Shown here: positions 1 to 64,000 of the stretch, one piece after another
Numbering within the stretch: the stretch's first letter is position 1
How the letters are laid out: each line of letters opens with the position of its first letter
Origin: Tenericutes bacterium HGW-Tenericutes-2
GTDB taxonomy: Bacteria; Bacillota_I; Bacilli_A; Acholeplasmatales; Acholeplasmataceae
Length of the DNA stretch: 64,000 nucleotides
Direction of reading: 5' to 3'
Assembly (NCBI GenBank): GCA_002839095.1
Contig: PGXL01000001.1
Span: forward strand, 124,001-188,000
Notes under the pieces: model-generated
Databases searched by the model: none
Seen by the model: only the letters and a program-made list of their open reading frames with translations
What the model was told of the DNA's origin: nothing
Translations under genes and position numbers: made by a program

Positions 1-1
1 T

Positions 2-193
2 GTAAGTGACATAGTTTTAGTTCCAGATTCAAGTTTAATGAATTACTCTAAATTTAAAACGATATTAGGAGAGCATGTTAAGGTAGAAATGCTAGCAGGA
101 CTCCTTAAGATTCGTCTACCAAAAAAATCATTTACGATATTAAAGCCTTTAACTGAAGCAAAAGAAAGCTATACACCATATAAAAGAGTTTAA
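2..193 (+). CDS. C-terminal fragment of an unidentified protein
   Basis: An open frame enters from the left edge and ends at TAA (191-193), giving about 63 residues that end TPYKRV. An intrinsic terminator follows at once, so this is the real 3' end of a gene. The pattern of short beta-strands (KVEMLAGLLKIRLP, then SFTILKPL) would suit the C-terminal beta-domain of a glycoside hydrolase, but that is only a guess and no catalytic region is in view. It is the only plus-strand gene in the first 4.5 kb. Confidence 0.6.
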   Translation, partial: VSDIVLVPDSSLMNYSKFKTILGEHVKVEMLAGLLKIRLPKKSFTILKPLTEAKESYTPYKRV

Positions 194-210
194 ATAGTTC
201 AAAATAAAAA

Positions 211-231
211 AATCACCGAAAGTGATTTTTT
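211..231 (+). terminator. Intrinsic terminator after the partial gene
   Basis: AATCAC (211-216), loop CGAAA and GTGATT (222-227) form a perfect 6-bp stem followed by a run of T. It lies 18 bases after the stop of the edge gene. Confidence 0.8.
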
Positions 232-259
232 TTATGTGCCATAATCTTTGGTAAAGTTC

Positions 260-1045
260 TTATATGCTTATTGCTGGATTTTTTTCAATATCTTTTAAAA
301 GCTTTATTGAATAAAGTGCTGCAAAAATACCGAATATTATTGTAATAATTATTGTATAAATATCATATCGATGATTTACTGTTCCTAAATAAAACATCAC
401 TTGGCCAAAGAAATTAAAGGTTGCATGTAATAGCATCGTTAACCAGAGGTTACCAGTTCTTAGAAACATAATAGCCCATAGCATACCAACAAGGAATGAA
501 TACATAATTTGAAGCATGGTATCACCTAGAGATAGTCCATAAAAGATATTGACACTGTGTGATAATCCAAAAATAACAGAGGATATTACAATTGATAATA
601 AAACCTTGTTTGGATGATTCTTAAACTTCTTTAATAATAAGATGAGTAAAATACCTCTAAATACTATTTCTTCAAAAAACCCAACACTGAAGCACTCAAT
701 TAAATATAAATAGACTTGATAGATTGGTTCTGTTAGTATAGCTCTTCCATCAAGGAATGCGATGATTGGGAAATTATTTACAGAAACAATGAAAGCAGGA
801 ATCATGATTAAAAGAGATTTCCATACGTTTTTAAATTTCAGTATTTTTTGTTCACCAAACCCAATTAAAATAATAATCAAGATCAATCCGCCAAGTGTTC
901 TTAGTATCGAATTGGTAATCATCGTTTGAGTTTTAGTGTTTTCAAACAATTGAAAATCAACAAATGTAAAAATAACCATCAAAATGATGAGTGATAGAAT
1001 CATGATTTTATGATATGTTTGAATATTAATCTTCTTTTTTTCCAT
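260..1045 (-). CDS. CPBP-family intramembrane glutamic protease (Abi/CAAX type)
   Basis: A 261-residue, strongly hydrophobic protein with about seven or eight membrane segments. It carries the three signature motifs of the CPBP family: EExxxR at 125-130 (FEEIVFRG), FxxxH ending at H163 (FGLSH), and a third His motif at H207 (LLHATFNFF). Family members include Rce1-like CAAX proteases and bacterial immunity or maturation proteases; the substrate here cannot be told. The ATG is preceded by an AAAGAG ribosome site two to five bases after the lgt terminator hairpin, so expression may depend partly on readthrough from lgt. Confidence 0.85.
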   Translation of the reverse strand: MEKKKINIQTYHKIMILSLIILMVIFTFVDFQLFENTKTQTMITNSILRTLGGLILIIILIGFGEQKILKFKNVWKSLLIMIPAFIVSVNNFPIIAFLDGRAILTEPIYQVYLYLIECFSVGFFEEIVFRGILLILLLKKFKNHPNKVLLSIVISSVIFGLSHSVNIFYGLSLGDTMLQIMYSFLVGMLWAIMFLRTGNLWLTMLLHATFNFFGQVMFYLGTVNHRYDIYTIIITIIFGIFAALYSIKLLKDIEKNPAISI

Positions 1046-1064
1046 AACACTCTTTCAAGAAAAA

Positions 1065-1096
1065 GATGTTAATACTCTTTTGCTGAGATTAACATC
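1065..1096 (-). terminator. Intrinsic terminator between lgt and the CPBP gene
   Basis: GATGTTAAT (1065-1073) and ATTAACATC (1088-1096) form a 9-bp stem with a 14-base loop. On the minus strand it is followed by TTTTTC. It sits just after the lgt stop codon. Confidence 0.7.
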
Positions 1097-1105
1097 AATT
1101 TATAT

Positions 1106-1900
1106 CTAATGATTGACTGCCTTATTGGCTTTCAAATGCTTATATACTAGATAACAACCTAATACAATCATTAAAAAGCTCATGAATTGTGAAGGTGTAG
1201 GATATACATTATATTGAGTTGTAAATAGAGGGATAATAACACCACGTTCATCTCCACGGATAAACTCATTTAAAAATCTCCAAACACCATACCCAACTAG
1301 ATACGTTTCAACTTCTTTATTCTTAAAGAATTTCACATTTTTTAGAACAAAGAATAAAATAAATAAGAAGGAAGCTTCAAATAATTGTGTTGGATAAACA
1401 GATTGATCCGGATAGAGATCATGTGCATGACCGTATGGGAATATAACTCCTAAATAGGATTCAGTTGGAATACCAAAGCAACAGCCTGCAAAGAAACATC
1501 CAATACGACCAAATGCATGTGCTAGAACAACTCCAGTAATGACTGTATTCGCAATCTTTTTCATGTCCTTGTTGTCATCTTTATAGTAATACTTCATGAG
1601 AACAATGAATGCAGCAAAACCACCAATTAAAGCTCCTAGAAAGTTAATCGAACCAAATTCTAATTCTCCTTCTTTTATGGAGTGGAAGATTCCATCCAAT
1701 AAAAATGAGAAAACAAGTGCAAATACTAAGCTAATCGCAATTAATATAAGTAATCGATTGGTTTGTTTTTTTGAATAACCATCTTGTTTTTCAAATCGAT
1801 TACTAACGTAAAGAATCATAAAGAATATACCAATTAAGATCATTAAATCATACATTGGGATTGTATAACCAAAAATCTGAGGCAGTAAAAACGGATACAT
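1106..1900 (-). CDS. lgt: Prolipoprotein diacylglyceryl transferase
   Basis: A 264-residue polytopic membrane enzyme that transfers a diacylglyceryl group from phosphatidylglycerol to the lipobox cysteine of prolipoproteins, the first step of lipoprotein maturation. The family signature HAFGRIGCFFAGCCFG lies at about 128-143 and includes the conserved His/Gly/Arg. YPTQLFEA and the late R-GDERG region also match Lgt. The start has a good ribosome site (GGAG, 8 bases before ATG). At least six lipobox proteins in this window are its probable clients. A terminator hairpin follows the stop. Confidence 0.95.
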   Translation of the reverse strand: MYPFLLPQIFGYTIPMYDLMILIGIFFMILYVSNRFEKQDGYSKKQTNRLLILIAISLVFALVFSFLLDGIFHSIKEGELEFGSINFLGALIGGFAAFIVLMKYYYKDDNKDMKKIANTVITGVVLAHAFGRIGCFFAGCCFGIPTESYLGVIFPYGHAHDLYPDQSVYPTQLFEASFLFILFFVLKNVKFFKNKEVETYLVGYGVWRFLNEFIRGDERGVIIPLFTTQYNVYPTPSQFMSFLMIVLGCYLVYKHLKANKAVNH

Positions 1901-2007
1901 ATCATCAACTCCTTAGTGTTATTATTTTATCATATAAAGGATGTCTTGTTTTTATAATTACTGAAACTTTTTTCCACTTTAATGCATAGAAAATAATGTT
2001 TATAAAT

Positions 2008-2051
2008 AAAAAGACTAATCTATAGCAAAAATGCTGTTGACTAGTCTTTTT
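2008..2051 (-). terminator. Intrinsic terminator of gdhA
   Basis: AAAAAGACTA (2008-2017) pairs with TAGTCTTTTT (2042-2051), with an inner AGCA/TGCT stem. It lies just after the gdhA stop; U-rich ends on both sides make it potentially bidirectional. Confidence 0.8.
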
Positions 2052-2075
2052 TAATAGTATTTAATTATTTAGTGA

Positions 2076-3422
2076 TTAGACACCTTGTTGAAGCATAGCT
2101 AGATAAACCTTCATAAATCCGGCAATATTCGCTCCTGTAATTAAATCATCAGGCTTTCCGGTATAAGTTAATGAAGCCTCATGAGCACGCTTAAAGATTT
2201 TCTTCATAATTTCATGAAGTTTCTTATCTACTTCTTCAAAGCTCCAGTTTTGGAATGTAGCATTTTGAGTCATTTCTAAACCTGAAACAGCAACCCCACC
2301 AGCATTTGATGCTTTACCTGGACCAAATAGAACGTTATGTTCTCTAAAATATCTAGTCGCTTCAATCGTTGTTGGCATGTTAGCACCTTCAGCGACTAAA
2401 TAGCAACCGTTGGCAACTAAAGCTTTAGCTGAATCTAAATAGATTTCATTTTGAGTTGCACAAGGTAATGCGATATCACATGGAATTTGCCAGATATCAA
2501 CAGGATTTGGGCTAAAAATAGCTTCTGGATGATATGTTTTGTATTTATCCATGACAACTGTATTTACTTTAGAAAGATTTTTGATCAGTTCGATATCAAT
2601 ACCATTTTCATCATGAATGACACCAGAAATATCACTAATAGCAACAACCTTAGCTCCAAGTTCAATTGCTTTTTCTGCAGCCATGGATCCAACCTTACCT
2701 GCTCCACTAATAATGATTTTCTTATTCTTAAAGTCTGTTTTTTTAAATTCTCTTAGCATTTCTTCAACAAAGTAACATAAACCATATCCAGTAGCTTCTG
2801 CTCTCCCTAGAGATCCCCCAGATTCAATACCCTTTGAAGTAAATGTACCACTAAATTCGTTTTCAATACGCTTATACATGCCATAGAGGTAACCTATCTC
2901 TCTAGCACCTACACCTAAATCCCCAGCAGGTACGTCCATTCTTGGCCCGATATGTCTATACAGTTCAAGAATATAATTTTGGCAGAAACGCATAATTTCA
3001 TTATCGCTCTTTCCTTCTGGATCAAAATCAGAACCACCCTTAGCTCCACCCATTGGAAGGCAAGTGAGTGAGTTTTTGAATGTTTGTTCAAAGGCTAAGA
3101 ACTTCATAATGGACTCATTCACGGAATGATGGAAACGGATTCCACCTTTGTATGGTCCAATTGCAGAGTTAAATTGAACTCTCATCGCACGATTCACTTG
3201 AACTTTACCTGAATCATCTACCCATGAAACTCTAAACTTGATCATTCTTTCTGGTTCAAGAATACGCTCGATGATGGCATTCTTTTGGATTCTTGGATCT
3301 TGATCTACAAGCAAATCAATCGATTCTAAAAATTCTTCAACTGCTTGAAGAAATTCTGGTTGATCGCTATAGCGCTTAGACAGATCAGCATAAACATTGA
3401 TAAGATATGTACTATTAAACAA
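2076..3422 (-). CDS. gdhA: NADP-type glutamate dehydrogenase
   Basis: Interconverts glutamate with 2-oxoglutarate and ammonia. Hexameric GDH signatures are clear: PMGGAKGGSDF with the catalytic lysine, PAGDLGVGAREIG, and the Rossmann motif SGAGKVGSMAAEKA. I chose the TTG at 3420-3422 instead of the upstream GTG at 3473. TTG has a strong AGAGAGG ribosome site nine bases before it. It gives 448 residues and puts the catalytic lysine at K128, the position known in E. coli GdhA. The GTG would add 17 unconserved residues. The gene stands alone, with its own promoter overlapped by a cre-like site and a long leader. It may collect amino groups released by the amino-acid fermentation genes at the other end of the window. 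Confidence 0.93.
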   Translation of the reverse strand: MFNSTYLINVYADLSKRYSDQPEFLQAVEEFLESIDLLVDQDPRIQKNAIIERILEPERMIKFRVSWVDDSGKVQVNRAMRVQFNSAIGPYKGGIRFHHSVNESIMKFLAFEQTFKNSLTCLPMGGAKGGSDFDPEGKSDNEIMRFCQNYILELYRHIGPRMDVPAGDLGVGAREIGYLYGMYKRIENEFSGTFTSKGIESGGSLGRAEATGYGLCYFVEEMLREFKKTDFKNKKIIISGAGKVGSMAAEKAIELGAKVVAISDISGVIHDENGIDIELIKNLSKVNTVVMDKYKTYHPEAIFSPNPVDIWQIPCDIALPCATQNEIYLDSAKALVANGCYLVAEGANMPTTIEATRYFREHNVLFGPGKASNAGGVAVSGLEMTQNATFQNWSFEEVDKKLHEIMKKIFKRAHEASLTYTGKPDDLITGANIAGFMKVYLAMLQQGV

Positions 3423-3614
3423 TTTGTATTTCCTCTCTTTCTTATTTAAATGCGAGCAATCTCGCTTGTGCACAGAATAAAAACAACGGTATGATACATT
3501 TAACCGCCTTAATTTAATTATTTTTTCTCGTTTTATAGGTTGTTTCAGAGTTTTTCGAGAAAGTTAACATGTCGATGATAATAGGGATATCATAATCGTT
3601 CTTCACCATATACT
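3423..3614 (-). promoter_or_regulatory. Long structured 5' leader of gdhA
   Basis: About 185 bases separate the predicted transcript start from the TTG start. On the minus strand the leader holds TTTCTCG...CGAGAAA (7-bp pairing, roughly 3527-3560). It also holds a tight hairpin GCGAG-ATTG-CTCGC (3452-3465) a few bases before the ribosome site, and a possible 17-codon leader peptide. No known riboswitch class is recognised. Confidence 0.4.
3446..3499 (-). other. Possible 17-codon leader peptide upstream of gdhA
   Basis: ATG (3497-3499) follows AAGGCGG by four bases and opens a 17-residue frame, MYHTVVFILCTSEIARI, ending in TAA (3446-3448). The frame ends nine bases before the gdhA ribosome site, and its last codons lie inside the GCGAG/CTCGC hairpin. 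That is the geometry expected for translation-dependent control, but a frame this short can arise by chance. Confidence 0.25.
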
Positions 3615-3642
3615 ATTATACTATGAAAGCGCTTTATTTCAA
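3615..3642 (-). promoter_or_regulatory. gdhA promoter with cre-like (CcpA) site in the spacer
   Basis: Minus-strand TTGAAA (3637-3642), 16-base spacer, TATAAT (3615-3620). The spacer holds AAAGCGCTTT within 3623-3637, the palindromic core of a catabolite-responsive element; one half-site (TTTCA) is perfect and the other is degenerate. CcpA binding here would block RNA polymerase. The rest of this gap, 3643-3777, shows nothing else I can name. Confidence 0.65.
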
Positions 3643-3777
3643 CCCAAAAGTTTATTAATTTGATTATTATTTTGTAGTTTGACCAAATTGTTCAGTTCAA
3701 TTGATTTACACAAAAATTCTTAACACTAAGCAGGAAAAAACCATCAGTTGTTTCGTAATAAAAGAATGTCAATAAAA

Positions 3778-3800
3778 AAAATCGATATCTTATCGATTTT
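3778..3800 (-). terminator. Intrinsic terminator of the NERD gene
   Basis: AAAATCGATA (3778-3787) and TATCGATTTT (3791-3800) form a 10-bp stem with a 3-base loop, with T runs on both strands. Confidence 0.8.
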
Positions 3801-3824
3801 TTGTCTTTATAGAGGCATAGACTG

Positions 3825-4391
3825 CTAATCTTTTTTAATTTTTGAAAATAAATCATAAATTGATTTTACATCATTTGAAGATATCTTCTTTTTAGATTTA
3901 AAGTTTTGATTAAGTTCATCTTGTAATTGATTAGAATGAAGAACTGGAATATCTACTCTCTGCTTTCTAAACTCAGTATGCTTAGGAAAAACTATATAAA
4001 AAAACAAGGGATAATCTTTCTTTAGAACCTTATCAATAGATAATTTTAATGCCCGAGCAGTTTTTATCGGATTATTAAATGATTCTGAAACGCCTTTATG
4101 TTCAAAGGACCATTTTTCATCCTCTTTATTGCCTTTGATTTTTCCTTCATATTGATATTCTAGTACGGAATGTATACCTGATGTGTTGACAATTAAATGG
4201 TCTATCTTAGCTTGTCGGATTCCATCATGAAACAAAATATTGGTTATCACATAATAATCTTTTTTAGGATCGGATGCTCCAATCTCTCGATGAACCTCTG
4301 ATTCATTACTCAATCTCTTTTTCTTAACAAGCACTAGAATTAAGATGAATAGAATGAATAAACCTATACCACCATAAATATATATTTCCAT
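3825..4391 (-). CDS. Membrane-anchored NERD (nuclease-related) domain protein
   Basis: A 188-residue protein with one N-terminal membrane segment (about residues 4-22) followed by a basic KKKR stretch, so the rest is probably cytoplasmic. Residues 33-135 resemble the NERD domain: a leading E (SEVHREIG), ITNILFHDG, then AKIDHLIVNTSGIHSVLEY, the pattern of a degenerate restriction-endonuclease core (D, then E/K). NERD proteins are often linked to DNA metabolism, but no specific role is established. It is monocistronic, between a terminator and a divergent dipeptidase gene. Confidence 0.7.
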   Translation of the reverse strand: MEIYIYGGIGLFILFILILVLVKKKRLSNESEVHREIGASDPKKDYYVITNILFHDGIRQAKIDHLIVNTSGIHSVLEYQYEGKIKGNKEDEKWSFEHKGVSESFNNPIKTARALKLSIDKVLKKDYPLFFYIVFPKHTEFRKQRVDIPVLHSNQLQDELNQNFKSKKKISSNDVKSIYDLFSKIKKD

Positions 4392-4491
4392 GATTATACC
4401 TCGCAGTTTTTCTTAATCATATCATAGATTCATTACATAACTCAATACTTATCAAAAGTTATTAGAAATTGAATTTGTGCTTCTTTCAAAC

Positions 4492-4520
4492 GTGACATGA
4501 TGATGACAATACGATATACT
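4492..4520 (+). promoter_or_regulatory. Promoter of the M19 dipeptidase gene
   Basis: GTGACA (4492-4497), 17-base spacer, TATACT (4515-4520); each box matches five of six consensus positions. The ATG follows 38 bases later behind AAAGGAGA. Confidence 0.75.
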
Positions 4521-4558
4521 ATTCATAAGGACTAAAGAAATCGCTAAAGGAGATTGTA

Positions 4559-5500
4559 ATGAAATTTGATGCACATGGTGATATTCTCACCGATATCTAT
4601 TTAGAAACACTTAAAGGAAATCAAAATGTCTTTAAAAATAAGCATTATGAGAACTATAAAAAAGGTGGAATTACACATAGTATTTTTGTGAACTGGACAG
4701 ATCCCTATCAACAGACAAAAGTTGATTTTGATTCTATATCTGATGTTGCTATTAATGACTTGAAAAAATCTAGCGACATCGTAACAATCTGTCATTCCTA
4801 TCAAGAGCTACTTCAAGCACGTCAAGAAGAAAAATTTGGTGTCATTTTAGGCATAGAGGGTATTAAATACTTAAGTCAACCAGAGGAAATAGTTACACTT
4901 TATCAAAAGGGTGTTCGTCATATAGGCTTAACCTGGAATGAAGAAAATGCTTATGCAACTGGACTTGATGGCTTAGAAAATGGCTTAAAAGAAGATGGGA
5001 TAAGGCTATTAAAGCTTGTTCAAAAGCTTGGTATGATTATTGACCTTTCTCATGCTAGTCCAAAAACATTTAGTGATGTTTTCAAGCATACAACAGGACC
5101 TATAGTTGTTACACATGGTAATGCTAAGGCCTTATGTGATCACCGTAGGAATTATACAGATGAACAGCTTATACAGATAAAAGATAGAAATGGTGTTATT
5201 GGTGTATGTGCGGTTCCTTATTTCATTTCTAGTGAAAAAGAAGACCAAACTGTCGAGTTCTTAGCTAAACATATAGATTATATCGTCAAAAAAATAGGTA
5301 TTGATCATGTTGGTATCGGTCTTGATGTCTTTTACTATCTTACACCTGGTAAAACATCTACTGGTGTAAAGGGGCTTGAAACATTAGCTCAAGCAAATCA
5401 ACTATTCCTTGAACTTGAAAAGATGGGCTATAGTAAAGAGGATATAGCAAAGGTTGCTTATCAAAACTTTGATCGAGTATTAAAAACAGTTCTTAAATAA
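4559..5500 (+). CDS. Membrane dipeptidase, peptidase family M19
   Basis: A 313-residue zinc dipeptidase of the renal-dipeptidase type (amidohydrolase fold), expected to cleave dipeptides in the cytoplasm; no signal peptide is present. The zinc ligands are visible in order: HGD at 6-8 (H6, D8), the bridging glutamate E100 (LGIEG), H165 (IDLSHAS) and H186 (VVTHGNAKALCDHRRN). VGIGLDVFYY near 265 matches the late GxDxD region of the family. It is a single gene with its own promoter and terminator. It fits an organism living on peptides and amino acids, as the fermentation genes later in the window suggest. Confidence 0.92.
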   Translation: MKFDAHGDILTDIYLETLKGNQNVFKNKHYENYKKGGITHSIFVNWTDPYQQTKVDFDSISDVAINDLKKSSDIVTICHSYQELLQARQEEKFGVILGIEGIKYLSQPEEIVTLYQKGVRHIGLTWNEENAYATGLDGLENGLKEDGIRLLKLVQKLGMIIDLSHASPKTFSDVFKHTTGPIVVTHGNAKALCDHRRNYTDEQLIQIKDRNGVIGVCAVPYFISSEKEDQTVEFLAKHIDYIVKKIGIDHVGIGLDVFYYLTPGKTSTGVKGLETLAQANQLFLELEKMGYSKEDIAKVAYQNFDRVLKTVLK

Positions 5501-5510
5501 TACAAAACAT

Positions 5511-5536
5511 AAACCAGTCTAAGAGTAGACTGGTTT
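5511..5536 (+). terminator. Bidirectional terminator between the dipeptidase and cyclase genes
   Basis: AAACCAGTCTA (5511-5521), loop AGAG, TAGACTGGTTT (5526-5536), followed by T. The genes on either side converge on it. Confidence 0.9.
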
Positions 5537-5583
5537 TTTATTTTCTAAATGATTTTTTGACTCGTTTAATATGAATCGAATCC

Positions 5584-6756
5584 TTATCTTCTCATATTTT
5601 TAATCTTCTTTTCAGCATACATGGCTTGGTCTGCATAACTAATCAATTCATCTGGAATTAATCCATCATTGGGATAAAACGCTGTTCCCAAGCTCATTCC
5701 CTGAAATGGAACATCCATCTGGAATTTATTTATTACATCTTCTTTAAAATGATCGATATTAAACTCAGAAGGGTTCTGTGTAATCAAGCAAACAAATTCA
5801 TCTCCTGCAAAACGATAAACTTCTCCTTGATCACCAATGATGTTCCCAATTATTAAAGCAAACTCTTTGAGATAACAATCACCTTTTGTATGATCGTGTG
5901 CATCATTAATTGATTTAAGATCATCTATATCAATAAATACAACTAAGAAGGGTTGATTATTCTGAGTTAGTATATCCATTTTTCTATACAAGGAGTATCG
6001 ATTGTTTATCCCTGTTAAAGAATCCTTATAAGCAATGCTTGTAATTTCCATTGATTCAGCGGCTAAAACTTCAACCTGTGTTGATAATTTTAGTTTGTCT
6101 TGTTCGATTGCAATTTTTGATTGAATTTCAATAAATAAAAAGAAAATAATTGTGTATATTAAAAGAGATAGAAAAATTGCAATATAAGCATGTATAAAAA
6201 ATAGAGGTCGATAGAAGACAGGATCAGGTACAAATAGTATAAAATAGGAAAGTGCATACGATGCTATCAAGGCTGCGTTTAAGATCCACCAACCTTTATG
6301 AATCATTTTCACCATTTTCAAATAGGTAGGACGAATATACTTAAGAATAATTGGTAAAAAAACAAGATACGTTAAAACGCGTGCAATTGTATCTATATAT
6401 GGGTTATTTTCACCGTAAAAAATATAGGAGGCTAGGAGCCCATTGATAATTCCAACATTGCCGATAACTTGAATAGATAAAAGAGAAAATATTAATTTCG
6501 CTCCTTTATGAACTGCAAAGAAAGAAAATAAAATGATAAAGGGTAGAACGAGGGATAGAAAATAAAAACGAGTATAAAAAGAAATCCCTAAATTAAGAAT
6601 TATCCAAGCGTTGAGAAAAACAACTAAGGTTGCGCTCGATATAATAATGGTTATATTTTTTTTAATAGGCTGTTTGATAGGAATTAGTATTAAGAGAAAA
6701 TACATAGCAATAGCTTGTGATAAAAAAAGTCTTAAAATTGTGCCGTCGTATAACAT
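5584..6756 (-). CDS. Membrane diguanylate cyclase (GGDEF domain, AGDEF variant)
   Basis: A 390-residue protein with about seven or eight membrane segments (residues 1-210), then a short linker and a GGDEF domain. The start SLTGINNRYSL and the metal/substrate loop VVFIDIDDLKSINDAHDH are intact. The active loop reads FAGDEF at about 316-321, so the first Gly of GG(D/E)EF is Ala; AGDEF forms can still make cyclic di-GMP. No known sensor domain is recognised. I start at the ATG at 6754-6756, which has AAAAGGAG five bases before it; the longer frame to 6801 would begin without a ribosome site. Confidence 0.88.
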   Translation of the reverse strand: MLYDGTILRLFLSQAIAMYFLLILIPIKQPIKKNITIIISSATLVVFLNAWIILNLGISFYTRFYFLSLVLPFIILFSFFAVHKGAKLIFSLLSIQVIGNVGIINGLLASYIFYGENNPYIDTIARVLTYLVFLPIILKYIRPTYLKMVKMIHKGWWILNAALIASYALSYFILFVPDPVFYRPLFFIHAYIAIFLSLLIYTIIFFLFIEIQSKIAIEQDKLKLSTQVEVLAAESMEITSIAYKDSLTGINNRYSLYRKMDILTQNNQPFLVVFIDIDDLKSINDAHDHTKGDCYLKEFALIIGNIIGDQGEVYRFAGDEFVCLITQNPSEFNIDHFKEDVINKFQMDVPFQGMSLGTAFYPNDGLIPDELISYADQAMYAEKKIKNMRR

Positions 6757-7011
6757 GAGTGCTCCTTTTGACTTTGATAGACTTAGCAAAATGATTAGCA
6801 AAGTCTATTCATTTTAAACCATCAATTTAATTTTTAATATAACTTATATATTTATATATTTTTAGTATGTGTAGGTTTTTTTATATTATATCACTATTTG
6901 CATGTTGAGTTTTTCATCTGTCAAGGATTTAATAAACTCTTAAGAAATAGAAATGAATAATTATTTTACCCACAGTAGTATAAATCAATTAAATTTTTAT
7001 TGTATAAAAAA
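6757..7011. other. AT-rich intergenic region, no gene
   Basis: About 250 bases of very AT-rich DNA upstream of the cyclase gene. A minus-strand TATAAT (near 6888-6893) is the best -10 candidate. The nearest TTGACA (near 6918-6923) lies too far away (about 28 bases) for a normal promoter. Nothing else is recognisable. Confidence 0.4.
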
Positions 7012-7042
7012 ACATCAATAGATTTTTTTCATCTATTAATGT
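7012..7042 (-). terminator. Intrinsic terminator of the lipid kinase gene
   Basis: ACATCAATAGAT (7012-7023) pairs with ATCTATTAATGT (7031-7042) with one mismatch; on the minus strand a run of seven T follows. Confidence 0.75.
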
Positions 7043-7061
7043 CTTATTATATCAATTTAAA

Positions 7062-7973
7062 CTATTTTTGAGGGAAACACTTCTTTTTAACCTTACGACT
7101 CGCAAAAACAGAAACGGCTTCTTTATAGGTTTCTATAACTACGCTACCCTTGCAGGCGAATTCACCATCGGCATTCCAATCTACGTTAGAGCTTGTTTCA
7201 ATTTCAAAGCGCTTAGATACTAAATGCAAATCTTCTCTTAACTTCTTTCCACCACGAATAAATGATGACAACAATCTAAATCTCCAGAAAGATTTCACTC
7301 TCTTAAAAAATCTGAGCTCAAATAATCCATCATTCAATTTTGACTGTGAGAAATTGTTTAAACGCATTCCACCGACTCTATTGGATGATAAACCTAATAC
7401 CATTGCGCATTCAATAGAAACAACCTTATCGTTATCATATTTAACTCTTAATGGATATCTATAATCATTTGATAGGTCCTTTACTGCTGCTATCATATAA
7501 GCAATATAGCCATATTTTTTGATATGTCTTCTTGAGACATCATAGGAAACTCTTGTAAGTAAACCTGAGGATGCAGTGTATATAAAGTATTGATCATTTA
7601 TTTTGTTAACATCCATCATAACTGGTTTTTCATTAAAGTATATTTTAAGCGATCTTTTAATGCTCTTATTAATGCCTAGAATCGCTGCAGTATCATTTGC
7701 AGTACCACTTGGTAAAATAGCTAAGGAAGGCTTCTTCTCAGCTTTCATGATTCCGTTAAGCACTTCGTTTAGCGTTCCATCCCCACCTGCAACTAAAAAA
7801 ACATCATAGTTCGATGATTCCTTAAGTGCAACATTTTCAAGATCATGTGCTCTTTTTGATTCATAGATTTGAAGACTATGATTGGATTTAGAAAATATGC
7901 TTTCAATTTCGTGAAGATGAATTTTAAAGTTAGTTCTTCCGCTGACTGGATTATACAATAATAAGAATTTCAT
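7062..7973 (-). CDS. Diacylglycerol kinase family lipid kinase (DagK/YegS type)
   Basis: A 303-residue soluble lipid kinase. It opens with LLYNPVSGRTNF, then VAGGDGTLNEVLNGI (about 82-96), the nucleotide-binding GGDGT motif, and LPSGTANDTAAILGI. These are the hallmarks of the DagK_cat family, which phosphorylates diacylglycerol (DgkB) or sphingoid-like lipids. Near the C-terminus VDWNADGEF matches the late conserved DGE motif. In Gram-positive bacteria DgkB recycles diacylglycerol from phosphatidylglycerol turnover, and Lgt and any lipoteichoic acid synthesis produce such by-products. The substrate is inferred from family only. It is monocistronic with its own terminator. Confidence 0.9.
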   Translation of the reverse strand: MKFLLLYNPVSGRTNFKIHLHEIESIFSKSNHSLQIYESKRAHDLENVALKESSNYDVFLVAGGDGTLNEVLNGIMKAEKKPSLAILPSGTANDTAAILGINKSIKRSLKIYFNEKPVMMDVNKINDQYFIYTASSGLLTRVSYDVSRRHIKKYGYIAYMIAAVKDLSNDYRYPLRVKYDNDKVVSIECAMVLGLSSNRVGGMRLNNFSQSKLNDGLFELRFFKRVKSFWRFRLLSSFIRGGKKLREDLHLVSKRFEIETSSNVDWNADGEFACKGSVVIETYKEAVSVFASRKVKKKCFPQK

Positions 7974-8023
7974 AAGTTACCTTTTCCCCATGTCGATATT
8001 TTATCATGAAATAGAAATAAAAA

Positions 8024-8054
8024 AAAGAGTTGCCTGATATTCAAGCAACTCTTT
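8024..8054 (-). terminator. Terminator at the end of the pectin operon
   Basis: AAAGAGTTGC (8024-8033) and GCAACTCTTT (8045-8054) form a 10-bp stem with an 11-base loop, followed on the minus strand by eight T. It ends the eight-gene run that starts at 20198. Confidence 0.9.
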
Positions 8055-8066
8055 AAGATTATTATG

Positions 8067-11000
8067 CTATTCAGTGACAGTAATGGCTAATACAATCGAT
8101 CCATCTGAGCCTACATTCCATAAATCACTAAGCACAAATGAGCTAAGGTTTGTTTCCCACCATGCTAAATCAGTAGGAACTGCTGTATTTGCCAAGTCTA
8201 AGACTTGACTATGTGTAGTAGCGTTTGTAAAGCTACCAAAGATTGTACTTTGATCTAGAACTTCAACTTGATCTCTATTATAACCAATCAATCCAGTTCT
8301 TGCTCCATTGAAGGTAACTTGAAAATATGCATCCATAAGATCAGAAGTACCAGGATATCTATTGTAGCCAACAAATGCACCACCGGAGTTACCTAAAACT
8401 GATGTACCTAATACAACAATACGTACGCCACTGAAATTAGAGTTAACGTTGTCTCTAACATACCCTACTACTGCTGATGCAGCAACGTCACTTGTGCCAG
8501 TGTTTGCAGAAGATACTGTAACTCCTGATATAAAGATGTCATCAGCAATCATAGGAGCACTGTCAACTCTTCCAACTAAACCACCGACATTCTTCTGTGC
8601 TGTATTTGTAACTGTAGTGTTGATAATTGCAACATTGAATACACTTGTGCTTCTTGAAACCAATCCTATTAATCCACCAACACCATTAGAATCATTTCCT
8701 TCAACACTGGAGTTCATAATAACGATATTTTCTATTATTGTATCTCCATTTTCTACTCTACCAATAAGTCCGCCTGCTCTTGCTGTTGTGAATACATCTA
8801 GATTATCGATATGTAAATTTTGGATGGTTGCACCATTTGCTCTAGCAAATATTCCACCATATCCATTTACCGCTTGAATGGATAGATTACTAATTTTAAA
8901 GTTTTGACCGTCAAATGCACCCTTAAATGCTGCTCCAGAATCTACCCAAGTATATGAAGTGAAATCTATATTATTCACTAACACATAAGAATATGTTGAT
9001 TCGACAGTTGCCATATAATGGAATTGTTCTGCAGTTGAAATAGAGATATCTCCAACTGGATCAGCAAATGCTGAAACTAAATTGATATTTGCAGTTACTG
9101 GAGTGTTGAAATCATATGTAACTCCTGCAAGTTGCCATCCTGAGAAAACTACTTCAGCAAAGAAATGCGTTGGATCTTCAGTAGGTTCAGTAACTAATTC
9201 TCCGTAAAGAACAGTAACAGCGTTTTCTCCATCAAATGTAACTTGGTATTCCTTTGTTTCCCAAACTGCTACTAACTCGATATTAGATGTGATTTCAGTA
9301 GTGAAGCTAAATGGTGAACCGTTTAATGTCCATCCTGTAACTTCCTTCATTACACCTTCAATCATTTGATCAGGAACTATAGGTAATGTAGCAAGTTCTC
9401 CATAATTTACTTCTTGTGAAGGAACAGTAAGTCCTTCAACATTAGTAACAAATGATACTGTGCTTGCTGGTACGGTTTCATATTTACCATATAGTGTAAC
9501 TGGTACAGTGATTACATAACCGCTTGGTAAAGCAGTCAATAATTCTGCATCAGTATACCATCCAACAAAATTATAACCAGCTACGAGTGGTGCACCATGG
9601 CTAAATACATTATCTTGTCTGATCTCAATTACTTCATTAGGAATATCGAAATTATAATCTAAGGTAACTTCAACCATTGGTTTACTATTTTCAACATATA
9701 ATACCAATTCAAATACACCATTCGTACCAAATGACCATAAGTCATTATTTACAAATGTTGAAAGATTGGTTGTCCACCAAACTTGATTTTCAGGTACAAA
9801 TGTGTTTGCTAAATCTTGAGTTTGTGCATTTTGTACTGCACCTGTAAATGAACCAAAGATAGTTGTTTGATCTAAATAAGATGATACATCGTTCACTCTA
9901 GCAATTAAACCAGCGTGTGTAACATCAGTTCCTATAAATGTGACTTCAACATAAGAATTGGTTACAATTGCTGTACCAGGAAGTCTTAAATAACCGATGA
10001 GTGCTCCACCCATTACAGAATTCACTGTTGAGTCTACAACAATAATTCTATTTGCATTGACAACAGATGTTACTGAGTCTCTAACGTATCCAACAAAAGC
10101 ACTGGCACCTAAATCACCACCAGTTACAACTGTGTTAACGGTAACGTTTTTTATAAAAATGTCGCTTGCAACTAATAAACCACCATCAACTCGTCCAGCA
10201 AAACCACCTACATTTTTTTGTCCATTTGCTGTAACGGTAGAATCAATTATTGCTACATTTGATATTTCTGCTTTACGTGATATCAACCCAACGACTCCAC
10301 CAACACCATTTGAATTCGCCCCATTTACAGAGGAGTTCATAATTAATATATTTTTAATTACCGCATCATTATTTTCAACTCTACCTACTAATATTCCAGC
10401 ACGATCAATTGATGTTATAGAAGCATTTTCAATAATCAAATCTTGAATGGTACCTCCATTTAATCTAGGAAATATCCCACCATAATTATCACCTGATCTG
10501 TTAATGGTAATATTTGATAACGTATGACCATTACCATATATCTTTCCTCTAAATGATGCGTTATGTTCTGGAAAGACTAGACCTTCAAAATTTAGATTTG
10601 ATATTATAGCAAAATTTGTATTAATAACTCCACTTGCATCAGGTGTTGTCAATGTTATAAACTGCTGTGCAGTTGATATCTCGACAACTGCTTCAAATGT
10701 TAATGCATGTGACCAAACGTTTGATTCACCATTCAGTGCTACTACAAAGTGAATATGTGTGTTAGCTCCAACATTTAAATCACTTATAGCTACCGTTGTT
10801 GAATCTACAGCTACGCTTGTTCCAAGCATAATAGCTGCTGCTGTTTCAGTTGCATTTGAACTGAGTAGATAGTATAGAGTTCCTTGTGGTTGTACAAAAG
10901 TCACTGTAATATCACTATTTGATTCTAAGTATCCAACTGTAGATGCTGTTGCTCCAGTAATCTCATTCGGTTGTCCTACTGCATAAACAGTAACTTCTTG

Positions 11001-12449
11001 TGTAACAACCTTAACATCCGTGATATCACTAACATTTATGAATGTGTAGGTAACTACATAGTCACCAGCTACTGCTGTATTTACAGGGTTATCAACAGCT
11101 AATGTATATTCTGTTGTTTCTACTAAAGCTCTTTGACTACCGAAATAATTATGAATAGTTGGTGTATCAGGAGTAAATGTTGCACCTTCTTCAATTGAGA
11201 CAGTTGGTCTTATTCCTTCAACAGTACCTAACTTAATTTCTTCAACTGGTCTAGGTAGTGCTTCAATACGATTTGCTACGATATTAGTTACATACGCAGG
11301 AGCACGAAGTGCTGTTGTATTAGAGCTACCACTTCTAATGAAGAGGCTTTGTAAAGCCGTTGTACCAGTAAATGTTACTGGACCAGGGGTTATTGAAATC
11401 AGTTGTCCATCTTCATAATAGAAGACCTCTAATGTCTTATTTGCTAAATTAACTTCAGCACGTAATGTATACCATTGGTTAATATTAATATTTGTTTTAA
11501 TTAATGCACCATTATCTGTTCTATAAAATAATGCTGCACCATCCAAGCCAAATGCTACAACTGGACTTGAGGATGAAGATTGAATATTTACTGGTGATCC
11601 ATTAGATGATGTTGTTTGCATTAAATCAACTTCAAAAACAACAAGATCATATGCATGTACAACTGGTGCTTCGATTTGTAATTCAAGGTAAGCCTCAATC
11701 TTTAATGCTTTACTTCCGTTAGGAATTGCTATACCAGTGATCATATCTACAACTGTAAATACTGAATTACCAGTTTTACCTGATACAGGACCCCAAATTG
11801 TTGATTGCGTTAAAATATTACCATTTGCATAATTAAACGCTTCATTAATAATTGGTACTGTTTCTTCAATTGGAGGTAGTGCAATCACGGTTGCTGTAAA
11901 GACCTTTGTTCTATTTACAGAGCCTTTAGAAAGTGTTGCAGTTAGTGTAACACTTTGATTACCTTCTTCATGTGTAGGCTGTGTAATCACACCGTTTGCT
12001 GCGATATATTGTAACTTATCAATTGTCCATGATATAGATACACCTTGAGCTTGATATGTTGTAGGTAAAATCAATCTTGGTGAGGTATTGGTTAATGTAG
12101 AAATATCTCCTATATTTAACCAATCATATGTAGTATCTACAGCTTGTTGGTCTGTAGGTCCAGCTACATCCCATTTTGCATATAAAGTGATGTTTGCTGT
12201 AACCTTATCTGTAGTAAAATTCCAGGCATTGGTTAGACTGCTTTCCTTATACCAACCTACAAAAACATAACCTGTACGTGTTGGTGCAGTAGGTGCAGAT
12301 ATCAATGCATCACTTTCTACATCGGTAATAGCATCTACTGTATTACCGCCATTGGATTCAAATGTAACTGTATAGGTTGTAGTACCTCCACACGCTACAA
12401 GTACAAATCCAATAAATAAAATCGTCAATAAACTAAATATTTTTCTCAT
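8067..12449 (-). CDS. Large surface lipoprotein with InlB repeats, Ig-like, lectin-like and duplicated GLUG domains
   Basis: 1460 residues. A lipobox (LVACGG, Cys about 20) anchors it outside the cell. In order: an InlB/Listeria-Bacteroides repeat (29-93, ending LYAKWD); an atrophied bacterial Ig-like domain (about 105-190); a beta-sandwich region like a concanavalin-type module (200-395); further Ig-like segments; a GLUG-type beta-helix region (about 595-910); three more InlB-like repeats (about 935-1120); and a second GLUG region (about 1130-1460). The GLUG regions are clear copies: both contain GVGG(L/V)(I/V)GL, KNVGG and WWxTNLSxFV. No catalytic motif is seen. As the last gene of the pectin operon it may bind cell-wall polysaccharide or position the lyases at the surface. 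That role is inference. Confidence 0.85.
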   Translation of the reverse strand: MRKIFSLLTILFIGFVLVACGGTTTYTVTFESNGGNTVDAITDVESDALISAPTAPTRTGYVFVGWYKESSLTNAWNFTTDKVTANITLYAKWDVAGPTDQQAVDTTYDWLNIGDISTLTNTSPRLILPTTYQAQGVSISWTIDKLQYIAANGVITQPTHEEGNQSVTLTATLSKGSVNRTKVFTATVIALPPIEETVPIINEAFNYANGNILTQSTIWGPVSGKTGNSVFTVVDMITGIAIPNGSKALKIEAYLELQIEAPVVHAYDLVVFEVDLMQTTSSNGSPVNIQSSSSSPVVAFGLDGAALFYRTDNGALIKTNININQWYTLRAEVNLANKTLEVFYYEDGQLISITPGPVTFTGTTALQSLFIRSGSSNTTALRAPAYVTNIVANRIEALPRPVEEIKLGTVEGIRPTVSIEEGATFTPDTPTIHNYFGSQRALVETTEYTLAVDNPVNTAVAGDYVVTYTFINVSDITDVKVVTQEVTVYAVGQPNEITGATASTVGYLESNSDITVTFVQPQGTLYYLLSSNATETAAAIMLGTSVAVDSTTVAISDLNVGANTHIHFVVALNGESNVWSHALTFEAVVEISTAQQFITLTTPDASGVINTNFAIISNLNFEGLVFPEHNASFRGKIYGNGHTLSNITINRSGDNYGGIFPRLNGGTIQDLIIENASITSIDRAGILVGRVENNDAVIKNILIMNSSVNGANSNGVGGVVGLISRKAEISNVAIIDSTVTANGQKNVGGFAGRVDGGLLVASDIFIKNVTVNTVVTGGDLGASAFVGYVRDSVTSVVNANRIIVVDSTVNSVMGGALIGYLRLPGTAIVTNSYVEVTFIGTDVTHAGLIARVNDVSSYLDQTTIFGSFTGAVQNAQTQDLANTFVPENQVWWTTNLSTFVNNDLWSFGTNGVFELVLYVENSKPMVEVTLDYNFDIPNEVIEIRQDNVFSHGAPLVAGYNFVGWYTDAELLTALPSGYVITVPVTLYGKYETVPASTVSFVTNVEGLTVPSQEVNYGELATLPIVPDQMIEGVMKEVTGWTLNGSPFSFTTEITSNIELVAVWETKEYQVTFDGENAVTVLYGELVTEPTEDPTHFFAEVVFSGWQLAGVTYDFNTPVTANINLVSAFADPVGDISISTAEQFHYMATVESTYSYVLVNNIDFTSYTWVDSGAAFKGAFDGQNFKISNLSIQAVNGYGGIFARANGATIQNLHIDNLDVFTTARAGGLIGRVENGDTIIENIVIMNSSVEGNDSNGVGGLIGLVSRSTSVFNVAIINTTVTNTAQKNVGGLVGRVDSAPMIADDIFISGVTVSSANTGTSDVAASAVVGYVRDNVNSNFSGVRIVVLGTSVLGNSGGAFVGYNRYPGTSDLMDAYFQVTFNGARTGLIGYNRDQVEVLDQSTIFGSFTNATTHSQVLDLANTAVPTDLAWWETNLSSFVLSDLWNVGSDGSIVLAITVTE

Positions 12450-12459
12450 AAATCCTCCC

Positions 12460-12918
12460 TTATCCTAAATATTTATTACATGTAAACCCCTCTTGTGGAG
12501 CTACAACAAATAACAATTTGGCAGTTCTGGTTTGACCTTGATAAGTTAATATGACATCAACTACAACAGGCCAATTATCATTTAAGTTATTAAACTGACT
12601 TTTTGAAACTCCTTGCTGATCTCTTGACTCTATCCAACATTCAGTAGGTAATGTTACATTACCTGTGTTATCAATAATGTTAACATTTCTGGATTGATAA
12701 GATATTTGAACACCTTGATATGAAGTTGGTAAGCCTAAGCTACCAGCTTCTCTAATCACTGCACTTGTTTTATTTGCCATTCCAGATAAATCCTCTGCTT
12801 CCATTAATAAACGGAATGTGGTATCGACTACATCAGGATCTTCTGTTTCATCATTTTTGCATCCAACAAGAGCGAATGCAACTAGTAATATTGTTAATAA
12901 AAATAATATTTTTTTCAT
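12460..12918 (-). CDS. Small lipoprotein of the pectin operon, unknown function
   Basis: 152 residues from the ATG at 12916-12918, which has GGGAGTG six bases upstream; a TTG five codons earlier lacks a ribosome site. Residues 1-20 form a lipoprotein signal ending LVGCKN. The rest is one Ig-like beta-domain (about 30-145): GLPTSYQGVQISYQSRNVNI followed by TGNVTLPT resembles the atrophied Ig repeats of the large lipoprotein next door. I do not recognise a function. Tight spacing (five bases after the upstream stop, ten before the next start) puts it in the same transcript, so a binding or spacer role at the surface is likely. Confidence 0.75.
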   Translation of the reverse strand: MKKILFLLTILLVAFALVGCKNDETEDPDVVDTTFRLLMEAEDLSGMANKTSAVIREAGSLGLPTSYQGVQISYQSRNVNIIDNTGNVTLPTECWIESRDQQGVSKSQFNNLNDNWPVVVDVILTYQGQTRTAKLLFVVAPQEGFTCNKYLG

Positions 12919-12923
12919 ATACA

Positions 12924-14699
12924 TCACTCCCAATCATAAATAGTCTTGGTATAGATCACATTTTGTGTATAGCTTCGATCTTCTACTACTCCATCATCAG
13001 CAAGTAAGTATCCATGGATATAACCTGAATCTGCTAGATAAAACGGCATTTGATTTAATGGTATACCTCTAATTACAGCATCTAATGTAAGTAGAGCTAA
13101 TGTATCTGGTTGATCTAGACGACTGTAAAGCATAATTTCACTATCTACAAAGAATCCTCTATGAAATTTTTCTCTAACGATATTATTGCCAATAGTTCTT
13201 GCAACTTCTAAATAAGCTGTATTCTTCGTATAATCATATAATTCAACCATTGTCATTAATGCAAATGGATCGTCAATTGCTGTATCAATATTCAAGTTTG
13301 GCTTTGCGCCACCTAATTCACCAATATCACCTAAACCGTAAGTATAAACGATATCTCTAAAGTATGACCATAGCTTTACTCTATTCTCAGGATTAGGTGT
13401 TTGTAAAATGGTTCTAAGAATTGGCAGTAGGTAAGTTGTAGGCATTGGAACATAATCTAATCTCATATTGGATGGTCCAAAGTAACCAACTTCAGGAACT
13501 ACATAACCATAGGTTACTGTACCATCGATAAACATCGGAATGATTTTATTTTGTCCGTTCACTCTGATATATGCATATTCAAGATATCCTTCAAGATAGG
13601 TTCTTGCCCATTCAACAAAATCAGTGACTCCATATTTATCAGCTGCTTCTAGTAGCATTAAAATATTGTCTACATAAACAGCTTGTGTGTTTTTCCAAGC
13701 TACATTGGATTCTCTTGCTATAGAACCGAAATCTCTAAATTGTCTTGCAACTCTATCACCACAGCCAGAGTTTGTATATGCAGGGTCTGCACATTCTAAA
13801 GGTGATCTAGTAATTGATGTTGATTTGTATTGATAAACTGTCATCCCAGTGATAGGATGTGATGCACGGTTGTATTGACTCATTAAATAGAATGCCCAAT
13901 CTGCAGGTACCTGATCACCAGTAAAGTGTGATAAAGTATATGCTGCATACGCAAGGTCTGTAGCTGAGTTAACAAATGGTAATAAACCAGGTGAATCAGC
14001 AGGTATGATTGGCATTCCAAACTCATCAAACTGAATAACATGATCTGGAATCATTTGTCCAAAAACATTGCTATCATAAGCGGTTGAATAGGAACCATGT
14101 CGATTCATATCAGTTGATGACCAGTAAAAATGCGCTGTCCATAATTGTCTCATAAACTTTAGGGTTGCTTCTTCATTAACTTCCATCATTAATTCATAAT
14201 ATGGCATCATATTTTTAAGTTCATGAGGTCCATTAGGACCTTCAAAGGATTGAACTTCCATGTTATCTAGGTTAATAGCTCGATGACCACCCCAGTGAAA
14301 TAATCCATTCACATTTTGATAATCATTCATAAATTCAGACAATACTTCTACTGCTGAATTTTTGTACTTGCTTGAACCAGTAACCTCTGAAAGTGCAACC
14401 AACGTTCTAAAGAAATTTTGTTGATTTGCAAGATTTGCATAAGGCACTTGTGCTCTATTTGGAAACGTCCATCTTGCTGGTTCTCCAGTAAGTGTGTTAA
14501 TTGCATCCGGTAATAGAGAAGTATTTGGGTTATACTCACCACCATATTTCAATACATTTTCTACATGTTGTATAACTGCATGAAGTCTTTCATAATCTGA
14601 TTCAGTGTATACGATGCTATTGTTTGCAGCTTTTACATTTAAAGCAGGGGCAAACATAAGAATGAATACAATAATAAAGCTTAACATTATTTTTTTCAT
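12924..14699 (-). CDS. Secreted pectate lyase, probable polysaccharide lyase family 2
   Basis: 591 residues from the ATG at 14697-14699 (AAAGGGTG six bases before). A signal peptide (about 1-24, ending VKA) lacks a lipobox cysteine, so the protein is secreted or held at the membrane face. The body looks like an all-alpha toroid. Three spaced motifs match the PL2 active site as I remember it from Yersinia YePL2A (metal ligands H109, E130, H172; base R171): WGGH with H139, PHELK with E160 (same 21-residue spacing), and NRHGS with R200-H201. PL2 enzymes cleave polygalacturonate by beta-elimination. The neighbours (PL1 lyase, sugar ABC importer) agree. Another alpha/alpha-toroid lyase family is the main alternative. 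Confidence 0.72.
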   Translation of the reverse strand: MKKIMLSFIIVFILMFAPALNVKAANNSIVYTESDYERLHAVIQHVENVLKYGGEYNPNTSLLPDAINTLTGEPARWTFPNRAQVPYANLANQQNFFRTLVALSEVTGSSKYKNSAVEVLSEFMNDYQNVNGLFHWGGHRAINLDNMEVQSFEGPNGPHELKNMMPYYELMMEVNEEATLKFMRQLWTAHFYWSSTDMNRHGSYSTAYDSNVFGQMIPDHVIQFDEFGMPIIPADSPGLLPFVNSATDLAYAAYTLSHFTGDQVPADWAFYLMSQYNRASHPITGMTVYQYKSTSITRSPLECADPAYTNSGCGDRVARQFRDFGSIARESNVAWKNTQAVYVDNILMLLEAADKYGVTDFVEWARTYLEGYLEYAYIRVNGQNKIIPMFIDGTVTYGYVVPEVGYFGPSNMRLDYVPMPTTYLLPILRTILQTPNPENRVKLWSYFRDIVYTYGLGDIGELGGAKPNLNIDTAIDDPFALMTMVELYDYTKNTAYLEVARTIGNNIVREKFHRGFFVDSEIMLYSRLDQPDTLALLTLDAVIRGIPLNQMPFYLADSGYIHGYLLADDGVVEDRSYTQNVIYTKTIYDWE

Positions 14700-14700
14700 T

Positions 14701-15570
14701 TTAAGCACCCTTTCTTTCGACAATTACTCGATCTAAATATGCCCAACCTGCGCTGTGTCGAGGCATAGTAACCTTAAATACATTCGGTACAATAATCTCT
14801 CCATCATTTAATGCATTGACTCGATTACTAATGTGGAATGCACCAGAATGGAGTAATGTTTGATTTTGATCATTGACTAAATATGCAGCAACAACATTGG
14901 TTGAAGCATCCCATTCAAACTTAAATGTGTACCAATTGCCTTTTGTTATTGTTATATTGGTTGCAATGGTATCACCACCATCGCCTGAACCTGAATAATA
15001 GAAAAATGGTCCACCAACTTTAACTGAGACTTTTAAATCCTGACCAATAGATACCCCAATCGTATTGACTGCACCAGTTGCTACACCTATAGATACTGAA
15101 TTACTTGTAACATCTGTAGGTATCATAATATTTGCATAAGCAACACCTTTACGATCAATATCTAAATTAAACTTAGTTGTAAAGATGAATGTTGGTGTAG
15201 GAGCAGATTGAGGAAAAGCCGGTGCTCTTAAGCCATCTGAATACATTTTTACGTATCTATTTCCACCAGTTTCTTCAGCAATCAGTGTTCTAACACCATC
15301 AACTGCATACTCTTGATTTCTATATAATAACCAGTTTCTTGGATTGGATCCAACGCGTTCTGTATCAAAAGTTTCATTGATCAAAAACTCTTCAGGTGTT
15401 GCAGAAATATGATCCAAATCTGAAGAAGGAATATAACATCCTTCAGCTAAAGGAGTATCTTTGCAAATATAATCCTCTTGAGCTAATGGTTCATTTGGTG
15501 TAACAGCCTCAGTACAAGCGCTGATAATGAGCGTGAAAATTAAAACTAGTATACTTACTATTTTTTTCAT
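14701..15570 (-). CDS. Lipoprotein with a lectin-like beta-sandwich domain
   Basis: 289 residues with a lipoprotein signal (ISACTE, Cys about 19). Residues 65-285 have the strand pattern of a concanavalin/LamG-like carbohydrate-binding domain: INETFDTE at the start, NWYTFKFEWDASTNVVAAYL in the middle, and a final AYLDRVIVERKG strand. No catalytic acids can be assigned. A related beta-sandwich occurs inside the 1460-residue lipoprotein of the same operon. It lies 14 bases after the importer's second permease gene and just before the PL2-type lyase, so it probably holds pectic polymer or lyase products near the importer. The specific ligand is unknown. Confidence 0.75.
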   Translation of the reverse strand: MKKIVSILVLIFTLIISACTEAVTPNEPLAQEDYICKDTPLAEGCYIPSSDLDHISATPEEFLINETFDTERVGSNPRNWLLYRNQEYAVDGVRTLIAEETGGNRYVKMYSDGLRAPAFPQSAPTPTFIFTTKFNLDIDRKGVAYANIMIPTDVTSNSVSIGVATGAVNTIGVSIGQDLKVSVKVGGPFFYYSGSGDGGDTIATNITITKGNWYTFKFEWDASTNVVAAYLVNDQNQTLLHSGAFHISNRVNALNDGEIIVPNVFKVTMPRHSAGWAYLDRVIVERKGA

Positions 15571-15584
15571 AAATAACCTCTTTT

Positions 15585-16493
15585 CTATCCCTTGATTGCT
15601 GAATCTGCATCATTACCAACAAAGTATTTCTGAGCTGAGAAGAATATGATAATGAGTAGTGAAACAGAGACAATCGATCTAGCATAAACATGGGCATATG
15701 TATTTGTTGAATCTAAACCTAGTGAAGGTAACACTAGAGATAATGGATAAGTTGATACAGCCCCTCTATAAATCAGTGGTCCTTGATAATCATTAAATGC
15801 AGAAATAAACATCAATAAAGCTACTGTCATTACAATCGGCTTTAGGATTGGCATTAACACATAAAATAAGACTTGAAATTTATTTGCTCCATCCATATAA
15901 GCTGCTTCATCTAAATCTCTTGGTATCGTTCTAAAAAACTGAATGAACATAAAGATAGAAAATGAATTGATTGCAAACATCGATCCAGCCCATAATGGTA
16001 AATATGGCATAAATGGTGCTGTAGATCCTTCCCATAGTGGGGCTAGCCCAGGACTTGTCCAAAATGCATACATTGGAATTCTAAAGATGGTTGAAGGCAT
16101 AAGTAATGTTCCAATCACCAAAGCAAATACTATCTTCTTTCCCTTGAAATGCATTCTAGTAATTACATAAGCTGAGATTAAGCAGGAAAATGTTCCAAAT
16201 AATACTTCAGGAATTGTAAATTGTAGGGTGTTCCATAAGGCTCTAAGTAGAGAATACCCTTGAACACTACCCCATCCAGGAGCTGTAAGAGACTCCTTCC
16301 ATCCAATCAATGTAAACTCTCTTGGTATAAATCCAAAGGAGAAGGTGGAGCTTGCATCAAATGATGCTCCAACAATCCAAAGCAATGGATATAACATTAC
16401 AAGAGCTGCAATAATGATAATTGAATATTTTAATACTTCTATGGTTGTTTTTTTATAGCGATGCTTTTGAATTCTTGCTTGTGCTTGTGTCAT
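15585..16493 (-). CDS. Carbohydrate ABC transporter permease, MalG type
   Basis: 302 residues from the ATG at 16491-16493, chosen because AGGAGG lies seven bases upstream; the frame extends to 16526 but would overlap the preceding gene. Six membrane segments; the inner-membrane EAA loop is clear (DEAAYMDGANKFQVLFYVLMP), the contact site for the ATPase subunit. The C-terminal KYFVGNDADSAIKG is typical of sugar-type MalG permeases. It pairs with the MalF-type permease 11 bases upstream. Context points to oligogalacturonides as cargo. No ATPase gene is nearby, so a shared MsmX-like ATPase encoded elsewhere is likely. Confidence 0.92.
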   Translation of the reverse strand: MTQAQARIQKHRYKKTTIEVLKYSIIIIAALVMLYPLLWIVGASFDASSTFSFGFIPREFTLIGWKESLTAPGWGSVQGYSLLRALWNTLQFTIPEVLFGTFSCLISAYVITRMHFKGKKIVFALVIGTLLMPSTIFRIPMYAFWTSPGLAPLWEGSTAPFMPYLPLWAGSMFAINSFSIFMFIQFFRTIPRDLDEAAYMDGANKFQVLFYVLMPILKPIVMTVALLMFISAFNDYQGPLIYRGAVSTYPLSLVLPSLGLDSTNTYAHVYARSIVSVSLLIIIFFSAQKYFVGNDADSAIKG

Positions 16494-16504
16494 ATCATCG
16501 CCTC

Positions 16505-17386
16505 CTAATCCTGATAATGAACCCAATACTTAGAGGATCTAAATATTAGGATGGTAAATACCATAATGATTAAGAATAGAATCCATGACATTGCTGCACC
16601 AAGATTCAGGTTACCACCATCAAATGCTGTCTGATAGATCAAGAGATTTAATACTCTTGTAGAATTTGCAGGTCCACCTTGAGTAATGAGTGCTGGACCG
16701 TTGAAGACCTGAAAGGTTTCAACTAAGCGCATGACAGCATTGAATAAAATAATTGGGGTTATCATAGGTATCGTAATCGCGAAAAATTGTTTAAACTTAT
16801 TTGCTCCATCAATAGTTGCTGCTTCATATAAGGATTCAGGAACATTTTTGAGTGCATTTAAGAAAATTAACATTGTTGAACCAAACTGCCATACACGTAG
16901 TGTGACTAAGCTAGTCATCGCACCTCCTGCAGTTCCTAACCATGAAACAGGAGAGATTCCAAAGAGCATAATAAACTGATTGATTAACCCATCATCTCTA
17001 AATATAAATCTCCATAATACGATGATTGCTACGTTGGTACCAAGTACTGTTGGCATATAAAATGCAGTTCTAAACAATCCAACACCCTTTAGTTTTAATG
17101 CTAATACATAGGCGATAAGTAAGCTGACAATTAAAATGAGTGGAACAGTGAAAAACACATAAATGAATGTAACTTTCAATGAGTTCATAAACTGTTCACC
17201 TATGAACTGGCTAGAATTAAAGAGTTGTTCGTAATTAGCAAAACCAACAAAGGTAGAATTTCTACCTCTTGTCTCAAATAAACTCATAATAAATGAGCTA
17301 ATGAATGGATATAATTTAAATAGCAGAAACCCTATAATCCATGGTCCCAATAAAGCATAGGGTACCCATTTCTTTTCTCCAACCAT
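16505..17386 (-). CDS. Carbohydrate ABC transporter permease, MalF type
   Basis: A 293-residue, six-helix permease beginning with the typical YALLGPWIIGFLLFKLYPF segment. The EAA loop reads YEAATIDGANKFKQFFAITIP. GGAGG stands six bases before the ATG. The start is two bases after the solute-binding protein's stop codon, and the partner permease starts 11 bases downstream, so the three are surely co-transcribed. Together with the binding protein it forms a CUT1-type importer. Substrate assignment to pectin fragments comes from the two lyases in the operon and not from the permease sequence itself. Confidence 0.92.
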   Translation of the reverse strand: MVGEKKWVPYALLGPWIIGFLLFKLYPFISSFIMSLFETRGRNSTFVGFANYEQLFNSSQFIGEQFMNSLKVTFIYVFFTVPLILIVSLLIAYVLALKLKGVGLFRTAFYMPTVLGTNVAIIVLWRFIFRDDGLINQFIMLFGISPVSWLGTAGGAMTSLVTLRVWQFGSTMLIFLNALKNVPESLYEAATIDGANKFKQFFAITIPMITPIILFNAVMRLVETFQVFNGPALITQGGPANSTRVLNLLIYQTAFDGGNLNLGAAMSWILFLIIMVFTILIFRSSKYWVHYQD

Positions 17387-17388
17387 GC

Positions 17389-18735
17389 TTATCCTCCAAT
17401 AACTTTAGCAAGCTCCGTGTTAAAACGATTGACAATATTAGATGCAGCAACTGATGCTGTTGAACGACCTAAAAGGTAATTTTCAATTGGTGCTTCATAA
17501 ATCGCTCTAAATGTTGCATGCTCATAATATGGGTGAATATAAAAATTATAGCCATTACTTATTTGTGTATTGTATGATTGCTGTACGAATTCATGACCCT
17601 TCCACTCTAGTGTTTGAGTGAAGTTTGTTGTAGTTACGCTAGTTAGAATATTTTGAGTGACAGAGTTATTGGATACACCTCTATCTACTCCTAATATTTC
17701 AACTGCTTCAGGATCAGTTGTCATAAATTCTAGAAATGTTTTGACTGCTTCTTTCTTTGCCTCTGATTGTTCTACTCTCTTTGATACAGCATAGGCCATT
17801 GAAACCTTCTTATACATACCAAAATTAGCGTCTTCATCAGCTGATTGTTGGAACATACCAACTGCAACTAAGCTTTGACCTTGATTAGATAGTGTGTTTT
17901 GATATTCTGAAATTGCTGTATTCCAAGTCATCACACCACCATATTTTTCTGAGACCCAGTTTGGATTGGTTGGTCCATCATTATGTGTATCAATTGAATT
18001 AGATGAAATTAAAACACCTGAGCTTCTTAAATCACCTAAAAAATTAAATGCGTCTACAAGTTCTGCTTGTGTAAAATTAAGTTGATTTTGTTCATTAATG
18101 ACATTTTTACCAGTACGTTGTGATAGCCATGTAAACATAAGGATAGCTGCTTGTTGAGGATCTAGTCTTCCAATGGCATAGCTTCCAGGAAATTTTTGTG
18201 AAATCTCTTCACCTGCTGCCATTAAGTCATCCCATGTCTTAATTGAATTCACATCAATATTGACGGATTGACTACCAACTGTCTTTTGAAATACATTTTG
18301 ATTTAAATAAAAGATATATCCTGTCTCAGATATAGATAAACCCAATATTTTTCCATTCACGGTCAGTGGTGTATGTTCATTTGCTGGATAGTTGGATAAA
18401 TCAAGGTCAAGCTCTTTAATATCCATAAAATAGTCTTCACCATACATAGAATAAATCCAGTTGTAGTTCACTTGGAAAACATCTGCTTCAGTACCTCGGT
18501 TTAGTCTATTATTTAAGGTTGTTTGATATCCAGACCAAGGTGCTTGATCAGCTTCAACCTTGTACTGTGGATATTTTTCTTCGAATAGATCGATTGCACG
18601 GTATGTAGCGATATTTCGATCGGAAGTACCCCACCATGCGAATTTGATTACATTGTCATCATCTGATGATCCTCCACAAGCAACTAAAACAAGTGCTGTG
18701 ATCAGTAAAGAAATTAGTAATAAAGTTTTTTTCAT
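17389..18735 (-). CDS. Sugar ABC transporter solute-binding lipoprotein
   Basis: 448 residues with a lipobox (LVACGG, Cys about 20). The mature start IKFAWWGTSDRN and the following RAIDLFEEKYPQYKVE are typical of family 1 extracellular solute-binding proteins (MalE/UgpB-like). The N-terminal lobe ADVFQVNYNWI and the long C-terminal lobe with many aromatics fit an oligosaccharide ligand. It follows the PL1 lyase gene by five bases and precedes the two permease genes. The likely ligand is unsaturated oligogalacturonate released by the lyases; this is inferred from the operon. Confidence 0.92.
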   Translation of the reverse strand: MKKTLLLISLLITALVLVACGGSSDDDNVIKFAWWGTSDRNIATYRAIDLFEEKYPQYKVEADQAPWSGYQTTLNNRLNRGTEADVFQVNYNWIYSMYGEDYFMDIKELDLDLSNYPANEHTPLTVNGKILGLSISETGYIFYLNQNVFQKTVGSQSVNIDVNSIKTWDDLMAAGEEISQKFPGSYAIGRLDPQQAAILMFTWLSQRTGKNVINEQNQLNFTQAELVDAFNFLGDLRSSGVLISSNSIDTHNDGPTNPNWVSEKYGGVMTWNTAISEYQNTLSNQGQSLVAVGMFQQSADEDANFGMYKKVSMAYAVSKRVEQSEAKKEAVKTFLEFMTTDPEAVEILGVDRGVSNNSVTQNILTSVTTTNFTQTLEWKGHEFVQQSYNTQISNGYNFYIHPYYEHATFRAIYEAPIENYLLGRSTASVAASNIVNRFNTELAKVIGG

Positions 18736-18740
18736 ATTTT

Positions 18741-20198
18741 TTATGCTCCTTTAATATGTAAATTTGTATTGATATATAGCCAGTTGAAATCTGCTATGGT
18801 TTGATGTCCTGTTGGATAATTTGTAAATGTGTTTGGTAGATAGTAAATATCTTCTAAATAATATTGATAGGGTATTTCTCCATAATTCCTAAATTCAAAA
18901 GGTATTGAAGGGTTAGGGTTGGTATGAACCCAAAGTGAACTTTGATTATATGAAGACCCGAAGTAAGTTCTAGTAGGAAGAATCAGTTCACTATTGATTA
19001 CCATATATGTGCCAGTATACTTTGAATCTGGATTGGAATCTTGATGGTTTCTAATTGGAGTTGTTACATATTTATAGATGCTATTCTCCATTAAGATTGC
19101 TCCATCCTCAGTAGGTACCATTCCTTGATTGACAAAGCTGAGGTCAGGATGGTTTATTTTTAATCTAAGTCTGTATAATTCTTCGTTATCAACAATGACA
19201 TGATAAAGATGTACATCACCTTTTCTTAATCTTGGCATTCTATCCATTAAGTTAAAGACTTCTAGATGATGGAATGTCATGGTGATTGATTCAAAGCCTT
19301 CACCATCAGTAGTATTTCCAAGGTTAAATCCTTTTTTCTGGAAGCTCGCAAAGGTTGTGATATCTTCCTTGGAGATATTTGAGTCTCTTAAGCTCTTATA
19401 GAATTCATAATCTTCGATATTTTCTTCTAGGTAGTCGATTTGTGCTCGAATAAAGTCATTTTCTCTAAAGTTTAGTTTAGACCATGAGAGTGTCATATGC
19501 TTGCTTTCTTCTTTTGCGTCGATGATTCCATCATATGCTTGATCAAATGTGAGATGATCAAACCAGATGCCATTCGATTTTTCGACTGTGAAATAGTCCC
19601 AGTCATTTCTTTTATAGGTTCCCTTGTCTAGTTCATCCCATTCCCAAAGCTCTGAGAGATGAAGATTTCTAAAGATAATGTTCGAAGAACCATCTATTAA
19701 AAATGATGTATGCTTGATACTTGATCCAGTCTTTGAGTAAATCATCAAATCATTTCTTAAAACAATTCTTACGAGTCCGACACCAGATTCCTTAAGAATT
19801 GGATGCATAATAGGCTGTCTTGAGTGTGGGCGATAGACTGAGCGTACCTGTTCTAAATTCATACCCGATAAAGCAAGCTTTTCAGCAATTTCATTAGAAC
19901 CCATATTTAAATCATTAGTTATTTCTATTACTTTTGTGCTTGAATCTAATAGCGCGTTGATAAAGTCTACCTCATCATTAGCGATGACATAGCCTTCATC
20001 AATAGTTGATCTATCTGTGATTATTAGAGAAGAAAAGCCAAATGAGTTCTCAAATAACGTGTAGTCAATGGGTGTCTCATTCGGTTGTTCAGTTACTGGT
20101 TCCGTAGGTACTACGGTATCTATCGTTTGTTTAGGTTCACAGCTTACCAGAAATACGGAAGTCATGAGTAAAATCATTAGTTTGATTAGCTTTTTCAT
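18741..20198 (-). CDS. Pectate lyase lipoprotein, polysaccharide lyase family 1
   Basis: 485 residues, with a lipobox (LVSCEP, Cys about 20), so the enzyme is tethered to the outer face of the membrane. The central part is a right-handed beta-helix with the PL1 hallmarks: IWFDHLTFDQAYDGIIDAK (calcium-binding Asp region), then MTLSWSKLNF, the counterpart of the family's vTvSW motif, and later MPRLRKGDVHLYH, matching the RxPRxRxGxxHxYN site that carries the catalytic arginine. It cleaves polygalacturonate by calcium-dependent beta-elimination. It is the first gene of the pectin operon and lies directly behind the cre-containing promoter. Residues 250-290, an insertion between these motifs, are unlike most PL1 enzymes. 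Confidence 0.87.
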   Translation of the reverse strand: MKKLIKLMILLMTSVFLVSCEPKQTIDTVVPTEPVTEQPNETPIDYTLFENSFGFSSLIITDRSTIDEGYVIANDEVDFINALLDSSTKVIEITNDLNMGSNEIAEKLALSGMNLEQVRSVYRPHSRQPIMHPILKESGVGLVRIVLRNDLMIYSKTGSSIKHTSFLIDGSSNIIFRNLHLSELWEWDELDKGTYKRNDWDYFTVEKSNGIWFDHLTFDQAYDGIIDAKEESKHMTLSWSKLNFRENDFIRAQIDYLEENIEDYEFYKSLRDSNISKEDITTFASFQKKGFNLGNTTDGEGFESITMTFHHLEVFNLMDRMPRLRKGDVHLYHVIVDNEELYRLRLKINHPDLSFVNQGMVPTEDGAILMENSIYKYVTTPIRNHQDSNPDSKYTGTYMVINSELILPTRTYFGSSYNQSSLWVHTNPNPSIPFEFRNYGEIPYQYYLEDIYYLPNTFTNYPTGHQTIADFNWLYINTNLHIKGA

Positions 20199-20242
20199 GT
20201 TTCTCCATTCGTCTATATATACGGACGGTGTTTACATATACT

Positions 20243-20280
20243 ATTATATCATAGATAAGAATGCAATGTCAACGCTTACA
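20243..20280 (-). promoter_or_regulatory. Pectin-operon promoter with a perfect-consensus cre site
   Basis: Minus-strand TTGACA (20267-20272), 18-base spacer, TATAAT (20243-20248). The cre site TGTAAGCGTTGACA (20267-20280, minus strand) matches TGWNANCGNTNWCA at every position and fully covers the -35 box, so CcpA binding should exclude RNA polymerase. Confidence 0.82.
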
Positions 20281-20310
20281 TGTTTATGGTGACACTTAGA
20301 ATAAAAAAAA

Positions 20311-20326
20311 CCATTCATATGAATGG
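20311..20326 (-). terminator. Intrinsic terminator of the MsrQ-like gene
   Basis: CCATTC-ATAT-GAATGG (20311-20326) is a perfect hairpin; on the minus strand eight T follow. It lies eight bases after the stop codon. Confidence 0.88.
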
Positions 20327-20334
20327 ATTTTTTG

Positions 20335-20964
20335 TTAAACTGGATTGGGTTTTGATTTTAGTGTAGCCTCTGTCGGTTTAGCATGCACTTTCTGATAAAT
20401 CATGATCACTTTAAGTAAAAAATACACTGAGAAGATTGCAATATAGTACCACATTCTTTGGTTAGTAATTAAAATTAAGTGCATTGCTATGAGTAAATAG
20501 AATAGATAAGAAAACTGATGTAGCTTCTTCCATGATTTACCTTTTATCTTTTTTCTAATCCACATAAACGAGGTAATAAATAATGGTAGGCAGATGATAA
20601 TTGCTATAATTCCTAAGTAGAAATTGATTGGTGCTTCCCAAAAGAAATAGAAGTCTATGGAGAAAACTAAAAATTTTAATCCGTGAACTATTGAAAATAT
20701 AGTTCCTAATATCGCATATTCTGCTCGAACTCCCATCAATCGTTTTTTGATCTCGCTTTTTTCTAATACGCCCATAAACATGACAATCAAAAAGAAAGAT
20801 AAACCCACATACCCTAGATTAATAATGGTGATTTCTTGTAGATAGGAAATAAATCCAATGACAATTGCAATTAGATATAAATATTTGTTCAGTTTTCTTA
20901 TATATTTATAAAATAGAAATGCCAAAATAACAAATAGAATCGTTAAACTCATAATGATTGTCAT
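20335..20964 (-). CDS. MsrQ/ferric-reductase-like haem membrane protein
   Basis: 209 residues with six membrane segments. Three histidines, H94 (IVHG), H149 (KKLHQFSY) and H162 (AMHL), have nearly the spacing of the haem ligands I recall for E. coli MsrQ (H91, H151, H164). SWKKLHQFSYLFY matches the ferric-reductase-like transmembrane family. Such proteins carry electrons across the membrane to extracytoplasmic partners. No MsrP gene is present. Instead the gene follows, five bases on, a tiny exported protein with flavinylation-like motifs, suggesting that this is its electron acceptor or carrier. The ribosome site (GGAGG) overlaps the end of that gene, so the two are translationally coupled. 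Confidence 0.78.
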   Translation of the reverse strand: MTIIMSLTILFVILAFLFYKYIRKLNKYLYLIAIVIGFISYLQEITIINLGYVGLSFFLIVMFMGVLEKSEIKKRLMGVRAEYAILGTIFSIVHGLKFLVFSIDFYFFWEAPINFYLGIIAIIICLPLFITSFMWIRKKIKGKSWKKLHQFSYLFYLLIAMHLILITNQRMWYYIAIFSVYFLLKVIMIYQKVHAKPTEATLKSKPNPV

Positions 20965-20969
20965 AATAG

Positions 20970-21173
20970 CTAACCTCCATAGGTGTCTACTGAAGGCTCT
21001 GAAGGTTCACTTGATTGATTATTGTCTGATGCACCTGCGATTAAGTCAATTTCTGTGTTATATGTCGAGTTTGTGGCACCAGCAATGATATCTGCAGAAT
21101 CTGAGATAGGTTCAGTTGCTATACTTGCTAAAGATATTGCGATGAAAAGTATTAAAACCAATATATTCTTCAT
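20970..21173 (-). CDS. Small exported protein with two flavinylation-like motifs
   Basis: 67 residues. A signal sequence (1-19) is followed by a short low-complexity tail. Two near-repeats, DIIAGAT (28-34) and DLIAGAS (43-49), 15 residues apart, resemble the ApbE flavinyltransferase target motif Dxx(S/T)GA(T/S); acceptors would be T34 and S49. The fourth position is Ala in both, a departure from the usual Ser/Thr. There is no room for a full FMN-binding domain. The end is rich in Ser, Glu and Pro. I chose the ATG at 21171-21173; a GTG four codons earlier sits on top of the AAAGGA ribosome site. A minus-strand TATAAT at 21198-21203 is a possible -10. Function is inferred from motif and neighbour only. 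Confidence 0.6.
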   Translation of the reverse strand: MKNILVLILFIAISLASIATEPISDSADIIAGATNSTYNTEIDLIAGASDNNQSSEPSEPSVDTYGG

Positions 21174-21240
21174 GGATTTATACACTTCCTTTACTTAATT
21201 ATATTCCTTTTCTAAACCAATTTGTATGATAATCAAAAAA

Positions 21241-21264
21241 AAATCACCCAAGTAGGATGATTTT
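21241..21264 (-). terminator. Intrinsic terminator of the pdh operon
   Basis: AAATCA and TGATTT (21241-21264), with inner CC/GG pairs and one mismatch, followed on the minus strand by a long T run. It lies just after the dihydrolipoyl dehydrogenase stop. Confidence 0.75.
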
Positions 21265-21270
21265 CATATG

Positions 21271-22644
21271 TTACATATGTATAGGTTTATCGACTGCACC
21301 ATGTGCAGCTTCCATAACAAGCTCTGAAAGTGTTGGATGCGGATGAATCGTATGAGCGATTTCATATGCAGTACCTTCAAGCTCTAGTGTTACACCAATT
21401 TCAGCAATTAAATTGGATGCATCATAACTCATAATGTGTGCGCCTAGTATTTCTTTATATTGCTCTGAAACAATTAGTTTAATCATTCCATCCTTTTCAT
21501 TATCAGCAAGTGCCTTACCAATAGCTTGTAGTGGGAACGTTGAAACCTTGTATTTGATACCCTTTTCTTTAACTTCTCTTTCGGTTAAACCGATGGTTGC
21601 AATTTCAGGATGTCCGTAAACAGCATTTGGAACCTTTGAGTAATCCAAATGTGCTTTTTTGTTGCCCATGATATATTCTGCAGCAACGATTCCTTCAGCG
21701 GATGCAACATGCGCGAGCATGTATTTGCCGTTTAAGTCACCGATTGCATAAACTCCAGGAACACTTGTTTCTAAATGTTCATTGGTAATAACTGCAGCAC
21801 GATCCATCTTTAGGTTTAACGCTTCGAGTCCATTTGAATTTGGTCTCATACCAACTGATACTAAGACTGTATCAGCCTTGATAGTTGTATCCTTACCTTC
21901 AAATGTATAGGTTACTTCATGGTCTTTAACAGCTTTAACTTCAGCATTCGCAAATATTTCAATACCATCACGCTTTAAGATCTTAGTATAGGCAACTCTT
22001 ATGTCATCATCCATCATTGGAAGAACACCATCTAATTTTTCAATAATGGTTACCTTAGTGCCTAATGATGAGAAGATTGTTGCAAATTCAACACCAATGA
22101 CTCCGCCACCAATGATGACTAAGCTTTTTGGAGCATCCTTAATTTGAAGTAGTTCTCTTGATGTAACTGCAATACCCTTTTCATATGCTTCCTTTAATCC
22201 AGGAATTGGAGGTACGATTGGACTCGCACCGGTAGCAAGAATTAGGTTTTTCGTTTGTAATGTTTCGCCATTCACTTCAACTTTTGTAGGAGATAATACT
22301 TTTCCTAATCCGGAAAAGACTTCAACTCCATTTTTCTTAAGGAGTCCGCCTACGCCTAGAGTCAATCTTTTTACAACTGAGTCCTTACGCTTAAGCATGA
22401 GTGACCAATCGAAGGTAATATCTCCACCTAACACAACCCCGTAATCCTGAGCGTGCAAAATAGTTTTATATACTTTCGCATTTTTTAATAATGTCTTTGT
22501 TGGTATACATCCGTGATTTAAACAGATCCCACCAACAACTTCCTTTTCAATTAGTGCAACCTTCGCGCCAAGTTGAGAAGCCTTTATGGCTGCAACATAA
22601 CCGCCTGGTCCACCGCCTAAAACGATGATATCATATGTCTTCAT
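21271..22644 (-). CDS. lpdA: Dihydrolipoyl dehydrogenase (E3)
   Basis: A 457-residue FAD enzyme that reoxidises the dihydrolipoyl groups of the pyruvate dehydrogenase E2 and makes NADH. Visible features: FAD-binding GGGPGGYVAA (10-19), the redox-active disulfide GGICLNHGCIPTK (about 39-51), NAD-binding GGGVIGVEFA, the second FAD contact YAIGDLNG, and the C-terminal active-site HPHPTLSE. Length and motifs are those of the family. It is the last gene of the four-gene operon, 12 bases after E2, and is followed by a terminator. No N-terminal lipoyl domain is fused, unlike some mollicute E3 proteins. Confidence 0.95.
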   Translation of the reverse strand: MKTYDIIVLGGGPGGYVAAIKASQLGAKVALIEKEVVGGICLNHGCIPTKTLLKNAKVYKTILHAQDYGVVLGGDITFDWSLMLKRKDSVVKRLTLGVGGLLKKNGVEVFSGLGKVLSPTKVEVNGETLQTKNLILATGASPIVPPIPGLKEAYEKGIAVTSRELLQIKDAPKSLVIIGGGVIGVEFATIFSSLGTKVTIIEKLDGVLPMMDDDIRVAYTKILKRDGIEIFANAEVKAVKDHEVTYTFEGKDTTIKADTVLVSVGMRPNSNGLEALNLKMDRAAVITNEHLETSVPGVYAIGDLNGKYMLAHVASAEGIVAAEYIMGNKKAHLDYSKVPNAVYGHPEIATIGLTEREVKEKGIKYKVSTFPLQAIGKALADNEKDGMIKLIVSEQYKEILGAHIMSYDASNLIAEIGVTLELEGTAYEIAHTIHPHPTLSELVMEAAHGAVDKPIHM

Positions 22645-22656
22645 TTAAAATTCACC

Positions 22657-23955
22657 TCAACTTAATAGTAACATCATTGGGTCATTTAATAAAGACTTAA
22701 TCGTATTTAAAAATCTTCCAGCGTCTGCGCCATCGATGACTCTATGGTCAACAGCAAGTGATAATGGTAATGTGTAAGCAACCTTTAATTCTCCATCAAT
22801 AACAACTGGCTTTTGTTCTATCTTACCAACTCCTAATATACCGACTTCAGGATGATTAATAATTGGTGTACCATAAGCTACATTCGCTGCACCAAAGTTA
22901 GTGATTGAGAATGTTGTATTTTGAAGCTGTGCAAGTGATACTTTTCTAGCGATTGTAGCATCTGCAACTTCTCTTAATTCCTTAGCCAATTCTAAAATGC
23001 TCTTTTGATCAGCATCCTTAATATTAGGAACAATTAAACCATCTGGTGTATCTACAGCCATTCCTAAATTAATGAATTTCTTATAGACCATACGATCGTT
23101 TTCTTGATCAAAGCTTGCATTAAAATTAGGATATTTCTTTAATGCCAATACAGTGGCCTTCATAATGAATGCCATGTATGTTAATTTAATGTCTTGAGCA
23201 GCAGCTTGTGTCTTCACTTGATTTCTTAAAACAACAAGTTTATCCACGATGACTTCATCCATCAATACGGTATGAGGAATGATTTGCTTCGCTAATGTCA
23301 TGCTCTTAACGATTGCTTTTCTAAGTTTAGTGATTGGAACGTATTCCACTTCACCTTGAACAGAAATAGATACCTTAGGTGCAGTAAATGATTGTTGCTT
23401 ATTTTGGCCTTGTGATGCGGCTTTTTGAATATCTTCCTTCATCACTCTACCATGTTCGCCTGTACCCTTGATTGTGTGTATGTCTACACCTAAATCCTTA
23501 GCCATTTGACGTGCTACTGGAGTAGCTAGTACTTTGGTTTGTGTTTCAGATTTAGCTGCACTTGAAGATTCGCTTGAGGATTCCATAACATCTTCTGAAA
23601 CCTCGATTTCTCCGATAACACCTGGAGCTGCTTTACCTTCAGAAACAGGAGCTTTTTTTGGTTCTTCCTTAGCTTCTTTTTTCTCTTCTTTTTTCTCTTC
23701 TTTTGGTGCTTCAGTCGCACTACCATCATTGATTAAAACAATGGTTTCACCAACGTGAATAGTTTCGCCTTCCTTAGCACCTAATTTTTCAATGACTCCA
23801 TCGACTGGAGATGGTAATTCAGCGTTCACTTTATCTGTTTCAACAACAACAAGTGTTTCGCCTTCCTTAACCTTATCGCCAACCTTAAAGTTCCATTTTA
23901 ATATAACGCCTTCATGAATACCTTCACCGATATCGGCAAATTTAAAATCATACAT
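22657..23955 (-). CDS. pdhC: Pyruvate dehydrogenase E2, dihydrolipoyl acetyltransferase
   Basis: 432 residues. One lipoyl domain (1-78) with the lipoylated lysine K42 in VETDKVNAELP; a flexible linker very rich in Lys, Glu, Ala and Ser (79-145); a peripheral-subunit-binding domain (about 147-183, ATPVARQMAKDLGVD); and a catalytic acetyltransferase domain with the active-site HRVIDGADAGRFL near the C-terminus. It transfers acetyl groups from lipoate to CoA. The single lipoyl domain is the Gram-positive/mollicute form. It follows the E1 beta gene by 14 bases. Confidence 0.95.
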   Translation of the reverse strand: MYDFKFADIGEGIHEGVILKWNFKVGDKVKEGETLVVVETDKVNAELPSPVDGVIEKLGAKEGETIHVGETIVLINDGSATEAPKEEKKEEKKEAKEEPKKAPVSEGKAAPGVIGEIEVSEDVMESSSESSSAAKSETQTKVLATPVARQMAKDLGVDIHTIKGTGEHGRVMKEDIQKAASQGQNKQQSFTAPKVSISVQGEVEYVPITKLRKAIVKSMTLAKQIIPHTVLMDEVIVDKLVVLRNQVKTQAAAQDIKLTYMAFIMKATVLALKKYPNFNASFDQENDRMVYKKFINLGMAVDTPDGLIVPNIKDADQKSILELAKELREVADATIARKVSLAQLQNTTFSITNFGAANVAYGTPIINHPEVGILGVGKIEQKPVVIDGELKVAYTLPLSLAVDHRVIDGADAGRFLNTIKSLLNDPMMLLLS

Positions 23956-23969
23956 TTTATATTCCTCCT

Positions 23970-24947
23970 TTAGAACTTAGCTGTCTTTTTAATTTCGAAA
24001 GCTATTCTTTCTGGCTGAACAAAATGATATTGCTCGCCCTTTGCAAGAGGAACTGTGATGTCGAAACCAGTCACTCTAGCTGGTGCAGCCTCTAGATATA
24101 GGAATGCTTTTTCATTCACTAAGGAGATGAGTTCAGCACCTGGTCCATACGTTTTAACTGCTTCTTGTACAACTAGGAATCTTCCAGTTTTTTTAACAGA
24201 GTTTAAAATTGTTTCTTCATCAATTGGGTTAATCGTTCTTAGATCGATTAGTTCAACTGATATATTATCTTCCTCAAGTAGCTTCATCGCTTTTTCTACT
24301 TCTCTAACGATTGCTCCCCAAGCAACAACAGTGATGTCCTTACCTTCTTTAACAACCTTAGCTTTTCCAATTGGTATACGATACATCTCCTCAGGAACTT
24401 CTTGTTTACCAGAACGGTAAATACGCTTAGGCTCCATGAAAATGACAGGATCTGGATCTTCAATAGCTGAAATGAGTAATCCCTTCGCATCATATGGAGT
24501 TGATGGAATAACTACCTTTAAGCCAGGAATATGTCCTAATAAGGTTTCAAGAGATTCTGAGTGATGCTCTAACGCTCTAATGCCGCCACCCACTGGGAAG
24601 CGAACAACGATAGGTAATCCAAAAGCACCTCTTGTTCTATTTCTGAATCTTGCCATATGGGTAACGATTTCAGTCATTCCAGGGAATACGAAACCATCAA
24701 ATTGGATTTCTGCAACAGGAATTAATCCGTTGATTGCCATACCAATTGCACTACCAGTGATTGCTGCTTCAGCAATTGGAGTGTCAAACACTCTGTCTTC
24801 ACCATATTTCTTTTGGAGTCCAGCTGTAACTCTAAACACACCGCCTTCAAAACCAGTGTCTTCACCGAATACAACCACACGACTGTCGTCAGCCATTTTT
24901 TGATCTAATGCTTGATTAATTGCGTCTAATAATGTAATTACAGCCAT
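23970..24947 (-). CDS. pdhB: Pyruvate dehydrogenase E1 component, beta subunit
   Basis: 325 residues of the transketolase-like beta subunit, with typical segments VVVFGEDTGFEGGVFRVT, FDTPIAEAAITGSAIGMA and IQFDGFVFPG in the N-terminal half. The C-terminal transketolase domain follows (VELIDLRTINPIDEETIL). It pairs with the alpha subunit two bases upstream to decarboxylate pyruvate with thiamine diphosphate and acetylate E2. A branched-chain 2-oxoacid complex is the alternative for this family. A lone operon with full E1, E2 and E3 in a fermentative genome favours pyruvate. Confidence 0.93.
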   Translation of the reverse strand: MAVITLLDAINQALDQKMADDSRVVVFGEDTGFEGGVFRVTAGLQKKYGEDRVFDTPIAEAAITGSAIGMAINGLIPVAEIQFDGFVFPGMTEIVTHMARFRNRTRGAFGLPIVVRFPVGGGIRALEHHSESLETLLGHIPGLKVVIPSTPYDAKGLLISAIEDPDPVIFMEPKRIYRSGKQEVPEEMYRIPIGKAKVVKEGKDITVVAWGAIVREVEKAMKLLEEDNISVELIDLRTINPIDEETILNSVKKTGRFLVVQEAVKTYGPGAELISLVNEKAFLYLEAAPARVTGFDITVPLAKGEQYHFVQPERIAFEIKKTAKF

Positions 24948-24949
24948 GA

Positions 24950-26035
24950 TTATTTACCTCCTTCTTCTAAATATTTCTTCATATATTCATATTGTTCAGT
25001 TAATTGTGGTGTCATTTCTTTGTATGTATACTTGAAGATGTCTAATAAGTCTGCATTTCCTGTTTGTTCGACCTTCTTAAATGTCTCACCAACAAATGTA
25101 TTATTTTCTTCGTCTAATTTTTTGTCTTCTTCTTCACTCCAATATTTCTTATCAATTAAATATTGTTTAAAGCGAATCAGTGGATCCTTCTTTTCCCATT
25201 CTGCTACTTCATCATTTGAACGATAAATGGTTGGATCATCTGATGTTGTATGTGCACCTAAACGATAGGTTACTGCTTCAATTAGTACAGGTCCTTTACC
25301 AGAACGTGCATGATCAGCAGCTGCTTTGGTTGCAACATACATCGCTAAAACGTCATTACCATCTACTTGAATTCCAGGTATACCAAAAGCTACTGCTTTT
25401 TGAGCAAGAGTTTCTGCTTTAGTTGCTTTTTTTCTAGGTGTTGAAATCGCGTATTGGTTATTTTGAATAACGACTACAAGTGGTGCATCATACGATGCAG
25501 CAAAGTTTAAGCCTTCATAGAATTCACCATGTGATGTACCACCATCACCAATCGTTGCAAGTGCGACTTCGTTTTTCTTTAATATCTTAGATGCGTATGC
25601 GAGTCCAGCTGCGTGTGTTACCTGTGAACCGATGATGACATTGATTGGTAGGACTCTATGTTCGATTGGAAAATGATTTCCCCATTCGTTACCATACCAA
25701 TATAAATAGAGCTTATCTAAACCGATACCTCTATATAACATCATATTTAATTCTCTAAAAGCTGGTGAAAGCCAATCGTTTGGCTCCATAGCTGCCATTG
25801 CACCAACTTGAGCTGCTTCCTGTCCCTTATTTGGTGGATAGGTTAGCATACGTCCTTGGCGTTGATATTGTAGTGCCTTGGTGTCCGCAACACGACCTAA
25901 AGCCATTGTTTTGTACATCTTGAGCAATTCTTCTTTTTTAATTTTTGGTTCGAGCTCAGGGTTAGTAATTTTACCTTTTGCATCCAAAATAGAAAGTTGC
26001 TTCTTTTTTAGTGGATCATAGTCTTTAAATAACAT
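24950..26035 (-). CDS. pdhA: Pyruvate dehydrogenase E1 component, alpha subunit
   Basis: A 361-residue thiamine-diphosphate-binding subunit. The TPP motif runs from GDGGTSHGEFYEG through VVVIQNNQYAIST, the classic GDG...NN pattern. The phosphorylation-loop region YRLGAHTTSDDPT is also conserved. First gene of pdhABCD, with AGGAGG before ATG and a promoter just upstream. The complex would make acetyl-CoA and NADH from pyruvate, including pyruvate derived from pectin sugars or from alanine formed in the ornithine pathway. Confidence 0.94.
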   Translation of the reverse strand: MLFKDYDPLKKKQLSILDAKGKITNPELEPKIKKEELLKMYKTMALGRVADTKALQYQRQGRMLTYPPNKGQEAAQVGAMAAMEPNDWLSPAFRELNMMLYRGIGLDKLYLYWYGNEWGNHFPIEHRVLPINVIIGSQVTHAAGLAYASKILKKNEVALATIGDGGTSHGEFYEGLNFAASYDAPLVVVIQNNQYAISTPRKKATKAETLAQKAVAFGIPGIQVDGNDVLAMYVATKAAADHARSGKGPVLIEAVTYRLGAHTTSDDPTIYRSNDEVAEWEKKDPLIRFKQYLIDKKYWSEEEDKKLDEENNTFVGETFKKVEQTGNADLLDIFKYTYKEMTPQLTEQYEYMKKYLEEGGK

Positions 26036-26064
26036 GATTCAATTCCTCCTTGTTTTGCACTATC

Positions 26065-26093
26065 ATTATACTTGACTAAGGAGTTTAATTCAA
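26065..26093 (-). promoter_or_regulatory. pdh operon promoter
   Basis: Minus-strand TTGAAT (26088-26093), 17-base spacer, TATAAT (26065-26070), 30 bases before the pdhA ATG. Confidence 0.75.
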
Positions 26094-26129
26094 AAGCTTT
26101 GCTTAGAGGGAAGCCACTTCAAAAAAGAA

Positions 26130-26190
26130 AACGCTTAATATGTGTTTTTTGCGTTAAATAGGTAGAAAAACGCTATTTTTCGCTATTTTT
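26130..26190. repeat. Repeat-rich region upstream of the pdh promoter
   Basis: AACGC (26130-26134) and GCGTT (26151-26155) form an inverted repeat, and CGCTATTTTT occurs twice in tandem (26171-26190). The block lies about 40-100 bases upstream of the pdh -35 box, between convergent signals. It could be an activator or repressor site; no known operator is recognised. Confidence 0.4.
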
Positions 26191-26225
26191 TGTTTATATC
26201 TTTTATTTTTTAGAATATAAAAAAA

Positions 26226-26249
26226 AGAGGATTATTTAACAAATCCCCT
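26226..26249 (-). terminator. Intrinsic terminator of the speA-speB pair
   Basis: AGAGGATT (26226-26233) pairs with AATCCCCT (26242-26249) with one G-T wobble; on the minus strand eight T follow. It lies just after the agmatinase stop. Confidence 0.78.
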
Positions 26250-26256
26250 TTGATTC

Positions 26257-27135
26257 TTATTTTCTATTTTCTAAATTCATTTGAAGCAATAAGACAAGCT
26301 CTCTAAGTGATTTTGCTGCTACCGCAGTAGATGCTCCACTTGGATCAAGCATTGGAGACAATTCTACAAAATCAGCTGCTACAAAGTGATTAAGCTTTTG
26401 GAATTGGTCAAATGCCCAAAGTAAATCCTTATACTGCATTCCGCCTGGTTCAGGAGTACCTGTACCTGGAACAACTGCTGGATCTAGGACATCAATATCG
26501 ATTGTGACATAAACAGGAACATCCTTTAATTGTTCAACGACCTTATCTAGTCCTTCAAAATCGAATTTACGCATGTGTGTATGTCCTGATTTTGACCAAT
26601 CAAATTCTGGTTTTTCACCACTACGAATTCCGAATTGGAAAATTTTTCCATCGCCTAAAAATTTATGTACATGTCTTAAGAAGGTTGCATGTGATAGTTC
26701 TCTTCCAAAAAATGATTCTCTTAAATCTGTATGTGCATCCAGTTGGATGACATGAAGATTTGGATATTTTTCATAAACAGCTTTAATTGTTGAGTAGCTT
26801 GCTAAATGCTCACCACCAACCATCATTGGTGTTTTTCCATCCGCTAAGATTTGTTTTGTTGTATCATAAACGATTTTTAATTGCTCATCAACTTCACCAA
26901 ATGGTAGTTCAAGATCTCCAATATCTGCAGTCTTAAACTCATTTAAGTCTCTTTCACGATAAGGTGAGTACCACTCAACACCAAATGAATCCACGCGGAT
27001 AGCATGACCAGCAAATCTTGTGCCTGGTCTAAACGATGCCGTGTTATCCATTGGTACTGAAAAGATGACTACATCAGCCTCTTCATAAGTGCTCTTACAG
27101 CTTTGAAACGATAAATCTACTTTATTCATCTTCAT
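26257..27135 (-). CDS. speB: Agmatinase (ureohydrolase family)
   Basis: 292 residues from the ATG at 27133-27135, which has GGAG eight bases before it; the longer frame to 27171 begins inside the upstream gene with no ribosome site. Metal-binding motifs of the arginase/agmatinase fold are all present: GGEH, then DAHTDLRESFFG, and TIDIDVLDPAVVPGTGTPEPGG. It hydrolyses agmatine to putrescine and urea. The SpeB-type DIDVLDP-x-PGTGTPEPGG and the partner decarboxylase favour agmatinase over arginase. It overlaps the end of the decarboxylase gene by 14 bases, so translation is coupled. Confidence 0.9.
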   Translation of the reverse strand: MKMNKVDLSFQSCKSTYEEADVVIFSVPMDNTASFRPGTRFAGHAIRVDSFGVEWYSPYRERDLNEFKTADIGDLELPFGEVDEQLKIVYDTTKQILADGKTPMMVGGEHLASYSTIKAVYEKYPNLHVIQLDAHTDLRESFFGRELSHATFLRHVHKFLGDGKIFQFGIRSGEKPEFDWSKSGHTHMRKFDFEGLDKVVEQLKDVPVYVTIDIDVLDPAVVPGTGTPEPGGMQYKDLLWAFDQFQKLNHFVAADFVELSPMLDPSGASTAVAAKSLRELVLLLQMNLENRK

Positions 27136-28612
27136 ATAATTCGCTCCATTTATCCCAATATTCTTTATCAATTATTTTTATGTAACCACCCTCTGTATCT
27201 GAGAGGATGACTGAACCACTTCTTTGGTAGAAATCTAAATCGTCTAAAATATCTTGACTAATCACTTCTCCAGGTATGACGATAGGTATTCCTGGAGGAT
27301 AAATCATGACTGATTCAGCAGCAATTTCATCAACCGCTTGATTTAAAGGTACATATTTCTTTGGTGCATGATAGGCTTCTCTAGGTCTTGTGTAAGCTTC
27401 AGGATAGCTATATTTAATCTTAGGTTGTAGTGCTGGTAATTTCATTGGTGCATATTTATCAGATATGATTTTTAGTGCATCCACTAAAGCATCTAAATCT
27501 TTTTGTTTAGTCCCAATCGATAGAACAGCAAGAATTAAATGGGTTTCAGCGAGTTCAACTTGAATATGATGTTCATCAAACATTTCCTTATACACATCAA
27601 ATCCAGTCACTCCAAGTCCAGATACCTTAACGATAATCTTTGTCTCATCATAATCATAAGCATTCTTCTTTAAGAAATATTTATCATCAACAGCCTTTAA
27701 GCCCTTGATCTTATTAATTCTATCTCTTGTATCCTTAGCCATTTTGATTAAAATGGGTATTTGTTTAGGTCCTTCAAAATAAATATGTTTTCTAGCAACA
27801 TCAAGACTTGCTAATAGCAAGCTAGATGGTGAAGTGGATTGAATCATGTTAATTGTCGATCTTAAGCGAATATGATCAACACTTGAGCCTTGAGTAATTA
27901 AAACAGAGCTTTGTGTTAGAGATCCTACAGTTTTATGTAGTGAGCATGAACTCATGTCAGCTCCTGCTTCCATTGAACTCCCTGGTAAAAGAGGAGAAAA
28001 AGGAAGATGTGAACCATGGGCTTCATCCACTAAGACCATCATATCCTTTGAATGAGCAAATTCTACTATTTTCTTCAAATCGCTTGTGACTCCAAAGTAG
28101 GTTGGGTTGATAACAAAGACAGCCTTTGCATCTGGGTTTTCTAAAATTGCTTTTTCGACTTCATCGTACTCCATATGATTTGCTATACCTAGCTCATCAT
28201 CTAAATATGGTTTTACAAATATAGGAACAGCACCACTTAAAATAAGTGCATTGATTGCAGATTTATGAACATTTCTTGGTAATATTATTTTTTCTTTGGC
28301 ACGACAAACTGACATAATCATTGCGAGTATACCCATTGTCGTTCCGCCTGTTAAAAAATATGCCTTTTCAGCAAGAAAAGCATCAGCCATTAATTCCGCT
28401 GCTTCCTTGATGACACCAGTCGGTCTATTCAAATTGTCTAAACCTCTTGGTGCATTAGCATCTAATTTAAACATATGATTTCCAGCATATTCAATCATAT
28501 CATTATTTAAAGAACCTAGCTTATGACCAGGAACATCATGACATACTGTTTCGCTTTCCGCATATTCTAATAATTTCGTATAAAAGGGTGTCAATTCGTG
28601 ATTCTTTTCCAT
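27122..28612 (-). CDS. speA: Arginine (Orn/Lys/Arg family) decarboxylase, PLP-dependent
   Basis: 496 residues of the aspartate-aminotransferase-fold decarboxylase family (as in B. subtilis SpeA). The PLP lysine lies in SCSLHKTVGSLTQSS. The preceding VDEAHGSHLPFSP binds the cofactor, and GGTTMGILAMIMS binds phosphate. C-terminal segment PPGIPIVIPGE matches the family. The N-terminal wing domain of large inducible decarboxylases is absent. Paired with agmatinase, the substrate is most likely arginine, giving agmatine and then putrescine. Lysine or ornithine decarboxylase are alternatives. This route competes for arginine with the deiminase operon at 46-50 kb. Confidence 0.85.
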   Translation of the reverse strand: MEKNHELTPFYTKLLEYAESETVCHDVPGHKLGSLNNDMIEYAGNHMFKLDANAPRGLDNLNRPTGVIKEAAELMADAFLAEKAYFLTGGTTMGILAMIMSVCRAKEKIILPRNVHKSAINALILSGAVPIFVKPYLDDELGIANHMEYDEVEKAILENPDAKAVFVINPTYFGVTSDLKKIVEFAHSKDMMVLVDEAHGSHLPFSPLLPGSSMEAGADMSSCSLHKTVGSLTQSSVLITQGSSVDHIRLRSTINMIQSTSPSSLLLASLDVARKHIYFEGPKQIPILIKMAKDTRDRINKIKGLKAVDDKYFLKKNAYDYDETKIIVKVSGLGVTGFDVYKEMFDEHHIQVELAETHLILAVLSIGTKQKDLDALVDALKIISDKYAPMKLPALQPKIKYSYPEAYTRPREAYHAPKKYVPLNQAVDEIAAESVMIYPPGIPIVIPGEVISQDILDDLDFYQRSGSVILSDTEGGYIKIIDKEYWDKWSELYEDE

Positions 28613-28737
28613 GTATTACCCACCTTTCCAAAATGCAAATCTATTTTAACACTTTTCAATGTATTTTAAAACATTTTTATCTTTTTCTTTAGAAATAATT
28701 TCTATATGCCTTGTAGGATAAGAATATGTGAAAAAAA

Positions 28738-28746
28738 TGGTATAAT
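28738..28746 (+). promoter_or_regulatory. Extended -10 promoter of the MscS gene
   Basis: TGGTATAAT (28738-28746) is an extended -10 box with no convincing -35; the ATG follows 27 bases later behind AAGAGG. Confidence 0.55.
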
Positions 28747-28773
28747 ATAGGAAAAGCGAAAAGAGGTTTGAAT

Positions 28774-29853
28774 ATGTTTAATGACATTTTACTAACAGCT
28801 GTGGCACTGAATTCCATATTCACTGCCATCATCATTTTATCAATGATAGGAATTCTTATTGTTGAACATAAACTATTAAAAAAGAACGAAGAATCATTAA
28901 AAAAAGGTGTAATTATCTTTATTTACTCGGTAACATTTATTCTGCTTGGCTTATCCGTGTTAGGAATACTCTGGATATGGGATTTTGATCTTAATGCATA
29001 TTTCCTAAGCATTTATGATTCAGGAATGATTACGATTGCTGAAAGCATCGGAAAAATAGTTTCAAGTGCAATTATTATCTTCATCGCGATGCTTATTCTT
29101 CGCATTTCAAAAATCACCTTAAAAAGAGTTGGTTTAAAGGAATCTGTGAATCAAAGAAGAAAGCGTACTGTTGCTAGAGTAACACGTAGTATTACAAAAT
29201 ATGTCGTGGGTATCGCAGCATTCTTAATCGTTTTATCTGTTTGGGGAGTCAATGTAGCACCAGCATTAGCAGGCCTTGGAATTATGGGTCTTGTTATTGG
29301 TTTGGGTGCACAGAAATTTATCAATGATTTAATTAGTGGGTTCTTCATTATCTTCGAGCACCACTTTGATGTTGGAGATAAAATAGAGGTTCAAGGCTTC
29401 AAGGGTGAAGTCATTGATATCGGTTTGAAAACTACCAAAATAAGAAATTGGAAAAATGAAATTAAAATTCTTTCTAACGGTGAAATCAGCAACTTAATCA
29501 ATTATTCGAAAGAATTTTCTGTAGCTGTTGTAGAATTTGGAATCGCTTATTCAGAGGATGTTCAATCAACAATTGATATGCTCAATAGAGAGCTACCTTC
29601 TATAAGAAAGGATTTATATGAAATTGTTGAGGATCCTAAGGTTGTAGGTGTTATTAACCTATCTAGTAGTTCTGTGGATATGAGAGTGGTAGCGAAAACC
29701 TTAAATGAACAACACTACGGTGTTGAAAGAGAGCTTAGAAAAAGAATTAAACAATTGCTTGATCAAGAAGGTATCGAAATACCATTCCCACAAGTTGTTG
29801 TTCATCAACCTGTTAAAAAAGTTAAGAAGCAAGCAAAAAGCGATATCGAGTGA
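28774..29853 (+). CDS. Small-conductance mechanosensitive channel, MscS family
   Basis: 359 residues from the ATG at 28774, chosen because AAGAGG stands seven bases upstream; the TTG at 28768 overlaps that spacing. Four or five membrane helices are followed by the pore-lining helix with its Gly/Ala pattern (APALAGLGIMGLVIGLGAQKFI, at about 165-186). The beta domain comes next (FDVGDKIEVQGFKGEVIDIGLKTTKIR), and then the cytoplasmic alpha/beta domain. The channel opens under membrane tension and releases solutes during osmotic downshock, important for a cell with little or no wall. It is monocistronic, divergent from speA, and its terminator overlaps the stop codon. Confidence 0.93.
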   Translation: MFNDILLTAVALNSIFTAIIILSMIGILIVEHKLLKKNEESLKKGVIIFIYSVTFILLGLSVLGILWIWDFDLNAYFLSIYDSGMITIAESIGKIVSSAIIIFIAMLILRISKITLKRVGLKESVNQRRKRTVARVTRSITKYVVGIAAFLIVLSVWGVNVAPALAGLGIMGLVIGLGAQKFINDLISGFFIIFEHHFDVGDKIEVQGFKGEVIDIGLKTTKIRNWKNEIKILSNGEISNLINYSKEFSVAVVEFGIAYSEDVQSTIDMLNRELPSIRKDLYEIVEDPKVVGVINLSSSSVDMRVVAKTLNEQHYGVERELRKRIKQLLDQEGIEIPFPQVVVHQPVKKVKKQAKSDIE

Positions 29854-29863
29854 TATCGCTTTT
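29836..29863 (+). terminator. Terminator overlapping the end of the MscS gene
   Basis: AAAAGCGATATC (29836-29847), loop GAGT, GATATCGCTTTT (29852-29863) form a perfect 12-bp stem that includes the stop codon; more T follows. Confidence 0.9.
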
Positions 29864-29867
29864 CTTT

Positions 29868-30038
29868 TTATTTTTTTTGAATTTTTTCTCTTTTTTTAGG
29901 GAAACAATCATCATCGCAAGTTTTAGCATACGCACATCTTGAGCAAACGCCTTCATCTTTCTTTTTTGTCATGCTATAGATTATAAGAGCAACAATTGAA
30001 ATTACTATTAATAAGATAACAATATCGGTAAATGTCAT
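29868..30038 (-). CDS. FeoB-associated Cys-rich membrane protein
   Basis: A 56-residue protein that is easy to miss. One membrane helix (about 5-22), then KKKDEGVCSRCAYAKTCDDD and a basic tail; cysteines at 32, 35, 41 and 45 give a C-x2-C-x5-C-x3-C pattern. Small proteins of this design sit directly after feoB in many Bacillota and are known as FeoB-associated Cys-rich proteins; the cysteines may hold or reduce incoming ferrous iron. The ATG overlaps the feoB stop (ATGA), so translation is coupled. Its 3' end lies just past the converging MscS terminator, which on the minus strand would also serve this operon. Confidence 0.85.
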   Translation of the reverse strand: MTFTDIVILLIVISIVALIIYSMTKKKDEGVCSRCAYAKTCDDDCFPKKREKIQKK

Positions 30039-32017
30039 AATAACACCTCTATTATTCTTCCAATGTTAAAGACTAAGACGGCTAAAACCCAAGCGATTCC
30101 TGTTTGGAATAGTACAGCCTTCCACATTCTCTTTGTCGTTCCTAATTCCTGGCGCATCGCACCAATTGCACCAAAGCATGGAGCACTAAACAAATTAAAG
30201 ACCATAAATGCATAAGCGGATGATGCCGTAAAGAAGCCAAACGCACCACTTCCAAAGATGAGTAATCCTTCTGAGGTTGTATCAGAGTATCCCGCAATAA
30301 TTGCCATCGATGCCACGACTTGTTCCTTGGCTACTAAGCCTTGAATCGCTGAAACTGTCGCTTCCCAGCTCCAGGTTCCTAGCATTGGATAAAATACCCA
30401 TGCAAAGATATTTCCTATACTTGCCAATATGGAATCAGCTGGATCAACTCCATAAGTGAAACTCCAAGAAAAACTAATGAAAACCCAGATTACTATTGAT
30501 GCTAATAAAATAATGGATCCTGCTCTTTGAATAAATGCCCATGCCTTCGATGTAACATCAAGGAATACATATCTAAAGCTTGGCATTTTATATTCAGGCA
30601 GCTCTAGTATAAAGCTTGAAGTATGACCTTTAAAAAGTATTTTTTTCATTAAGAAGGCAGAGCTTAAAATCACTGCAATAGCAAAGAAATAAAGGGATGC
30701 ACTTGCAAGTCCTGAATAATCATTAAAGAAATAGCCAGCGAATAATGTGATGATTGGTAATTTAGCACTACAAGGAATAAATGGAGTTAGTAAAATAGTC
30801 ATCTTCTTTTCTGTTTCATCATTAATAGTTCTTGCTGATAAAATAGCTGGGACGCTACAACCACTACCAATAATAAATGGGATTAATGATTTTCCAGATA
30901 AACCTACCTTTTGAAATATTCGGTCTAAAAAGAATGCGATTCTTGACATATAGCCTGTCGTTTCTAAAAATGAAATTAAGACAAATAAAATTATCAACTG
31001 TGGAAGGAAATTTAAGATAGCTCCAACACCAGCGAGCATTCCATCAATCACTAAGCTTTTTGACCAAGGTGAAGCTCCTAAATTAACCAATACAGTATCT
31101 AACCATTCTCCTAATAAACCAACAAAATGATCAACAAATTCAACTGTCCAACCACCAACTGGACCTGCAGCTAAATAATAAACTCCAAACATTATAATCA
31201 TAAAAATCGGAATTGCTAAATACTTATTTAAAAATACAGAATCCAATCGATCAGTCCATGTGATCTGATCTTTTCTCGCTTCAATTGCTTCATCTCTTAT
31301 ATTTTCAATATAGCGATATCTTTCATCTGCAATGACTTGTTCCATATCTCTATTATAGGATGATGAAAGTTTTTCAACGATTTTTTTCGTTTCTTCAACA
31401 TGATGCTCTTCAAATAATGGATCATTTTCAATTAACTTAATCGCAAGAAATCGGCTATGATTTGTATCGACAATATTTCCGACCTCTAAGATAGCTTGTT
31501 CAAGCTGATGGTCATAGATATGCTTATATTGATTTTTTCTGTAATCCTGCATCTTCATGTATTGGATTAAGTTGAAGACATTGGTTTTCTTTAATGCTGA
31601 TATGGGAAGGATGGTTGTATCTAATTGATCTTCAAGAGATTTTAAATCAATTTTAATACCTCTTTTGTCTGCAATATCCATCATATTTAAAGCAATCACC
31701 ATTGGAATTTTTAATTCTAATAGTTGAGTAGTCAAATATAAGCTTCTTTCTATAGATGTTGAATCGATAATATTTAATATTAAATCGACCTTTTCTTCAA
31801 AAAGAAATGTTCTAGATATGTTTTCTTCAATGCTATATGGAGATAGTGAATATATCCCTGGTAAATCGATAAGCTCAAAATTAGTACCACGAATGATACC
31901 TACTTTTCTTTCAACAGTAACACCTGGCCAGTTACCAACCTTTTGATTGGTTCCAGTGAGTAAATTAAATAACGTTGTTTTTCCAGAATTTTGATTTCCG
32001 ACTAAGGCAATTCTCAT
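30035..32017 (-). CDS. feoB: Ferrous iron transporter B
   Basis: 660 residues. An N-terminal G domain carries GNQNSGKT (7-14), the switch region GVTVERK, DLPGIYSLSP (G3) and LNMMD (G4). A helical regulatory region follows, and then about ten membrane segments with the Gate motifs (ITLFAGYFFND, GSGCSVPAI). It imports ferrous iron with GTP-linked gating. It overlaps feoA by four bases at its start and the Cys-rich partner by four at its end, forming feoA-feoB-partner. Requirement for iron fits the radical-SAM KamA, other metalloenzymes and the haem membrane protein in this window. Confidence 0.95.
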   Translation of the reverse strand: MRIALVGNQNSGKTTLFNLLTGTNQKVGNWPGVTVERKVGIIRGTNFELIDLPGIYSLSPYSIEENISRTFLFEEKVDLILNIIDSTSIERSLYLTTQLLELKIPMVIALNMMDIADKRGIKIDLKSLEDQLDTTILPISALKKTNVFNLIQYMKMQDYRKNQYKHIYDHQLEQAILEVGNIVDTNHSRFLAIKLIENDPLFEEHHVEETKKIVEKLSSSYNRDMEQVIADERYRYIENIRDEAIEARKDQITWTDRLDSVFLNKYLAIPIFMIIMFGVYYLAAGPVGGWTVEFVDHFVGLLGEWLDTVLVNLGASPWSKSLVIDGMLAGVGAILNFLPQLIILFVLISFLETTGYMSRIAFFLDRIFQKVGLSGKSLIPFIIGSGCSVPAILSARTINDETEKKMTILLTPFIPCSAKLPIITLFAGYFFNDYSGLASASLYFFAIAVILSSAFLMKKILFKGHTSSFILELPEYKMPSFRYVFLDVTSKAWAFIQRAGSIILLASIVIWVFISFSWSFTYGVDPADSILASIGNIFAWVFYPMLGTWSWEATVSAIQGLVAKEQVVASMAIIAGYSDTTSEGLLIFGSGAFGFFTASSAYAFMVFNLFSAPCFGAIGAMRQELGTTKRMWKAVLFQTGIAWVLAVLVFNIGRIIEVLL

Positions 32018-32283
32018 GCAATCACCTCAACGTCAATCATCGCTAAATCTCTTTTTCTTAAGCAAAGCTCATAGCCTCTAAGCTCAATATCATAAGGATC
32101 ACCTAGTGGTGCTATTTTTTTAATCTTAATCTGAACACCTTCAGTAATTCCCATATCGAGTAGACGTCTTCTTAAGGCTTTATCAATCGTGTTTAAAAAG
32201 ACGACCTTGGCCTTCTGTCCTTTTCTTAAGTTTGAAAGAACAGTTTGGTCACCTGTTCCATACTTAGTCTTACTATTTTTCAT
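32014..32283 (-). CDS. feoA: FeoA domain protein
   Basis: 89 residues with the SH3-like FeoA fold (about 14-86): LSNLRKGQKAKVVFL, RRRLLDMGITEGVQIKI, APLGDPYDIELRGYELCLRK. FeoA is a cytosolic partner that aids FeoB. It overlaps feoB by four bases (ATGA), and an AGGAGC ribosome site precedes the ATG. A sigma-A-type promoter lies 40 bases upstream. Confidence 0.93.
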   Translation of the reverse strand: MKNSKTKYGTGDQTVLSNLRKGQKAKVVFLNTIDKALRRRLLDMGITEGVQIKIKKIAPLGDPYDIELRGYELCLRKRDLAMIDVEVIA

Positions 32284-32321
32284 CTACAAAAGCTCCTTAT
32301 GTCTCGCATTATATCAGTTTT

Positions 32322-32349
32322 ATTATAGGGTATTTATAGAATAAGTCAA
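32322..32349 (-). promoter_or_regulatory. feo operon promoter
   Basis: Minus-strand TTGACT (32344-32349), 16-base spacer, TATAAT (32322-32327). AT-rich sequence around it may hold a Fur-type operator, but no clear 19-bp Fur palindrome is seen. Confidence 0.7.
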
Positions 32350-32393
32350 ATAAAGTTATAAGAGTTTATGATTAGCATTATAAATAAGAAAAA

Positions 32394-32409
32394 ACAGGCC
32401 GAAGCCTGT
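32394..32409 (-). terminator. Terminator of the second diguanylate cyclase gene
   Basis: ACAGGC (32394-32399), tetraloop CGAA, GCCTGT (32404-32409); on the minus strand six T follow. It lies directly after the stop codon. Confidence 0.88.
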
Positions 32410-32410
32410 A

Positions 32411-33556
32411 TTAAACATAAACATTTTTATTTTGTTTTCCAATATTTTTCTCATCATACATTTTTCGATCTAGATTATCAAAAAACTCATAAAATGAACC
32501 GTGATACTTAGGATTATAAACTCCATACCCCATGGATAAGCCCATTGGTAATTTATTTTGTCTTTTTAGATTATAATTCTCTATATTTTCATTAATTCGA
32601 TCAACAATGTTGAAAAGTACGCCTTCATCTTCCGTTTCTAAAATCACGCAAAATTCATCTCCACCAATTCTAGCGACGAAATCATCCTTTCGAATACTTC
32701 TCTTTAAAATAAGTCCCAATTCAACAAGTGCTACATCACCAACCTGATGACTATGTGCATCATTAATCAACTTAAAATCATCGATATCAATCATGATTGC
32801 ACAAATGTTTCTCTTCGGATTTTTCATATTGGATAAATAACTGACTTGCTTATCAAATTCTCTTCGATTGAATAAACCCGTTAACGGATCAGTATTGATG
32901 ATTCTAGATTGAATATTGATATAGATAATAATTAATGAAACTGTCATCGATGGCCAAAGTAATGTGAACTCTGGATTAACAAATTGAATCATGGAAGCTA
33001 TCATCGGTGGAATAGGAAATAAGATCAAAGCGTATAAATCAGTCTTATTTAAATACTTACGATGTAAATTGATATAAATAAAGGATAGCATTAAGACTAC
33101 ATAGCTCATGATAAGAATTGTATTGTAATGCTCTCCACGCAAAAAACTTCCGGATGAATCTAGAGTGAAAACAAAGTTGAGCCCAAATAAGCTGAGAACA
33201 ATGAATAATATGTTAACAATAAGAAGCGGTGATAAAAACATTAAAAGTTTCTTTGCATGCTTATCATTCTCATAAATATGGAAATTTATGTAGAGCATCC
33301 AAGTGATAATTACGAGCGGTATCAGCAAGAAATATAATGCAATCGATGAAACATAGATGAGTTGTCCTAAATTGGTTTCAACACCTTTAAAGACATTATG
33401 AATAATCTCAACAAGCAATATGGCTATATTAAATAACAACAAGCCAAAAAAGTATCGATTTTTAGCATAAGTCGATCTCACTTGCTTTCTAAAACTAAAG
33501 AAAATAATAAGTAATATAACAATTGCAATAATGTTTGTTTGATTATGGATTATCAT
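32411..33556 (-). CDS. Membrane diguanylate cyclase (GGDEF domain)
   Basis: 381 residues: seven probable membrane helices (1-215), then a complete GGDEF domain, with NTDPLTGLFNRREFDKQ, CAIMIDIDDFKLINDAHSH and the canonical active loop RIGGDEFCVIL. The helical N-terminus resembles the 7TM sensor arrangement common in Gram-positive cyclases, but I cannot name a ligand domain. There is no inhibitory RxxD site just before GGDEF (the five residues upstream read DDFVA). Together with the AGDEF protein at 5.6 kb it implies cyclic di-GMP signalling. No EAL or HD-GYP phosphodiesterase is in the window. Confidence 0.92.
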   Translation of the reverse strand: MIIHNQTNIIAIVILLIIFFSFRKQVRSTYAKNRYFFGLLLFNIAILLVEIIHNVFKGVETNLGQLIYVSSIALYFLLIPLVIITWMLYINFHIYENDKHAKKLLMFLSPLLIVNILFIVLSLFGLNFVFTLDSSGSFLRGEHYNTILIMSYVVLMLSFIYINLHRKYLNKTDLYALILFPIPPMIASMIQFVNPEFTLLWPSMTVSLIIIYINIQSRIINTDPLTGLFNRREFDKQVSYLSNMKNPKRNICAIMIDIDDFKLINDAHSHQVGDVALVELGLILKRSIRKDDFVARIGGDEFCVILETEDEGVLFNIVDRINENIENYNLKRQNKLPMGLSMGYGVYNPKYHGSFYEFFDNLDRKMYDEKNIGKQNKNVYV

Positions 33557-33651
33557 TTAATATATTCCTTTATCGTAGTTTCTAGTAAGATAATAGCATA
33601 ATAATTCCATATTGCAAACTATTTTTATAATTATTTAATAATTAATATAAT

Positions 33652-33675
33652 AAAGGCGGAAATAAATCCGCCTTT
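33652..33675 (-). terminator. Terminator of the giant lipoprotein gene
   Basis: AAAGGCGGA (33652-33660), loop AATAAA, TCCGCCTTT (33667-33675); the following T run on the minus strand is short. Confidence 0.75.
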
Positions 33676-33691
33676 ACATATAATCAAATAA

Positions 33692-36600
33692 TTACTCTAG
33701 GAGATACGCATAAATGCCAATGCTATTGTAAAATTCTCCCATCTCACCAATCATGTAGGTATTTGTCATTAAATTGATATGTATTGCATCAACACCGATT
33801 AAATTAATTTCAATATCAAATACTGCAGGATCGGATGTTGCTGTCACACTTAGGATTTCTATATAATTTCCTATAGAATCAAATACAACTAAATCATATA
33901 AATCATTGATATCAATAATATAATCAAATCCAATACTAAATCCAGAGGTTGTCTCATTGGTAACATATCCTAAATTGAGTAGCTTCACTGTATCATCCAC
34001 ATAAATCTTCATCATACCACCAACATTGACTTCATCTCCTGTAACCTTGATCATCATCAAGTATCCAACATCACCTATTGTTGTTGTATAGGATGGATTG
34101 GTTGCTCCAGGAATGATAAATTCTTCATAGGTGAATGGATTGACGCGGTACCACTGCAGGCTATAGCCTGTTGTGATTAAATCTCCATCTAAGTTATATA
34201 TACTTATATCTTCAAGATTTAAGCCATGCCCTACAAATGGATACATTACTCCTGTTAAATACATTCCCATTTCTAGATAGTAGCCTGTGAAATATGTTTC
34301 AATCATTGTTGCTGCAAATGAAACTTCGTTTGAAACTATTCCTGTATCTGCCAATAATCTAAATGTCATACCTTCACTAAGTGTTAAGCTAAAATTATTC
34401 CAAGGAGTGGTTAGTGGTGAACCTTCAATCAAGAAGTCCATCCATGCTTCACCAATCGTATCATAATATTGAAGTGTGTAATAGCTAACCCCTATATCAT
34501 GTGCATATGGAAACTCAAGATCCACGATCATATCTGAGCCACCAAACCAGCCATGATGACGATCAACTTCGACGATTCTTAATCCGGCAAATGTTCCTGG
34601 AGTCACAAAATCATCTATATAATACATCATTCCTAAGGATCCAGGATTGTATGAAGACATTGGGTCAGTATAAGGCATAACATATAATTCATAGGAATCA
34701 ATTAAATCACTACTGTTATAGGATGCAGTAATATGTATAGTTACATAGGTATCTTCTATAAATGGCTGGAATGTAATCTCATTTAAAGACATACTAGCAA
34801 GACTTAAATCCATAACATCGATTTCAAATGTATAGCTACCACCATAAAGTGGATGTGTAACTGAGAACTGGTAGCTCATATCATCCTTATAGATTCTATT
34901 CATTTCATTTTTCATATAGTTCATCATAATCTCTAGAATTTGACCATCAGTAAGAACTATTTCTGTAACAATATCTACTCCTGCTATCACATAACCTGTC
35001 CAACCAGGGCCATACATTGTGTAATAGAATTCATAATTAAAGAACTTAATCTCAACATCCATATCAATATAATCTTCTAGTTCTAAATAAACTGCTTCTG
35101 TTTGCGTAAAGAGCATGATTGTATTTAGTCCATCAGTTAAATAATAATTCATGTCTTTTGAATTATAGATGAGGCGTCCTTGAACAACATGATAGCGAAG
35201 TAGATTTAATGACTCAAATTCACTTGTTGCAAGCTCTTGTAAAGGTGTAATTGTTTCAATAGGTGCATCAACTGCTACACTACCTAAATACTCATAATAA
35301 GCAGAATCGTTATATCCATTGATATTAACCAAACCGTCATGTTCCTTTGTTCCAAATAGAATCACAACATCACCAACATTCAATTCATCGAAGCCAAATC
35401 CATATAGATAGAGTGAATTTCCAGGTTCTTCTAGAATGATGCCAAAATATTCAATTTTTTCTCTAACTATGACTTGAATCTTTCCAAACTCACCCACTTG
35501 TAATCCGTAAAAATCTTCAATCGTAATCAATGGATATGGATATAGATTGAATGCGAACACATGAACTACTGTTAAATCACCACAGGTGATTGTCACTTCA
35601 AATTCAAGAATTTCATGATCAATCACATCTTGCAAAGTCATCGTCAATAAATCGATAGCATAACCATTAGCTCCAACAAATTCCCAAGTCATTGTTATGC
35701 CTAGAAGTGGAATTGAATCTGGAAGATATAGTGTTTCTCCTGGTCTAAATATTTCATTTTCCAACATATAGGTTCCGTATGCTATTGCAGCATCAATCTT
35801 TTCTTGGTCAGTTTCATATATAAGTTCAATGGAATCTTGAGTGGCTACAAACAATAAGCGATCTGGTGCATAAGGGTCTTCATTATCAAATGTTGGGAAT
35901 AGGAATCCTTTGATTGTAACTTGGAAGCCCATATATGGATAGATTTCTTCAAATGGGTCCAATATCATTTGGATAGAGGAGCCTCCTGATTCAAACATAT
36001 ACATTGGAGCGAATACGATGAAATCTCCTCCATCAATCATTTCAGTTAAGAGTGGGAAGAATGAATCTTCTAACATAGACACATATCCAGTTACTTCAAC
36101 ATATATACCCCAGTTGGATTGATCTGTCATGTCAATTAAGTTGAATTCATCTATCGTCATTGTTTGTAGTGTCATTGGGTTTGGAATGTCTTTAGATAGA
36201 ACCTCTAGTAATAAAGTCGTTTCTTCATCCCATATTAATGTGATTCCTTCATGACTTCTCTTATACCCTTGAATAATGACTTCATCGCCAATTTCAACAT
36301 TTAGTTGTTTGACAACAAACATATGACCTGTTTCATCTGCGATAATGATAGGTCCATCAAACATTTGGGTAACAACAACAATACCTCTAATTACGTATAG
36401 CTCATCGAAATCTCCAGCATAAAATTCTGCAACTGTTTGCGTTTCAATTGGTTCAACAATTAAATCAAACTCGAAAATATGGACTTCAATTCCAGCTGTG
36501 ATTGTAGCTCTAACTTCAATCCACACTTGTTCTGTTATTGTATCAGAAATAAAGCCTGTTGCTAAATTGTATAGGGATGCGTTAGGACCTATGATTTCAT

Positions 36601-39600
36601 AGGAAATAGTAACTGGATAAGGATCATAGGTTTCAGGCAATATGTGGGTAGCTCCTGGTCTTAAAATTTTACTGCCATAATAATCTGTAAGTAGTCCTGC
36701 TACATGTAAAACTAACTCTTCATCAGTGAATCGAATCGATAGATCTCCTGGATAATCGACAAAGACAAGGATAATATTTCCTCCTCCATCGGTAATTATT
36801 AGGGAGAAGCCAGAAATTTTAACTTCTTGTCCTTCATATAAATCGAGTGAGTTCATTGCCTCTATTGAAACTGAAAATATTGGGATATGATTTATACCAT
36901 CAGTGATAAAGAATATTTCTGACATTGGATCATATGATAATAAGCCTTCAAGTTGATAATACTTTAAATAGTATTGTGGATCTGTTATATCAAAATTAGC
37001 GAAGTCAGCAAGGCTTACAGGAGTTGGAGTGAGTGGATGATCTTGATTGCTTGCAAGTATTCCTTGAACAGTTTGATTTGGATCATTAGCTAATATAATC
37101 ATTCCATCTGGTGTTTCCATCTTTGCTCCATAAAGGATAACTAAGTCACCAATTTGAACATCTGGATTTGCAGATATACTGAGTAATGCCCCTGTTTCAT
37201 CTGCAACCAATAGCATGTTGTCTTCGGTAATTAAAAGTACAACACCTTTGACAAAATGCATGTCTTCATCTGTTAACATCATAAAATCTGCAATACTTAA
37301 GTAAGTCAAAGGAGTGACATGCAATTCAATATCAGAAATTGCAGAAGCATCACCAATAGTGATTGTAGCAAATATCGAAATCCATAGTTCTTCATCAATC
37401 ATTGAATCAATTGTAAATGTATTTATATCAAATAAATGTGCATCATCTAATGCTACTGTATAAGAAACTGTTAATTGAATCCAAGGATGCTCAAATGGTA
37501 AATCAACAATTTGCCCTGGGAAGAATGTTAGACTTTCTAAATAACCTTGAAGCATAAGTGCTAGCATGTCAGCAAGCTCTTGATTTGTATAGTCTAGAAT
37601 TAAGTCTTCTGGTTGACCAGTATAGATAAACATTAGGAAAGGTTCATCATCAAAGTTTGGTAAACTAAATCCTCTAATGATAACATTCATGCCGTTGAGT
37701 TGCATAAACATTTCATACATCTCATGAGAGAATATGAGTATTGGCATCGAGGACTCACCATCAAATAATTCTATTGAATGACTCATTTCATCAACAACTA
37801 ATTCACCTGAGACTTCTAGGTATTTCGCCCAATAAAGCGAATTAAACACATCAAGTGCATTGAATTGATCAACGGTTAACTGTACTGGTGTGATTGGATT
37901 AGGTAATCCTTCATCAAGTACATCTAGTACTGTCTCTTCGCTGCCAGACATCAAGACTATACCCTCCATAGTTACATGATATCCATGAACGACAATTAAA
38001 TCTCCATATTTAGCAAACATATCAGATTGAACAACAAGTATACTTCCACTTTCATCTGCAATGATTAATAAATTTGCTTCTTCAAATGAGAAGATTACTA
38101 TACCTGAGACCATCGCATAGTCCATATCATTGAGTGCCATAAATTCTTCAATGGTAAGTATTTCAGTTGGTAATAATATAATAGTTACTTCAACAACTTC
38201 AGTTATATCACCTAGGGTTACTGTTATCTGAAGTGTAATATTCTTTTGTACATCAGTTTCTAAAAACAGACCTGTTGAAGGATTGAAATATGAAGCATTT
38301 TCTCCGGTTGTGATGAACTCAATTGTAGCACCATAAATCGGATCATATGTTGGTAATTGAAGCATAAATGAACTATAGAATTCCTTTTGATCAAGCTGTG
38401 CGATACCAAACGCTATCAGTTCATCTACCTTTTGTTGATCTGTTAATACGATGTCTTCAATAGGTGATGATGGGTCATAGATAATGTGCCATATAGAATT
38501 CATTGGTTCATAGCCTAATACAATAGCATGCATCGTAATCTTTTGACCAATTCTTGGCATAAAGACATCATTCATTGGATCAACAGATTTAAAGTTAATA
38601 GCTACTGTGTTTTCTGAACCAGCTTCAACAAGGAAGTATTTACCCATGTTAAATTGAACAATACCTGAGGTTATAATTGGTTTGCTAAATATGTAAGGAT
38701 TATTATATGAGTCAGACATTAGTTCTGTCAAAGTCATTGGAGTAGATTCAGGTAAGGTAGTAAAGCTTGTATTTTCCTGTAGATTTGTAATATTTACAAT
38801 TTGAGGAACATATTGATAATAGTTGAAATCACCTTCAAGTTCGATACCATCTCCAATATCTAAACCTGTGCTGGATGCCATTACAAATATATATCCTGTT
38901 CCATCATATAAATAGAAGCCTGGATCCATTGGATTTGGGTATTTATAATATATAACACCTTTCACTTTGACATGAGGAATACTATATTGTAATATGTCTG
39001 ATATTCGATCATATCCATCATCGACTATCCATTTTGCGTAAAGTGTGAGATTACCTAAAGGCATGATTTCTACTGTGAATAAGACGCTTAAATCAATATC
39101 TTGATACCAGCCATCAAAGATATAGCCTTCCTTAGTAGGAACTCCGTGTGCTGGAATCGTTGCTTGATATGGAACTGAAACTGCAGTAACTAGGGAACCA
39201 CCGTTGGATTCATAGGTGATTGTGAAGTTAACAGGACTCCATTTCGCATAGACTGTTATATTTTGTTCTGGCATCACAGTCAATGTAAATAAACTAATAA
39301 GTAAGTTGTCAGCATACCAGCCATCAAATGTATATCCTGGTTTTACAGGATTAGCCATTAAAACAATAGGATCATATGCTCTAATCATTGTTGGAGGAAT
39401 AACATTTGATCCATCCACATAACTGATACTATATTCCTTATATGCCCATTTTGCATAAAGTGTGATGTTTTCTGCTGGCATGGTTGTAAATGTATAAATG
39501 TTTGTTAATTCAATATTTGTATACCATGAAACGAAGTCAAAGCCTTCTTTGGTTGGATTAGCAGGCTGAGTTACTGTAGTTAAATAGTTTTGTGTAATAT

Positions 39601-40996
39601 CTGCTACAGCACTTCCTCCGTTTTCCTCAAAGCTAATGGTATAAGCATTAAGAGTCCATTTTGCATAAAGTGTGAAATCATTCGCTGGCATGGTTGAAAA
39701 TACATATGGCGTAAGTAATGCTATATCACTATACCATCCATCAAATGAATGCCCAGTCTTTGTTGGTGCAGCTGGTGCAGTAATTGAAGAAAGATAGAGA
39801 GCTACTGTATTTGAGACTGCACTTCCTCCATTTGAGTTATATGTAATTGTATAGTTGTTAACCGTCCATTTCGCATATAGAGTCATGTTATTTGCTGGCA
39901 TGGTTGTAAATGTATAAGCCATAGTTAATGCGATGTCGCTGTACCATCCATTGAATGTTGAACCTACTTTTGTTGGAGCCGTAGGTGCTGCAACTGTACT
40001 ATTATATGCTTGAGTAATATCTAATACAGCAGATCCACCATTTTCTTCAAAGCTAATTGTATAGGTATTAACAGTCCATTTCGCATATAGAGTCATGTTA
40101 TTTGCTGGCATGGTTGTAAATGTATAAGCCGTAGTTAATGCAACGTCACTATACCATCCATCAAATGTTGAACCTACTTTTGTTGGAGCCGTAGGTGCTG
40201 CAACTGCACTATTATAGGCTTGAGTAATATCTAAAACAGCGGATCCTCCGTTTTCTTCAAAGCTAATTGTATAGGTATTAACGGTCCATTTCGCATAAAG
40301 TGTAATATTATCTGCTGGCATAGTTGAAAAAGTATATGCGATAGTTAATGCAGCGTCGCTAAACCATCCATTGAATGTTGAGCCTACTTTTATTGGGGCA
40401 GTTGGTGCAGTCACTACTGAGCCCACTTCCTGTGTGATAGCTGCAACTACGCTTCCTCCATTTGATTCAAATGAAATTGTCTTCGTTATAACTGCGACAG
40501 GCTCCCATTTTGCATATAATGTCGTGTTACTTGCTGGCATGCTTGAGAATGTATATGCATTTGATAAAGCAGAATCAGAAAACCAACCAGCAAAAGTAAA
40601 TCCAGATTTGGTTGGATTTGCTGGTGAAGTCACTGCTGAACCTGCTTCCTGTGTGATTGCTGCAACCGCACTACCACCGTTGGACTCAAAGGTGATTGTG
40701 TATTGCACGACACTAGAAGTCCATTTGGCATAAAGTGTCAGGCTTGTATTTGTCAGTAATGAGGCAATGGTAAAAGGTTGAGTTAAAGCATCATCTAAAT
40801 ACCATCCATCAAAGGTAAAACCTTCTTTGGTTGGTTCTGGTAGATTGATGCTCGTGCTAGAGGTGCTTACCGTCATATCTTCAACTTCTGTACCTCCATT
40901 TTCTTCAAAAGAAATAGCTACTTCTCCTGAACCCGTACATGAGTAGATAAAAAATACTAGAAACAACACAGTAATCAACATCAAAAATTTTCGCAT
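33692..40996 (-). CDS. Giant surface lipoprotein: nine InlB repeats, then five OB-fold/Ig-like module pairs
   Basis: 2434 residues from the ATG at 40994-40996 (AGGAGGAGA four bases before). Lipobox IYSCTG (Cys about 18). Residues 24-655 are nine tandem InlB/Listeria-Bacteroides repeats of about 67-70 residues, each ending (L/V)YAKW. Residues 660-2130 alternate five OB-like beta-barrel modules (for example YAMVSGIVIFSF) with five helix-plus-Ig modules that open with T(D/N)xE or TDQ-type helices (LTDQQKVDELI, YTNQELADML, FTDEELVLHV, ETDQEKIDA, LTDGQILEI). The OB modules resemble those next to extracellular nucleases, but no nuclease domain is present. The C-terminal 300 residues are beta-rich and unassigned. 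Probably an elongated adhesin or ligand-binding stalk. It has its own promoter and structured leader. Confidence 0.85.
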   Translation of the reverse strand: MRKFLMLITVLFLVFFIYSCTGSGEVAISFEENGGTEVEDMTVSTSSTSINLPEPTKEGFTFDGWYLDDALTQPFTIASLLTNTSLTLYAKWTSSVVQYTITFESNGGSAVAAITQEAGSAVTSPANPTKSGFTFAGWFSDSALSNAYTFSSMPASNTTLYAKWEPVAVITKTISFESNGGSVVAAITQEVGSVVTAPTAPIKVGSTFNGWFSDAALTIAYTFSTMPADNITLYAKWTVNTYTISFEENGGSAVLDITQAYNSAVAAPTAPTKVGSTFDGWYSDVALTTAYTFTTMPANNMTLYAKWTVNTYTISFEENGGSAVLDITQAYNSTVAAPTAPTKVGSTFNGWYSDIALTMAYTFTTMPANNMTLYAKWTVNNYTITYNSNGGSAVSNTVALYLSSITAPAAPTKTGHSFDGWYSDIALLTPYVFSTMPANDFTLYAKWTLNAYTISFEENGGSAVADITQNYLTTVTQPANPTKEGFDFVSWYTNIELTNIYTFTTMPAENITLYAKWAYKEYSISYVDGSNVIPPTMIRAYDPIVLMANPVKPGYTFDGWYADNLLISLFTLTVMPEQNITVYAKWSPVNFTITYESNGGSLVTAVSVPYQATIPAHGVPTKEGYIFDGWYQDIDLSVLFTVEIMPLGNLTLYAKWIVDDGYDRISDILQYSIPHVKVKGVIYYKYPNPMDPGFYLYDGTGYIFVMASSTGLDIGDGIELEGDFNYYQYVPQIVNITNLQENTSFTTLPESTPMTLTELMSDSYNNPYIFSKPIITSGIVQFNMGKYFLVEAGSENTVAINFKSVDPMNDVFMPRIGQKITMHAIVLGYEPMNSIWHIIYDPSSPIEDIVLTDQQKVDELIAFGIAQLDQKEFYSSFMLQLPTYDPIYGATIEFITTGENASYFNPSTGLFLETDVQKNITLQITVTLGDITEVVEVTIILLPTEILTIEEFMALNDMDYAMVSGIVIFSFEEANLLIIADESGSILVVQSDMFAKYGDLIVVHGYHVTMEGIVLMSGSEETVLDVLDEGLPNPITPVQLTVDQFNALDVFNSLYWAKYLEVSGELVVDEMSHSIELFDGESSMPILIFSHEMYEMFMQLNGMNVIIRGFSLPNFDDEPFLMFIYTGQPEDLILDYTNQELADMLALMLQGYLESLTFFPGQIVDLPFEHPWIQLTVSYTVALDDAHLFDINTFTIDSMIDEELWISIFATITIGDASAISDIELHVTPLTYLSIADFMMLTDEDMHFVKGVVLLITEDNMLLVADETGALLSISANPDVQIGDLVILYGAKMETPDGMIILANDPNQTVQGILASNQDHPLTPTPVSLADFANFDITDPQYYLKYYQLEGLLSYDPMSEIFFITDGINHIPIFSVSIEAMNSLDLYEGQEVKISGFSLIITDGGGNIILVFVDYPGDLSIRFTDEELVLHVAGLLTDYYGSKILRPGATHILPETYDPYPVTISYEIIGPNASLYNLATGFISDTITEQVWIEVRATITAGIEVHIFEFDLIVEPIETQTVAEFYAGDFDELYVIRGIVVVTQMFDGPIIIADETGHMFVVKQLNVEIGDEVIIQGYKRSHEGITLIWDEETTLLLEVLSKDIPNPMTLQTMTIDEFNLIDMTDQSNWGIYVEVTGYVSMLEDSFFPLLTEMIDGGDFIVFAPMYMFESGGSSIQMILDPFEEIYPYMGFQVTIKGFLFPTFDNEDPYAPDRLLFVATQDSIELIYETDQEKIDAAIAYGTYMLENEIFRPGETLYLPDSIPLLGITMTWEFVGANGYAIDLLTMTLQDVIDHEILEFEVTITCGDLTVVHVFAFNLYPYPLITIEDFYGLQVGEFGKIQVIVREKIEYFGIILEEPGNSLYLYGFGFDELNVGDVVILFGTKEHDGLVNINGYNDSAYYEYLGSVAVDAPIETITPLQELATSEFESLNLLRYHVVQGRLIYNSKDMNYYLTDGLNTIMLFTQTEAVYLELEDYIDMDVEIKFFNYEFYYTMYGPGWTGYVIAGVDIVTEIVLTDGQILEIMMNYMKNEMNRIYKDDMSYQFSVTHPLYGGSYTFEIDVMDLSLASMSLNEITFQPFIEDTYVTIHITASYNSSDLIDSYELYVMPYTDPMSSYNPGSLGMMYYIDDFVTPGTFAGLRIVEVDRHHGWFGGSDMIVDLEFPYAHDIGVSYYTLQYYDTIGEAWMDFLIEGSPLTTPWNNFSLTLSEGMTFRLLADTGIVSNEVSFAATMIETYFTGYYLEMGMYLTGVMYPFVGHGLNLEDISIYNLDGDLITTGYSLQWYRVNPFTYEEFIIPGATNPSYTTTIGDVGYLMMIKVTGDEVNVGGMMKIYVDDTVKLLNLGYVTNETTSGFSIGFDYIIDINDLYDLVVFDSIGNYIEILSVTATSDPAVFDIEINLIGVDAIHINLMTNTYMIGEMGEFYNSIGIYAYLLE
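39030..40920 (-). repeat. Nine tandem coding repeats (InlB type), about 210 bp each
   Basis: The repeats are in register at about 210 bp; TCGCATA recurs at 39871, 40081 and 40291, exactly 210 bases apart. The central copies (about 39870-40290) are nearly identical at DNA level, while outer copies have diverged, which points to recent duplication in the middle of the array. Confidence 0.85.
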
Positions 40997-41000
40997 AATT

Positions 41001-41018
41001 TCTCCTCCTATTAGGAGA
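41001..41018 (-). promoter_or_regulatory. Hairpin that sequesters the ribosome site of the giant lipoprotein gene
   Basis: On the mRNA strand TCTCCT pairs with AGGAGA across a six-base loop (41001-41018). The paired AGGAGA is the Shine-Dalgarno sequence of the gene starting at 40996, so folding would hide it from ribosomes. Confidence 0.5.
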
Positions 41019-41019
41019 T

Positions 41020-41084
41020 GCACCATTAAACGAAAAAACGCAACCAGAGACAAAAATCTAGTTGCGTTTTTATTCAAATGGTGC
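41020..41084 (-). terminator. Two-tier leader hairpin with terminator-like inner stem (attenuator candidate)
   Basis: Outer stem GCACCATT (41020-41027) with AATGGTGC (41077-41084); inner stem AAAACGCAAC (41035-41044) with GTTGCGTTTT (41061-41070), extended by AGA/TCT. On the minus strand the inner stem is followed by TTTTTT. It may end photolyase transcripts, but it also lies inside the leader of the giant lipoprotein mRNA if the promoter at 41099-41127 is used. Confidence 0.65.
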
Positions 41085-41098
41085 CGCTCTTTAACTTT

Positions 41099-41127
41099 AT
41101 CATACTGCTAAATCTATGATTTAACAA
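41099..41127 (-). promoter_or_regulatory. Probable promoter of the giant lipoprotein gene
   Basis: Minus-strand TTGTTA (41122-41127), 17-base spacer, TATGAT (41099-41104). It overlaps the last codons of the photolyase gene and would make a leader of about 95 bases. Confidence 0.55.
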
Positions 41128-42523
41128 TAGGCGGATTATTATTTATAATATTTTCAATGTCTTTCACATATCCTTCAATATTAAACTTACGTTCTAATCC
41201 CTTATCATTCATATATCTTAACTTACCAAAAACGTTTCTTTCAGTCCAAGCACGATCGTGTTTACCGAAACACCATGCAATACCTGTATAGCTGTTTGGA
41301 TCTCTACCATCAATAAAGTATTTATTATTTAAAGATAAAATGGTTTGATAGGCTTCTTTATACGTAGGACTCCATTCAATTATCTTTTTTGCCCAATACA
41401 TGCGCATATAATTGTGCATGTATCCAGTAAATACCATTTCCTTCATGGCTGCATTAAAATAAGGATCATGTGTTTGATAGCTTTCAAGTTCATTTTTACT
41501 ATATAAATAATCTCTTTTGTCGAATTCATGTTCATTCATTGTCATATAAGCCCATGGCTCTGTCATCGTTTCAAACTGATCATATCCCTTGTTATAGGTA
41601 ACATAATTGAAGGCTAATTCTCTTCTGACTAAGAGCTGTTCGATATATGCATCAAATGACTCACCATCTAAATGCCCGTGATCAATTGCTAGAAACATTC
41701 TATCCATAATTTCTAGTGCAGAGATTTGACCAAAATGAAGATACATAGACATTTTCGAGGTTAAGCCTAGAGATGGATCGTTACTCAAGATATATTGATT
41801 GGCCTTATTTTCGAGAAAATCAGAAAATAGCTTAGACGCGTTAGTATATCCACCATGATAGATAGGGCTAATCTTGACAGATTGATCAATATCTAGTTGA
41901 TCTGTCAATTTTTTGATATCACTTAAGTCATCGTCACTATCGATATTTAAGTGCCCTTTATTTTTAAGCGTTGGTGTTCTACTAAAATCTCTAAACTCAA
42001 GATACATTCTTTTTATTTTTGGTCTAAGCGTATATGCTCCATATTCTGCCTTATCAGAGGCAATGCGAACTGGGACAATTAAATCTGTATCGATTATATC
42101 AATAGACAAGCTATAATCCTTTTCAATTGCATAATCTAGTACTTCTTTTCGCCACATCTTTTGATGTCTTAAATATCCATAATCCATTACAAGTGCATAT
42201 GCATCACCTAAATATTTCTTAATCCCTTTTTCAGGAGATTCAAGCTTAAACAGAAAATTGATACCAAAGTGCTGAAGAATTCCTTTAACTTCCTTGAGTC
42301 CCTCAAGCATAAAGTAATAATGTCTAAGATTCGCTTCTGGGTAGCTTGGAGTTAATCCAAAATAGACTAGCATAGGCAAATCCTTTTGATTTGCTAATTC
42401 AATCGCATAATTTAAGGCATGATTATAATGAACGCGTTGAGATTGCTGCATCCAATAAATCACATATTTTTGATTTAAATCACTTTTTCCGTCTTTTAGA
42501 TGAATAATTCGTTTAGGATTCAT
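41114..42523 (-). CDS. phr: Class II CPD photolyase
   Basis: 469 residues; uses blue/near-UV light and FAD to split cyclobutane pyrimidine dimers in DNA. Class II features are the start YVIYWMQQSQRVHYNHAL, MLVYFGLTPSYPEANLRHYYF, RRELAFNYVTYN, MHNYMRMYWAKKIIEW and YTGIAWCFGKHDRAW near the C-terminus; microbial class I enzymes look quite different. It is the third gene of a minus-strand operon behind the VTE5-like and VTE6-like genes (gaps of eight bases) and opposite a heliorhodopsin gene. The operon therefore ties DNA photorepair to prenyl-lipid metabolism and a rhodopsin. Confidence 0.95.
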   Translation of the reverse strand: MNPKRIIHLKDGKSDLNQKYVIYWMQQSQRVHYNHALNYAIELANQKDLPMLVYFGLTPSYPEANLRHYYFMLEGLKEVKGILQHFGINFLFKLESPEKGIKKYLGDAYALVMDYGYLRHQKMWRKEVLDYAIEKDYSLSIDIIDTDLIVPVRIASDKAEYGAYTLRPKIKRMYLEFRDFSRTPTLKNKGHLNIDSDDDLSDIKKLTDQLDIDQSVKISPIYHGGYTNASKLFSDFLENKANQYILSNDPSLGLTSKMSMYLHFGQISALEIMDRMFLAIDHGHLDGESFDAYIEQLLVRRELAFNYVTYNKGYDQFETMTEPWAYMTMNEHEFDKRDYLYSKNELESYQTHDPYFNAAMKEMVFTGYMHNYMRMYWAKKIIEWSPTYKEAYQTILSLNNKYFIDGRDPNSYTGIAWCFGKHDRAWTERNVFGKLRYMNDKGLERKFNIEGYVKDIENIINNNPPIVKS

Positions 42524-42531
42524 AGTTACCT

Positions 42532-43320
42532 CTATATGAAGAATAATAATGCAATGAGTGATGCAGCTAGACTGCTTAAGAAATTAACTGTGTCATTATT
42601 AACAAATGATATTCCTGATTTTAGGATAACCTCTTCATTTGGTAATGACTTATTCTCTGTAATGGTATCAGATTTGATTCCTAGATATTTTGCTTGAACT
42701 AAGGAGCCTAAATAGGAATCAACAAAGCACCCTAGAACTCCAGATATTGAAATAATTGCTGCATAAAACAAAACCGTTTGAAATAGCACAACAGTAGTTA
42801 TACTAGAAACAAGAGCAAACAAAACTCCAATAAACAATGCTCCGAGAACGGAAGCTAGCGTTCCTAGCCCTGATATCGCACCTGAGACACCTTTGGATAC
42901 TTCTTTAAAGTTAGTAACACTTCTAGTCTTTCCCTTGCTTAAAATGCCTATTTCTGAGGCCCATGTATCTGAATTCGATGTGGCGATTGCTGCTGCAGCT
43001 GCAATCAAAAGAAATTCCATATTCAGAAGATAAAATAAAATAGAGAAAGCTGCAGCGACTAAACCATTGGAGATTACTTGAAGATAGTTTCTTCCACTAC
43101 TGGAGTCATCCACTTTTCTTTCATGTAGTTTAGTAAGTAGACTTGAAGATATAAAGAATGCGATTAAAAGAGAGTATAAAACAATCCCACCAAAAGCGTA
43201 AATGATGGTACCTAGTATGACTGAGGCAATCAATCCGCTAAGTACAAGTGAATGCTTAGCATAAGCTATGACTGCAATAAAAGTTGACAATAAAGCTCCA
43301 ATTATAATTCCGATTAGCAT
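42532..43320 (-). CDS. DUF92 membrane protein, VTE6-like (phytyl-phosphate kinase family)
   Basis: 262 residues with about six or seven membrane segments. The family signature ATSNSDTWASEIGIL (about 97-111), followed by TNFKEVSKGVSGAISGLGTL, is that of DUF92/TIGR00297 proteins. The plant and cyanobacterial member VTE6 phosphorylates phytyl phosphate to the diphosphate. It lies eight bases after a VTE5-like gene, so the pair could convert a prenyl alcohol to its diphosphate in two steps. Which alcohol this organism would use is unknown; Acholeplasma-type bacteria make carotenoids and polyprenols. Annotation by family is firm, the reaction is inference. Confidence 0.8.
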   Translation of the reverse strand: MLIGIIIGALLSTFIAVIAYAKHSLVLSGLIASVILGTIIYAFGGIVLYSLLIAFFISSSLLTKLHERKVDDSSSGRNYLQVISNGLVAAAFSILFYLLNMEFLLIAAAAAIATSNSDTWASEIGILSKGKTRSVTNFKEVSKGVSGAISGLGTLASVLGALFIGVLFALVSSITTVVLFQTVLFYAAIISISGVLGCFVDSYLGSLVQAKYLGIKSDTITENKSLPNEEVILKSGISFVNNDTVNFLSSLAASLIALLFFI

Positions 43321-43328
43321 AAGGTCTC

Positions 43329-43988
43329 CTATATGAGTAGTAATAAATAAAGTGCGAGTGAAGTAATCAGTGGGACTGATAAATTATCAAGTCCTTTAGG
43401 TGTAAATAATTCAATAGTGCTAGCTACAAAAGCAACTCCTAGTGCAATCAAATAAGGATTAGGAACTCTAAATATAAGTAGTATAGTAATTGTTACAATC
43501 AAAGAAGCGATAAACATCGTAATGCTTCCTTCTAACGTTTTTCCAAAGATAAGTTTAAATTTACCGTATTTTGATCCAATAACTGCAGCTAGCCCATCAC
43601 CATAACCCATAACAAGTATACCAACAGCACCAATCATTGGTTGCTTAAGGACTCCAAATGTTAAAACAACAAGAATAAATAGAGAAATTGGAAAATAGAC
43701 AGTTCCTAAGTTACCCTTTCCACCACGCTCCATTGCTGATAACAAATTCAATCTATAGGATAGATAATTCAGAAGGATAAATGTAATTGGTGGAACGATT
43801 GCAAACCAAATTGCATTTTCACCTGTAAAAAATAACATTGCAAGAATCCACCAATTAGAAACCCCAATGTGAATAAATTTTCTAGCTCCTTCGTCATTGA
43901 TTATTTTCTTATTTTGCAAAACTGTAGAAATACCAATGACAGCAAATATAAGTAAATAGGATAATATTAGACCCCAGACATTAATCAT
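43329..43988 (-). CDS. VTE5/dolichol-kinase-like CTP-dependent membrane kinase
   Basis: 219 residues, about six membrane helices. RKFIHIGVSNWW (41-52) and GYGDGLAAVIGSKYGKFKLIFGKTLEG (about 134-160) match the phytol kinase/dolichol kinase/CDP-alcohol superfamily, which uses CTP to phosphorylate a lipid alcohol. In plants VTE5 makes phytyl phosphate, the substrate of VTE6; here the VTE6-like gene follows at eight bases. Diacylglycerol kinase of the yeast Dgk1 type is the main alternative. It is the first gene of the operon that ends with photolyase; AAGGAG precedes the ATG, and a promoter is seen 120 bases upstream. Confidence 0.75.
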   Translation of the reverse strand: MINVWGLILSYLLIFAVIGISTVLQNKKIINDEGARKFIHIGVSNWWILAMLFFTGENAIWFAIVPPITFILLNYLSYRLNLLSAMERGGKGNLGTVYFPISLFILVVLTFGVLKQPMIGAVGILVMGYGDGLAAVIGSKYGKFKLIFGKTLEGSITMFIASLIVTITILLIFRVPNPYLIALGVAFVASTIELFTPKGLDNLSVPLITSLALYLLLLI

Positions 43989-44015
43989 AAATTTAACTCC
44001 TTTAAGGATGTGTCA

Positions 44016-44072
44016 GCAAATGAAATGTAGAATCCAGCTGTTATAAAAAAATCATTCATGATACTCATTTGC
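44016..44072. repeat. Inverted repeat in the shared divergent control region
   Basis: GCAAATGA (44016-44023) and TCATTTGC (44065-44072) are exact inverted copies. They lie in the 270-base region between the divergent VTE5-like and heliorhodopsin genes, inside the predicted leader of the minus-strand operon. An RNA stem or a DNA operator is possible. Confidence 0.4.
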
Positions 44073-44107
44073 GGTTTATTTATTTCTTGATTATTCAAAT
44101 CAACTAA

Positions 44108-44136
44108 ATTATATCATTTCTAAGAATAAAGGTCGA
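44108..44136 (-). promoter_or_regulatory. Promoter of the VTE5-VTE6-photolyase operon
   Basis: Minus-strand TCGACC (44131-44136), 17-base spacer, TATAAT (44108-44113). The -10 is perfect, the -35 matches four of six. Confidence 0.6.
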
Positions 44137-44200
44137 TAGTAACACTTCTAGATGACAATCAATAGTAGTTCAAGTGAAACACGATTGATAGTCAAACTAA

Positions 44201-44229
44201 TTGTTAAATTTGTCCAAAAGTTGTATAAT
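44201..44229 (+). promoter_or_regulatory. Heliorhodopsin promoter
   Basis: TTGTTA (44201-44206), 17-base spacer, TATAAT (44224-44229), 29 bases before the ATG with its AGAAGGAG ribosome site. Confidence 0.7.
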
Positions 44230-44258
44230 TTTCTTAAAAGATATAAGAAGGAGATTCT

Positions 44259-45059
44259 ATGGAAAAAACAGTATTTGAAAAGTTACGTAAGTTTAATATG
44301 ATTATGGGGGCTTTCCATTTAGTACAGGGTTTGCTGATGATTGTTATTGCTATCACTGTGATTAGCACAATCAATCCAGCGTTTCAAATTGTCATTACTC
44401 AAAACTTCTTGAATTTTGACGAAGTGAATATGAGATTGTACTTAGATTCAAAGCCATTATTTGATTTACCATTTGGAATTATGGTTGGTGTATTTCTTCT
44501 ACTCTCTGCTGCTGCACACGCTTTAATATCATTTCCTAAGAAGATTAATGATATGTACAACAGAGACTTACTTAAGGGTGTAAATAAGCTTAGATGGTTT
44601 GAGTATGCCTTAAGTTCATCAGTAATGATCGTTTTGATTGCGACGTTATTTGGTATTTATGACATTGGTTCATTAATCCTTATCTTTATCGTCAATGCTG
44701 CTATGAATTTATTCGGTCTTGATATGGAACTACTGAATTCAAAGCGTGCTGAAGGTGAAAAAATCAATTGGGGTCCATTCGTTTGGGGATCGATTGCAGG
44801 TATTGCACCTTGGATAGCAATCCTATTATATATGTTTGGTGCAGGTGGAGATGTCAATCCTCCTTGGTTTGTTTGGGCAATCATCGCTACATATTTTGTT
44901 GCATTCAATACATTCCCAGTTAACATGGTTCTACAATATAAGAAGATTGGTAAATGGAAAGACTATTTATATGGAGAACGTACTTACATCGTATTAAGCT
45001 TAGTTGCTAAGTCGATTCTTGCTTGGTTAGTATTATTTGGAGCATTCCAACCAGCATAA
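44259..45059 (+). CDS. Heliorhodopsin
   Basis: 266 residues and seven membrane helices, with the N-terminus expected inside (inverted relative to type 1 rhodopsins). The retinal Schiff-base lysine is K251 in YIVLSLVAKSILAW; the counterion glutamate is E115 in RWFEYALSSSVM, the heliorhodopsin signature. H20 and H87 correspond to the two cavity histidines known from heliorhodopsin 48C12 (H23, H80). These proteins bind retinal and act as slow photosensors or enzyme partners and not as pumps. A photolyase gene lies in the divergent operon, an association reported to help DNA repair in another bacterium. No retinal-forming oxygenase is in the window. Own promoter and terminator. Confidence 0.95.
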   Translation: MEKTVFEKLRKFNMIMGAFHLVQGLLMIVIAITVISTINPAFQIVITQNFLNFDEVNMRLYLDSKPLFDLPFGIMVGVFLLLSAAAHALISFPKKINDMYNRDLLKGVNKLRWFEYALSSSVMIVLIATLFGIYDIGSLILIFIVNAAMNLFGLDMELLNSKRAEGEKINWGPFVWGSIAGIAPWIAILLYMFGAGGDVNPPWFVWAIIATYFVAFNTFPVNMVLQYKKIGKWKDYLYGERTYIVLSLVAKSILAWLVLFGAFQPA

Positions 45060-45075
45060 AGTATTTTAATTTAAT

Positions 45076-45098
45076 AAAGCTAGGTAACCCCTAGCTTT
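45076..45098 (+). terminator. Intrinsic terminator after heliorhodopsin
   Basis: AAAGCTAGG (45076-45084), loop TAACC, CCTAGCTTT (45090-45098), then T. It separates heliorhodopsin from the next plus-strand gene, which may rely on readthrough. Confidence 0.85.
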
Positions 45099-45119
45099 TT
45101 TCATAGAAATGGAGGCTAT

Positions 45120-46082
45120 ATGTACTTTAAGAAACTTATCCATCCTGAATACTTTCAAGGAAATAGGAAAAAGAAAAATTATTTCGAGGGTTGGTATTAT
45201 AAGCTTGTTAGTCAAGATCAAAAATATACATTAGCCTTTATACCGGGTGTTAGTATTAATGAAAAGGATACTCACGCCTTTATACAGGTTTTTATATCTC
45301 AAACAATAGATCAGGAAACAAAACTAAAAAGCCATTATTTTCGATTTACATATGAAGAATTCGAATATGGACATCAAGAGTTCTATGTAAAAATTGGTGC
45401 TAACTACTTTTCAAAGGACAAGATTTCAATTGACTTAAGCTCAAAGCAGCTTAAAGTCTTTGGAAGTCTCTCATTATTGAATATAACTCCAATTCATAAA
45501 AGTATCTTTTCACCAAATATTATGGGATTATTTGGATATCTTAATTTCATGGAGTGCTACCATGGTGTAGTGAGCATGTCTCACCAATTAAGTGGGCTAC
45601 TCAAAATCAATGAAAATCCAATATCGTTTCACCAAGGGAAGGGATACATTGAAAAGGATTGGGGTAAATCATTTCCAAGAGCTTATGTATGGATGCAATC
45701 CAATCATTTTACAAACTCAAAAACCTCATTTATGTTTTCCTATGCAGACATTCCCTTTATTGGTCTATACTTTAAGGGCTTAATTGCTAATCTTTTCTAT
45801 GAAGGTAGGGAGTACCGCTTCGCAACCTACAATTTTTCAAGTGTTAAAAGGGAAGTCATTAAGGATAATCAAGTCCATTACATATTGAAAAGGGGTAGAT
45901 TAACGCTCGATATTGAAGCGAAGTCAACCACACAAATCGGATTAGCTTCACCCTTAAATGGAATGATGATTAATCAAATCAAGGAAGGCTTATCCGGCTA
46001 TATTCATTTAAAGCTATATAAGGGTAAAAAGCTTATCTTTGAAGATACAGGATATCATGCAGGAATTGAAGTAATGAAGTAG
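45120..46082 (+). CDS. Tocopherol-cyclase family protein (VTE1-like)
   Basis: 320 residues, soluble, mostly beta. The family signature NYFEGWYYKLV (about 20-30) and the central IEKDWGKSFPRAYVWMQSNHF match the tocopherol cyclase family, whose plant member VTE1 closes the chromanol ring of vitamin E. Bacterial homologues are common and mostly uncharacterised, so cyclase activity is not proven. It is the only gene downstream of heliorhodopsin (60 bases, with a terminator between, GGAGG before ATG). Two further VTE-pathway-like genes lie just across the divergent region. No homogentisate prenyltransferase or methyltransferase is present, so true tocopherol synthesis is doubtful; a lipid-lipocalin-like role is possible. 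Confidence 0.85.
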   Translation: MYFKKLIHPEYFQGNRKKKNYFEGWYYKLVSQDQKYTLAFIPGVSINEKDTHAFIQVFISQTIDQETKLKSHYFRFTYEEFEYGHQEFYVKIGANYFSKDKISIDLSSKQLKVFGSLSLLNITPIHKSIFSPNIMGLFGYLNFMECYHGVVSMSHQLSGLLKINENPISFHQGKGYIEKDWGKSFPRAYVWMQSNHFTNSKTSFMFSYADIPFIGLYFKGLIANLFYEGREYRFATYNFSSVKREVIKDNQVHYILKRGRLTLDIEAKSTTQIGLASPLNGMMINQIKEGLSGYIHLKLYKGKKLIFEDTGYHAGIEVMK

Positions 46083-46096
46083 TCTTCGGACTACTT
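46077..46096 (+). terminator. Terminator overlapping the stop of the VTE1-like gene
   Basis: AAGTAGTC (46077-46084), tetraloop TTCG, GACTACTT (46089-46096), then T. The stop codon is inside the stem. Confidence 0.9.
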
Positions 46097-46114
46097 TTTT
46101 CTTTTTTAGTTAAA

Positions 46115-46143
46115 AAAGACAAGGATTTGGCTACCTTGTCTTT
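46115..46143 (-). terminator. Terminator of the ornithine/arginine operon
   Basis: AAAGACAAGG (46115-46124) and CCTTGTCTTT (46134-46143) with a nine-base loop; on the minus strand T follows. It lies just after the cupin gene. Confidence 0.82.
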
Positions 46144-46164
46144 ATCTGTTTAAAAAATGAGTAC

Positions 46165-46494
46165 TTACACTAAAAAATCTTTTCTAGCGGGAGTAAATAC
46201 ATCTAAAAGCTTACCTTCTTCTAAGCATAAAGCACCATGTACTTTATTAGATTCGATATAGAGTGTATCACCTTTTTTAACGATTTTAATCTCATCATCA
46301 ATATTGAACTCAAATACACCCTCTAATATGTAGGTCATTTGTTTATGTATATGTTGGTGTGCTTTAATCACTGCACCAGATTTAGCACTGAGTTCAACAA
46401 GCATCATATCATCTGTATGTGCTAACACTCTTCTTTCTAATAATGGATCAAGATGCTTAACTTCAGTTTCAAAATATAGAAAATATTGTTTCAT
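46165..46494 (-). CDS. Small cupin-domain protein
   Basis: 109 residues forming one cupin beta-barrel. The metal-binding motifs are KAHQHIHKQMTYILEGVFEF (first motif, H-x-H about 45-47 then E) and the later SNKVHGALCLEEG. Standalone cupins of this size are often sensors, isomerases or stabilising subunits. It is the last gene of the operon, nine bases after carbamate kinase, with GGGAG before the ATG. A link to arginine/ornithine breakdown is suggested only by position. Confidence 0.85.
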   Translation of the reverse strand: MKQYFLYFETEVKHLDPLLERRVLAHTDDMMLVELSAKSGAVIKAHQHIHKQMTYILEGVFEFNIDDEIKIVKKGDTLYIESNKVHGALCLEEGKLLDVFTPARKDFLV

Positions 46495-46503
46495 ATGACT
46501 CCC

Positions 46504-47421
46504 TTATGGATGAATGATCGTTCCACTCTTTTGTTTAAATGCTTCAACTGCTTTTTCAAGTTGAGCAATGACTGCTGGTTTATTGGTTGCTCTTACGAAA
46601 TTCATGCATGCTTCAATTTTTGGAAGCATAGAACCCTTTTTAAAATGATCATGCATCAAATATTCATCTAGTTCTTTCAGTGTAACATTAGTGAGTGCTT
46701 TTTGGTCTGGTGTATTGTAGTTAATAAATACATTTTCAACTGCTGTTAAAATAAATAGCTCATCAGCACCAATAATTTCTGCCATTTTAGCACTTGCGTG
46801 GTCCTTATCGATTACAGCATCTACACCAACAAGTGAACCATCTTTATTAACAACTGGAATTCCTCCTCCACCTGCTGCAATTACGATATGCTTGTCTTTA
46901 AGTAATGATAAAATGCTTTCTTTTTCAATAATATCTACTGGCTTTGGAGAAGCGATTACTCTTCTATATCCTCTACCTGCATCCTCAAACATTGAATATC
47001 CATATTTTTCTTCTAGCTCTGTGGCATATTCCTTTGAATAGAATGCTCCAATTGGTTTTGAGGGATGTTGAAATGCTGGATCTTTTTCATCAACTAAGAC
47101 CTGAGTCACAATCGTTGATATTGGTCTTTTGATATGACGTTCAAGCATAATATTTTGGATTGCATTTTGGATATGAAATCCGATATAGCCTTGACTCATC
47201 GCTCCACATTCAGCAAATGGCATCATCGGTGTTGAACTTGATTCAGAGAATGCTAGATTAATCATGCCAACCTGTGGTCCATTCCCATGGACAATCACAA
47301 TGTCATGATTCATCTCAATTAAAGGATAAATTGCTAGAGCAACATATTTAAGCAGTTTTTTTTGTTCCTCTGCATTATTTCCTAGTGCATTTCCCCCTAA
47401 TGAAATAACGTATCTAGACAT
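46504..47421 (-). CDS. arcC: Carbamate kinase
   Basis: 305 residues from the ATG at 47419-47421, which overlaps the argF stop. It converts carbamoyl phosphate and ADP to ATP, ammonia and CO2, the energy step of the arginine deiminase route. Motifs include SLGGNALG at the start, [19 protein letters not shown], the long [11 protein letters not shown] and [16 protein letters not shown]. No clear ribosome site precedes the ATG; translation probably re-initiates from argF. A GTG three codons earlier is the alternative start. Confidence 0.93.
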
Positions 47422-48433
47422 ATAAATCACTTAATGATGCAAGCATCACTGCCTTGATGGTGTGCATTCTATTTTCAGCTTCTTCAAAAACAACACTTTG
47501 ATTAGATTCTAAAACTTCATCAGTTACCTCTAGTTCACCGTTTGCTACATTTGGATAGTTTGCTCCAAATTCATTAGCGATTTCACGACCAACTTCAGTA
47601 TCAAGACCATGAAATGCTGGCAAGCAATGCATAAAGATTGCCTTTGGATTTGCATTTTTCATTAGCTTCATATTGATTTGATAGCGGTGTAAATCAGCAA
47701 TTCTTTGAAGCCATACATCCTTAGGTTCTCCCATGGATACCCAAACATCTGTGTAAAGAACATCTACATTTTTAGTAGCTTCCATTGGGTCTTCAGTGAA
47801 TCTCAGGGTTGCTCCTGTATTTTTAGCTATATTCTCACAGGTTTTTATTAATTCTTGATTTGGCCATAATGCTCTTGGTGCAGCAGCAGTGAAATGCATA
47901 CCCATCTTTGCACAGCCAATCATTAATGAATTTCCCATATTGTTTCTAGCATCACCTAAATAAGTGAATTTGATACCCTTTAACGATCCAAACTGTTCTT
48001 GAATGGTTAAAAAATCAGCAAGTATTTGTGTTGGATGATATTGATCGGTTAATCCATTCCATACAGGTACCCCAGAAAATTCAGCAAGTGTTTCAACATC
48101 ACTTTGAAGGTATCCTCTAAATTCGATTCCATCATACATATGACCTAAAACTCTAGCTGTATCCTTAACGGATTCCTTTTTACCCATTTGGGATCCAGTA
48201 GGTCCAATATAGGTTACTCCCATGCCTAAATCAAAGGCACCAACTTCAAATGCACATCTTGTTCTTGTTGAATCCTTTTGAAATAGTAATACAACATTCT
48301 TGTCCGATAAATGCTTATGACTTATACCCTCTTTTTTTTCTTGTTTAAGTCTAGCTGCTAAATCGATTAGAAATTGTATTTCTTCTGGCGTAAAATCTAA
48401 TAACGTCAATAAATGTCTACCCTTTAAATTCAT
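47414..48433 (-). CDS. arcB: Ornithine carbamoyltransferase, catabolic
   Basis: 339 residues from the ATG at 48431-48433 (GGAGAG eight bases before); the longer frame begins inside arcA. Carbamoyl-phosphate site [14 protein letters not shown], the [14 protein letters not shown] segment, [15 protein letters not shown], and the ornithine-side [10 protein letters not shown] are all present. It works in the breakdown direction, splitting citrulline into ornithine and carbamoyl phosphate. Placement between arcA (four-base overlap) and arcC, in an operon that goes on to consume ornithine, supports the catabolic role. Confidence 0.93.
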
Positions 48434-49662
48434 AATTTTTTCTCTCCATATTCTATTTCTTCTCTTTCTAAAGGCATGCTCATACATCTAGGACCTCCAC
48501 GTCCTCTCGATAGCTCACTGGATTCAATCTCTAAAACCTTGATTCCTGCATCTCTTAATAGTTGATTTGTCACATGATTTCTATCATAGACAACAACAAC
48601 ACCTGGAGCAATAGCTAATGTATTCGCCCCATCATTCCATTGTTCTCTAACTGATGTTATAACATCCTTACCACCACAGCGTATTAAGGTAATTTTTCGA
48701 TGAAGATGTTTTTCTAATACTTCCTCTAGAGAAACAACTACTTTTTTAACGTCAAATCGTTCACTGTTTTTAGTGATTTCAAAAACTGTTAATTTATTTT
48801 CAATTCCTGGATGAATGGTGAATACACCATAATCCACTTGAGTAAAGACTGTATCCAGATGCATAAATGCTCTACTCTTTGGAATATTGAATGCTAATAC
48901 TGTATTGAATTCATTATCTTCCTTGAATAGCTGTTCAGCAAAGAATTCGATAGCTCTAGGATCTGTTCTAGAGGATATACCGATTGCTACAACATGCTTA
49001 TTTAAAACATGGACATCTCCACCTTCAAGTGGGTATCTATTGAGTCTGTTATAAAATCTTATTGGGCTTTTCCCATAAAATCTAGGATGATAGTTAAGGA
49101 TATACTCAGAGAATATGGTTTCTCTTTGTCTAGCCTGCATATACATTTTTCCAATAGCAACCCCATTGCCTACACTCGAAAAAGGATCTCTTTGAAATAA
49201 AATGTTTGGGATTGGATCTGTATAAAATGGATATTCATCCTCTAGCATATCCATAATTGAGTTTTTCTTTCCGAGTGTTATCTCATGAATTCGAATACCT
49301 TCAATCATCTTTAAGATCATTTGTTTAATGGATAGACTCGTTAAATATTGATAGAGTCCAGTTTTAATGGTGTGTGATTTGATTTTTGACTCTTCAATGA
49401 ACGCATTTACAAAATTACAGATAACTTCGGGATGTGCTTCAAGTGCTTCAGTGATCATATCAGTTAGATATAAAACCTCAACTCCTTGTTTTCTTAATGT
49501 ATCTGCAAATATATCATGTTCTTCCTGCGCTACCTTTAGATAAGGAATATCATCAAATAATAGCTTTTCTAAAACATCTGGCGTTAGGTTTTCTAATTCC
49601 TTACCTGGCCTGTGGACCAATACTGATTTTAATTTCCCAATTTCTGATGTGACATGAATCAT
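48430..49662 (-). CDS. arcA: Arginine deiminase
   Basis: 410 residues; hydrolyses arginine to citrulline and ammonia. Family motifs: [18 protein letters not shown] at the start, [19 protein letters not shown], the catalytic [10 protein letters not shown] and the C-terminal [10 protein letters not shown] with the nucleophilic cysteine. Its start overlaps alr by four bases and its stop overlaps arcB by four. Ribosome site AAGGAG before the ATG. No arginine/ornithine antiporter (ArcD) is visible in the operon, which makes sense if ornithine is used inside the cell instead of exported. Confidence 0.95.
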
Positions 49663-50747
49663 ATTTTTACTCCTTCCACCATGATTCTAGGAACTCTATA
49701 CGATATAGAAGTTACTATTTCATAGTTAATCGTTTTTAGTCTGTGTGCGATATCATCTATGGTAATCAATCCTCCAAAGAGAGTTGCAGTATCACCAATC
49801 TTAACGGTCTCGTCTACTCTGATGAAGCATGCATCCATGCAGATGATGCCAACGATTTTGTATTCTTTTTTGTTAATTTCTACATAACCTGTTTTGTTTT
49901 TTCTGATGAATCCATCAGCATATCCAATCGGTAATATAGCAATATATTCATGAACCTTTGCTTGATAGCTTGCTCCATAGCCAACACTTTCTCCTTTATT
50001 CAATTCCTTAATTTGAACAATCTTTGATTTTAAGGACATGACAGGAATGATATTTGGTTTAGGTGAATCTAAGCTTAATCCGTAAAGTGAGATACCAAGT
50101 CTTACATGTGTAGTGAAGTCATAATTTTTCTCATACTTAAATGTTGATGAGGAATTAGAGATATGAATCATTTGAGGTCTTATTTTTAATGAATTGATGA
50201 TCTCTATAAAACGACTTGCCTGCATGTTGTAGAATGCTTCATTCTCATTAGCTGTAGCGAAATGTGTGAATATACCTTTAAGATTTATATTCTTTTTTGC
50301 TTGAAGGCTATTTACTGCATCCATAATCATCTTTGGCTCTACCATGCCATATCTTGACATTCCTGTGTCTACTTTTAGATGACAGATAAGTTCTAAGTTT
50401 GATTGGATAACAGATTCATAAATATGCTTGTCATAGATGGTAAATTCTATTTGATTGATGGATGCTACTTCTAGATCACTTTCTAGAATTGGACCCATCA
50501 TCAAGATGGATACATCTCTATGTATTGATTTCAATTCTAGGGCTTCCTCTAATAAAGAAACAGCAAAGAATCGAACTCCCTTTTTATATAAAAATTTAAA
50601 TACTTCCTTTGCTCCATGTCCATATGCATTCGCTTTGATGACTGGAATAACTGTTTTATTTTTGATTTCATTTTGTGCGATTTGATAATTGTGCCATAGG
50701 TAATCTAAATTGATTTCAGCCCATGTAGGTCTATAAAGATTGGTCAT
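49659..50747 (-). CDS. alr: Alanine racemase
   Basis: 362 residues from the ATG at 50745-50747 (GGAG seven bases before). The PLP lysine is K38 in IPVIKANAYGHG; the catalytic tyrosine lies in SVGYGASYQAK, and HVRLGISLYGL and AILPIGYADGF are typical. It differs strongly from the neighbouring ornithine racemase. Thiolysis of 2-amino-4-oxopentanoate by OrtAB is reported to release D-alanine, so an alanine racemase in this operon probably turns that product into L-alanine. A cell-wall role is the usual alternative but does not explain this position. Confidence 0.9.
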   Translation of the reverse strand: MTNLYRPTWAEINLDYLWHNYQIAQNEIKNKTVIPVIKANAYGHGAKEVFKFLYKKGVRFFAVSLLEEALELKSIHRDVSILMMGPILESDLEVASINQIEFTIYDKHIYESVIQSNLELICHLKVDTGMSRYGMVEPKMIMDAVNSLQAKKNINLKGIFTHFATANENEAFYNMQASRFIEIINSLKIRPQMIHISNSSSTFKYEKNYDFTTHVRLGISLYGLSLDSPKPNIIPVMSLKSKIVQIKELNKGESVGYGASYQAKVHEYIAILPIGYADGFIRKNKTGYVEINKKEYKIVGIICMDACFIRVDETVKIGDTATLFGGLITIDDIAHRLKTINYEIVTSISYRVPRIMVEGVKI

Positions 50748-51789
50748 ATGTTTTCTCCACATAAGGTGATGTCATCACAGATAGTATTCCACCATAGTTT
50801 AATTTAAAGGTGATGGTATCTCCAATCTCTAATAAAATATCCTTAAGCTCAACAATCAAATGGTCACTGCTGCATCCTAAAATATGAACACCATGAGGTG
50901 GGATTAAGTTTGAACAGTCACAGTCCTGTTTGCCAATTGCTAAAATCGCTCTAGTTATAATACCTTGGTCAACAAATTGAACCCTTTTACCAAATGCATC
51001 CATGCCAAGTAATCCCTCTGGCATTGAAGGCTTCTTTTTGATCTCGATAATTTCAGCTTCTAATGTAAAGACATCATCATGTAGACCTTCTATTGTATTG
51101 CCATATGCAGTTTCTCTACCTAAGACAAGTGCTTCACCTACTCGCAGATTATTAATATACTTAGGAATGGTTTGATCTGATACCATCAGTATCGATGATG
51201 AATTTCCACCCGATACCATTTCTAGCTTTATGTTTAGGTTGTCTTCAATGTTTTTAATAATATTTTCAAGCTTTAGATAAGTTTCATTGGTCGGTATAAC
51301 AGCACCGTAGCATGTTAAATTTGTTCCTATACCAAGAAGCTTGATGTGTTCATAAGCAATAATTTTTTCTACAACTTTTAAATAATCATCCTGATAATAG
51401 ATACCTTCTCTTAAATCTCCAATATCAAACATCAAAATAATCGAATGTATCTTTTTTCTCTTTTTCGCTTCTAGGTTTAATGAATCGATGATTTCTAGCT
51501 CTGAGTTTAAGGAGATGTCTGAATATTTGATGACATCTGAAATCTCACTCATCATTGGGATTCTTAGTAAAACCTTAGGCTTATGGGTTTCTATTTTTTT
51601 TAAATTCTCGATTCTTGAGTCTGCTATATAATCAACATTTGCTTTATTTAAGACATCAATCAATTTTGAATCTGCAGAAAAGACCTTTGAAACAGCCATC
51701 ATCGATATCCCTTTCTGATGTAGCATGCTTAAAAGATAGTGAACATTATGTGCATACTTTTTTAAATGAATATGAACCTTAGGATACAT
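50731..51789 (-). CDS. orr: Ornithine racemase
   Basis: A 352-residue PLP enzyme of the alanine/ornithine racemase group. PLP lysine K35 in SMMAVSKVFSAD; later ISLNSELEIIDSLN and MVSGGNSSSILM. It interconverts L- and D-ornithine; ornithine 4,5-aminomutase acts on D-ornithine, so this enzyme feeds the pathway. It abuts the MutL-like gene (TAATG, one-base overlap), and alr overlaps its end. The two racemases in the operon are clearly not duplicates of each other. Confidence 0.88.
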   Translation of the reverse strand: MYPKVHIHLKKYAHNVHYLLSMLHQKGISMMAVSKVFSADSKLIDVLNKANVDYIADSRIENLKKIETHKPKVLLRIPMMSEISDVIKYSDISLNSELEIIDSLNLEAKKRKKIHSIILMFDIGDLREGIYYQDDYLKVVEKIIAYEHIKLLGIGTNLTCYGAVIPTNETYLKLENIIKNIEDNLNIKLEMVSGGNSSSILMVSDQTIPKYINNLRVGEALVLGRETAYGNTIEGLHDDVFTLEAEIIEIKKKPSMPEGLLGMDAFGKRVQFVDQGIITRAILAIGKQDCDCSNLIPPHGVHILGCSSDHLIVELKDILLEIGDTITFKLNYGGILSVMTSPYVEKTYDQSL

Positions 51790-53138
51790 TAATTTTCACG
51801 CTCTTTTCCAATAGACTTCAAGAGTAGCTCTTTTGCCTGTTCGGGATACTTATGAGAAAGTACTCCGAGGGATGCAAAGATATAATCATAATCGATATAG
51901 ACATTCGTGCTTGGATCAGGTATTAATTTGGTTTGTTGTTTCAAAAGATAATCCTTAACCATTTGTTTAGGGTTATTCGCGTAAAGAAGTGCACCACCTG
52001 TTAAAAAGATTGCCTTCACCTGTGTTACATCCTTACCATCAGGTATAACCTTAAACCCATTGGTTGTAAAAACTCTTTTCATATCGCCGATATGACGATC
52101 CAATGCTTGAAATACACATTGTCTTGTAAGTAAATCAACGACCTGTTTACCAAACTCTGTTTTAGGAATAAATGGTTCTTCCTCCATAACATGTAAGACA
52201 TGATCATAGGTCATCCCAGTAATTCTCTCAATCTCACCTGATCTAAAGGTCTTTAGGACATGTAACCTATTGATAAACACACCTAAATCACCCTCAACAG
52301 TTCTTTTGAATCTAGGCTCACCATCATTATATTTTAAGAATTCTGGCTTTGGTTCACTCACAGAATGAACATCTGTAGTTGCACCACCTACATCAATGGT
52401 CATGACTCCATCATAGATTTCATTGAGTAATAGTGTTGCGTCCATCACTGCTCCAGGTGTTGGTATAATGACATCACCTACCATATCAAAAATATGAGAC
52501 ATACCCTTTGCATGAATAATATTTTTTTCGAACGTCTCATAGATTGCTTTTCTAAGTGGAACAATATTAAAATCATCTACTCTAGGATATACATTTTCAA
52601 CTATTCGAATATGATCCTTCTTTAGTTCTAGGATTCGATCATGATTCGCGATATTTCCTGTATAAATAATTGGAATATTTAAATCCACTAAATCGAGTAG
52701 GTTTTGATAAGCAACTTCCTTTTCACCAAAATCCGTTCCACCTGCAATAATAATAATGTTTGGTTTAACTTCCTTTATTTTTTTAATGTGTGATGCCTCT
52801 ATTCGATTTGCGGTAATTAAATGAATGTTCGCTCCTGCATTTAATGCTGCTTCTTTTGCTGCTCTTGCTGTCATTTCATAGACAAGTCCATGCACAGTTA
52901 TTTTTAAGCCACCTGCAGCACTGGATGAAGCAAGCATTTCATCATAGGTTAACTCAGTAACATTTAAATTCTTTTTTAAATCATTAATTGCATTGGTTAA
53001 TCCAATATTCACGTCAGTGTCTACTGTAGTTTGGTGCATACCTCTGCCGATGAACTCCACCGGACCTTGGTGAAGATTGAAGGCATTTACAACAGTTGTT
53101 GTTGAACCAATCTCAGCGACCAAACAATCAATTCTCAT
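51789..53138 (-). CDS. MutL/GlmL-family protein, likely reactivase for ornithine aminomutase
   Basis: 449 residues of the actin-like ATPase fold group that accompanies B12-dependent aminomutases. ATP-binding phosphate loops: VAEIGSTTTVVNAF at the N-terminus and MTIDVGGATTDVHSV in the middle; IIIAGGTDFGEKEVA is also typical. In ornithine-fermenting clostridia a MutL-like gene stands next to oraE, and such proteins are thought to exchange damaged cobalamin. It overlaps oraE by 11 bases. A role specifically with OraSE is inferred from position. Confidence 0.87.
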   Translation of the reverse strand: MRIDCLVAEIGSTTTVVNAFNLHQGPVEFIGRGMHQTTVDTDVNIGLTNAINDLKKNLNVTELTYDEMLASSSAAGGLKITVHGLVYEMTARAAKEAALNAGANIHLITANRIEASHIKKIKEVKPNIIIIAGGTDFGEKEVAYQNLLDLVDLNIPIIYTGNIANHDRILELKKDHIRIVENVYPRVDDFNIVPLRKAIYETFEKNIIHAKGMSHIFDMVGDVIIPTPGAVMDATLLLNEIYDGVMTIDVGGATTDVHSVSEPKPEFLKYNDGEPRFKRTVEGDLGVFINRLHVLKTFRSGEIERITGMTYDHVLHVMEEEPFIPKTEFGKQVVDLLTRQCVFQALDRHIGDMKRVFTTNGFKVIPDGKDVTQVKAIFLTGGALLYANNPKQMVKDYLLKQQTKLIPDPSTNVYIDYDYIFASLGVLSHKYPEQAKELLLKSIGKEREN

Positions 53139-55326
53139 GAATTTCCTTATGTTTTTTCACAATGAAGCTTGCTACATGAATCCCCTTGGTGCCACGGCTA
53201 AATCCTTGGTCCATACCGTACTTCATAGCAAGTTCAGGTGTGACTTGTGTTCCACCTGCAAGTAATATCAATTTGTCTCTTACTCCCTTTTCAACTGCAT
53301 AGTCGTGAAGCTTTTGCATATTCTTATAATGAATATCATCATGTGAGATGATTAAAGAAATCATTACGATTTGTGCATTGGTTTCTATTGCAGCGTCAAT
53401 AAACTTTTCAATTGGTACACTAGTTCCAAGATATGTATAATGGATTCCGTATTTTTCAACACCACCATGCTTAATATCTAATATCTCTCTCATACCTACA
53501 CTATGTTCATCCGATCCGCCTGTACCAGCGATGACCTTTAATTCATGCTTTTTAACATATTCAAGTATTTCATCCTCAGGCATTAATTCTTCCTTTTTTG
53601 GTAAAACAAGCTTAGAGGAATCGATATCAAAACCGATGGTTCCCTTTAATTGTATTCTTGTGCCTTCGCTTGGATGTAGCACTTCTTTATGGATAACCTC
53701 TGGACTGGATAGCTTCATTTGTTTTGCAACCTCTAGGGCTGCAGCCTCTGCAGTTAGTATATCAGTTGGAAAGAATAGGTCTAAGGTGATAACCCCATCA
53801 CCAAGCCATTGTACTTCAGGCTTCAAAGATGAAGTTGAGCGATACTTTTCATTTTCATCTAGGCGGTTATTCACATTATCCTCTGGGTCTAATTCATCGA
53901 TATATTGAATTAAATCAGGATTTTCAAATGTAGAACCACCAATAAGCTTTGAAGGATTATTCTTTAATTTTTTATCATATTGTTCTATATTGTTATATCC
54001 ATAATGTGCAGTGACAGGAGCTAGGTAATCAGCTGCTCTTTTAATGACTGTTTGTGCACCGATACCACCAGTAGCACTTCTAGCAATACCATCTCCGCTA
54101 CGCTCTGGATAATAGCCACTATCCACAAACATTCCTTCTTCGACAGCCTTAAAATAACCACCCATTTGAATGATTTCTTCCATCATTAGGATTGCTCTTT
54201 CTTGGATTTCTCGTTTTTTCTCTACTAGGTATCCTTCCTTTTTAAATTCAAGCATACCCATTAAATCATCCATACCCATCATTGCTTGCTTGGCTGTATC
54301 GAGTGCTTCGATGTTATAAACATGCCAAGGTACATTTCTACCTTCATCAGGTGTAATTGTGGATTGGATATCTGCACTTGTCAATCTAGAAATCAACAGA
54401 TTTAACACATGAGTAACTGTAGCTTCTCTTGTGGATGAATCCATATATTTTGTATTCATTTGTGCTCTCATCTTATAATCAGAGAAAAACTCTCTAAGTG
54501 CTAAAGCATAAGGAAGATTTAATTTTAAGTCTGGTGAAGGTGGAGCAGCAGGTGGTACCGTTGAAAGACAGATTAAGTCCTTAGCAATACCAATTTTTTC
54601 ACTCATTCTACTATTGATCGCGTGCTGTACTAATAGTTCTGGCATTACCTTCCATGCATCTCTTGCTGTTGCATTTGCATTATGTGCACCATCAATTTGT
54701 GCGAGTCCACCAAAGGCCATGATCTTCTTACTTTCTGCAGCATCCACAAAGGAGCGAATCATGTTGATGTTTCGATATAAAACATTATATTGAGGATCCT
54801 GGTGTGCACCATTTACTCCCTCTTCAGTAAACATTACAGCGATTTCTGGTCCAGCAACTCCTGAAACGTAGGAATGATAATTGATGGGTCTGCCAACTTC
54901 ATCTTCAATCATGTCTAACGCTTTTCTTTGTGCTCTCACTTGTTTTCTAGTGATTGGAACTCCACCAACTCCTTGAGGTGTTCCTTCAAGTAAACCGTCC
55001 ATATGAGATTGACCAGCAGTTCGAATAACCATAATATGATCTGCACCGTGATAGGCTGCCATTCTCATTCTTCTAATATCATCTTCAAATCTTCCCGAAG
55101 CTATTTCCGTAGTAATGGTTGCATCCGGTTGAGGGTCAATACCATTTAAGCTTCTTGCAGAAGGTAGTGCTACGAAATTTTTCAATGAAGGGCTTGCTTG
55201 TACATAGCTAAACTGACCAAGTTCAATCGGTCCTTTATCTCTCCATGTCCAACCCCTTCTTCTTGGTCTATAATTTTCTAGATTACTTAGTATTTCTCTA
55301 ATATCTAATTTATCTTTTGGATTCAT
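53128..55326 (-). CDS. oraE: D-ornithine 4,5-aminomutase, large (B12/PLP-binding) subunit
   Basis: 732 residues. The N-terminal two-thirds form the PLP-binding TIM barrel (WRDKGPIELGQFSYVQASPS, HMDGLLEGTPQGVGGVPITRKQ). The C-terminal Rossmann domain (about 585-732) binds adenosylcobalamin through GTGGSDEHSVG, the DxHxxG motif, with LGTSVPIEKFIDAA and ILLAGGTQVTPEL following. It moves the 5-amino group of D-ornithine to C4, giving 2,4-diaminopentanoate. OraS lies directly upstream (four-base overlap). Length matches the clostridial enzyme. Confidence 0.95.
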   Translation of the reverse strand: MNPKDKLDIREILSNLENYRPRRRGWTWRDKGPIELGQFSYVQASPSLKNFVALPSARSLNGIDPQPDATITTEIASGRFEDDIRRMRMAAYHGADHIMVIRTAGQSHMDGLLEGTPQGVGGVPITRKQVRAQRKALDMIEDEVGRPINYHSYVSGVAGPEIAVMFTEEGVNGAHQDPQYNVLYRNINMIRSFVDAAESKKIMAFGGLAQIDGAHNANATARDAWKVMPELLVQHAINSRMSEKIGIAKDLICLSTVPPAAPPSPDLKLNLPYALALREFFSDYKMRAQMNTKYMDSSTREATVTHVLNLLISRLTSADIQSTITPDEGRNVPWHVYNIEALDTAKQAMMGMDDLMGMLEFKKEGYLVEKKREIQERAILMMEEIIQMGGYFKAVEEGMFVDSGYYPERSGDGIARSATGGIGAQTVIKRAADYLAPVTAHYGYNNIEQYDKKLKNNPSKLIGGSTFENPDLIQYIDELDPEDNVNNRLDENEKYRSTSSLKPEVQWLGDGVITLDLFFPTDILTAEAAALEVAKQMKLSSPEVIHKEVLHPSEGTRIQLKGTIGFDIDSSKLVLPKKEELMPEDEILEYVKKHELKVIAGTGGSDEHSVGMREILDIKHGGVEKYGIHYTYLGTSVPIEKFIDAAIETNAQIVMISLIISHDDIHYKNMQKLHDYAVEKGVRDKLILLAGGTQVTPELAMKYGMDQGFSRGTKGIHVASFIVKKHKEIHEN

Positions 55327-55679
55327 TTGAAAACCTCCATCATCATGTTAACTTCAGAGGTATCTAGTAATGCAAGTCCCGCTTCTCTAATTGGAAGCTT
55401 TTTTAGGGTTGCATACTTAAAAACAATATGTCCTGCACCATGTGATAAGAGATTGTTTTCCATAAGTTTATCTGTAATCATTTTCGCTTCAAGACTCGAA
55501 AATCCCATACGCATTAATACACTTCTTTCAATTGCAGGAGTTGTATTCTCATAGGCTAGTGTAAGTAATGGATCGATGATTTGATCGGTAAGCTCTTGGA
55601 AATAAGCTTTGAGTTCACTATCAGAATATTTTGATAGGTGCTTTCTTCTTTCTAAAAAGTCATCATTTCTTGATTTCAT
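55323..55679 (-). CDS. oraS: D-ornithine 4,5-aminomutase, small subunit
   Basis: 118 residues, alpha-helical, matching OraS in length and place: RRKHLSKYSDSELKAYFQEL at the start and RSVLMRMGFSSLEAKMITDK in the middle. The small subunit is needed for activity of OraE. It overlaps ortB by 17 bases and oraE by four. A similar segment (ERSILRLLG) occurs near the N-terminus of KamD in this window, in line with the shared ancestry of the two aminomutases. Confidence 0.92.
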   Translation of the reverse strand: MKSRNDDFLERRKHLSKYSDSELKAYFQELTDQIIDPLLTLAYENTTPAIERSVLMRMGFSSLEAKMITDKLMENNLLSHGAGHIVFKYATLKKLPIREAGLALLDTSEVNMMMEVFK

Positions 55680-57066
55680 TGTTGTCCTCCATGAGTTCTT
55701 TAATTTTACTTACAGTTGTTTTAAGCTCAACTGCTAGATATTCATAGTCCTTATCAAATAATAATTGTTGATCGAAATGCTTTAAATATGATTTTCTTAA
55801 TGTATTTAAATCAAGCTCCTTATGCTTAACAAATGATCCTGATTTTGGAAAAATTAGATTTTTCCCAGGCTTTTCATACAAGGGGTCTCCTAATATTAAA
55901 TCGATACCTCGATCTGATGCAAATGATATTTGAGCATTCATGTGCTTACCAGCACCTGTATACTCCGTTTCTTGAACAACGATAATATCAGTATCCTTCA
56001 TCTCCTGTGCAAGACTAAATGCTGCAGCTAAACTAACGTTACCTGCAGGTCCTCTTTCCATACCCTCAAGTAGTGCTAAGGCTTGAGTGATATAAAATAC
56101 AGTTCCTTGGTTAACTAAAACATAAGAGTCCATATAGCGCATTGGTCTTGCTGCACTTCTAGGTACATCACTGCGATCAGGGAATGTAGAAAATGGAATA
56201 CCAAAGCCTGTATGACCTGTAGTGAATGACTTTTTATTAAAATCTAGGTCACTTGCCATATGAAGCCCTGTTAAATCCACTGATGCAGCAACTACTTTTG
56301 TTTGTGTGGCTGATGCTTTAATGAGTCCTCTTGCAGTTCCTGTTAAATTACCACCACCAGCATTTGTACAAATAACCATTTCTGGGTATTTTCCTTCTTT
56401 TTCTAACACTTCATTAGCAATCTCATAGCCTAATGTTTCAATTCCCATAATGCCATAAGGAGAATATAAGGAGGCATTAAAATAACCAGTTTCCTCTAAT
56501 AATATTAAAAACTGGTAAAAGAGCTCTGGACCAACAGTGAGCTGAATGACTTCAGCACCATAGGCTTCACATGCTCTCGCTTTTTCAATAATTTCAGGTT
56601 GTCCAATTCCTTTAGAGTCAAAGCATTCTTGAACGATAATGCATTTCAGTCCAGCTCTTGCAGCAAGTGCTGCTACAGCTGCACCATAATTTCCTGATGT
56701 TGCAGCAATCACACCTTTAAATCCAAGCTTTTTCGCTTGATCAATCGATATTGCTGCTCGTCTAGCCTTAAATGAGCCACTTAAATTTGCGGCTTCATCC
56801 TTAACAAATATACGTGCTCCATAGCCAGGCTTAGCAAATTTTCTTGCGTAGGATGATAATCTTTTTAATTCAATGAGTGGAGTAGATCCTACATTATTTT
56901 CTTTTTGTATTTTTGAGACATCCTCTAGAGTTAACCCAGAATCATTCATCATTTTTTCGTAATCAAAACCTATACCACTATCTTCATACTGATCATAGTT
57001 CAATTTGAGTGCTTGTCTCATAATTGCTTGTTTTCTACTTAAAACATCTTGATAGGAATTGCTCAT
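55663..57066 (-). CDS. ortB: 2-amino-4-oxopentanoate thiolase, beta subunit
   Basis: 467 residues, PLP enzyme of the threonine-synthase/tryptophan-synthase-beta fold. PLP lysine in LSGSFKARRAAISIDQA; phosphate-binding region AGGGNLTGTARG; VPRSAARPMRYMDS follows. With OrtA it cleaves 2-amino-4-oxopentanoate and CoA to acetyl-CoA and alanine, the energy-yielding end of ornithine oxidation. Start overlaps ortA by four bases, with GGAGG before ATG. Confidence 0.93.
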   Translation of the reverse strand: MSNSYQDVLSRKQAIMRQALKLNYDQYEDSGIGFDYEKMMNDSGLTLEDVSKIQKENNVGSTPLIELKRLSSYARKFAKPGYGARIFVKDEAANLSGSFKARRAAISIDQAKKLGFKGVIAATSGNYGAAVAALAARAGLKCIIVQECFDSKGIGQPEIIEKARACEAYGAEVIQLTVGPELFYQFLILLEETGYFNASLYSPYGIMGIETLGYEIANEVLEKEGKYPEMVICTNAGGGNLTGTARGLIKASATQTKVVAASVDLTGLHMASDLDFNKKSFTTGHTGFGIPFSTFPDRSDVPRSAARPMRYMDSYVLVNQGTVFYITQALALLEGMERGPAGNVSLAAAFSLAQEMKDTDIIVVQETEYTGAGKHMNAQISFASDRGIDLILGDPLYEKPGKNLIFPKSGSFVKHKELDLNTLRKSYLKHFDQQLLFDKDYEYLAVELKTTVSKIKELMEDNNEIKK

Positions 57067-57359
57067 ACCAAATCCTCCGTTTCCGAAAGAATGATGTCCT
57101 TCATATCTTCAATTTCTTGAACAAAATGTCCAAAGTCGTGTGTATATGATGGTTCAACAGCTATTAATATGCCTGTTTCAATGCGTTTGGTTGCGGTTAA
57201 AATTTCAACTGTATCGCCAATTTGAGCAGATTTTAACAATTTCCCTTTAATTCTCATTTCGAAAGGAACCTGTTTTGTATCTGCAGGTAAATTTGCTGAA
57301 CGCTCACTTCTTGATAAAACAGATTTATAAATTTGAACAAATGTCATTTTTTCAATCAT
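57063..57359 (-). CDS. ortA: 2-amino-4-oxopentanoate thiolase, alpha subunit
   Basis: 98 residues; matches OrtA in size and position directly before ortB. It is a small beta-rich protein (VPFEMRIKGKLLKSAQIGDTVEI) ending FVQEIEDMKDIIL. It is required with OrtB for thiolase activity. First gene of the long ort-ora-arc transcript, with AAAGGAG six bases before ATG and a cre-controlled promoter upstream. Confidence 0.9.
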   Translation of the reverse strand: MIEKMTFVQIYKSVLSRSERSANLPADTKQVPFEMRIKGKLLKSAQIGDTVEILTATKRIETGILIAVEPSYTHDFGHFVQEIEDMKDIILSETEDLV

Positions 57360-57397
57360 ATTTTTCTCCTTTAATCATAGAAAAAAGAACCATTTTC

Positions 57398-57447
57398 TGA
57401 AAGCGCTTACGTATCTATATGATAACATTTTTACTCTATTTTGTATA
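57398..57447 (-). promoter_or_regulatory. Promoter and cre site of the ornithine/arginine operon
   Basis: Minus-strand TATACA (57442-57447), 17-base spacer, TATCAT (57419-57424). The cre palindrome TGAAAGCGCTTAC (57398-57410) lies nine bases beyond the -10, over the start point, so CcpA bound there would block initiation or early elongation. The -35 is weak (four of six). Confidence 0.68.
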
Positions 57448-57472
57448 GAGTATATCGACTGAAATTACCAAA

Positions 57473-57503
57473 AATAGGAAATCTAAAAGAAAGATTTCCT
57501 ATT
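57473..57503 (-). terminator. Intrinsic terminator after ord
   Basis: AATAGGAAATCT (57473-57484) pairs perfectly with AGATTTCCTATT (57492-57503), 12 bp with a seven-base loop, then T on the minus strand. It separates the lysine/ord transcript from the cre-controlled operon. Confidence 0.92.
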
Positions 57504-57507
57504 CGAG

Positions 57508-58551
57508 TTATTGTTCAATTAAATCCCTCATGTCGCCTAAAATAGCGCGAGGAACAGGTAAATCTATCATTGTCTTTAAACCACTTTTAGCATTGATAAC
57601 ATGTGGAATCATATTGACACACATTGCAATCGTTCCAATTCCACCATTGATTTCAGGAGTAATTTTCATGTTGATATTTGGAGTACCCTTTAAATTGATA
57701 TAATCGCCAGTAATAATGCCTTCACTTTCAGGCTCTATTTGCTGTGGATGAATCATGTCAATGAAAACATCACCATGAACCATTCCTTGTCCGGTCATAT
57801 TAATACCGGCAAGTGTTCCTGCTTTCGCTTCACCATACGGACTTTTTCGGTCAATATTGGTAATAATAGGCTCCATTTGTTGTTTAAAATTAGTTAATTT
57901 AACACCAAGTGCTTCACTGATCATATGAATACTTTCATTAAATCCAACATGCCCAGCTAATGTGCCATCCATAATACGTTTATGATATTCATTTAGTGAA
58001 ATACCAACGCCTTGTTCATGCATGACTGTTGGTCCAAAAGGTGATAGAGAGTTGACTCTTTTCGCTTCAATATGCTCTACATCAACCATCGTACCTGTTA
58101 AAGCAACTACCAATAAATCCATAATAAACCCTGGATTGATACCTGTACCAAGCACAGTAACACCAAATGCTTTTGCTAGATTATCAATTTGAGCAGCAAG
58201 CTCTGGTTCAGATGCATAGGGATACGCCATTTCTTCAGCAGTGCTAATACAATTCATTTTGCTTGAAATAACTTTTTTAATCTTTTCGAATGCACCCTTC
58301 ACAAATGAGTCAGTGCATAGCAATACAACATCTGCAACCGTTGTCGATAACAAATGATCAATATTTCCATTAATTTTTACAGCTGGGTGATCAGATTTTA
58401 TGCTTAAAATCTCTTGAAAATCTTTACCAATGTATTCTGGGTTTAAATCACAGATACCAGTGATTTCAACACCTTTTTTAAGTAGAAGCATTTGTGCCAT
58501 GCCACGACCCATTGCTCCAAATCCCCAAATTATAACTTTAACTTTATCCAT
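57508..58551 (-). CDS. ord: 2,4-diaminopentanoate dehydrogenase
   Basis: 347 residues. Rossmann start VIIWGFGAMGRGMAQMLL binds NAD(P); TGINPGFIMDLLVVALTG and the surrounding segments resemble dihydrodipicolinate-reductase-like dehydrogenases. It oxidatively deaminates 2,4-diaminopentanoate to 2-amino-4-oxopentanoate, the step between OraSE and OrtAB. Here it is the last gene of the lysine transcript and is cut off from ortA by a strong terminator, so one ornithine step is controlled with the lysine genes. GGAGG precedes the ATG. Confidence 0.93.
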   Translation of the reverse strand: MDKVKVIIWGFGAMGRGMAQMLLLKKGVEITGICDLNPEYIGKDFQEILSIKSDHPAVKINGNIDHLLSTTVADVVLLCTDSFVKGAFEKIKKVISSKMNCISTAEEMAYPYASEPELAAQIDNLAKAFGVTVLGTGINPGFIMDLLVVALTGTMVDVEHIEAKRVNSLSPFGPTVMHEQGVGISLNEYHKRIMDGTLAGHVGFNESIHMISEALGVKLTNFKQQMEPIITNIDRKSPYGEAKAGTLAGINMTGQGMVHGDVFIDMIHPQQIEPESEGIITGDYINLKGTPNINMKITPEINGGIGTIAMCVNMIPHVINAKSGLKTMIDLPVPRAILGDMRDLIEQ

Positions 58552-58563
58552 AATACCTCCATG

Positions 58564-59064
58564 TTACTGTACTTCATCAAAATATCTTGCTACTGTAAAT
58601 AAGTAATCAGATAAACGATTGACATATGCGAGTGTATGCACATTGAGTTCTTGCTCAGCTGCTAGTAATATTAATTCTCTTTCAGCTCTTCTAATAGTCA
58701 CTCTAGCAATATTAAGCCATGAAGCAGCTTTTGTTTGATCGAGTTTGATAAACTTGGTCAAAGGCTTCAACTCTGAATCATAATGATCGAGTCTTGATTC
58801 TAGCCATTCTACGTTACCTGGTAATGTAATATATTTATTGGAATCATTTAAGGCAATCTCATGACAAATTGCAAATAGATGACCATGTATTTGATTGATA
58901 TCATCAATGACTTCAGCAAGACGCATATAATGCTTAGACATTAATAGAAAAGCCATCGCTTCATCAAAAGCACCATTTACAGCAATATGTAAATCCGCTT
59001 TGCTTACTCTCTTGTTCATTAAATCAGTTTGTCCTAAGTCTCCACGTTTAGTGTAAATCTTCAT
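58564..59064 (-). CDS. Cob(I)alamin adenosyltransferase, PduO type
   Basis: 166 residues, all-helical. Starts KIYTKRGDLGQTDLMNKRVSK, the ATP-binding motif of the PduO group; the C-terminal half RVTIRRAERELILLA and LAYVNRLSDYLFTVARY is typical. It makes adenosylcobalamin, the cofactor of both KamDE and OraSE encoded on either side of it. The first motif reads GDLGQT where most members have GDxGxT, so it is intact. No other cobalamin-synthesis gene is in the window, which suggests uptake and activation of corrinoids. Confidence 0.93.
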   Translation of the reverse strand: MKIYTKRGDLGQTDLMNKRVSKADLHIAVNGAFDEAMAFLLMSKHYMRLAEVIDDINQIHGHLFAICHEIALNDSNKYITLPGNVEWLESRLDHYDSELKPLTKFIKLDQTKAASWLNIARVTIRRAERELILLAAEQELNVHTLAYVNRLSDYLFTVARYFDEVQ

Positions 59065-59092
59065 ATATTTCTCCCTTTGATGATCTATATTT

Positions 59093-59121
59093 ATATGGTT
59101 TCTATAATCATTATACCATAT
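59093..59121 (-). promoter_or_regulatory. Operator-like palindrome over an extended -10 box
   Basis: Nested inverted repeat: outer ATATGGT/ACCATAT (59093-59099 and 59115-59121) and inner ATAAT/ATTAT (59104-59108 and 59110-59114). The minus strand contains TGGTATAAT, an extended -10. It lies between kamE and the adenosyltransferase gene, the widest gap of this run, so an internal regulated promoter is likely. Confidence 0.5.
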
Positions 59122-59130
59122 TTATGTACT

Positions 59131-59895
59131 CTATTCTGGTGCTTTCTTAGACTTAATGCTCTTATCCTTTAATGCTTGAACCGCAAAGCTTGCGACATCA
59201 AATGCATATTTTTTTGGACCAAATCCTGCATCATAGCCCAATTCTTTAGCAAGGCTATGATTAATTCTAGGTCCTCCAATAATTACGATAAAATCTTTTC
59301 TTTTGTTTTCAGCTTCAAGTAGCTCGATAAACTTAGTAAGGTTTTCGATATGAACATCCTTTTGTGTCACTGTTTGACTAATTAAAATTACATCTGCCTT
59401 GTAATATATCGCCTTTTCTAAAAGTGTTTCATTTTCGATTTGACCACCAAGATTGATTGCATGAATTCCTTTGTATCGTTCTAAGCCGTAGTTACCATTG
59501 TAGCCCTTCATATTCATGATGGCATCAATTCCTACTGTATGTGCGTCTGTTCCTGTCGATGCACCAATAAAGACTAGAGGTTCTATAAAGTTTTTTTCAA
59601 TATACTCCTCTATTTCTTCCTTACTCATGGATTTAGATTCTACTTCATTGATATGAACTGTTGATACATCGATTTGATGCTCTGAAGTGCCATAAACTAT
59701 ATAATAGCTAAATTGATCTGATAAAGGTGTTGCATGAACAACTGAAGGATTATGTATTCCCATTTGTAGTGCGATTTTTTTAGCTGCTTCTTCACCTAAG
59801 GCATTGCATGGAATAGGTAGAGAAAAGCTTAGTTGAACTTTTCCATCATTTAAGGTATCTCCATATGGTCTAATCCAATTCGACTTATTTCCCAT
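59131..59895 (-). CDS. kamE: Lysine 5,6-aminomutase, beta (B12-binding) subunit
   Basis: 254 residues from the ATG at 59893-59895, with AAGGGTG six bases before; the GTG three codons earlier lacks a ribosome site. The cobalamin-binding Rossmann domain carries GASTGTDAHTVG (DxHxxG), then GGQIENETLLEKA and VIIGGPRINHSLAKELG. With KamD it moves the epsilon-amino group of beta-lysine or D-lysine to C5. It overlaps kamD by 11 bases. A small N-terminal domain (about 1-110) precedes the B12 fold, as in the clostridial protein. Confidence 0.94.
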   Translation of the reverse strand: MGNKSNWIRPYGDTLNDGKVQLSFSLPIPCNALGEEAAKKIALQMGIHNPSVVHATPLSDQFSYYIVYGTSEHQIDVSTVHINEVESKSMSKEEIEEYIEKNFIEPLVFIGASTGTDAHTVGIDAIMNMKGYNGNYGLERYKGIHAINLGGQIENETLLEKAIYYKADVILISQTVTQKDVHIENLTKFIELLEAENKRKDFIVIIGGPRINHSLAKELGYDAGFGPKKYAFDVASFAVQALKDKSIKSKKAPE

Positions 59896-61456
59896 GCTGT
59901 TCACCCTTTAATCTTTCAATCATGATTTCTAATATAGGGTTTTGATAATCTTGATGCTTCACATAAACTCCAGATAACCCCTTCCCACCATCCTCATGTC
60001 TTGATATTTCTGCAAACACACCTTTTTCTAAGGATTTAAACATGCCATCCTTTTTGATTTGCTCTAATAAATCTTTTGCAGCATTTAATACATCATGTGC
60101 TCTTTTTACAATCTTACCTTCAGGATTATAAGTAATCTCATCACCAAAATCCATAAATGCTTTTTCTATGTAGCTTGCGTTATCTAATGCAATCGCTCGA
60201 TCACTCATAAAAGGTGTGTGAATTGCTTCTGTCATCATCCCTAGTAAGTGAATCGACTGCTTCGAAGTTACTGCGGTGATGTTGAATAATGCGTTTTGAA
60301 TAGTTCCTTTAAATATATCACCAGTCATGTGCTTTGTCGGTGGCATATATTTAAGCGGTGATTTCGGAAATATCTCTCTAGACATTTCTGCTTGCGCTAA
60401 TTCATATAAAAAACTATTTTCCATCTCTGGATTGATTTCATATGCATGTCCTAATCCCATTAAGGATTCGTCCATATAAGCATTTTTTGCAAATTGCTCA
60501 TTAATAAATTGGGATGCTAAAACTGTATGTGCGTGCTCAAATGCATCTGATGTAGTTAAATAGTTATCTTCACCAGTATTTATAATAATTGATGCATATG
60601 AGGATAACACTCTTGAAAAGTATTGATCTATAAATGTTCTTTTCATGTTGATATCTCTAAAAATAATTCCATATAAAGAATCGTTTAGCATCATATCTAA
60701 TCTTTCAATTGCTCCCATAGCAACGATTTCTGGCATGCATAATCCGGATGCATAATTGACAAGCTTGATATATCTTTTTTCTTCTTGTGATACTTGATCT
60801 AAAGCTTTTCGCATTAATCTAAAATTCTCTTGCGTCGCATAGGTTCCACCAAAGCCTTCAGTGGTTGCACCAAAGGGAACATAGTCTAATAAAGACTGTC
60901 CTGTTGATCGAATGACAGCAATGATGTCAGCACCCTTCTTCGCTGCTGAAATTGCTTGCTTAATGTCTTCATATATATTACCTGTTGCAACAATCACATA
61001 CTTACTTGGTGTCTTCTTTTGAGGTGATTCTTCTATTCTAAGTTTTCTTTCCTTTTTCATCTCGTCAATTCGAACCAATGACTTATGGAAGAATGGCATG
61101 ATATCGCTTAAGTAAGGGCTTTTCTCTAAATTGGAGTAGGAGGATAAGTCGATGGATTTAGAGGATACACCAAGCGCTATTTCTTGTGGTGTGAGACTTA
61201 AGTTATGGATAGCATAAGACATATAATGAACAACACCTTTTGAGATATCACAGTCCTTAGCAACATGATCACATAACACATTCACAAGTGGCACCTGATA
61301 TTCGTTAACTCCATCGATACCTAGTAGTCTAAGTATTGATCTTTCAACAGTTATTGTTGTATGCTGATCAATCATTTTTTGCATATCGGATGCAATCTTT
61401 TTCGATAGCTTTCGACACGATTCAATTGTTTCTTTGTTTAAGTTTAATTTTGACAT
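59885..61456 (-). CDS. kamD: Lysine 5,6-aminomutase, alpha (catalytic) subunit
   Basis: 523 residues; the TIM-barrel partner of KamE that holds the substrate and adenosylcobalamin top face. Segments VIRSTGQSLLDYVPFGATTEGFGGTYATQENFR and YASGLCMPEIVAMG align with the same region of OraE (IRTAGQSHMDGLLEGTPQG). An N-terminal helical region is similar to OraS, so KamD looks like OraS plus barrel. GGAG precedes the ATG. It comes three bases after the kamB-like gene. Confidence 0.94.
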   Translation of the reverse strand: MSKLNLNKETIESCRKLSKKIASDMQKMIDQHTTITVERSILRLLGIDGVNEYQVPLVNVLCDHVAKDCDISKGVVHYMSYAIHNLSLTPQEIALGVSSKSIDLSSYSNLEKSPYLSDIMPFFHKSLVRIDEMKKERKLRIEESPQKKTPSKYVIVATGNIYEDIKQAISAAKKGADIIAVIRSTGQSLLDYVPFGATTEGFGGTYATQENFRLMRKALDQVSQEEKRYIKLVNYASGLCMPEIVAMGAIERLDMMLNDSLYGIIFRDINMKRTFIDQYFSRVLSSYASIIINTGEDNYLTTSDAFEHAHTVLASQFINEQFAKNAYMDESLMGLGHAYEINPEMENSFLYELAQAEMSREIFPKSPLKYMPPTKHMTGDIFKGTIQNALFNITAVTSKQSIHLLGMMTEAIHTPFMSDRAIALDNASYIEKAFMDFGDEITYNPEGKIVKRAHDVLNAAKDLLEQIKKDGMFKSLEKGVFAEISRHEDGGKGLSGVYVKHQDYQNPILEIMIERLKGEQHGK

Positions 61457-61459
61457 GGG

Positions 61460-62452
61460 TTACTCCATTTTCTTAACATTGTAAACTGGAACAGCTAGTT
61501 CCCTTTGCATGATATTTAAAAATAAGGTCTCATTATAATGATGTCCGATTGGACTCCATGGATTGATAGTTACAAAAAGGAGTGGAGTCTGATGGATGAC
61601 ATGGATTTGAATATTCAATTTTTCGATGTAGTCAAAATAATGATCTTTAAATAAAAGCTTTGTTGCATCATCACATACCAAAGTAAAATCTCTAAAGTCA
61701 TGCGCAATAAAGAAATCAATCATTTGTTCTGTGATTGCTCCTTTAATATACATTGACTCTATCTTCTCGTTTAATTCCAAATCAATCAATTTGAATGTAT
61801 TCATGTTTTTTTCATGAAATGTTAAATGTCTATGCTTGGTATGAATAATCAGTGATTCATCTGGTGTTCTTGTGTAATCTGTTGTTTTTTTCAAGTTAAA
61901 GGATTCAACAATATGCTTTGTTTGCAAAACAGTTTTATTCATATCTGTTGAGTAAGCAGCACCTGTTGCTAAAACAATTGCGTCTAGTGATTCAATATTT
62001 GCAAATGTCATTCGATTGAATGCACCATCTACAAGAATTTTTTCTACATAGGGCTTTAGCATTAATATCAGTTGATGTAAGTCATAATTTGTGGTAGGTC
62101 CTGCAATAACCATCGTACCTTCACTTAAAATTCTTACGATGTAAACCAATCCTAAAGCAGTTCTCATGTCTGTTTTTTTTATGATTTCATACTCTAGATT
62201 CGATGCTACAAGACATTCATATGCTGTAGCTATAACCATTCTTGGTCTAACAATGATTTTAGGCTTTGGCAAGAAATTCACTTGATCGAGTGACTCACCA
62301 TCTAGTCCTATACTTGTTAATCCAATGGTTATATTTTGATACATCTCTATAATCTTATTTAATGTTGTTGTCTTTCCTGTATTTTTTGATAATCCAATGA
62401 TTCCTAATGTTTCAACACCATCAATTATGTTTTTCACGAGTAATCCGCTCAT
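61460..62452 (-). CDS. kamB: KamB-like protein, putative lysine 5,6-aminomutase reactivation factor
   Basis: 330 residues with a P-loop near the start, GIIGLSKNTGKTTT (17-30). No other domain is recognisable; TRTPDESLIIHTKHRHLTFH and later segments are unique to this group. Position between kamA and kamD matches the gene called kamB in lysine-fermenting clostridia and fusobacteria, where kamB and the MutS-like kamC are thought to reactivate the aminomutase. It overlaps the end of kamA by 32 bases. No MutS-like kamC follows; kamD starts three bases later. Confidence 0.75.
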   Translation of the reverse strand: MSGLLVKNIIDGVETLGIIGLSKNTGKTTTLNKIIEMYQNITIGLTSIGLDGESLDQVNFLPKPKIIVRPRMVIATAYECLVASNLEYEIIKKTDMRTALGLVYIVRILSEGTMVIAGPTTNYDLHQLILMLKPYVEKILVDGAFNRMTFANIESLDAIVLATGAAYSTDMNKTVLQTKHIVESFNLKKTTDYTRTPDESLIIHTKHRHLTFHEKNMNTFKLIDLELNEKIESMYIKGAITEQMIDFFIAHDFRDFTLVCDDATKLLFKDHYFDYIEKLNIQIHVIHQTPLLFVTINPWSPIGHHYNETLFLNIMQRELAVPVYNVKKME

Positions 62453-63695
62453 TTCTCTTTAAATGCTCTGGTTCAAGTGCTATTCTAGTTCCACTAAGTA
62501 GTCCACTAATGCCTTCTAATTTCTCCTTCTTGCAGTCTTCACAGTCGCAAGCTGAAACGTAATGATCTGGTTCACTATAGGTCGTAAACACACCTTCAAA
62601 GTTACGAAGTACCACTTTGCCTGGTGCTTGAGATATTAAATAGTTAGGCATCACAGGGATTTTACCTCCACCATTTGGTCCATCGACAACAAATGTTGGT
62701 ACTGCAAATCCGCTGATATGACCTCTTAAGCCTTCAATAATTTCTATCCCCTTAGAAACTGTCGTTCTAAAATGTTCAATACCATAGGATAGATCACATT
62801 GATAGATATAATATGGACGTACACGGATAGCGATTAATCCTTTAACTAGCTTACGCATAATGTGTACACAATCGTTCACTCCTCTAAGTAACACACTTTG
62901 ATTACCAACTGGAATCCCAGCATCAGCTAGTAAGTCAATTGCATGCTTACTTTCTGGCGTGATTTCATCTGCGTGATTAAAATGCGTGTTTACCCAAATT
63001 GGATGATATTTCTTAAGCATATTTACAAGCTTTTCCGTTACTCTTTGTGGCATCACGACAGGTGTGCGTGTACCAAAACGAATCACTTGTACATGATCAA
63101 TTTCTCTTAATTTTTTTAATATGTATTCTATTCTTTCATCACTTGCCATAAATGCGTCGCCACCTGATAAAAGAACATCATTGACTTCAGGATGGTTTCT
63201 TATATATTCTATTGCATGATCGATTTGTTCAATTTTTAACTCAGCATCCTTTTGTCCTGCAAATCTTCTTCTTGTACAATGTCTACAATATGTAGAGCAC
63301 ATATCTGTAATGAGAAAAAGCACACGATCAGGATATCTATGAGTTAGTCCTGGAACTGGTGAATCATGATCCTCGTGTAGTGGATCATATAAATCGTTTT
63401 TTCCTGTAATCAGTTCACTTCCAAAAGGAATCGCTTGCTGACGAATCGGGCACTTTGGATTATCTGGATCAATTAAAGATAGATAATATGGTGTGATTGC
63501 CATCCGTAAGTGACCTAAAACCTTTTGAATGGTTTGTTCTTCATTTTCTGTTAGGTTGATATATTTCTTGAGCTGCTCAGCATTTTTAATACGATTAGAT
63601 GTCTGCCACTTCCAATCATTCCAATCACTCTCAGATACATCCTTAAAATACTTGTTCTTTCTTTCGATGTACTTTTCATTCAATTCTATTTTCAT
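62421..63695 (-). CDS. kamA: L-lysine 2,3-aminomutase
   Basis: 424-residue radical-SAM/PLP enzyme converting L-lysine to beta-lysine, the first step of lysine fermentation. The iron-sulfur cluster cysteines are C133, C137 and C140 (CSTYCRHCTRRRF). DVLLSGGDAFM and the PLP-lysine region DGPNGGGKIPVMPNY follow. The C-terminal SACDCEDCKKEK cysteines bind zinc in clostridial KamA, which marks true KamA and not the shorter EpmB type. GGAGG precedes the ATG; ten bases separate it from kdd. Confidence 0.95.
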   Translation of the reverse strand: MKIELNEKYIERKNKYFKDVSESDWNDWKWQTSNRIKNAEQLKKYINLTENEEQTIQKVLGHLRMAITPYYLSLIDPDNPKCPIRQQAIPFGSELITGKNDLYDPLHEDHDSPVPGLTHRYPDRVLFLITDMCSTYCRHCTRRRFAGQKDAELKIEQIDHAIEYIRNHPEVNDVLLSGGDAFMASDERIEYILKKLREIDHVQVIRFGTRTPVVMPQRVTEKLVNMLKKYHPIWVNTHFNHADEITPESKHAIDLLADAGIPVGNQSVLLRGVNDCVHIMRKLVKGLIAIRVRPYYIYQCDLSYGIEHFRTTVSKGIEIIEGLRGHISGFAVPTFVVDGPNGGGKIPVMPNYLISQAPGKVVLRNFEGVFTTYSEPDHYVSACDCEDCKKEKLEGISGLLSGTRIALEPEHLKRNERITREKHN

Positions 63696-63705
63696 ATTTT
63701 CCTCC

Positions 63706-64000
63706 CTATGCGTATCTCTTCATAAATAAATCGTAAAGCTTTCTATTTTCTCTTAATATATCTAAAGTTATTTCTGCGTGTCCCTTTGTATATCCATTTC
63801 CAATCATCATATCTAAATCTTTACCGATACCTTCAGCACCGAGTGCTGCTTTAGTGAAGGATGTAGCCATACTAAAGAAATAGACAATTCCATGATCCTT
63901 TGTAGAAAGAATTGCTGTCATTTCTGTATTTTGTACATTGACTACATTAATGGTTAAGTCTGCCAACTCTCCATTGGTGAGTGATGAAACCTTTTCATAA
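63706..64000 (-). CDS. kdd: L-erythro-3,5-diaminohexanoate dehydrogenase, C-terminal part
   Basis: 98 residues in an open frame that runs off the right edge (it begins YEKVSSLTNG at the edge, so the true start is outside). DLDMMIGNGYTKGHAEITLDIL matches the C-terminal end of Kdd, which oxidises 3,5-diaminohexanoate to 3-keto-5-aminohexanoate. Position directly upstream of kamA is the usual order kdd-kamA. Internal start codons are not real starts because coding continues through them. Confidence 0.85.
   Translation of the reverse strand, partial: YEKVSSLTNGELADLTINVVNVQNTEMTAILSTKDHGIVYFFSMATSFTKAALGAEGIGKDLDMMIGNGYTKGHAEITLDILRENRKLYDLFMKRYA

Follow-up and report, generated by a model that had tools for sequence, protein, structure and literature searches.

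Five genes at 41114–46082 of the window (the whole 64,000-nucleotide stretch of DNA analysed) probably form a reduced Acholeplasmataceae photoprotection locus, in which two of them, V5 and DUF92, would be a prenol salvage pair that originally served carotenoid synthesis. The other three encode a class II CPD photolyase (PHR), a heliorhodopsin (HeR) and a protein of the PF14249 family (TC). The full form is PHR-DUF92-V5-crtB-crtI divergent from HeR-TC, and crtI and crtB have been lost here. The host (G000) is an uncultured member of the Acholeplasmataceae with a genome of 2.30 Mb, 99.9% complete, congeneric with Peloplasma aerotolerans; strain M4Ah of that species is one of its genus-mates (G005).

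Five genes in two divergent arms

An ORF check bore out the divergent two-arm layout described in the initial annotation, returning the same coordinates and strands for the five ORFs (Table 1). Genes of the minus-strand arm are separated by 8 bp each, HeR and TC by 60 bp, and the two arms by 270 bp. The promoter-like boxes of the arms point outward, and both −10 boxes are kept in four close relatives; over the whole region such matches were no commoner than in shuffled sequence (27 versus 27.5). The best inverted repeat within the divergent gap is an imperfect 20-nt pair at 44153–44194. Common light regulation of both arms is plausible.

Table 1. Features of the locus, in window coordinates
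Feature	Position	Strand	Description
PHR	41114..42523	-	class II CPD photolyase, 469 aa, last gene of minus-strand arm
DUF92	42532..43320	-	VTE6-like prenyl-phosphate kinase candidate, 262 aa
V5	43329..43988	-	VTE5-like prenol kinase candidate, 219 aa, first gene of minus-strand arm
Divergent intergenic region	43989..44258	.	in relatives, place of crtB and crtI (L060, L062, L065, L071)
Promoter-like site, V5-DUF92-PHR	44108..44136	-	TCGACC-17-TATAAT, TG before −10; consensus scan
Promoter-like site, HeR-TC	44201..44229	+	TTGTTA-17-TATAAT; consensus scan
HeR	44259..45059	+	heliorhodopsin, 266 aa
TC	45120..46082	+	PF14249 (tocopherol cyclase family) protein, 320 aa, predicted dual beta-barrel
Terminator-like hairpin after TC	46076..46097	+	consensus scan; 3 found versus 2.4 in shuffles

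On the PHR side lies a minus-strand ORF of 2461 aa with many InlB-like repeats (33692–41077), its end lying 36 bp from PHR; ORFs related to it occur beyond PHR in several congeners (G004, G008, G014, G011). On the other side, 46165–53138 of the minus strand holds genes for a cupin, carbamate kinase, ornithine carbamoyltransferase and an arginine deiminase-like protein, then racemase-like genes. The arginine deiminase group adjoins TC in many congeners.

The proposed gene identities held up for four genes by the family and structure matches given here, and context and predicted fold support that of V5 as a candidate. PHR matched the NCBIfam model phr2 (E 5e-138) at 461 bits, under that model's strict cut-off of 550, and aligned nearly full length with the Methanosarcina class II structure 2xry (E 6e-88, residues 1–454); by family, its role would be the repair of UV-damaged DNA. 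HeR scored 319 bits with PF18761 (E 2.2e-95; cut-off 26.7) and 299.5 bits with NF038020 (cut-off 100), and its Lys251 (retinal) and Glu115 (Schiff-base counterion) have identical counterparts in the aligned sequence of 6is6. It would bind retinal, probably as a light sensor. This retinal is presumably imported, because no beta-carotene dioxygenase (Blh) reached its cut-off among 120 genomes; endogenous synthesis by Blh was rejected, with just one sub-threshold match in that set. A second, distant HeR was noted in unrelated contexts in five genomes (G001, G004, G006, G014 and G056; L033–L036, L038), followed in three of them by a small gene that by eye is DJ-1/PfpI-like.

DUF92 reached 205 bits with PF01940 (E 1.2e-60; cut-off 27.5) and 114.6 bits with TIGR00297, under the latter's cut-off of 205.9. 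V5 matched no Pfam or NCBIfam model, and we know of no bacterial VTE5 model in either collection. Neither V5 nor its distant homologues drew a useful match in curated-family searches, and comparison of V5 with solved structures by sequence gave a chance-level match only. Some weak matches to V5 of 503 aa were set aside for the TauE domains present in them. The predicted structure of V5 (pLDDT 86.8) was nearest to those of CTP-dependent CdsA (Z 8.4 and 8.0) and archaeal CarS (Z 7.5), with an unrelated helical fold at 7.2. On gene context and predicted fold, V5 is a candidate VTE5-like prenol kinase.

TC matched PF14249 at 64.7 bits (E 1e-17; cut-off 26.6). Its predicted structure (pLDDT 95.4) resembles the folds of AttH, kievitone hydratase, fungal pericyclases and a 25-phosphosteroid lyase (Z 17–23); a sequence search against solved structures gave no match, and the Pfam search gave none to the CrtC family. 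For the carotenoid 1,2-hydratase CrtC of R. gelatinosus, residues His239, Trp241, Tyr266 and Asp268 have been described (PMC4717167). From its fold and context, TC would be a soluble protein of the hydratase/cyclase type, acting on or carrying a prenyl or polyene lipid.

Carotenoid clusters of relatives

We compared the neighbourhoods of HeR genes across 120 relatives. Five genomes (G002, G010, G012, G017 and G039) have the full form PHR-DUF92-V5-crtB-crtI divergent from HeR, in which the genes of ~300 and ~495 aa encode an SQS_PSY protein (crtB) and a CrtI-family desaturase. The HeR-TC arm is intact in the last four; in G002 (L045) a frameshift, maybe an assembly error, splits HeR into two ORFs, and TC is displaced, five genes off. 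Four genomes, G000 among them, have V5 and DUF92 and lack crtB and crtI (the others are G006, G007 and G014), and nine have PHR divergent from HeR-TC only (G003, G004, G005, G008, G013, G026, G033, G044 and G056). In another family, f5, four genomes (G079, G084, G094 and G102) carry crtI-crtB-V5-DUF92 and a divergent TC at a locus that lacks HeR. Since V5, DUF92 and TC are grouped with crtI and crtB both in the full loci of family f1 and in f5, they belong to the carotenoid cluster; HeR and PHR are associated with that cluster in f1. The initial annotation had proposed looking for enrichment of its gene families near HeR in related genomes, and within the family such enrichment was indeed present.

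V5 and DUF92 form a module. They are adjacent in many genomes and naturally fused in one, as a 457-aa protein (G454, L310:96–1469, minus strand). DUF92 and crtB co-occur in 20 of 121 genomes, within 0.81 kb of one another in 20/20 (Fisher p 2.6e-13, a value uncorrected for descent that overstates independence, because the genomes are related). Outside the order the pair is found with crtB at L301, L304 and L307, and with TC, no crt gene being nearby, at L303 and in Pleomorphochaeta (L205); in Fusibacter (L220) V5 adjoins TC. At L303 (G246; 4320–7161, plus strand) TC, V5 and DUF92 are co-directional and followed by a DUF1722 gene.

The linkage of HeR and TC is more than chance, because TC directly adjoins HeR in 22 of the 41 full-length HeR loci of relatives. 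In the rest of the class, TC was beside HeR in 1 of ~45 sampled HeR loci; further pairings were seen at L176, L189 and L190, L176 and L278 being probably one genome. Elsewhere TC homologues are widespread in anaerobes, mostly with no link to HeR or crt genes. That HeR genes of two distant clades fill the same crtI-HeR-TC slot speaks for a functional link between HeR and TC in family f1. Almost all PHR-HeR loci of this family retain TC.

By comparison with its relatives, the window genome is shown to have lost crtI and crtB in place. No SQS_PSY gene was found in the G000 genome, nor any crtI or crtB remnant in the window's own 270-bp gap. The sister genome G014, whose HeR is 98% identical to that of G000, carries in its V5-HeR gap a remnant of the crtB C-terminus (approximately residues 223–306, E 2e-7). 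V5 and DUF92 are open in all four genomes lacking crt genes. Between G000 and G014, the pair on which the dN/dS estimates mainly rest because many other pairs were saturated in dS, ratios were 0.08 for V5, 0.17 for DUF92 (the maximum in the locus), 0.07–0.08 for TC and PHR, and 0.03 for HeR. To judge from these ratios, V5 and DUF92 are still under purifying selection in the window genome.

Prenol salvage and rival readings

A prenyl diphosphate synthase of the FPP/GGPP family (PF00348) was present in 14/14 control genomes versus just 8 of the 121 Acholeplasmatales genomes, all 8 of them crtB-positive. Sixteen genomes have crtB and the V5-DUF92 pair and no PF00348 gene; the set includes three single-contig assemblies (G021, G032 and G086) and cultured Paracholeplasma vituli (G084). 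CrtB aspartate motifs are intact in the synthase-less genomes wherever sequence coverage extends to them. In the 52% of G032 that was examined, no homologues of mevalonate kinase or the decarboxylase were found. Six genomes have crtB and no DUF92, and four of these, all in group g9, do have a PF00348 synthase, which is an FPP synthase by NCBIfam and adjoins mevalonate kinase and diphosphomevalonate decarboxylase genes; the other two are G040 (g9, 84% complete) and G001 (85% complete, with crtB near a contig end). In crt-positive relatives that have the pair and no FPP/GGPP synthase, V5-DUF92 would be the evident source of CrtB substrate. V5 would phosphorylate a scavenged prenol (e.g. farnesol, geranylgeraniol or phytol) with CTP, DUF92 would add a second phosphate to the V5 product, and such relatives would build carotenoids from the salvaged prenols. 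Weighing against this reading, the V5 Z of 8.4 exceeds the 7.2 of an unrelated helical fold by little, and G000 itself has no crtB, UbiA or PF00348 gene.

More tentatively, and with confidence a little short of even, we propose that wall-less, non-photosynthetic bacteria lacking any prenyl diphosphate synthase make carotenoids from scavenged prenols by means of a VTE5/VTE6-like kinase pair encoded in the carotenoid operon, and that in one branch this module was combined with HeR, PHR and the PF14249 protein into a photoprotection locus. If true, this would explain how wall-less bacteria without prenyl diphosphate synthase might nevertheless produce carotenoids. The 16 genomes with crtB and V5-DUF92 and without the synthase, the cultured species among them, make bacterial prenol salvage directly testable.

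Other readings of the same genes were weighed. The initial annotation placed light sensing and photorepair under shared control with an antioxidant pathway, vitamin E-like or prenyl-lipid, of VTE5-, VTE6- and VTE1-like enzymes. TC and DUF92 do exceed the PF14249 and PF01940 cut-offs, and the combinations at L303, L205 and L220 would suit such a pathway; but G000 has no HPPD, no UbiA prenyltransferase and no PF00348 synthase, UbiA reached its cut-off in none of the relatives, and the relatives' copies of the genes accompany crtI and crtB. A vitamin E (chromanol) pathway was rejected after the UbiA, HPPD and PF00348 searches, and we consider the wider reading highly improbable. Alternatively, V5, DUF92 and perhaps TC could be functionless leftovers of the lost carotenoid pathway, leaving HeR and PHR as the only working unit. 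The four genomes without crtI and crtB are in keeping with such decay, as are G004, of the same HeR clade and without V5 and DUF92 as well, and the comparatively high dN/dS of DUF92. Against this, both genes stay open in 4/4 crt-less genomes, the V5 ratio is like those of TC and PHR, and almost no PHR-HeR locus of the family is without TC; we find decay of this kind unlikely.

The remaining possibility concerns TC, which might work directly for HeR, carrying or enzymatically modifying its retinal or an accessory carotenoid. Its frequent position beside HeR, the slot shared by two distant HeR clades, its predicted barrel fold and the lack of any Blh over cut-off would all fit, whereas many anaerobes have TC without HeR, and in family f5 TC stands beside crtI at a locus from which HeR is absent. 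We give this role a small but appreciable chance. Either way, TC is named here as a partner gene for study alongside heliorhodopsin. The reading we prefer remains that of a reduced photoprotection locus whose V5-DUF92 pair would salvage prenols.

Comparison with known systems

A literature search found no report joining heliorhodopsin with tocopherol or with Acholeplasma. Photolyase is a known neighbour of HeR and, in Trichococcus, also its binding partner (PMC9769723, PMC11109279). In the Trichococcus operon, as at the present locus, a Gram-positive lineage has HeR next to a gene for a class II CPD photolyase, but the two genes are co-directional there and divergent here, where V5, DUF92 and TC are added (PMC9769723). 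Zinc-finger HeRs are flanked by carotenoid genes and photolyases, as HeR is in the full loci of relatives; the study of that group reports no V5, DUF92 or PF14249 genes (PMC8612252), and in the window genome crtI and crtB are gone.

TC shares with the AttH, kievitone hydratase and pericyclase group its PF14249 match and a predicted dual beta-barrel, and differs in having only ~10% identity to the solved members. The closest parallel to V5-DUF92 is phytol salvage. In plants VTE5 and then VTE6 act in sequence on phytol, VTE6 being recognised via COG1836 (PMC9782597). As in plants and cyanobacteria, a predicted CTP-fold membrane protein is here paired with a DUF92 protein; by contrast, the present pair is linked to crtB, there is no tocopherol pathway, and V5 is assigned by context and fold. 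Few prenol kinases have been confirmed, and the Plasmodium enzyme PolK was called the first farnesol/geranylgeraniol kinase from a non-photosynthetic organism (PMC10849223). The salvage proposed for that parasite, of farnesol or geranylgeraniol in a non-photosynthetic organism, is like the one suggested here, which differs in being bacterial, in having a dedicated candidate for the second kinase and in occurring in genomes without a PF00348 synthase.
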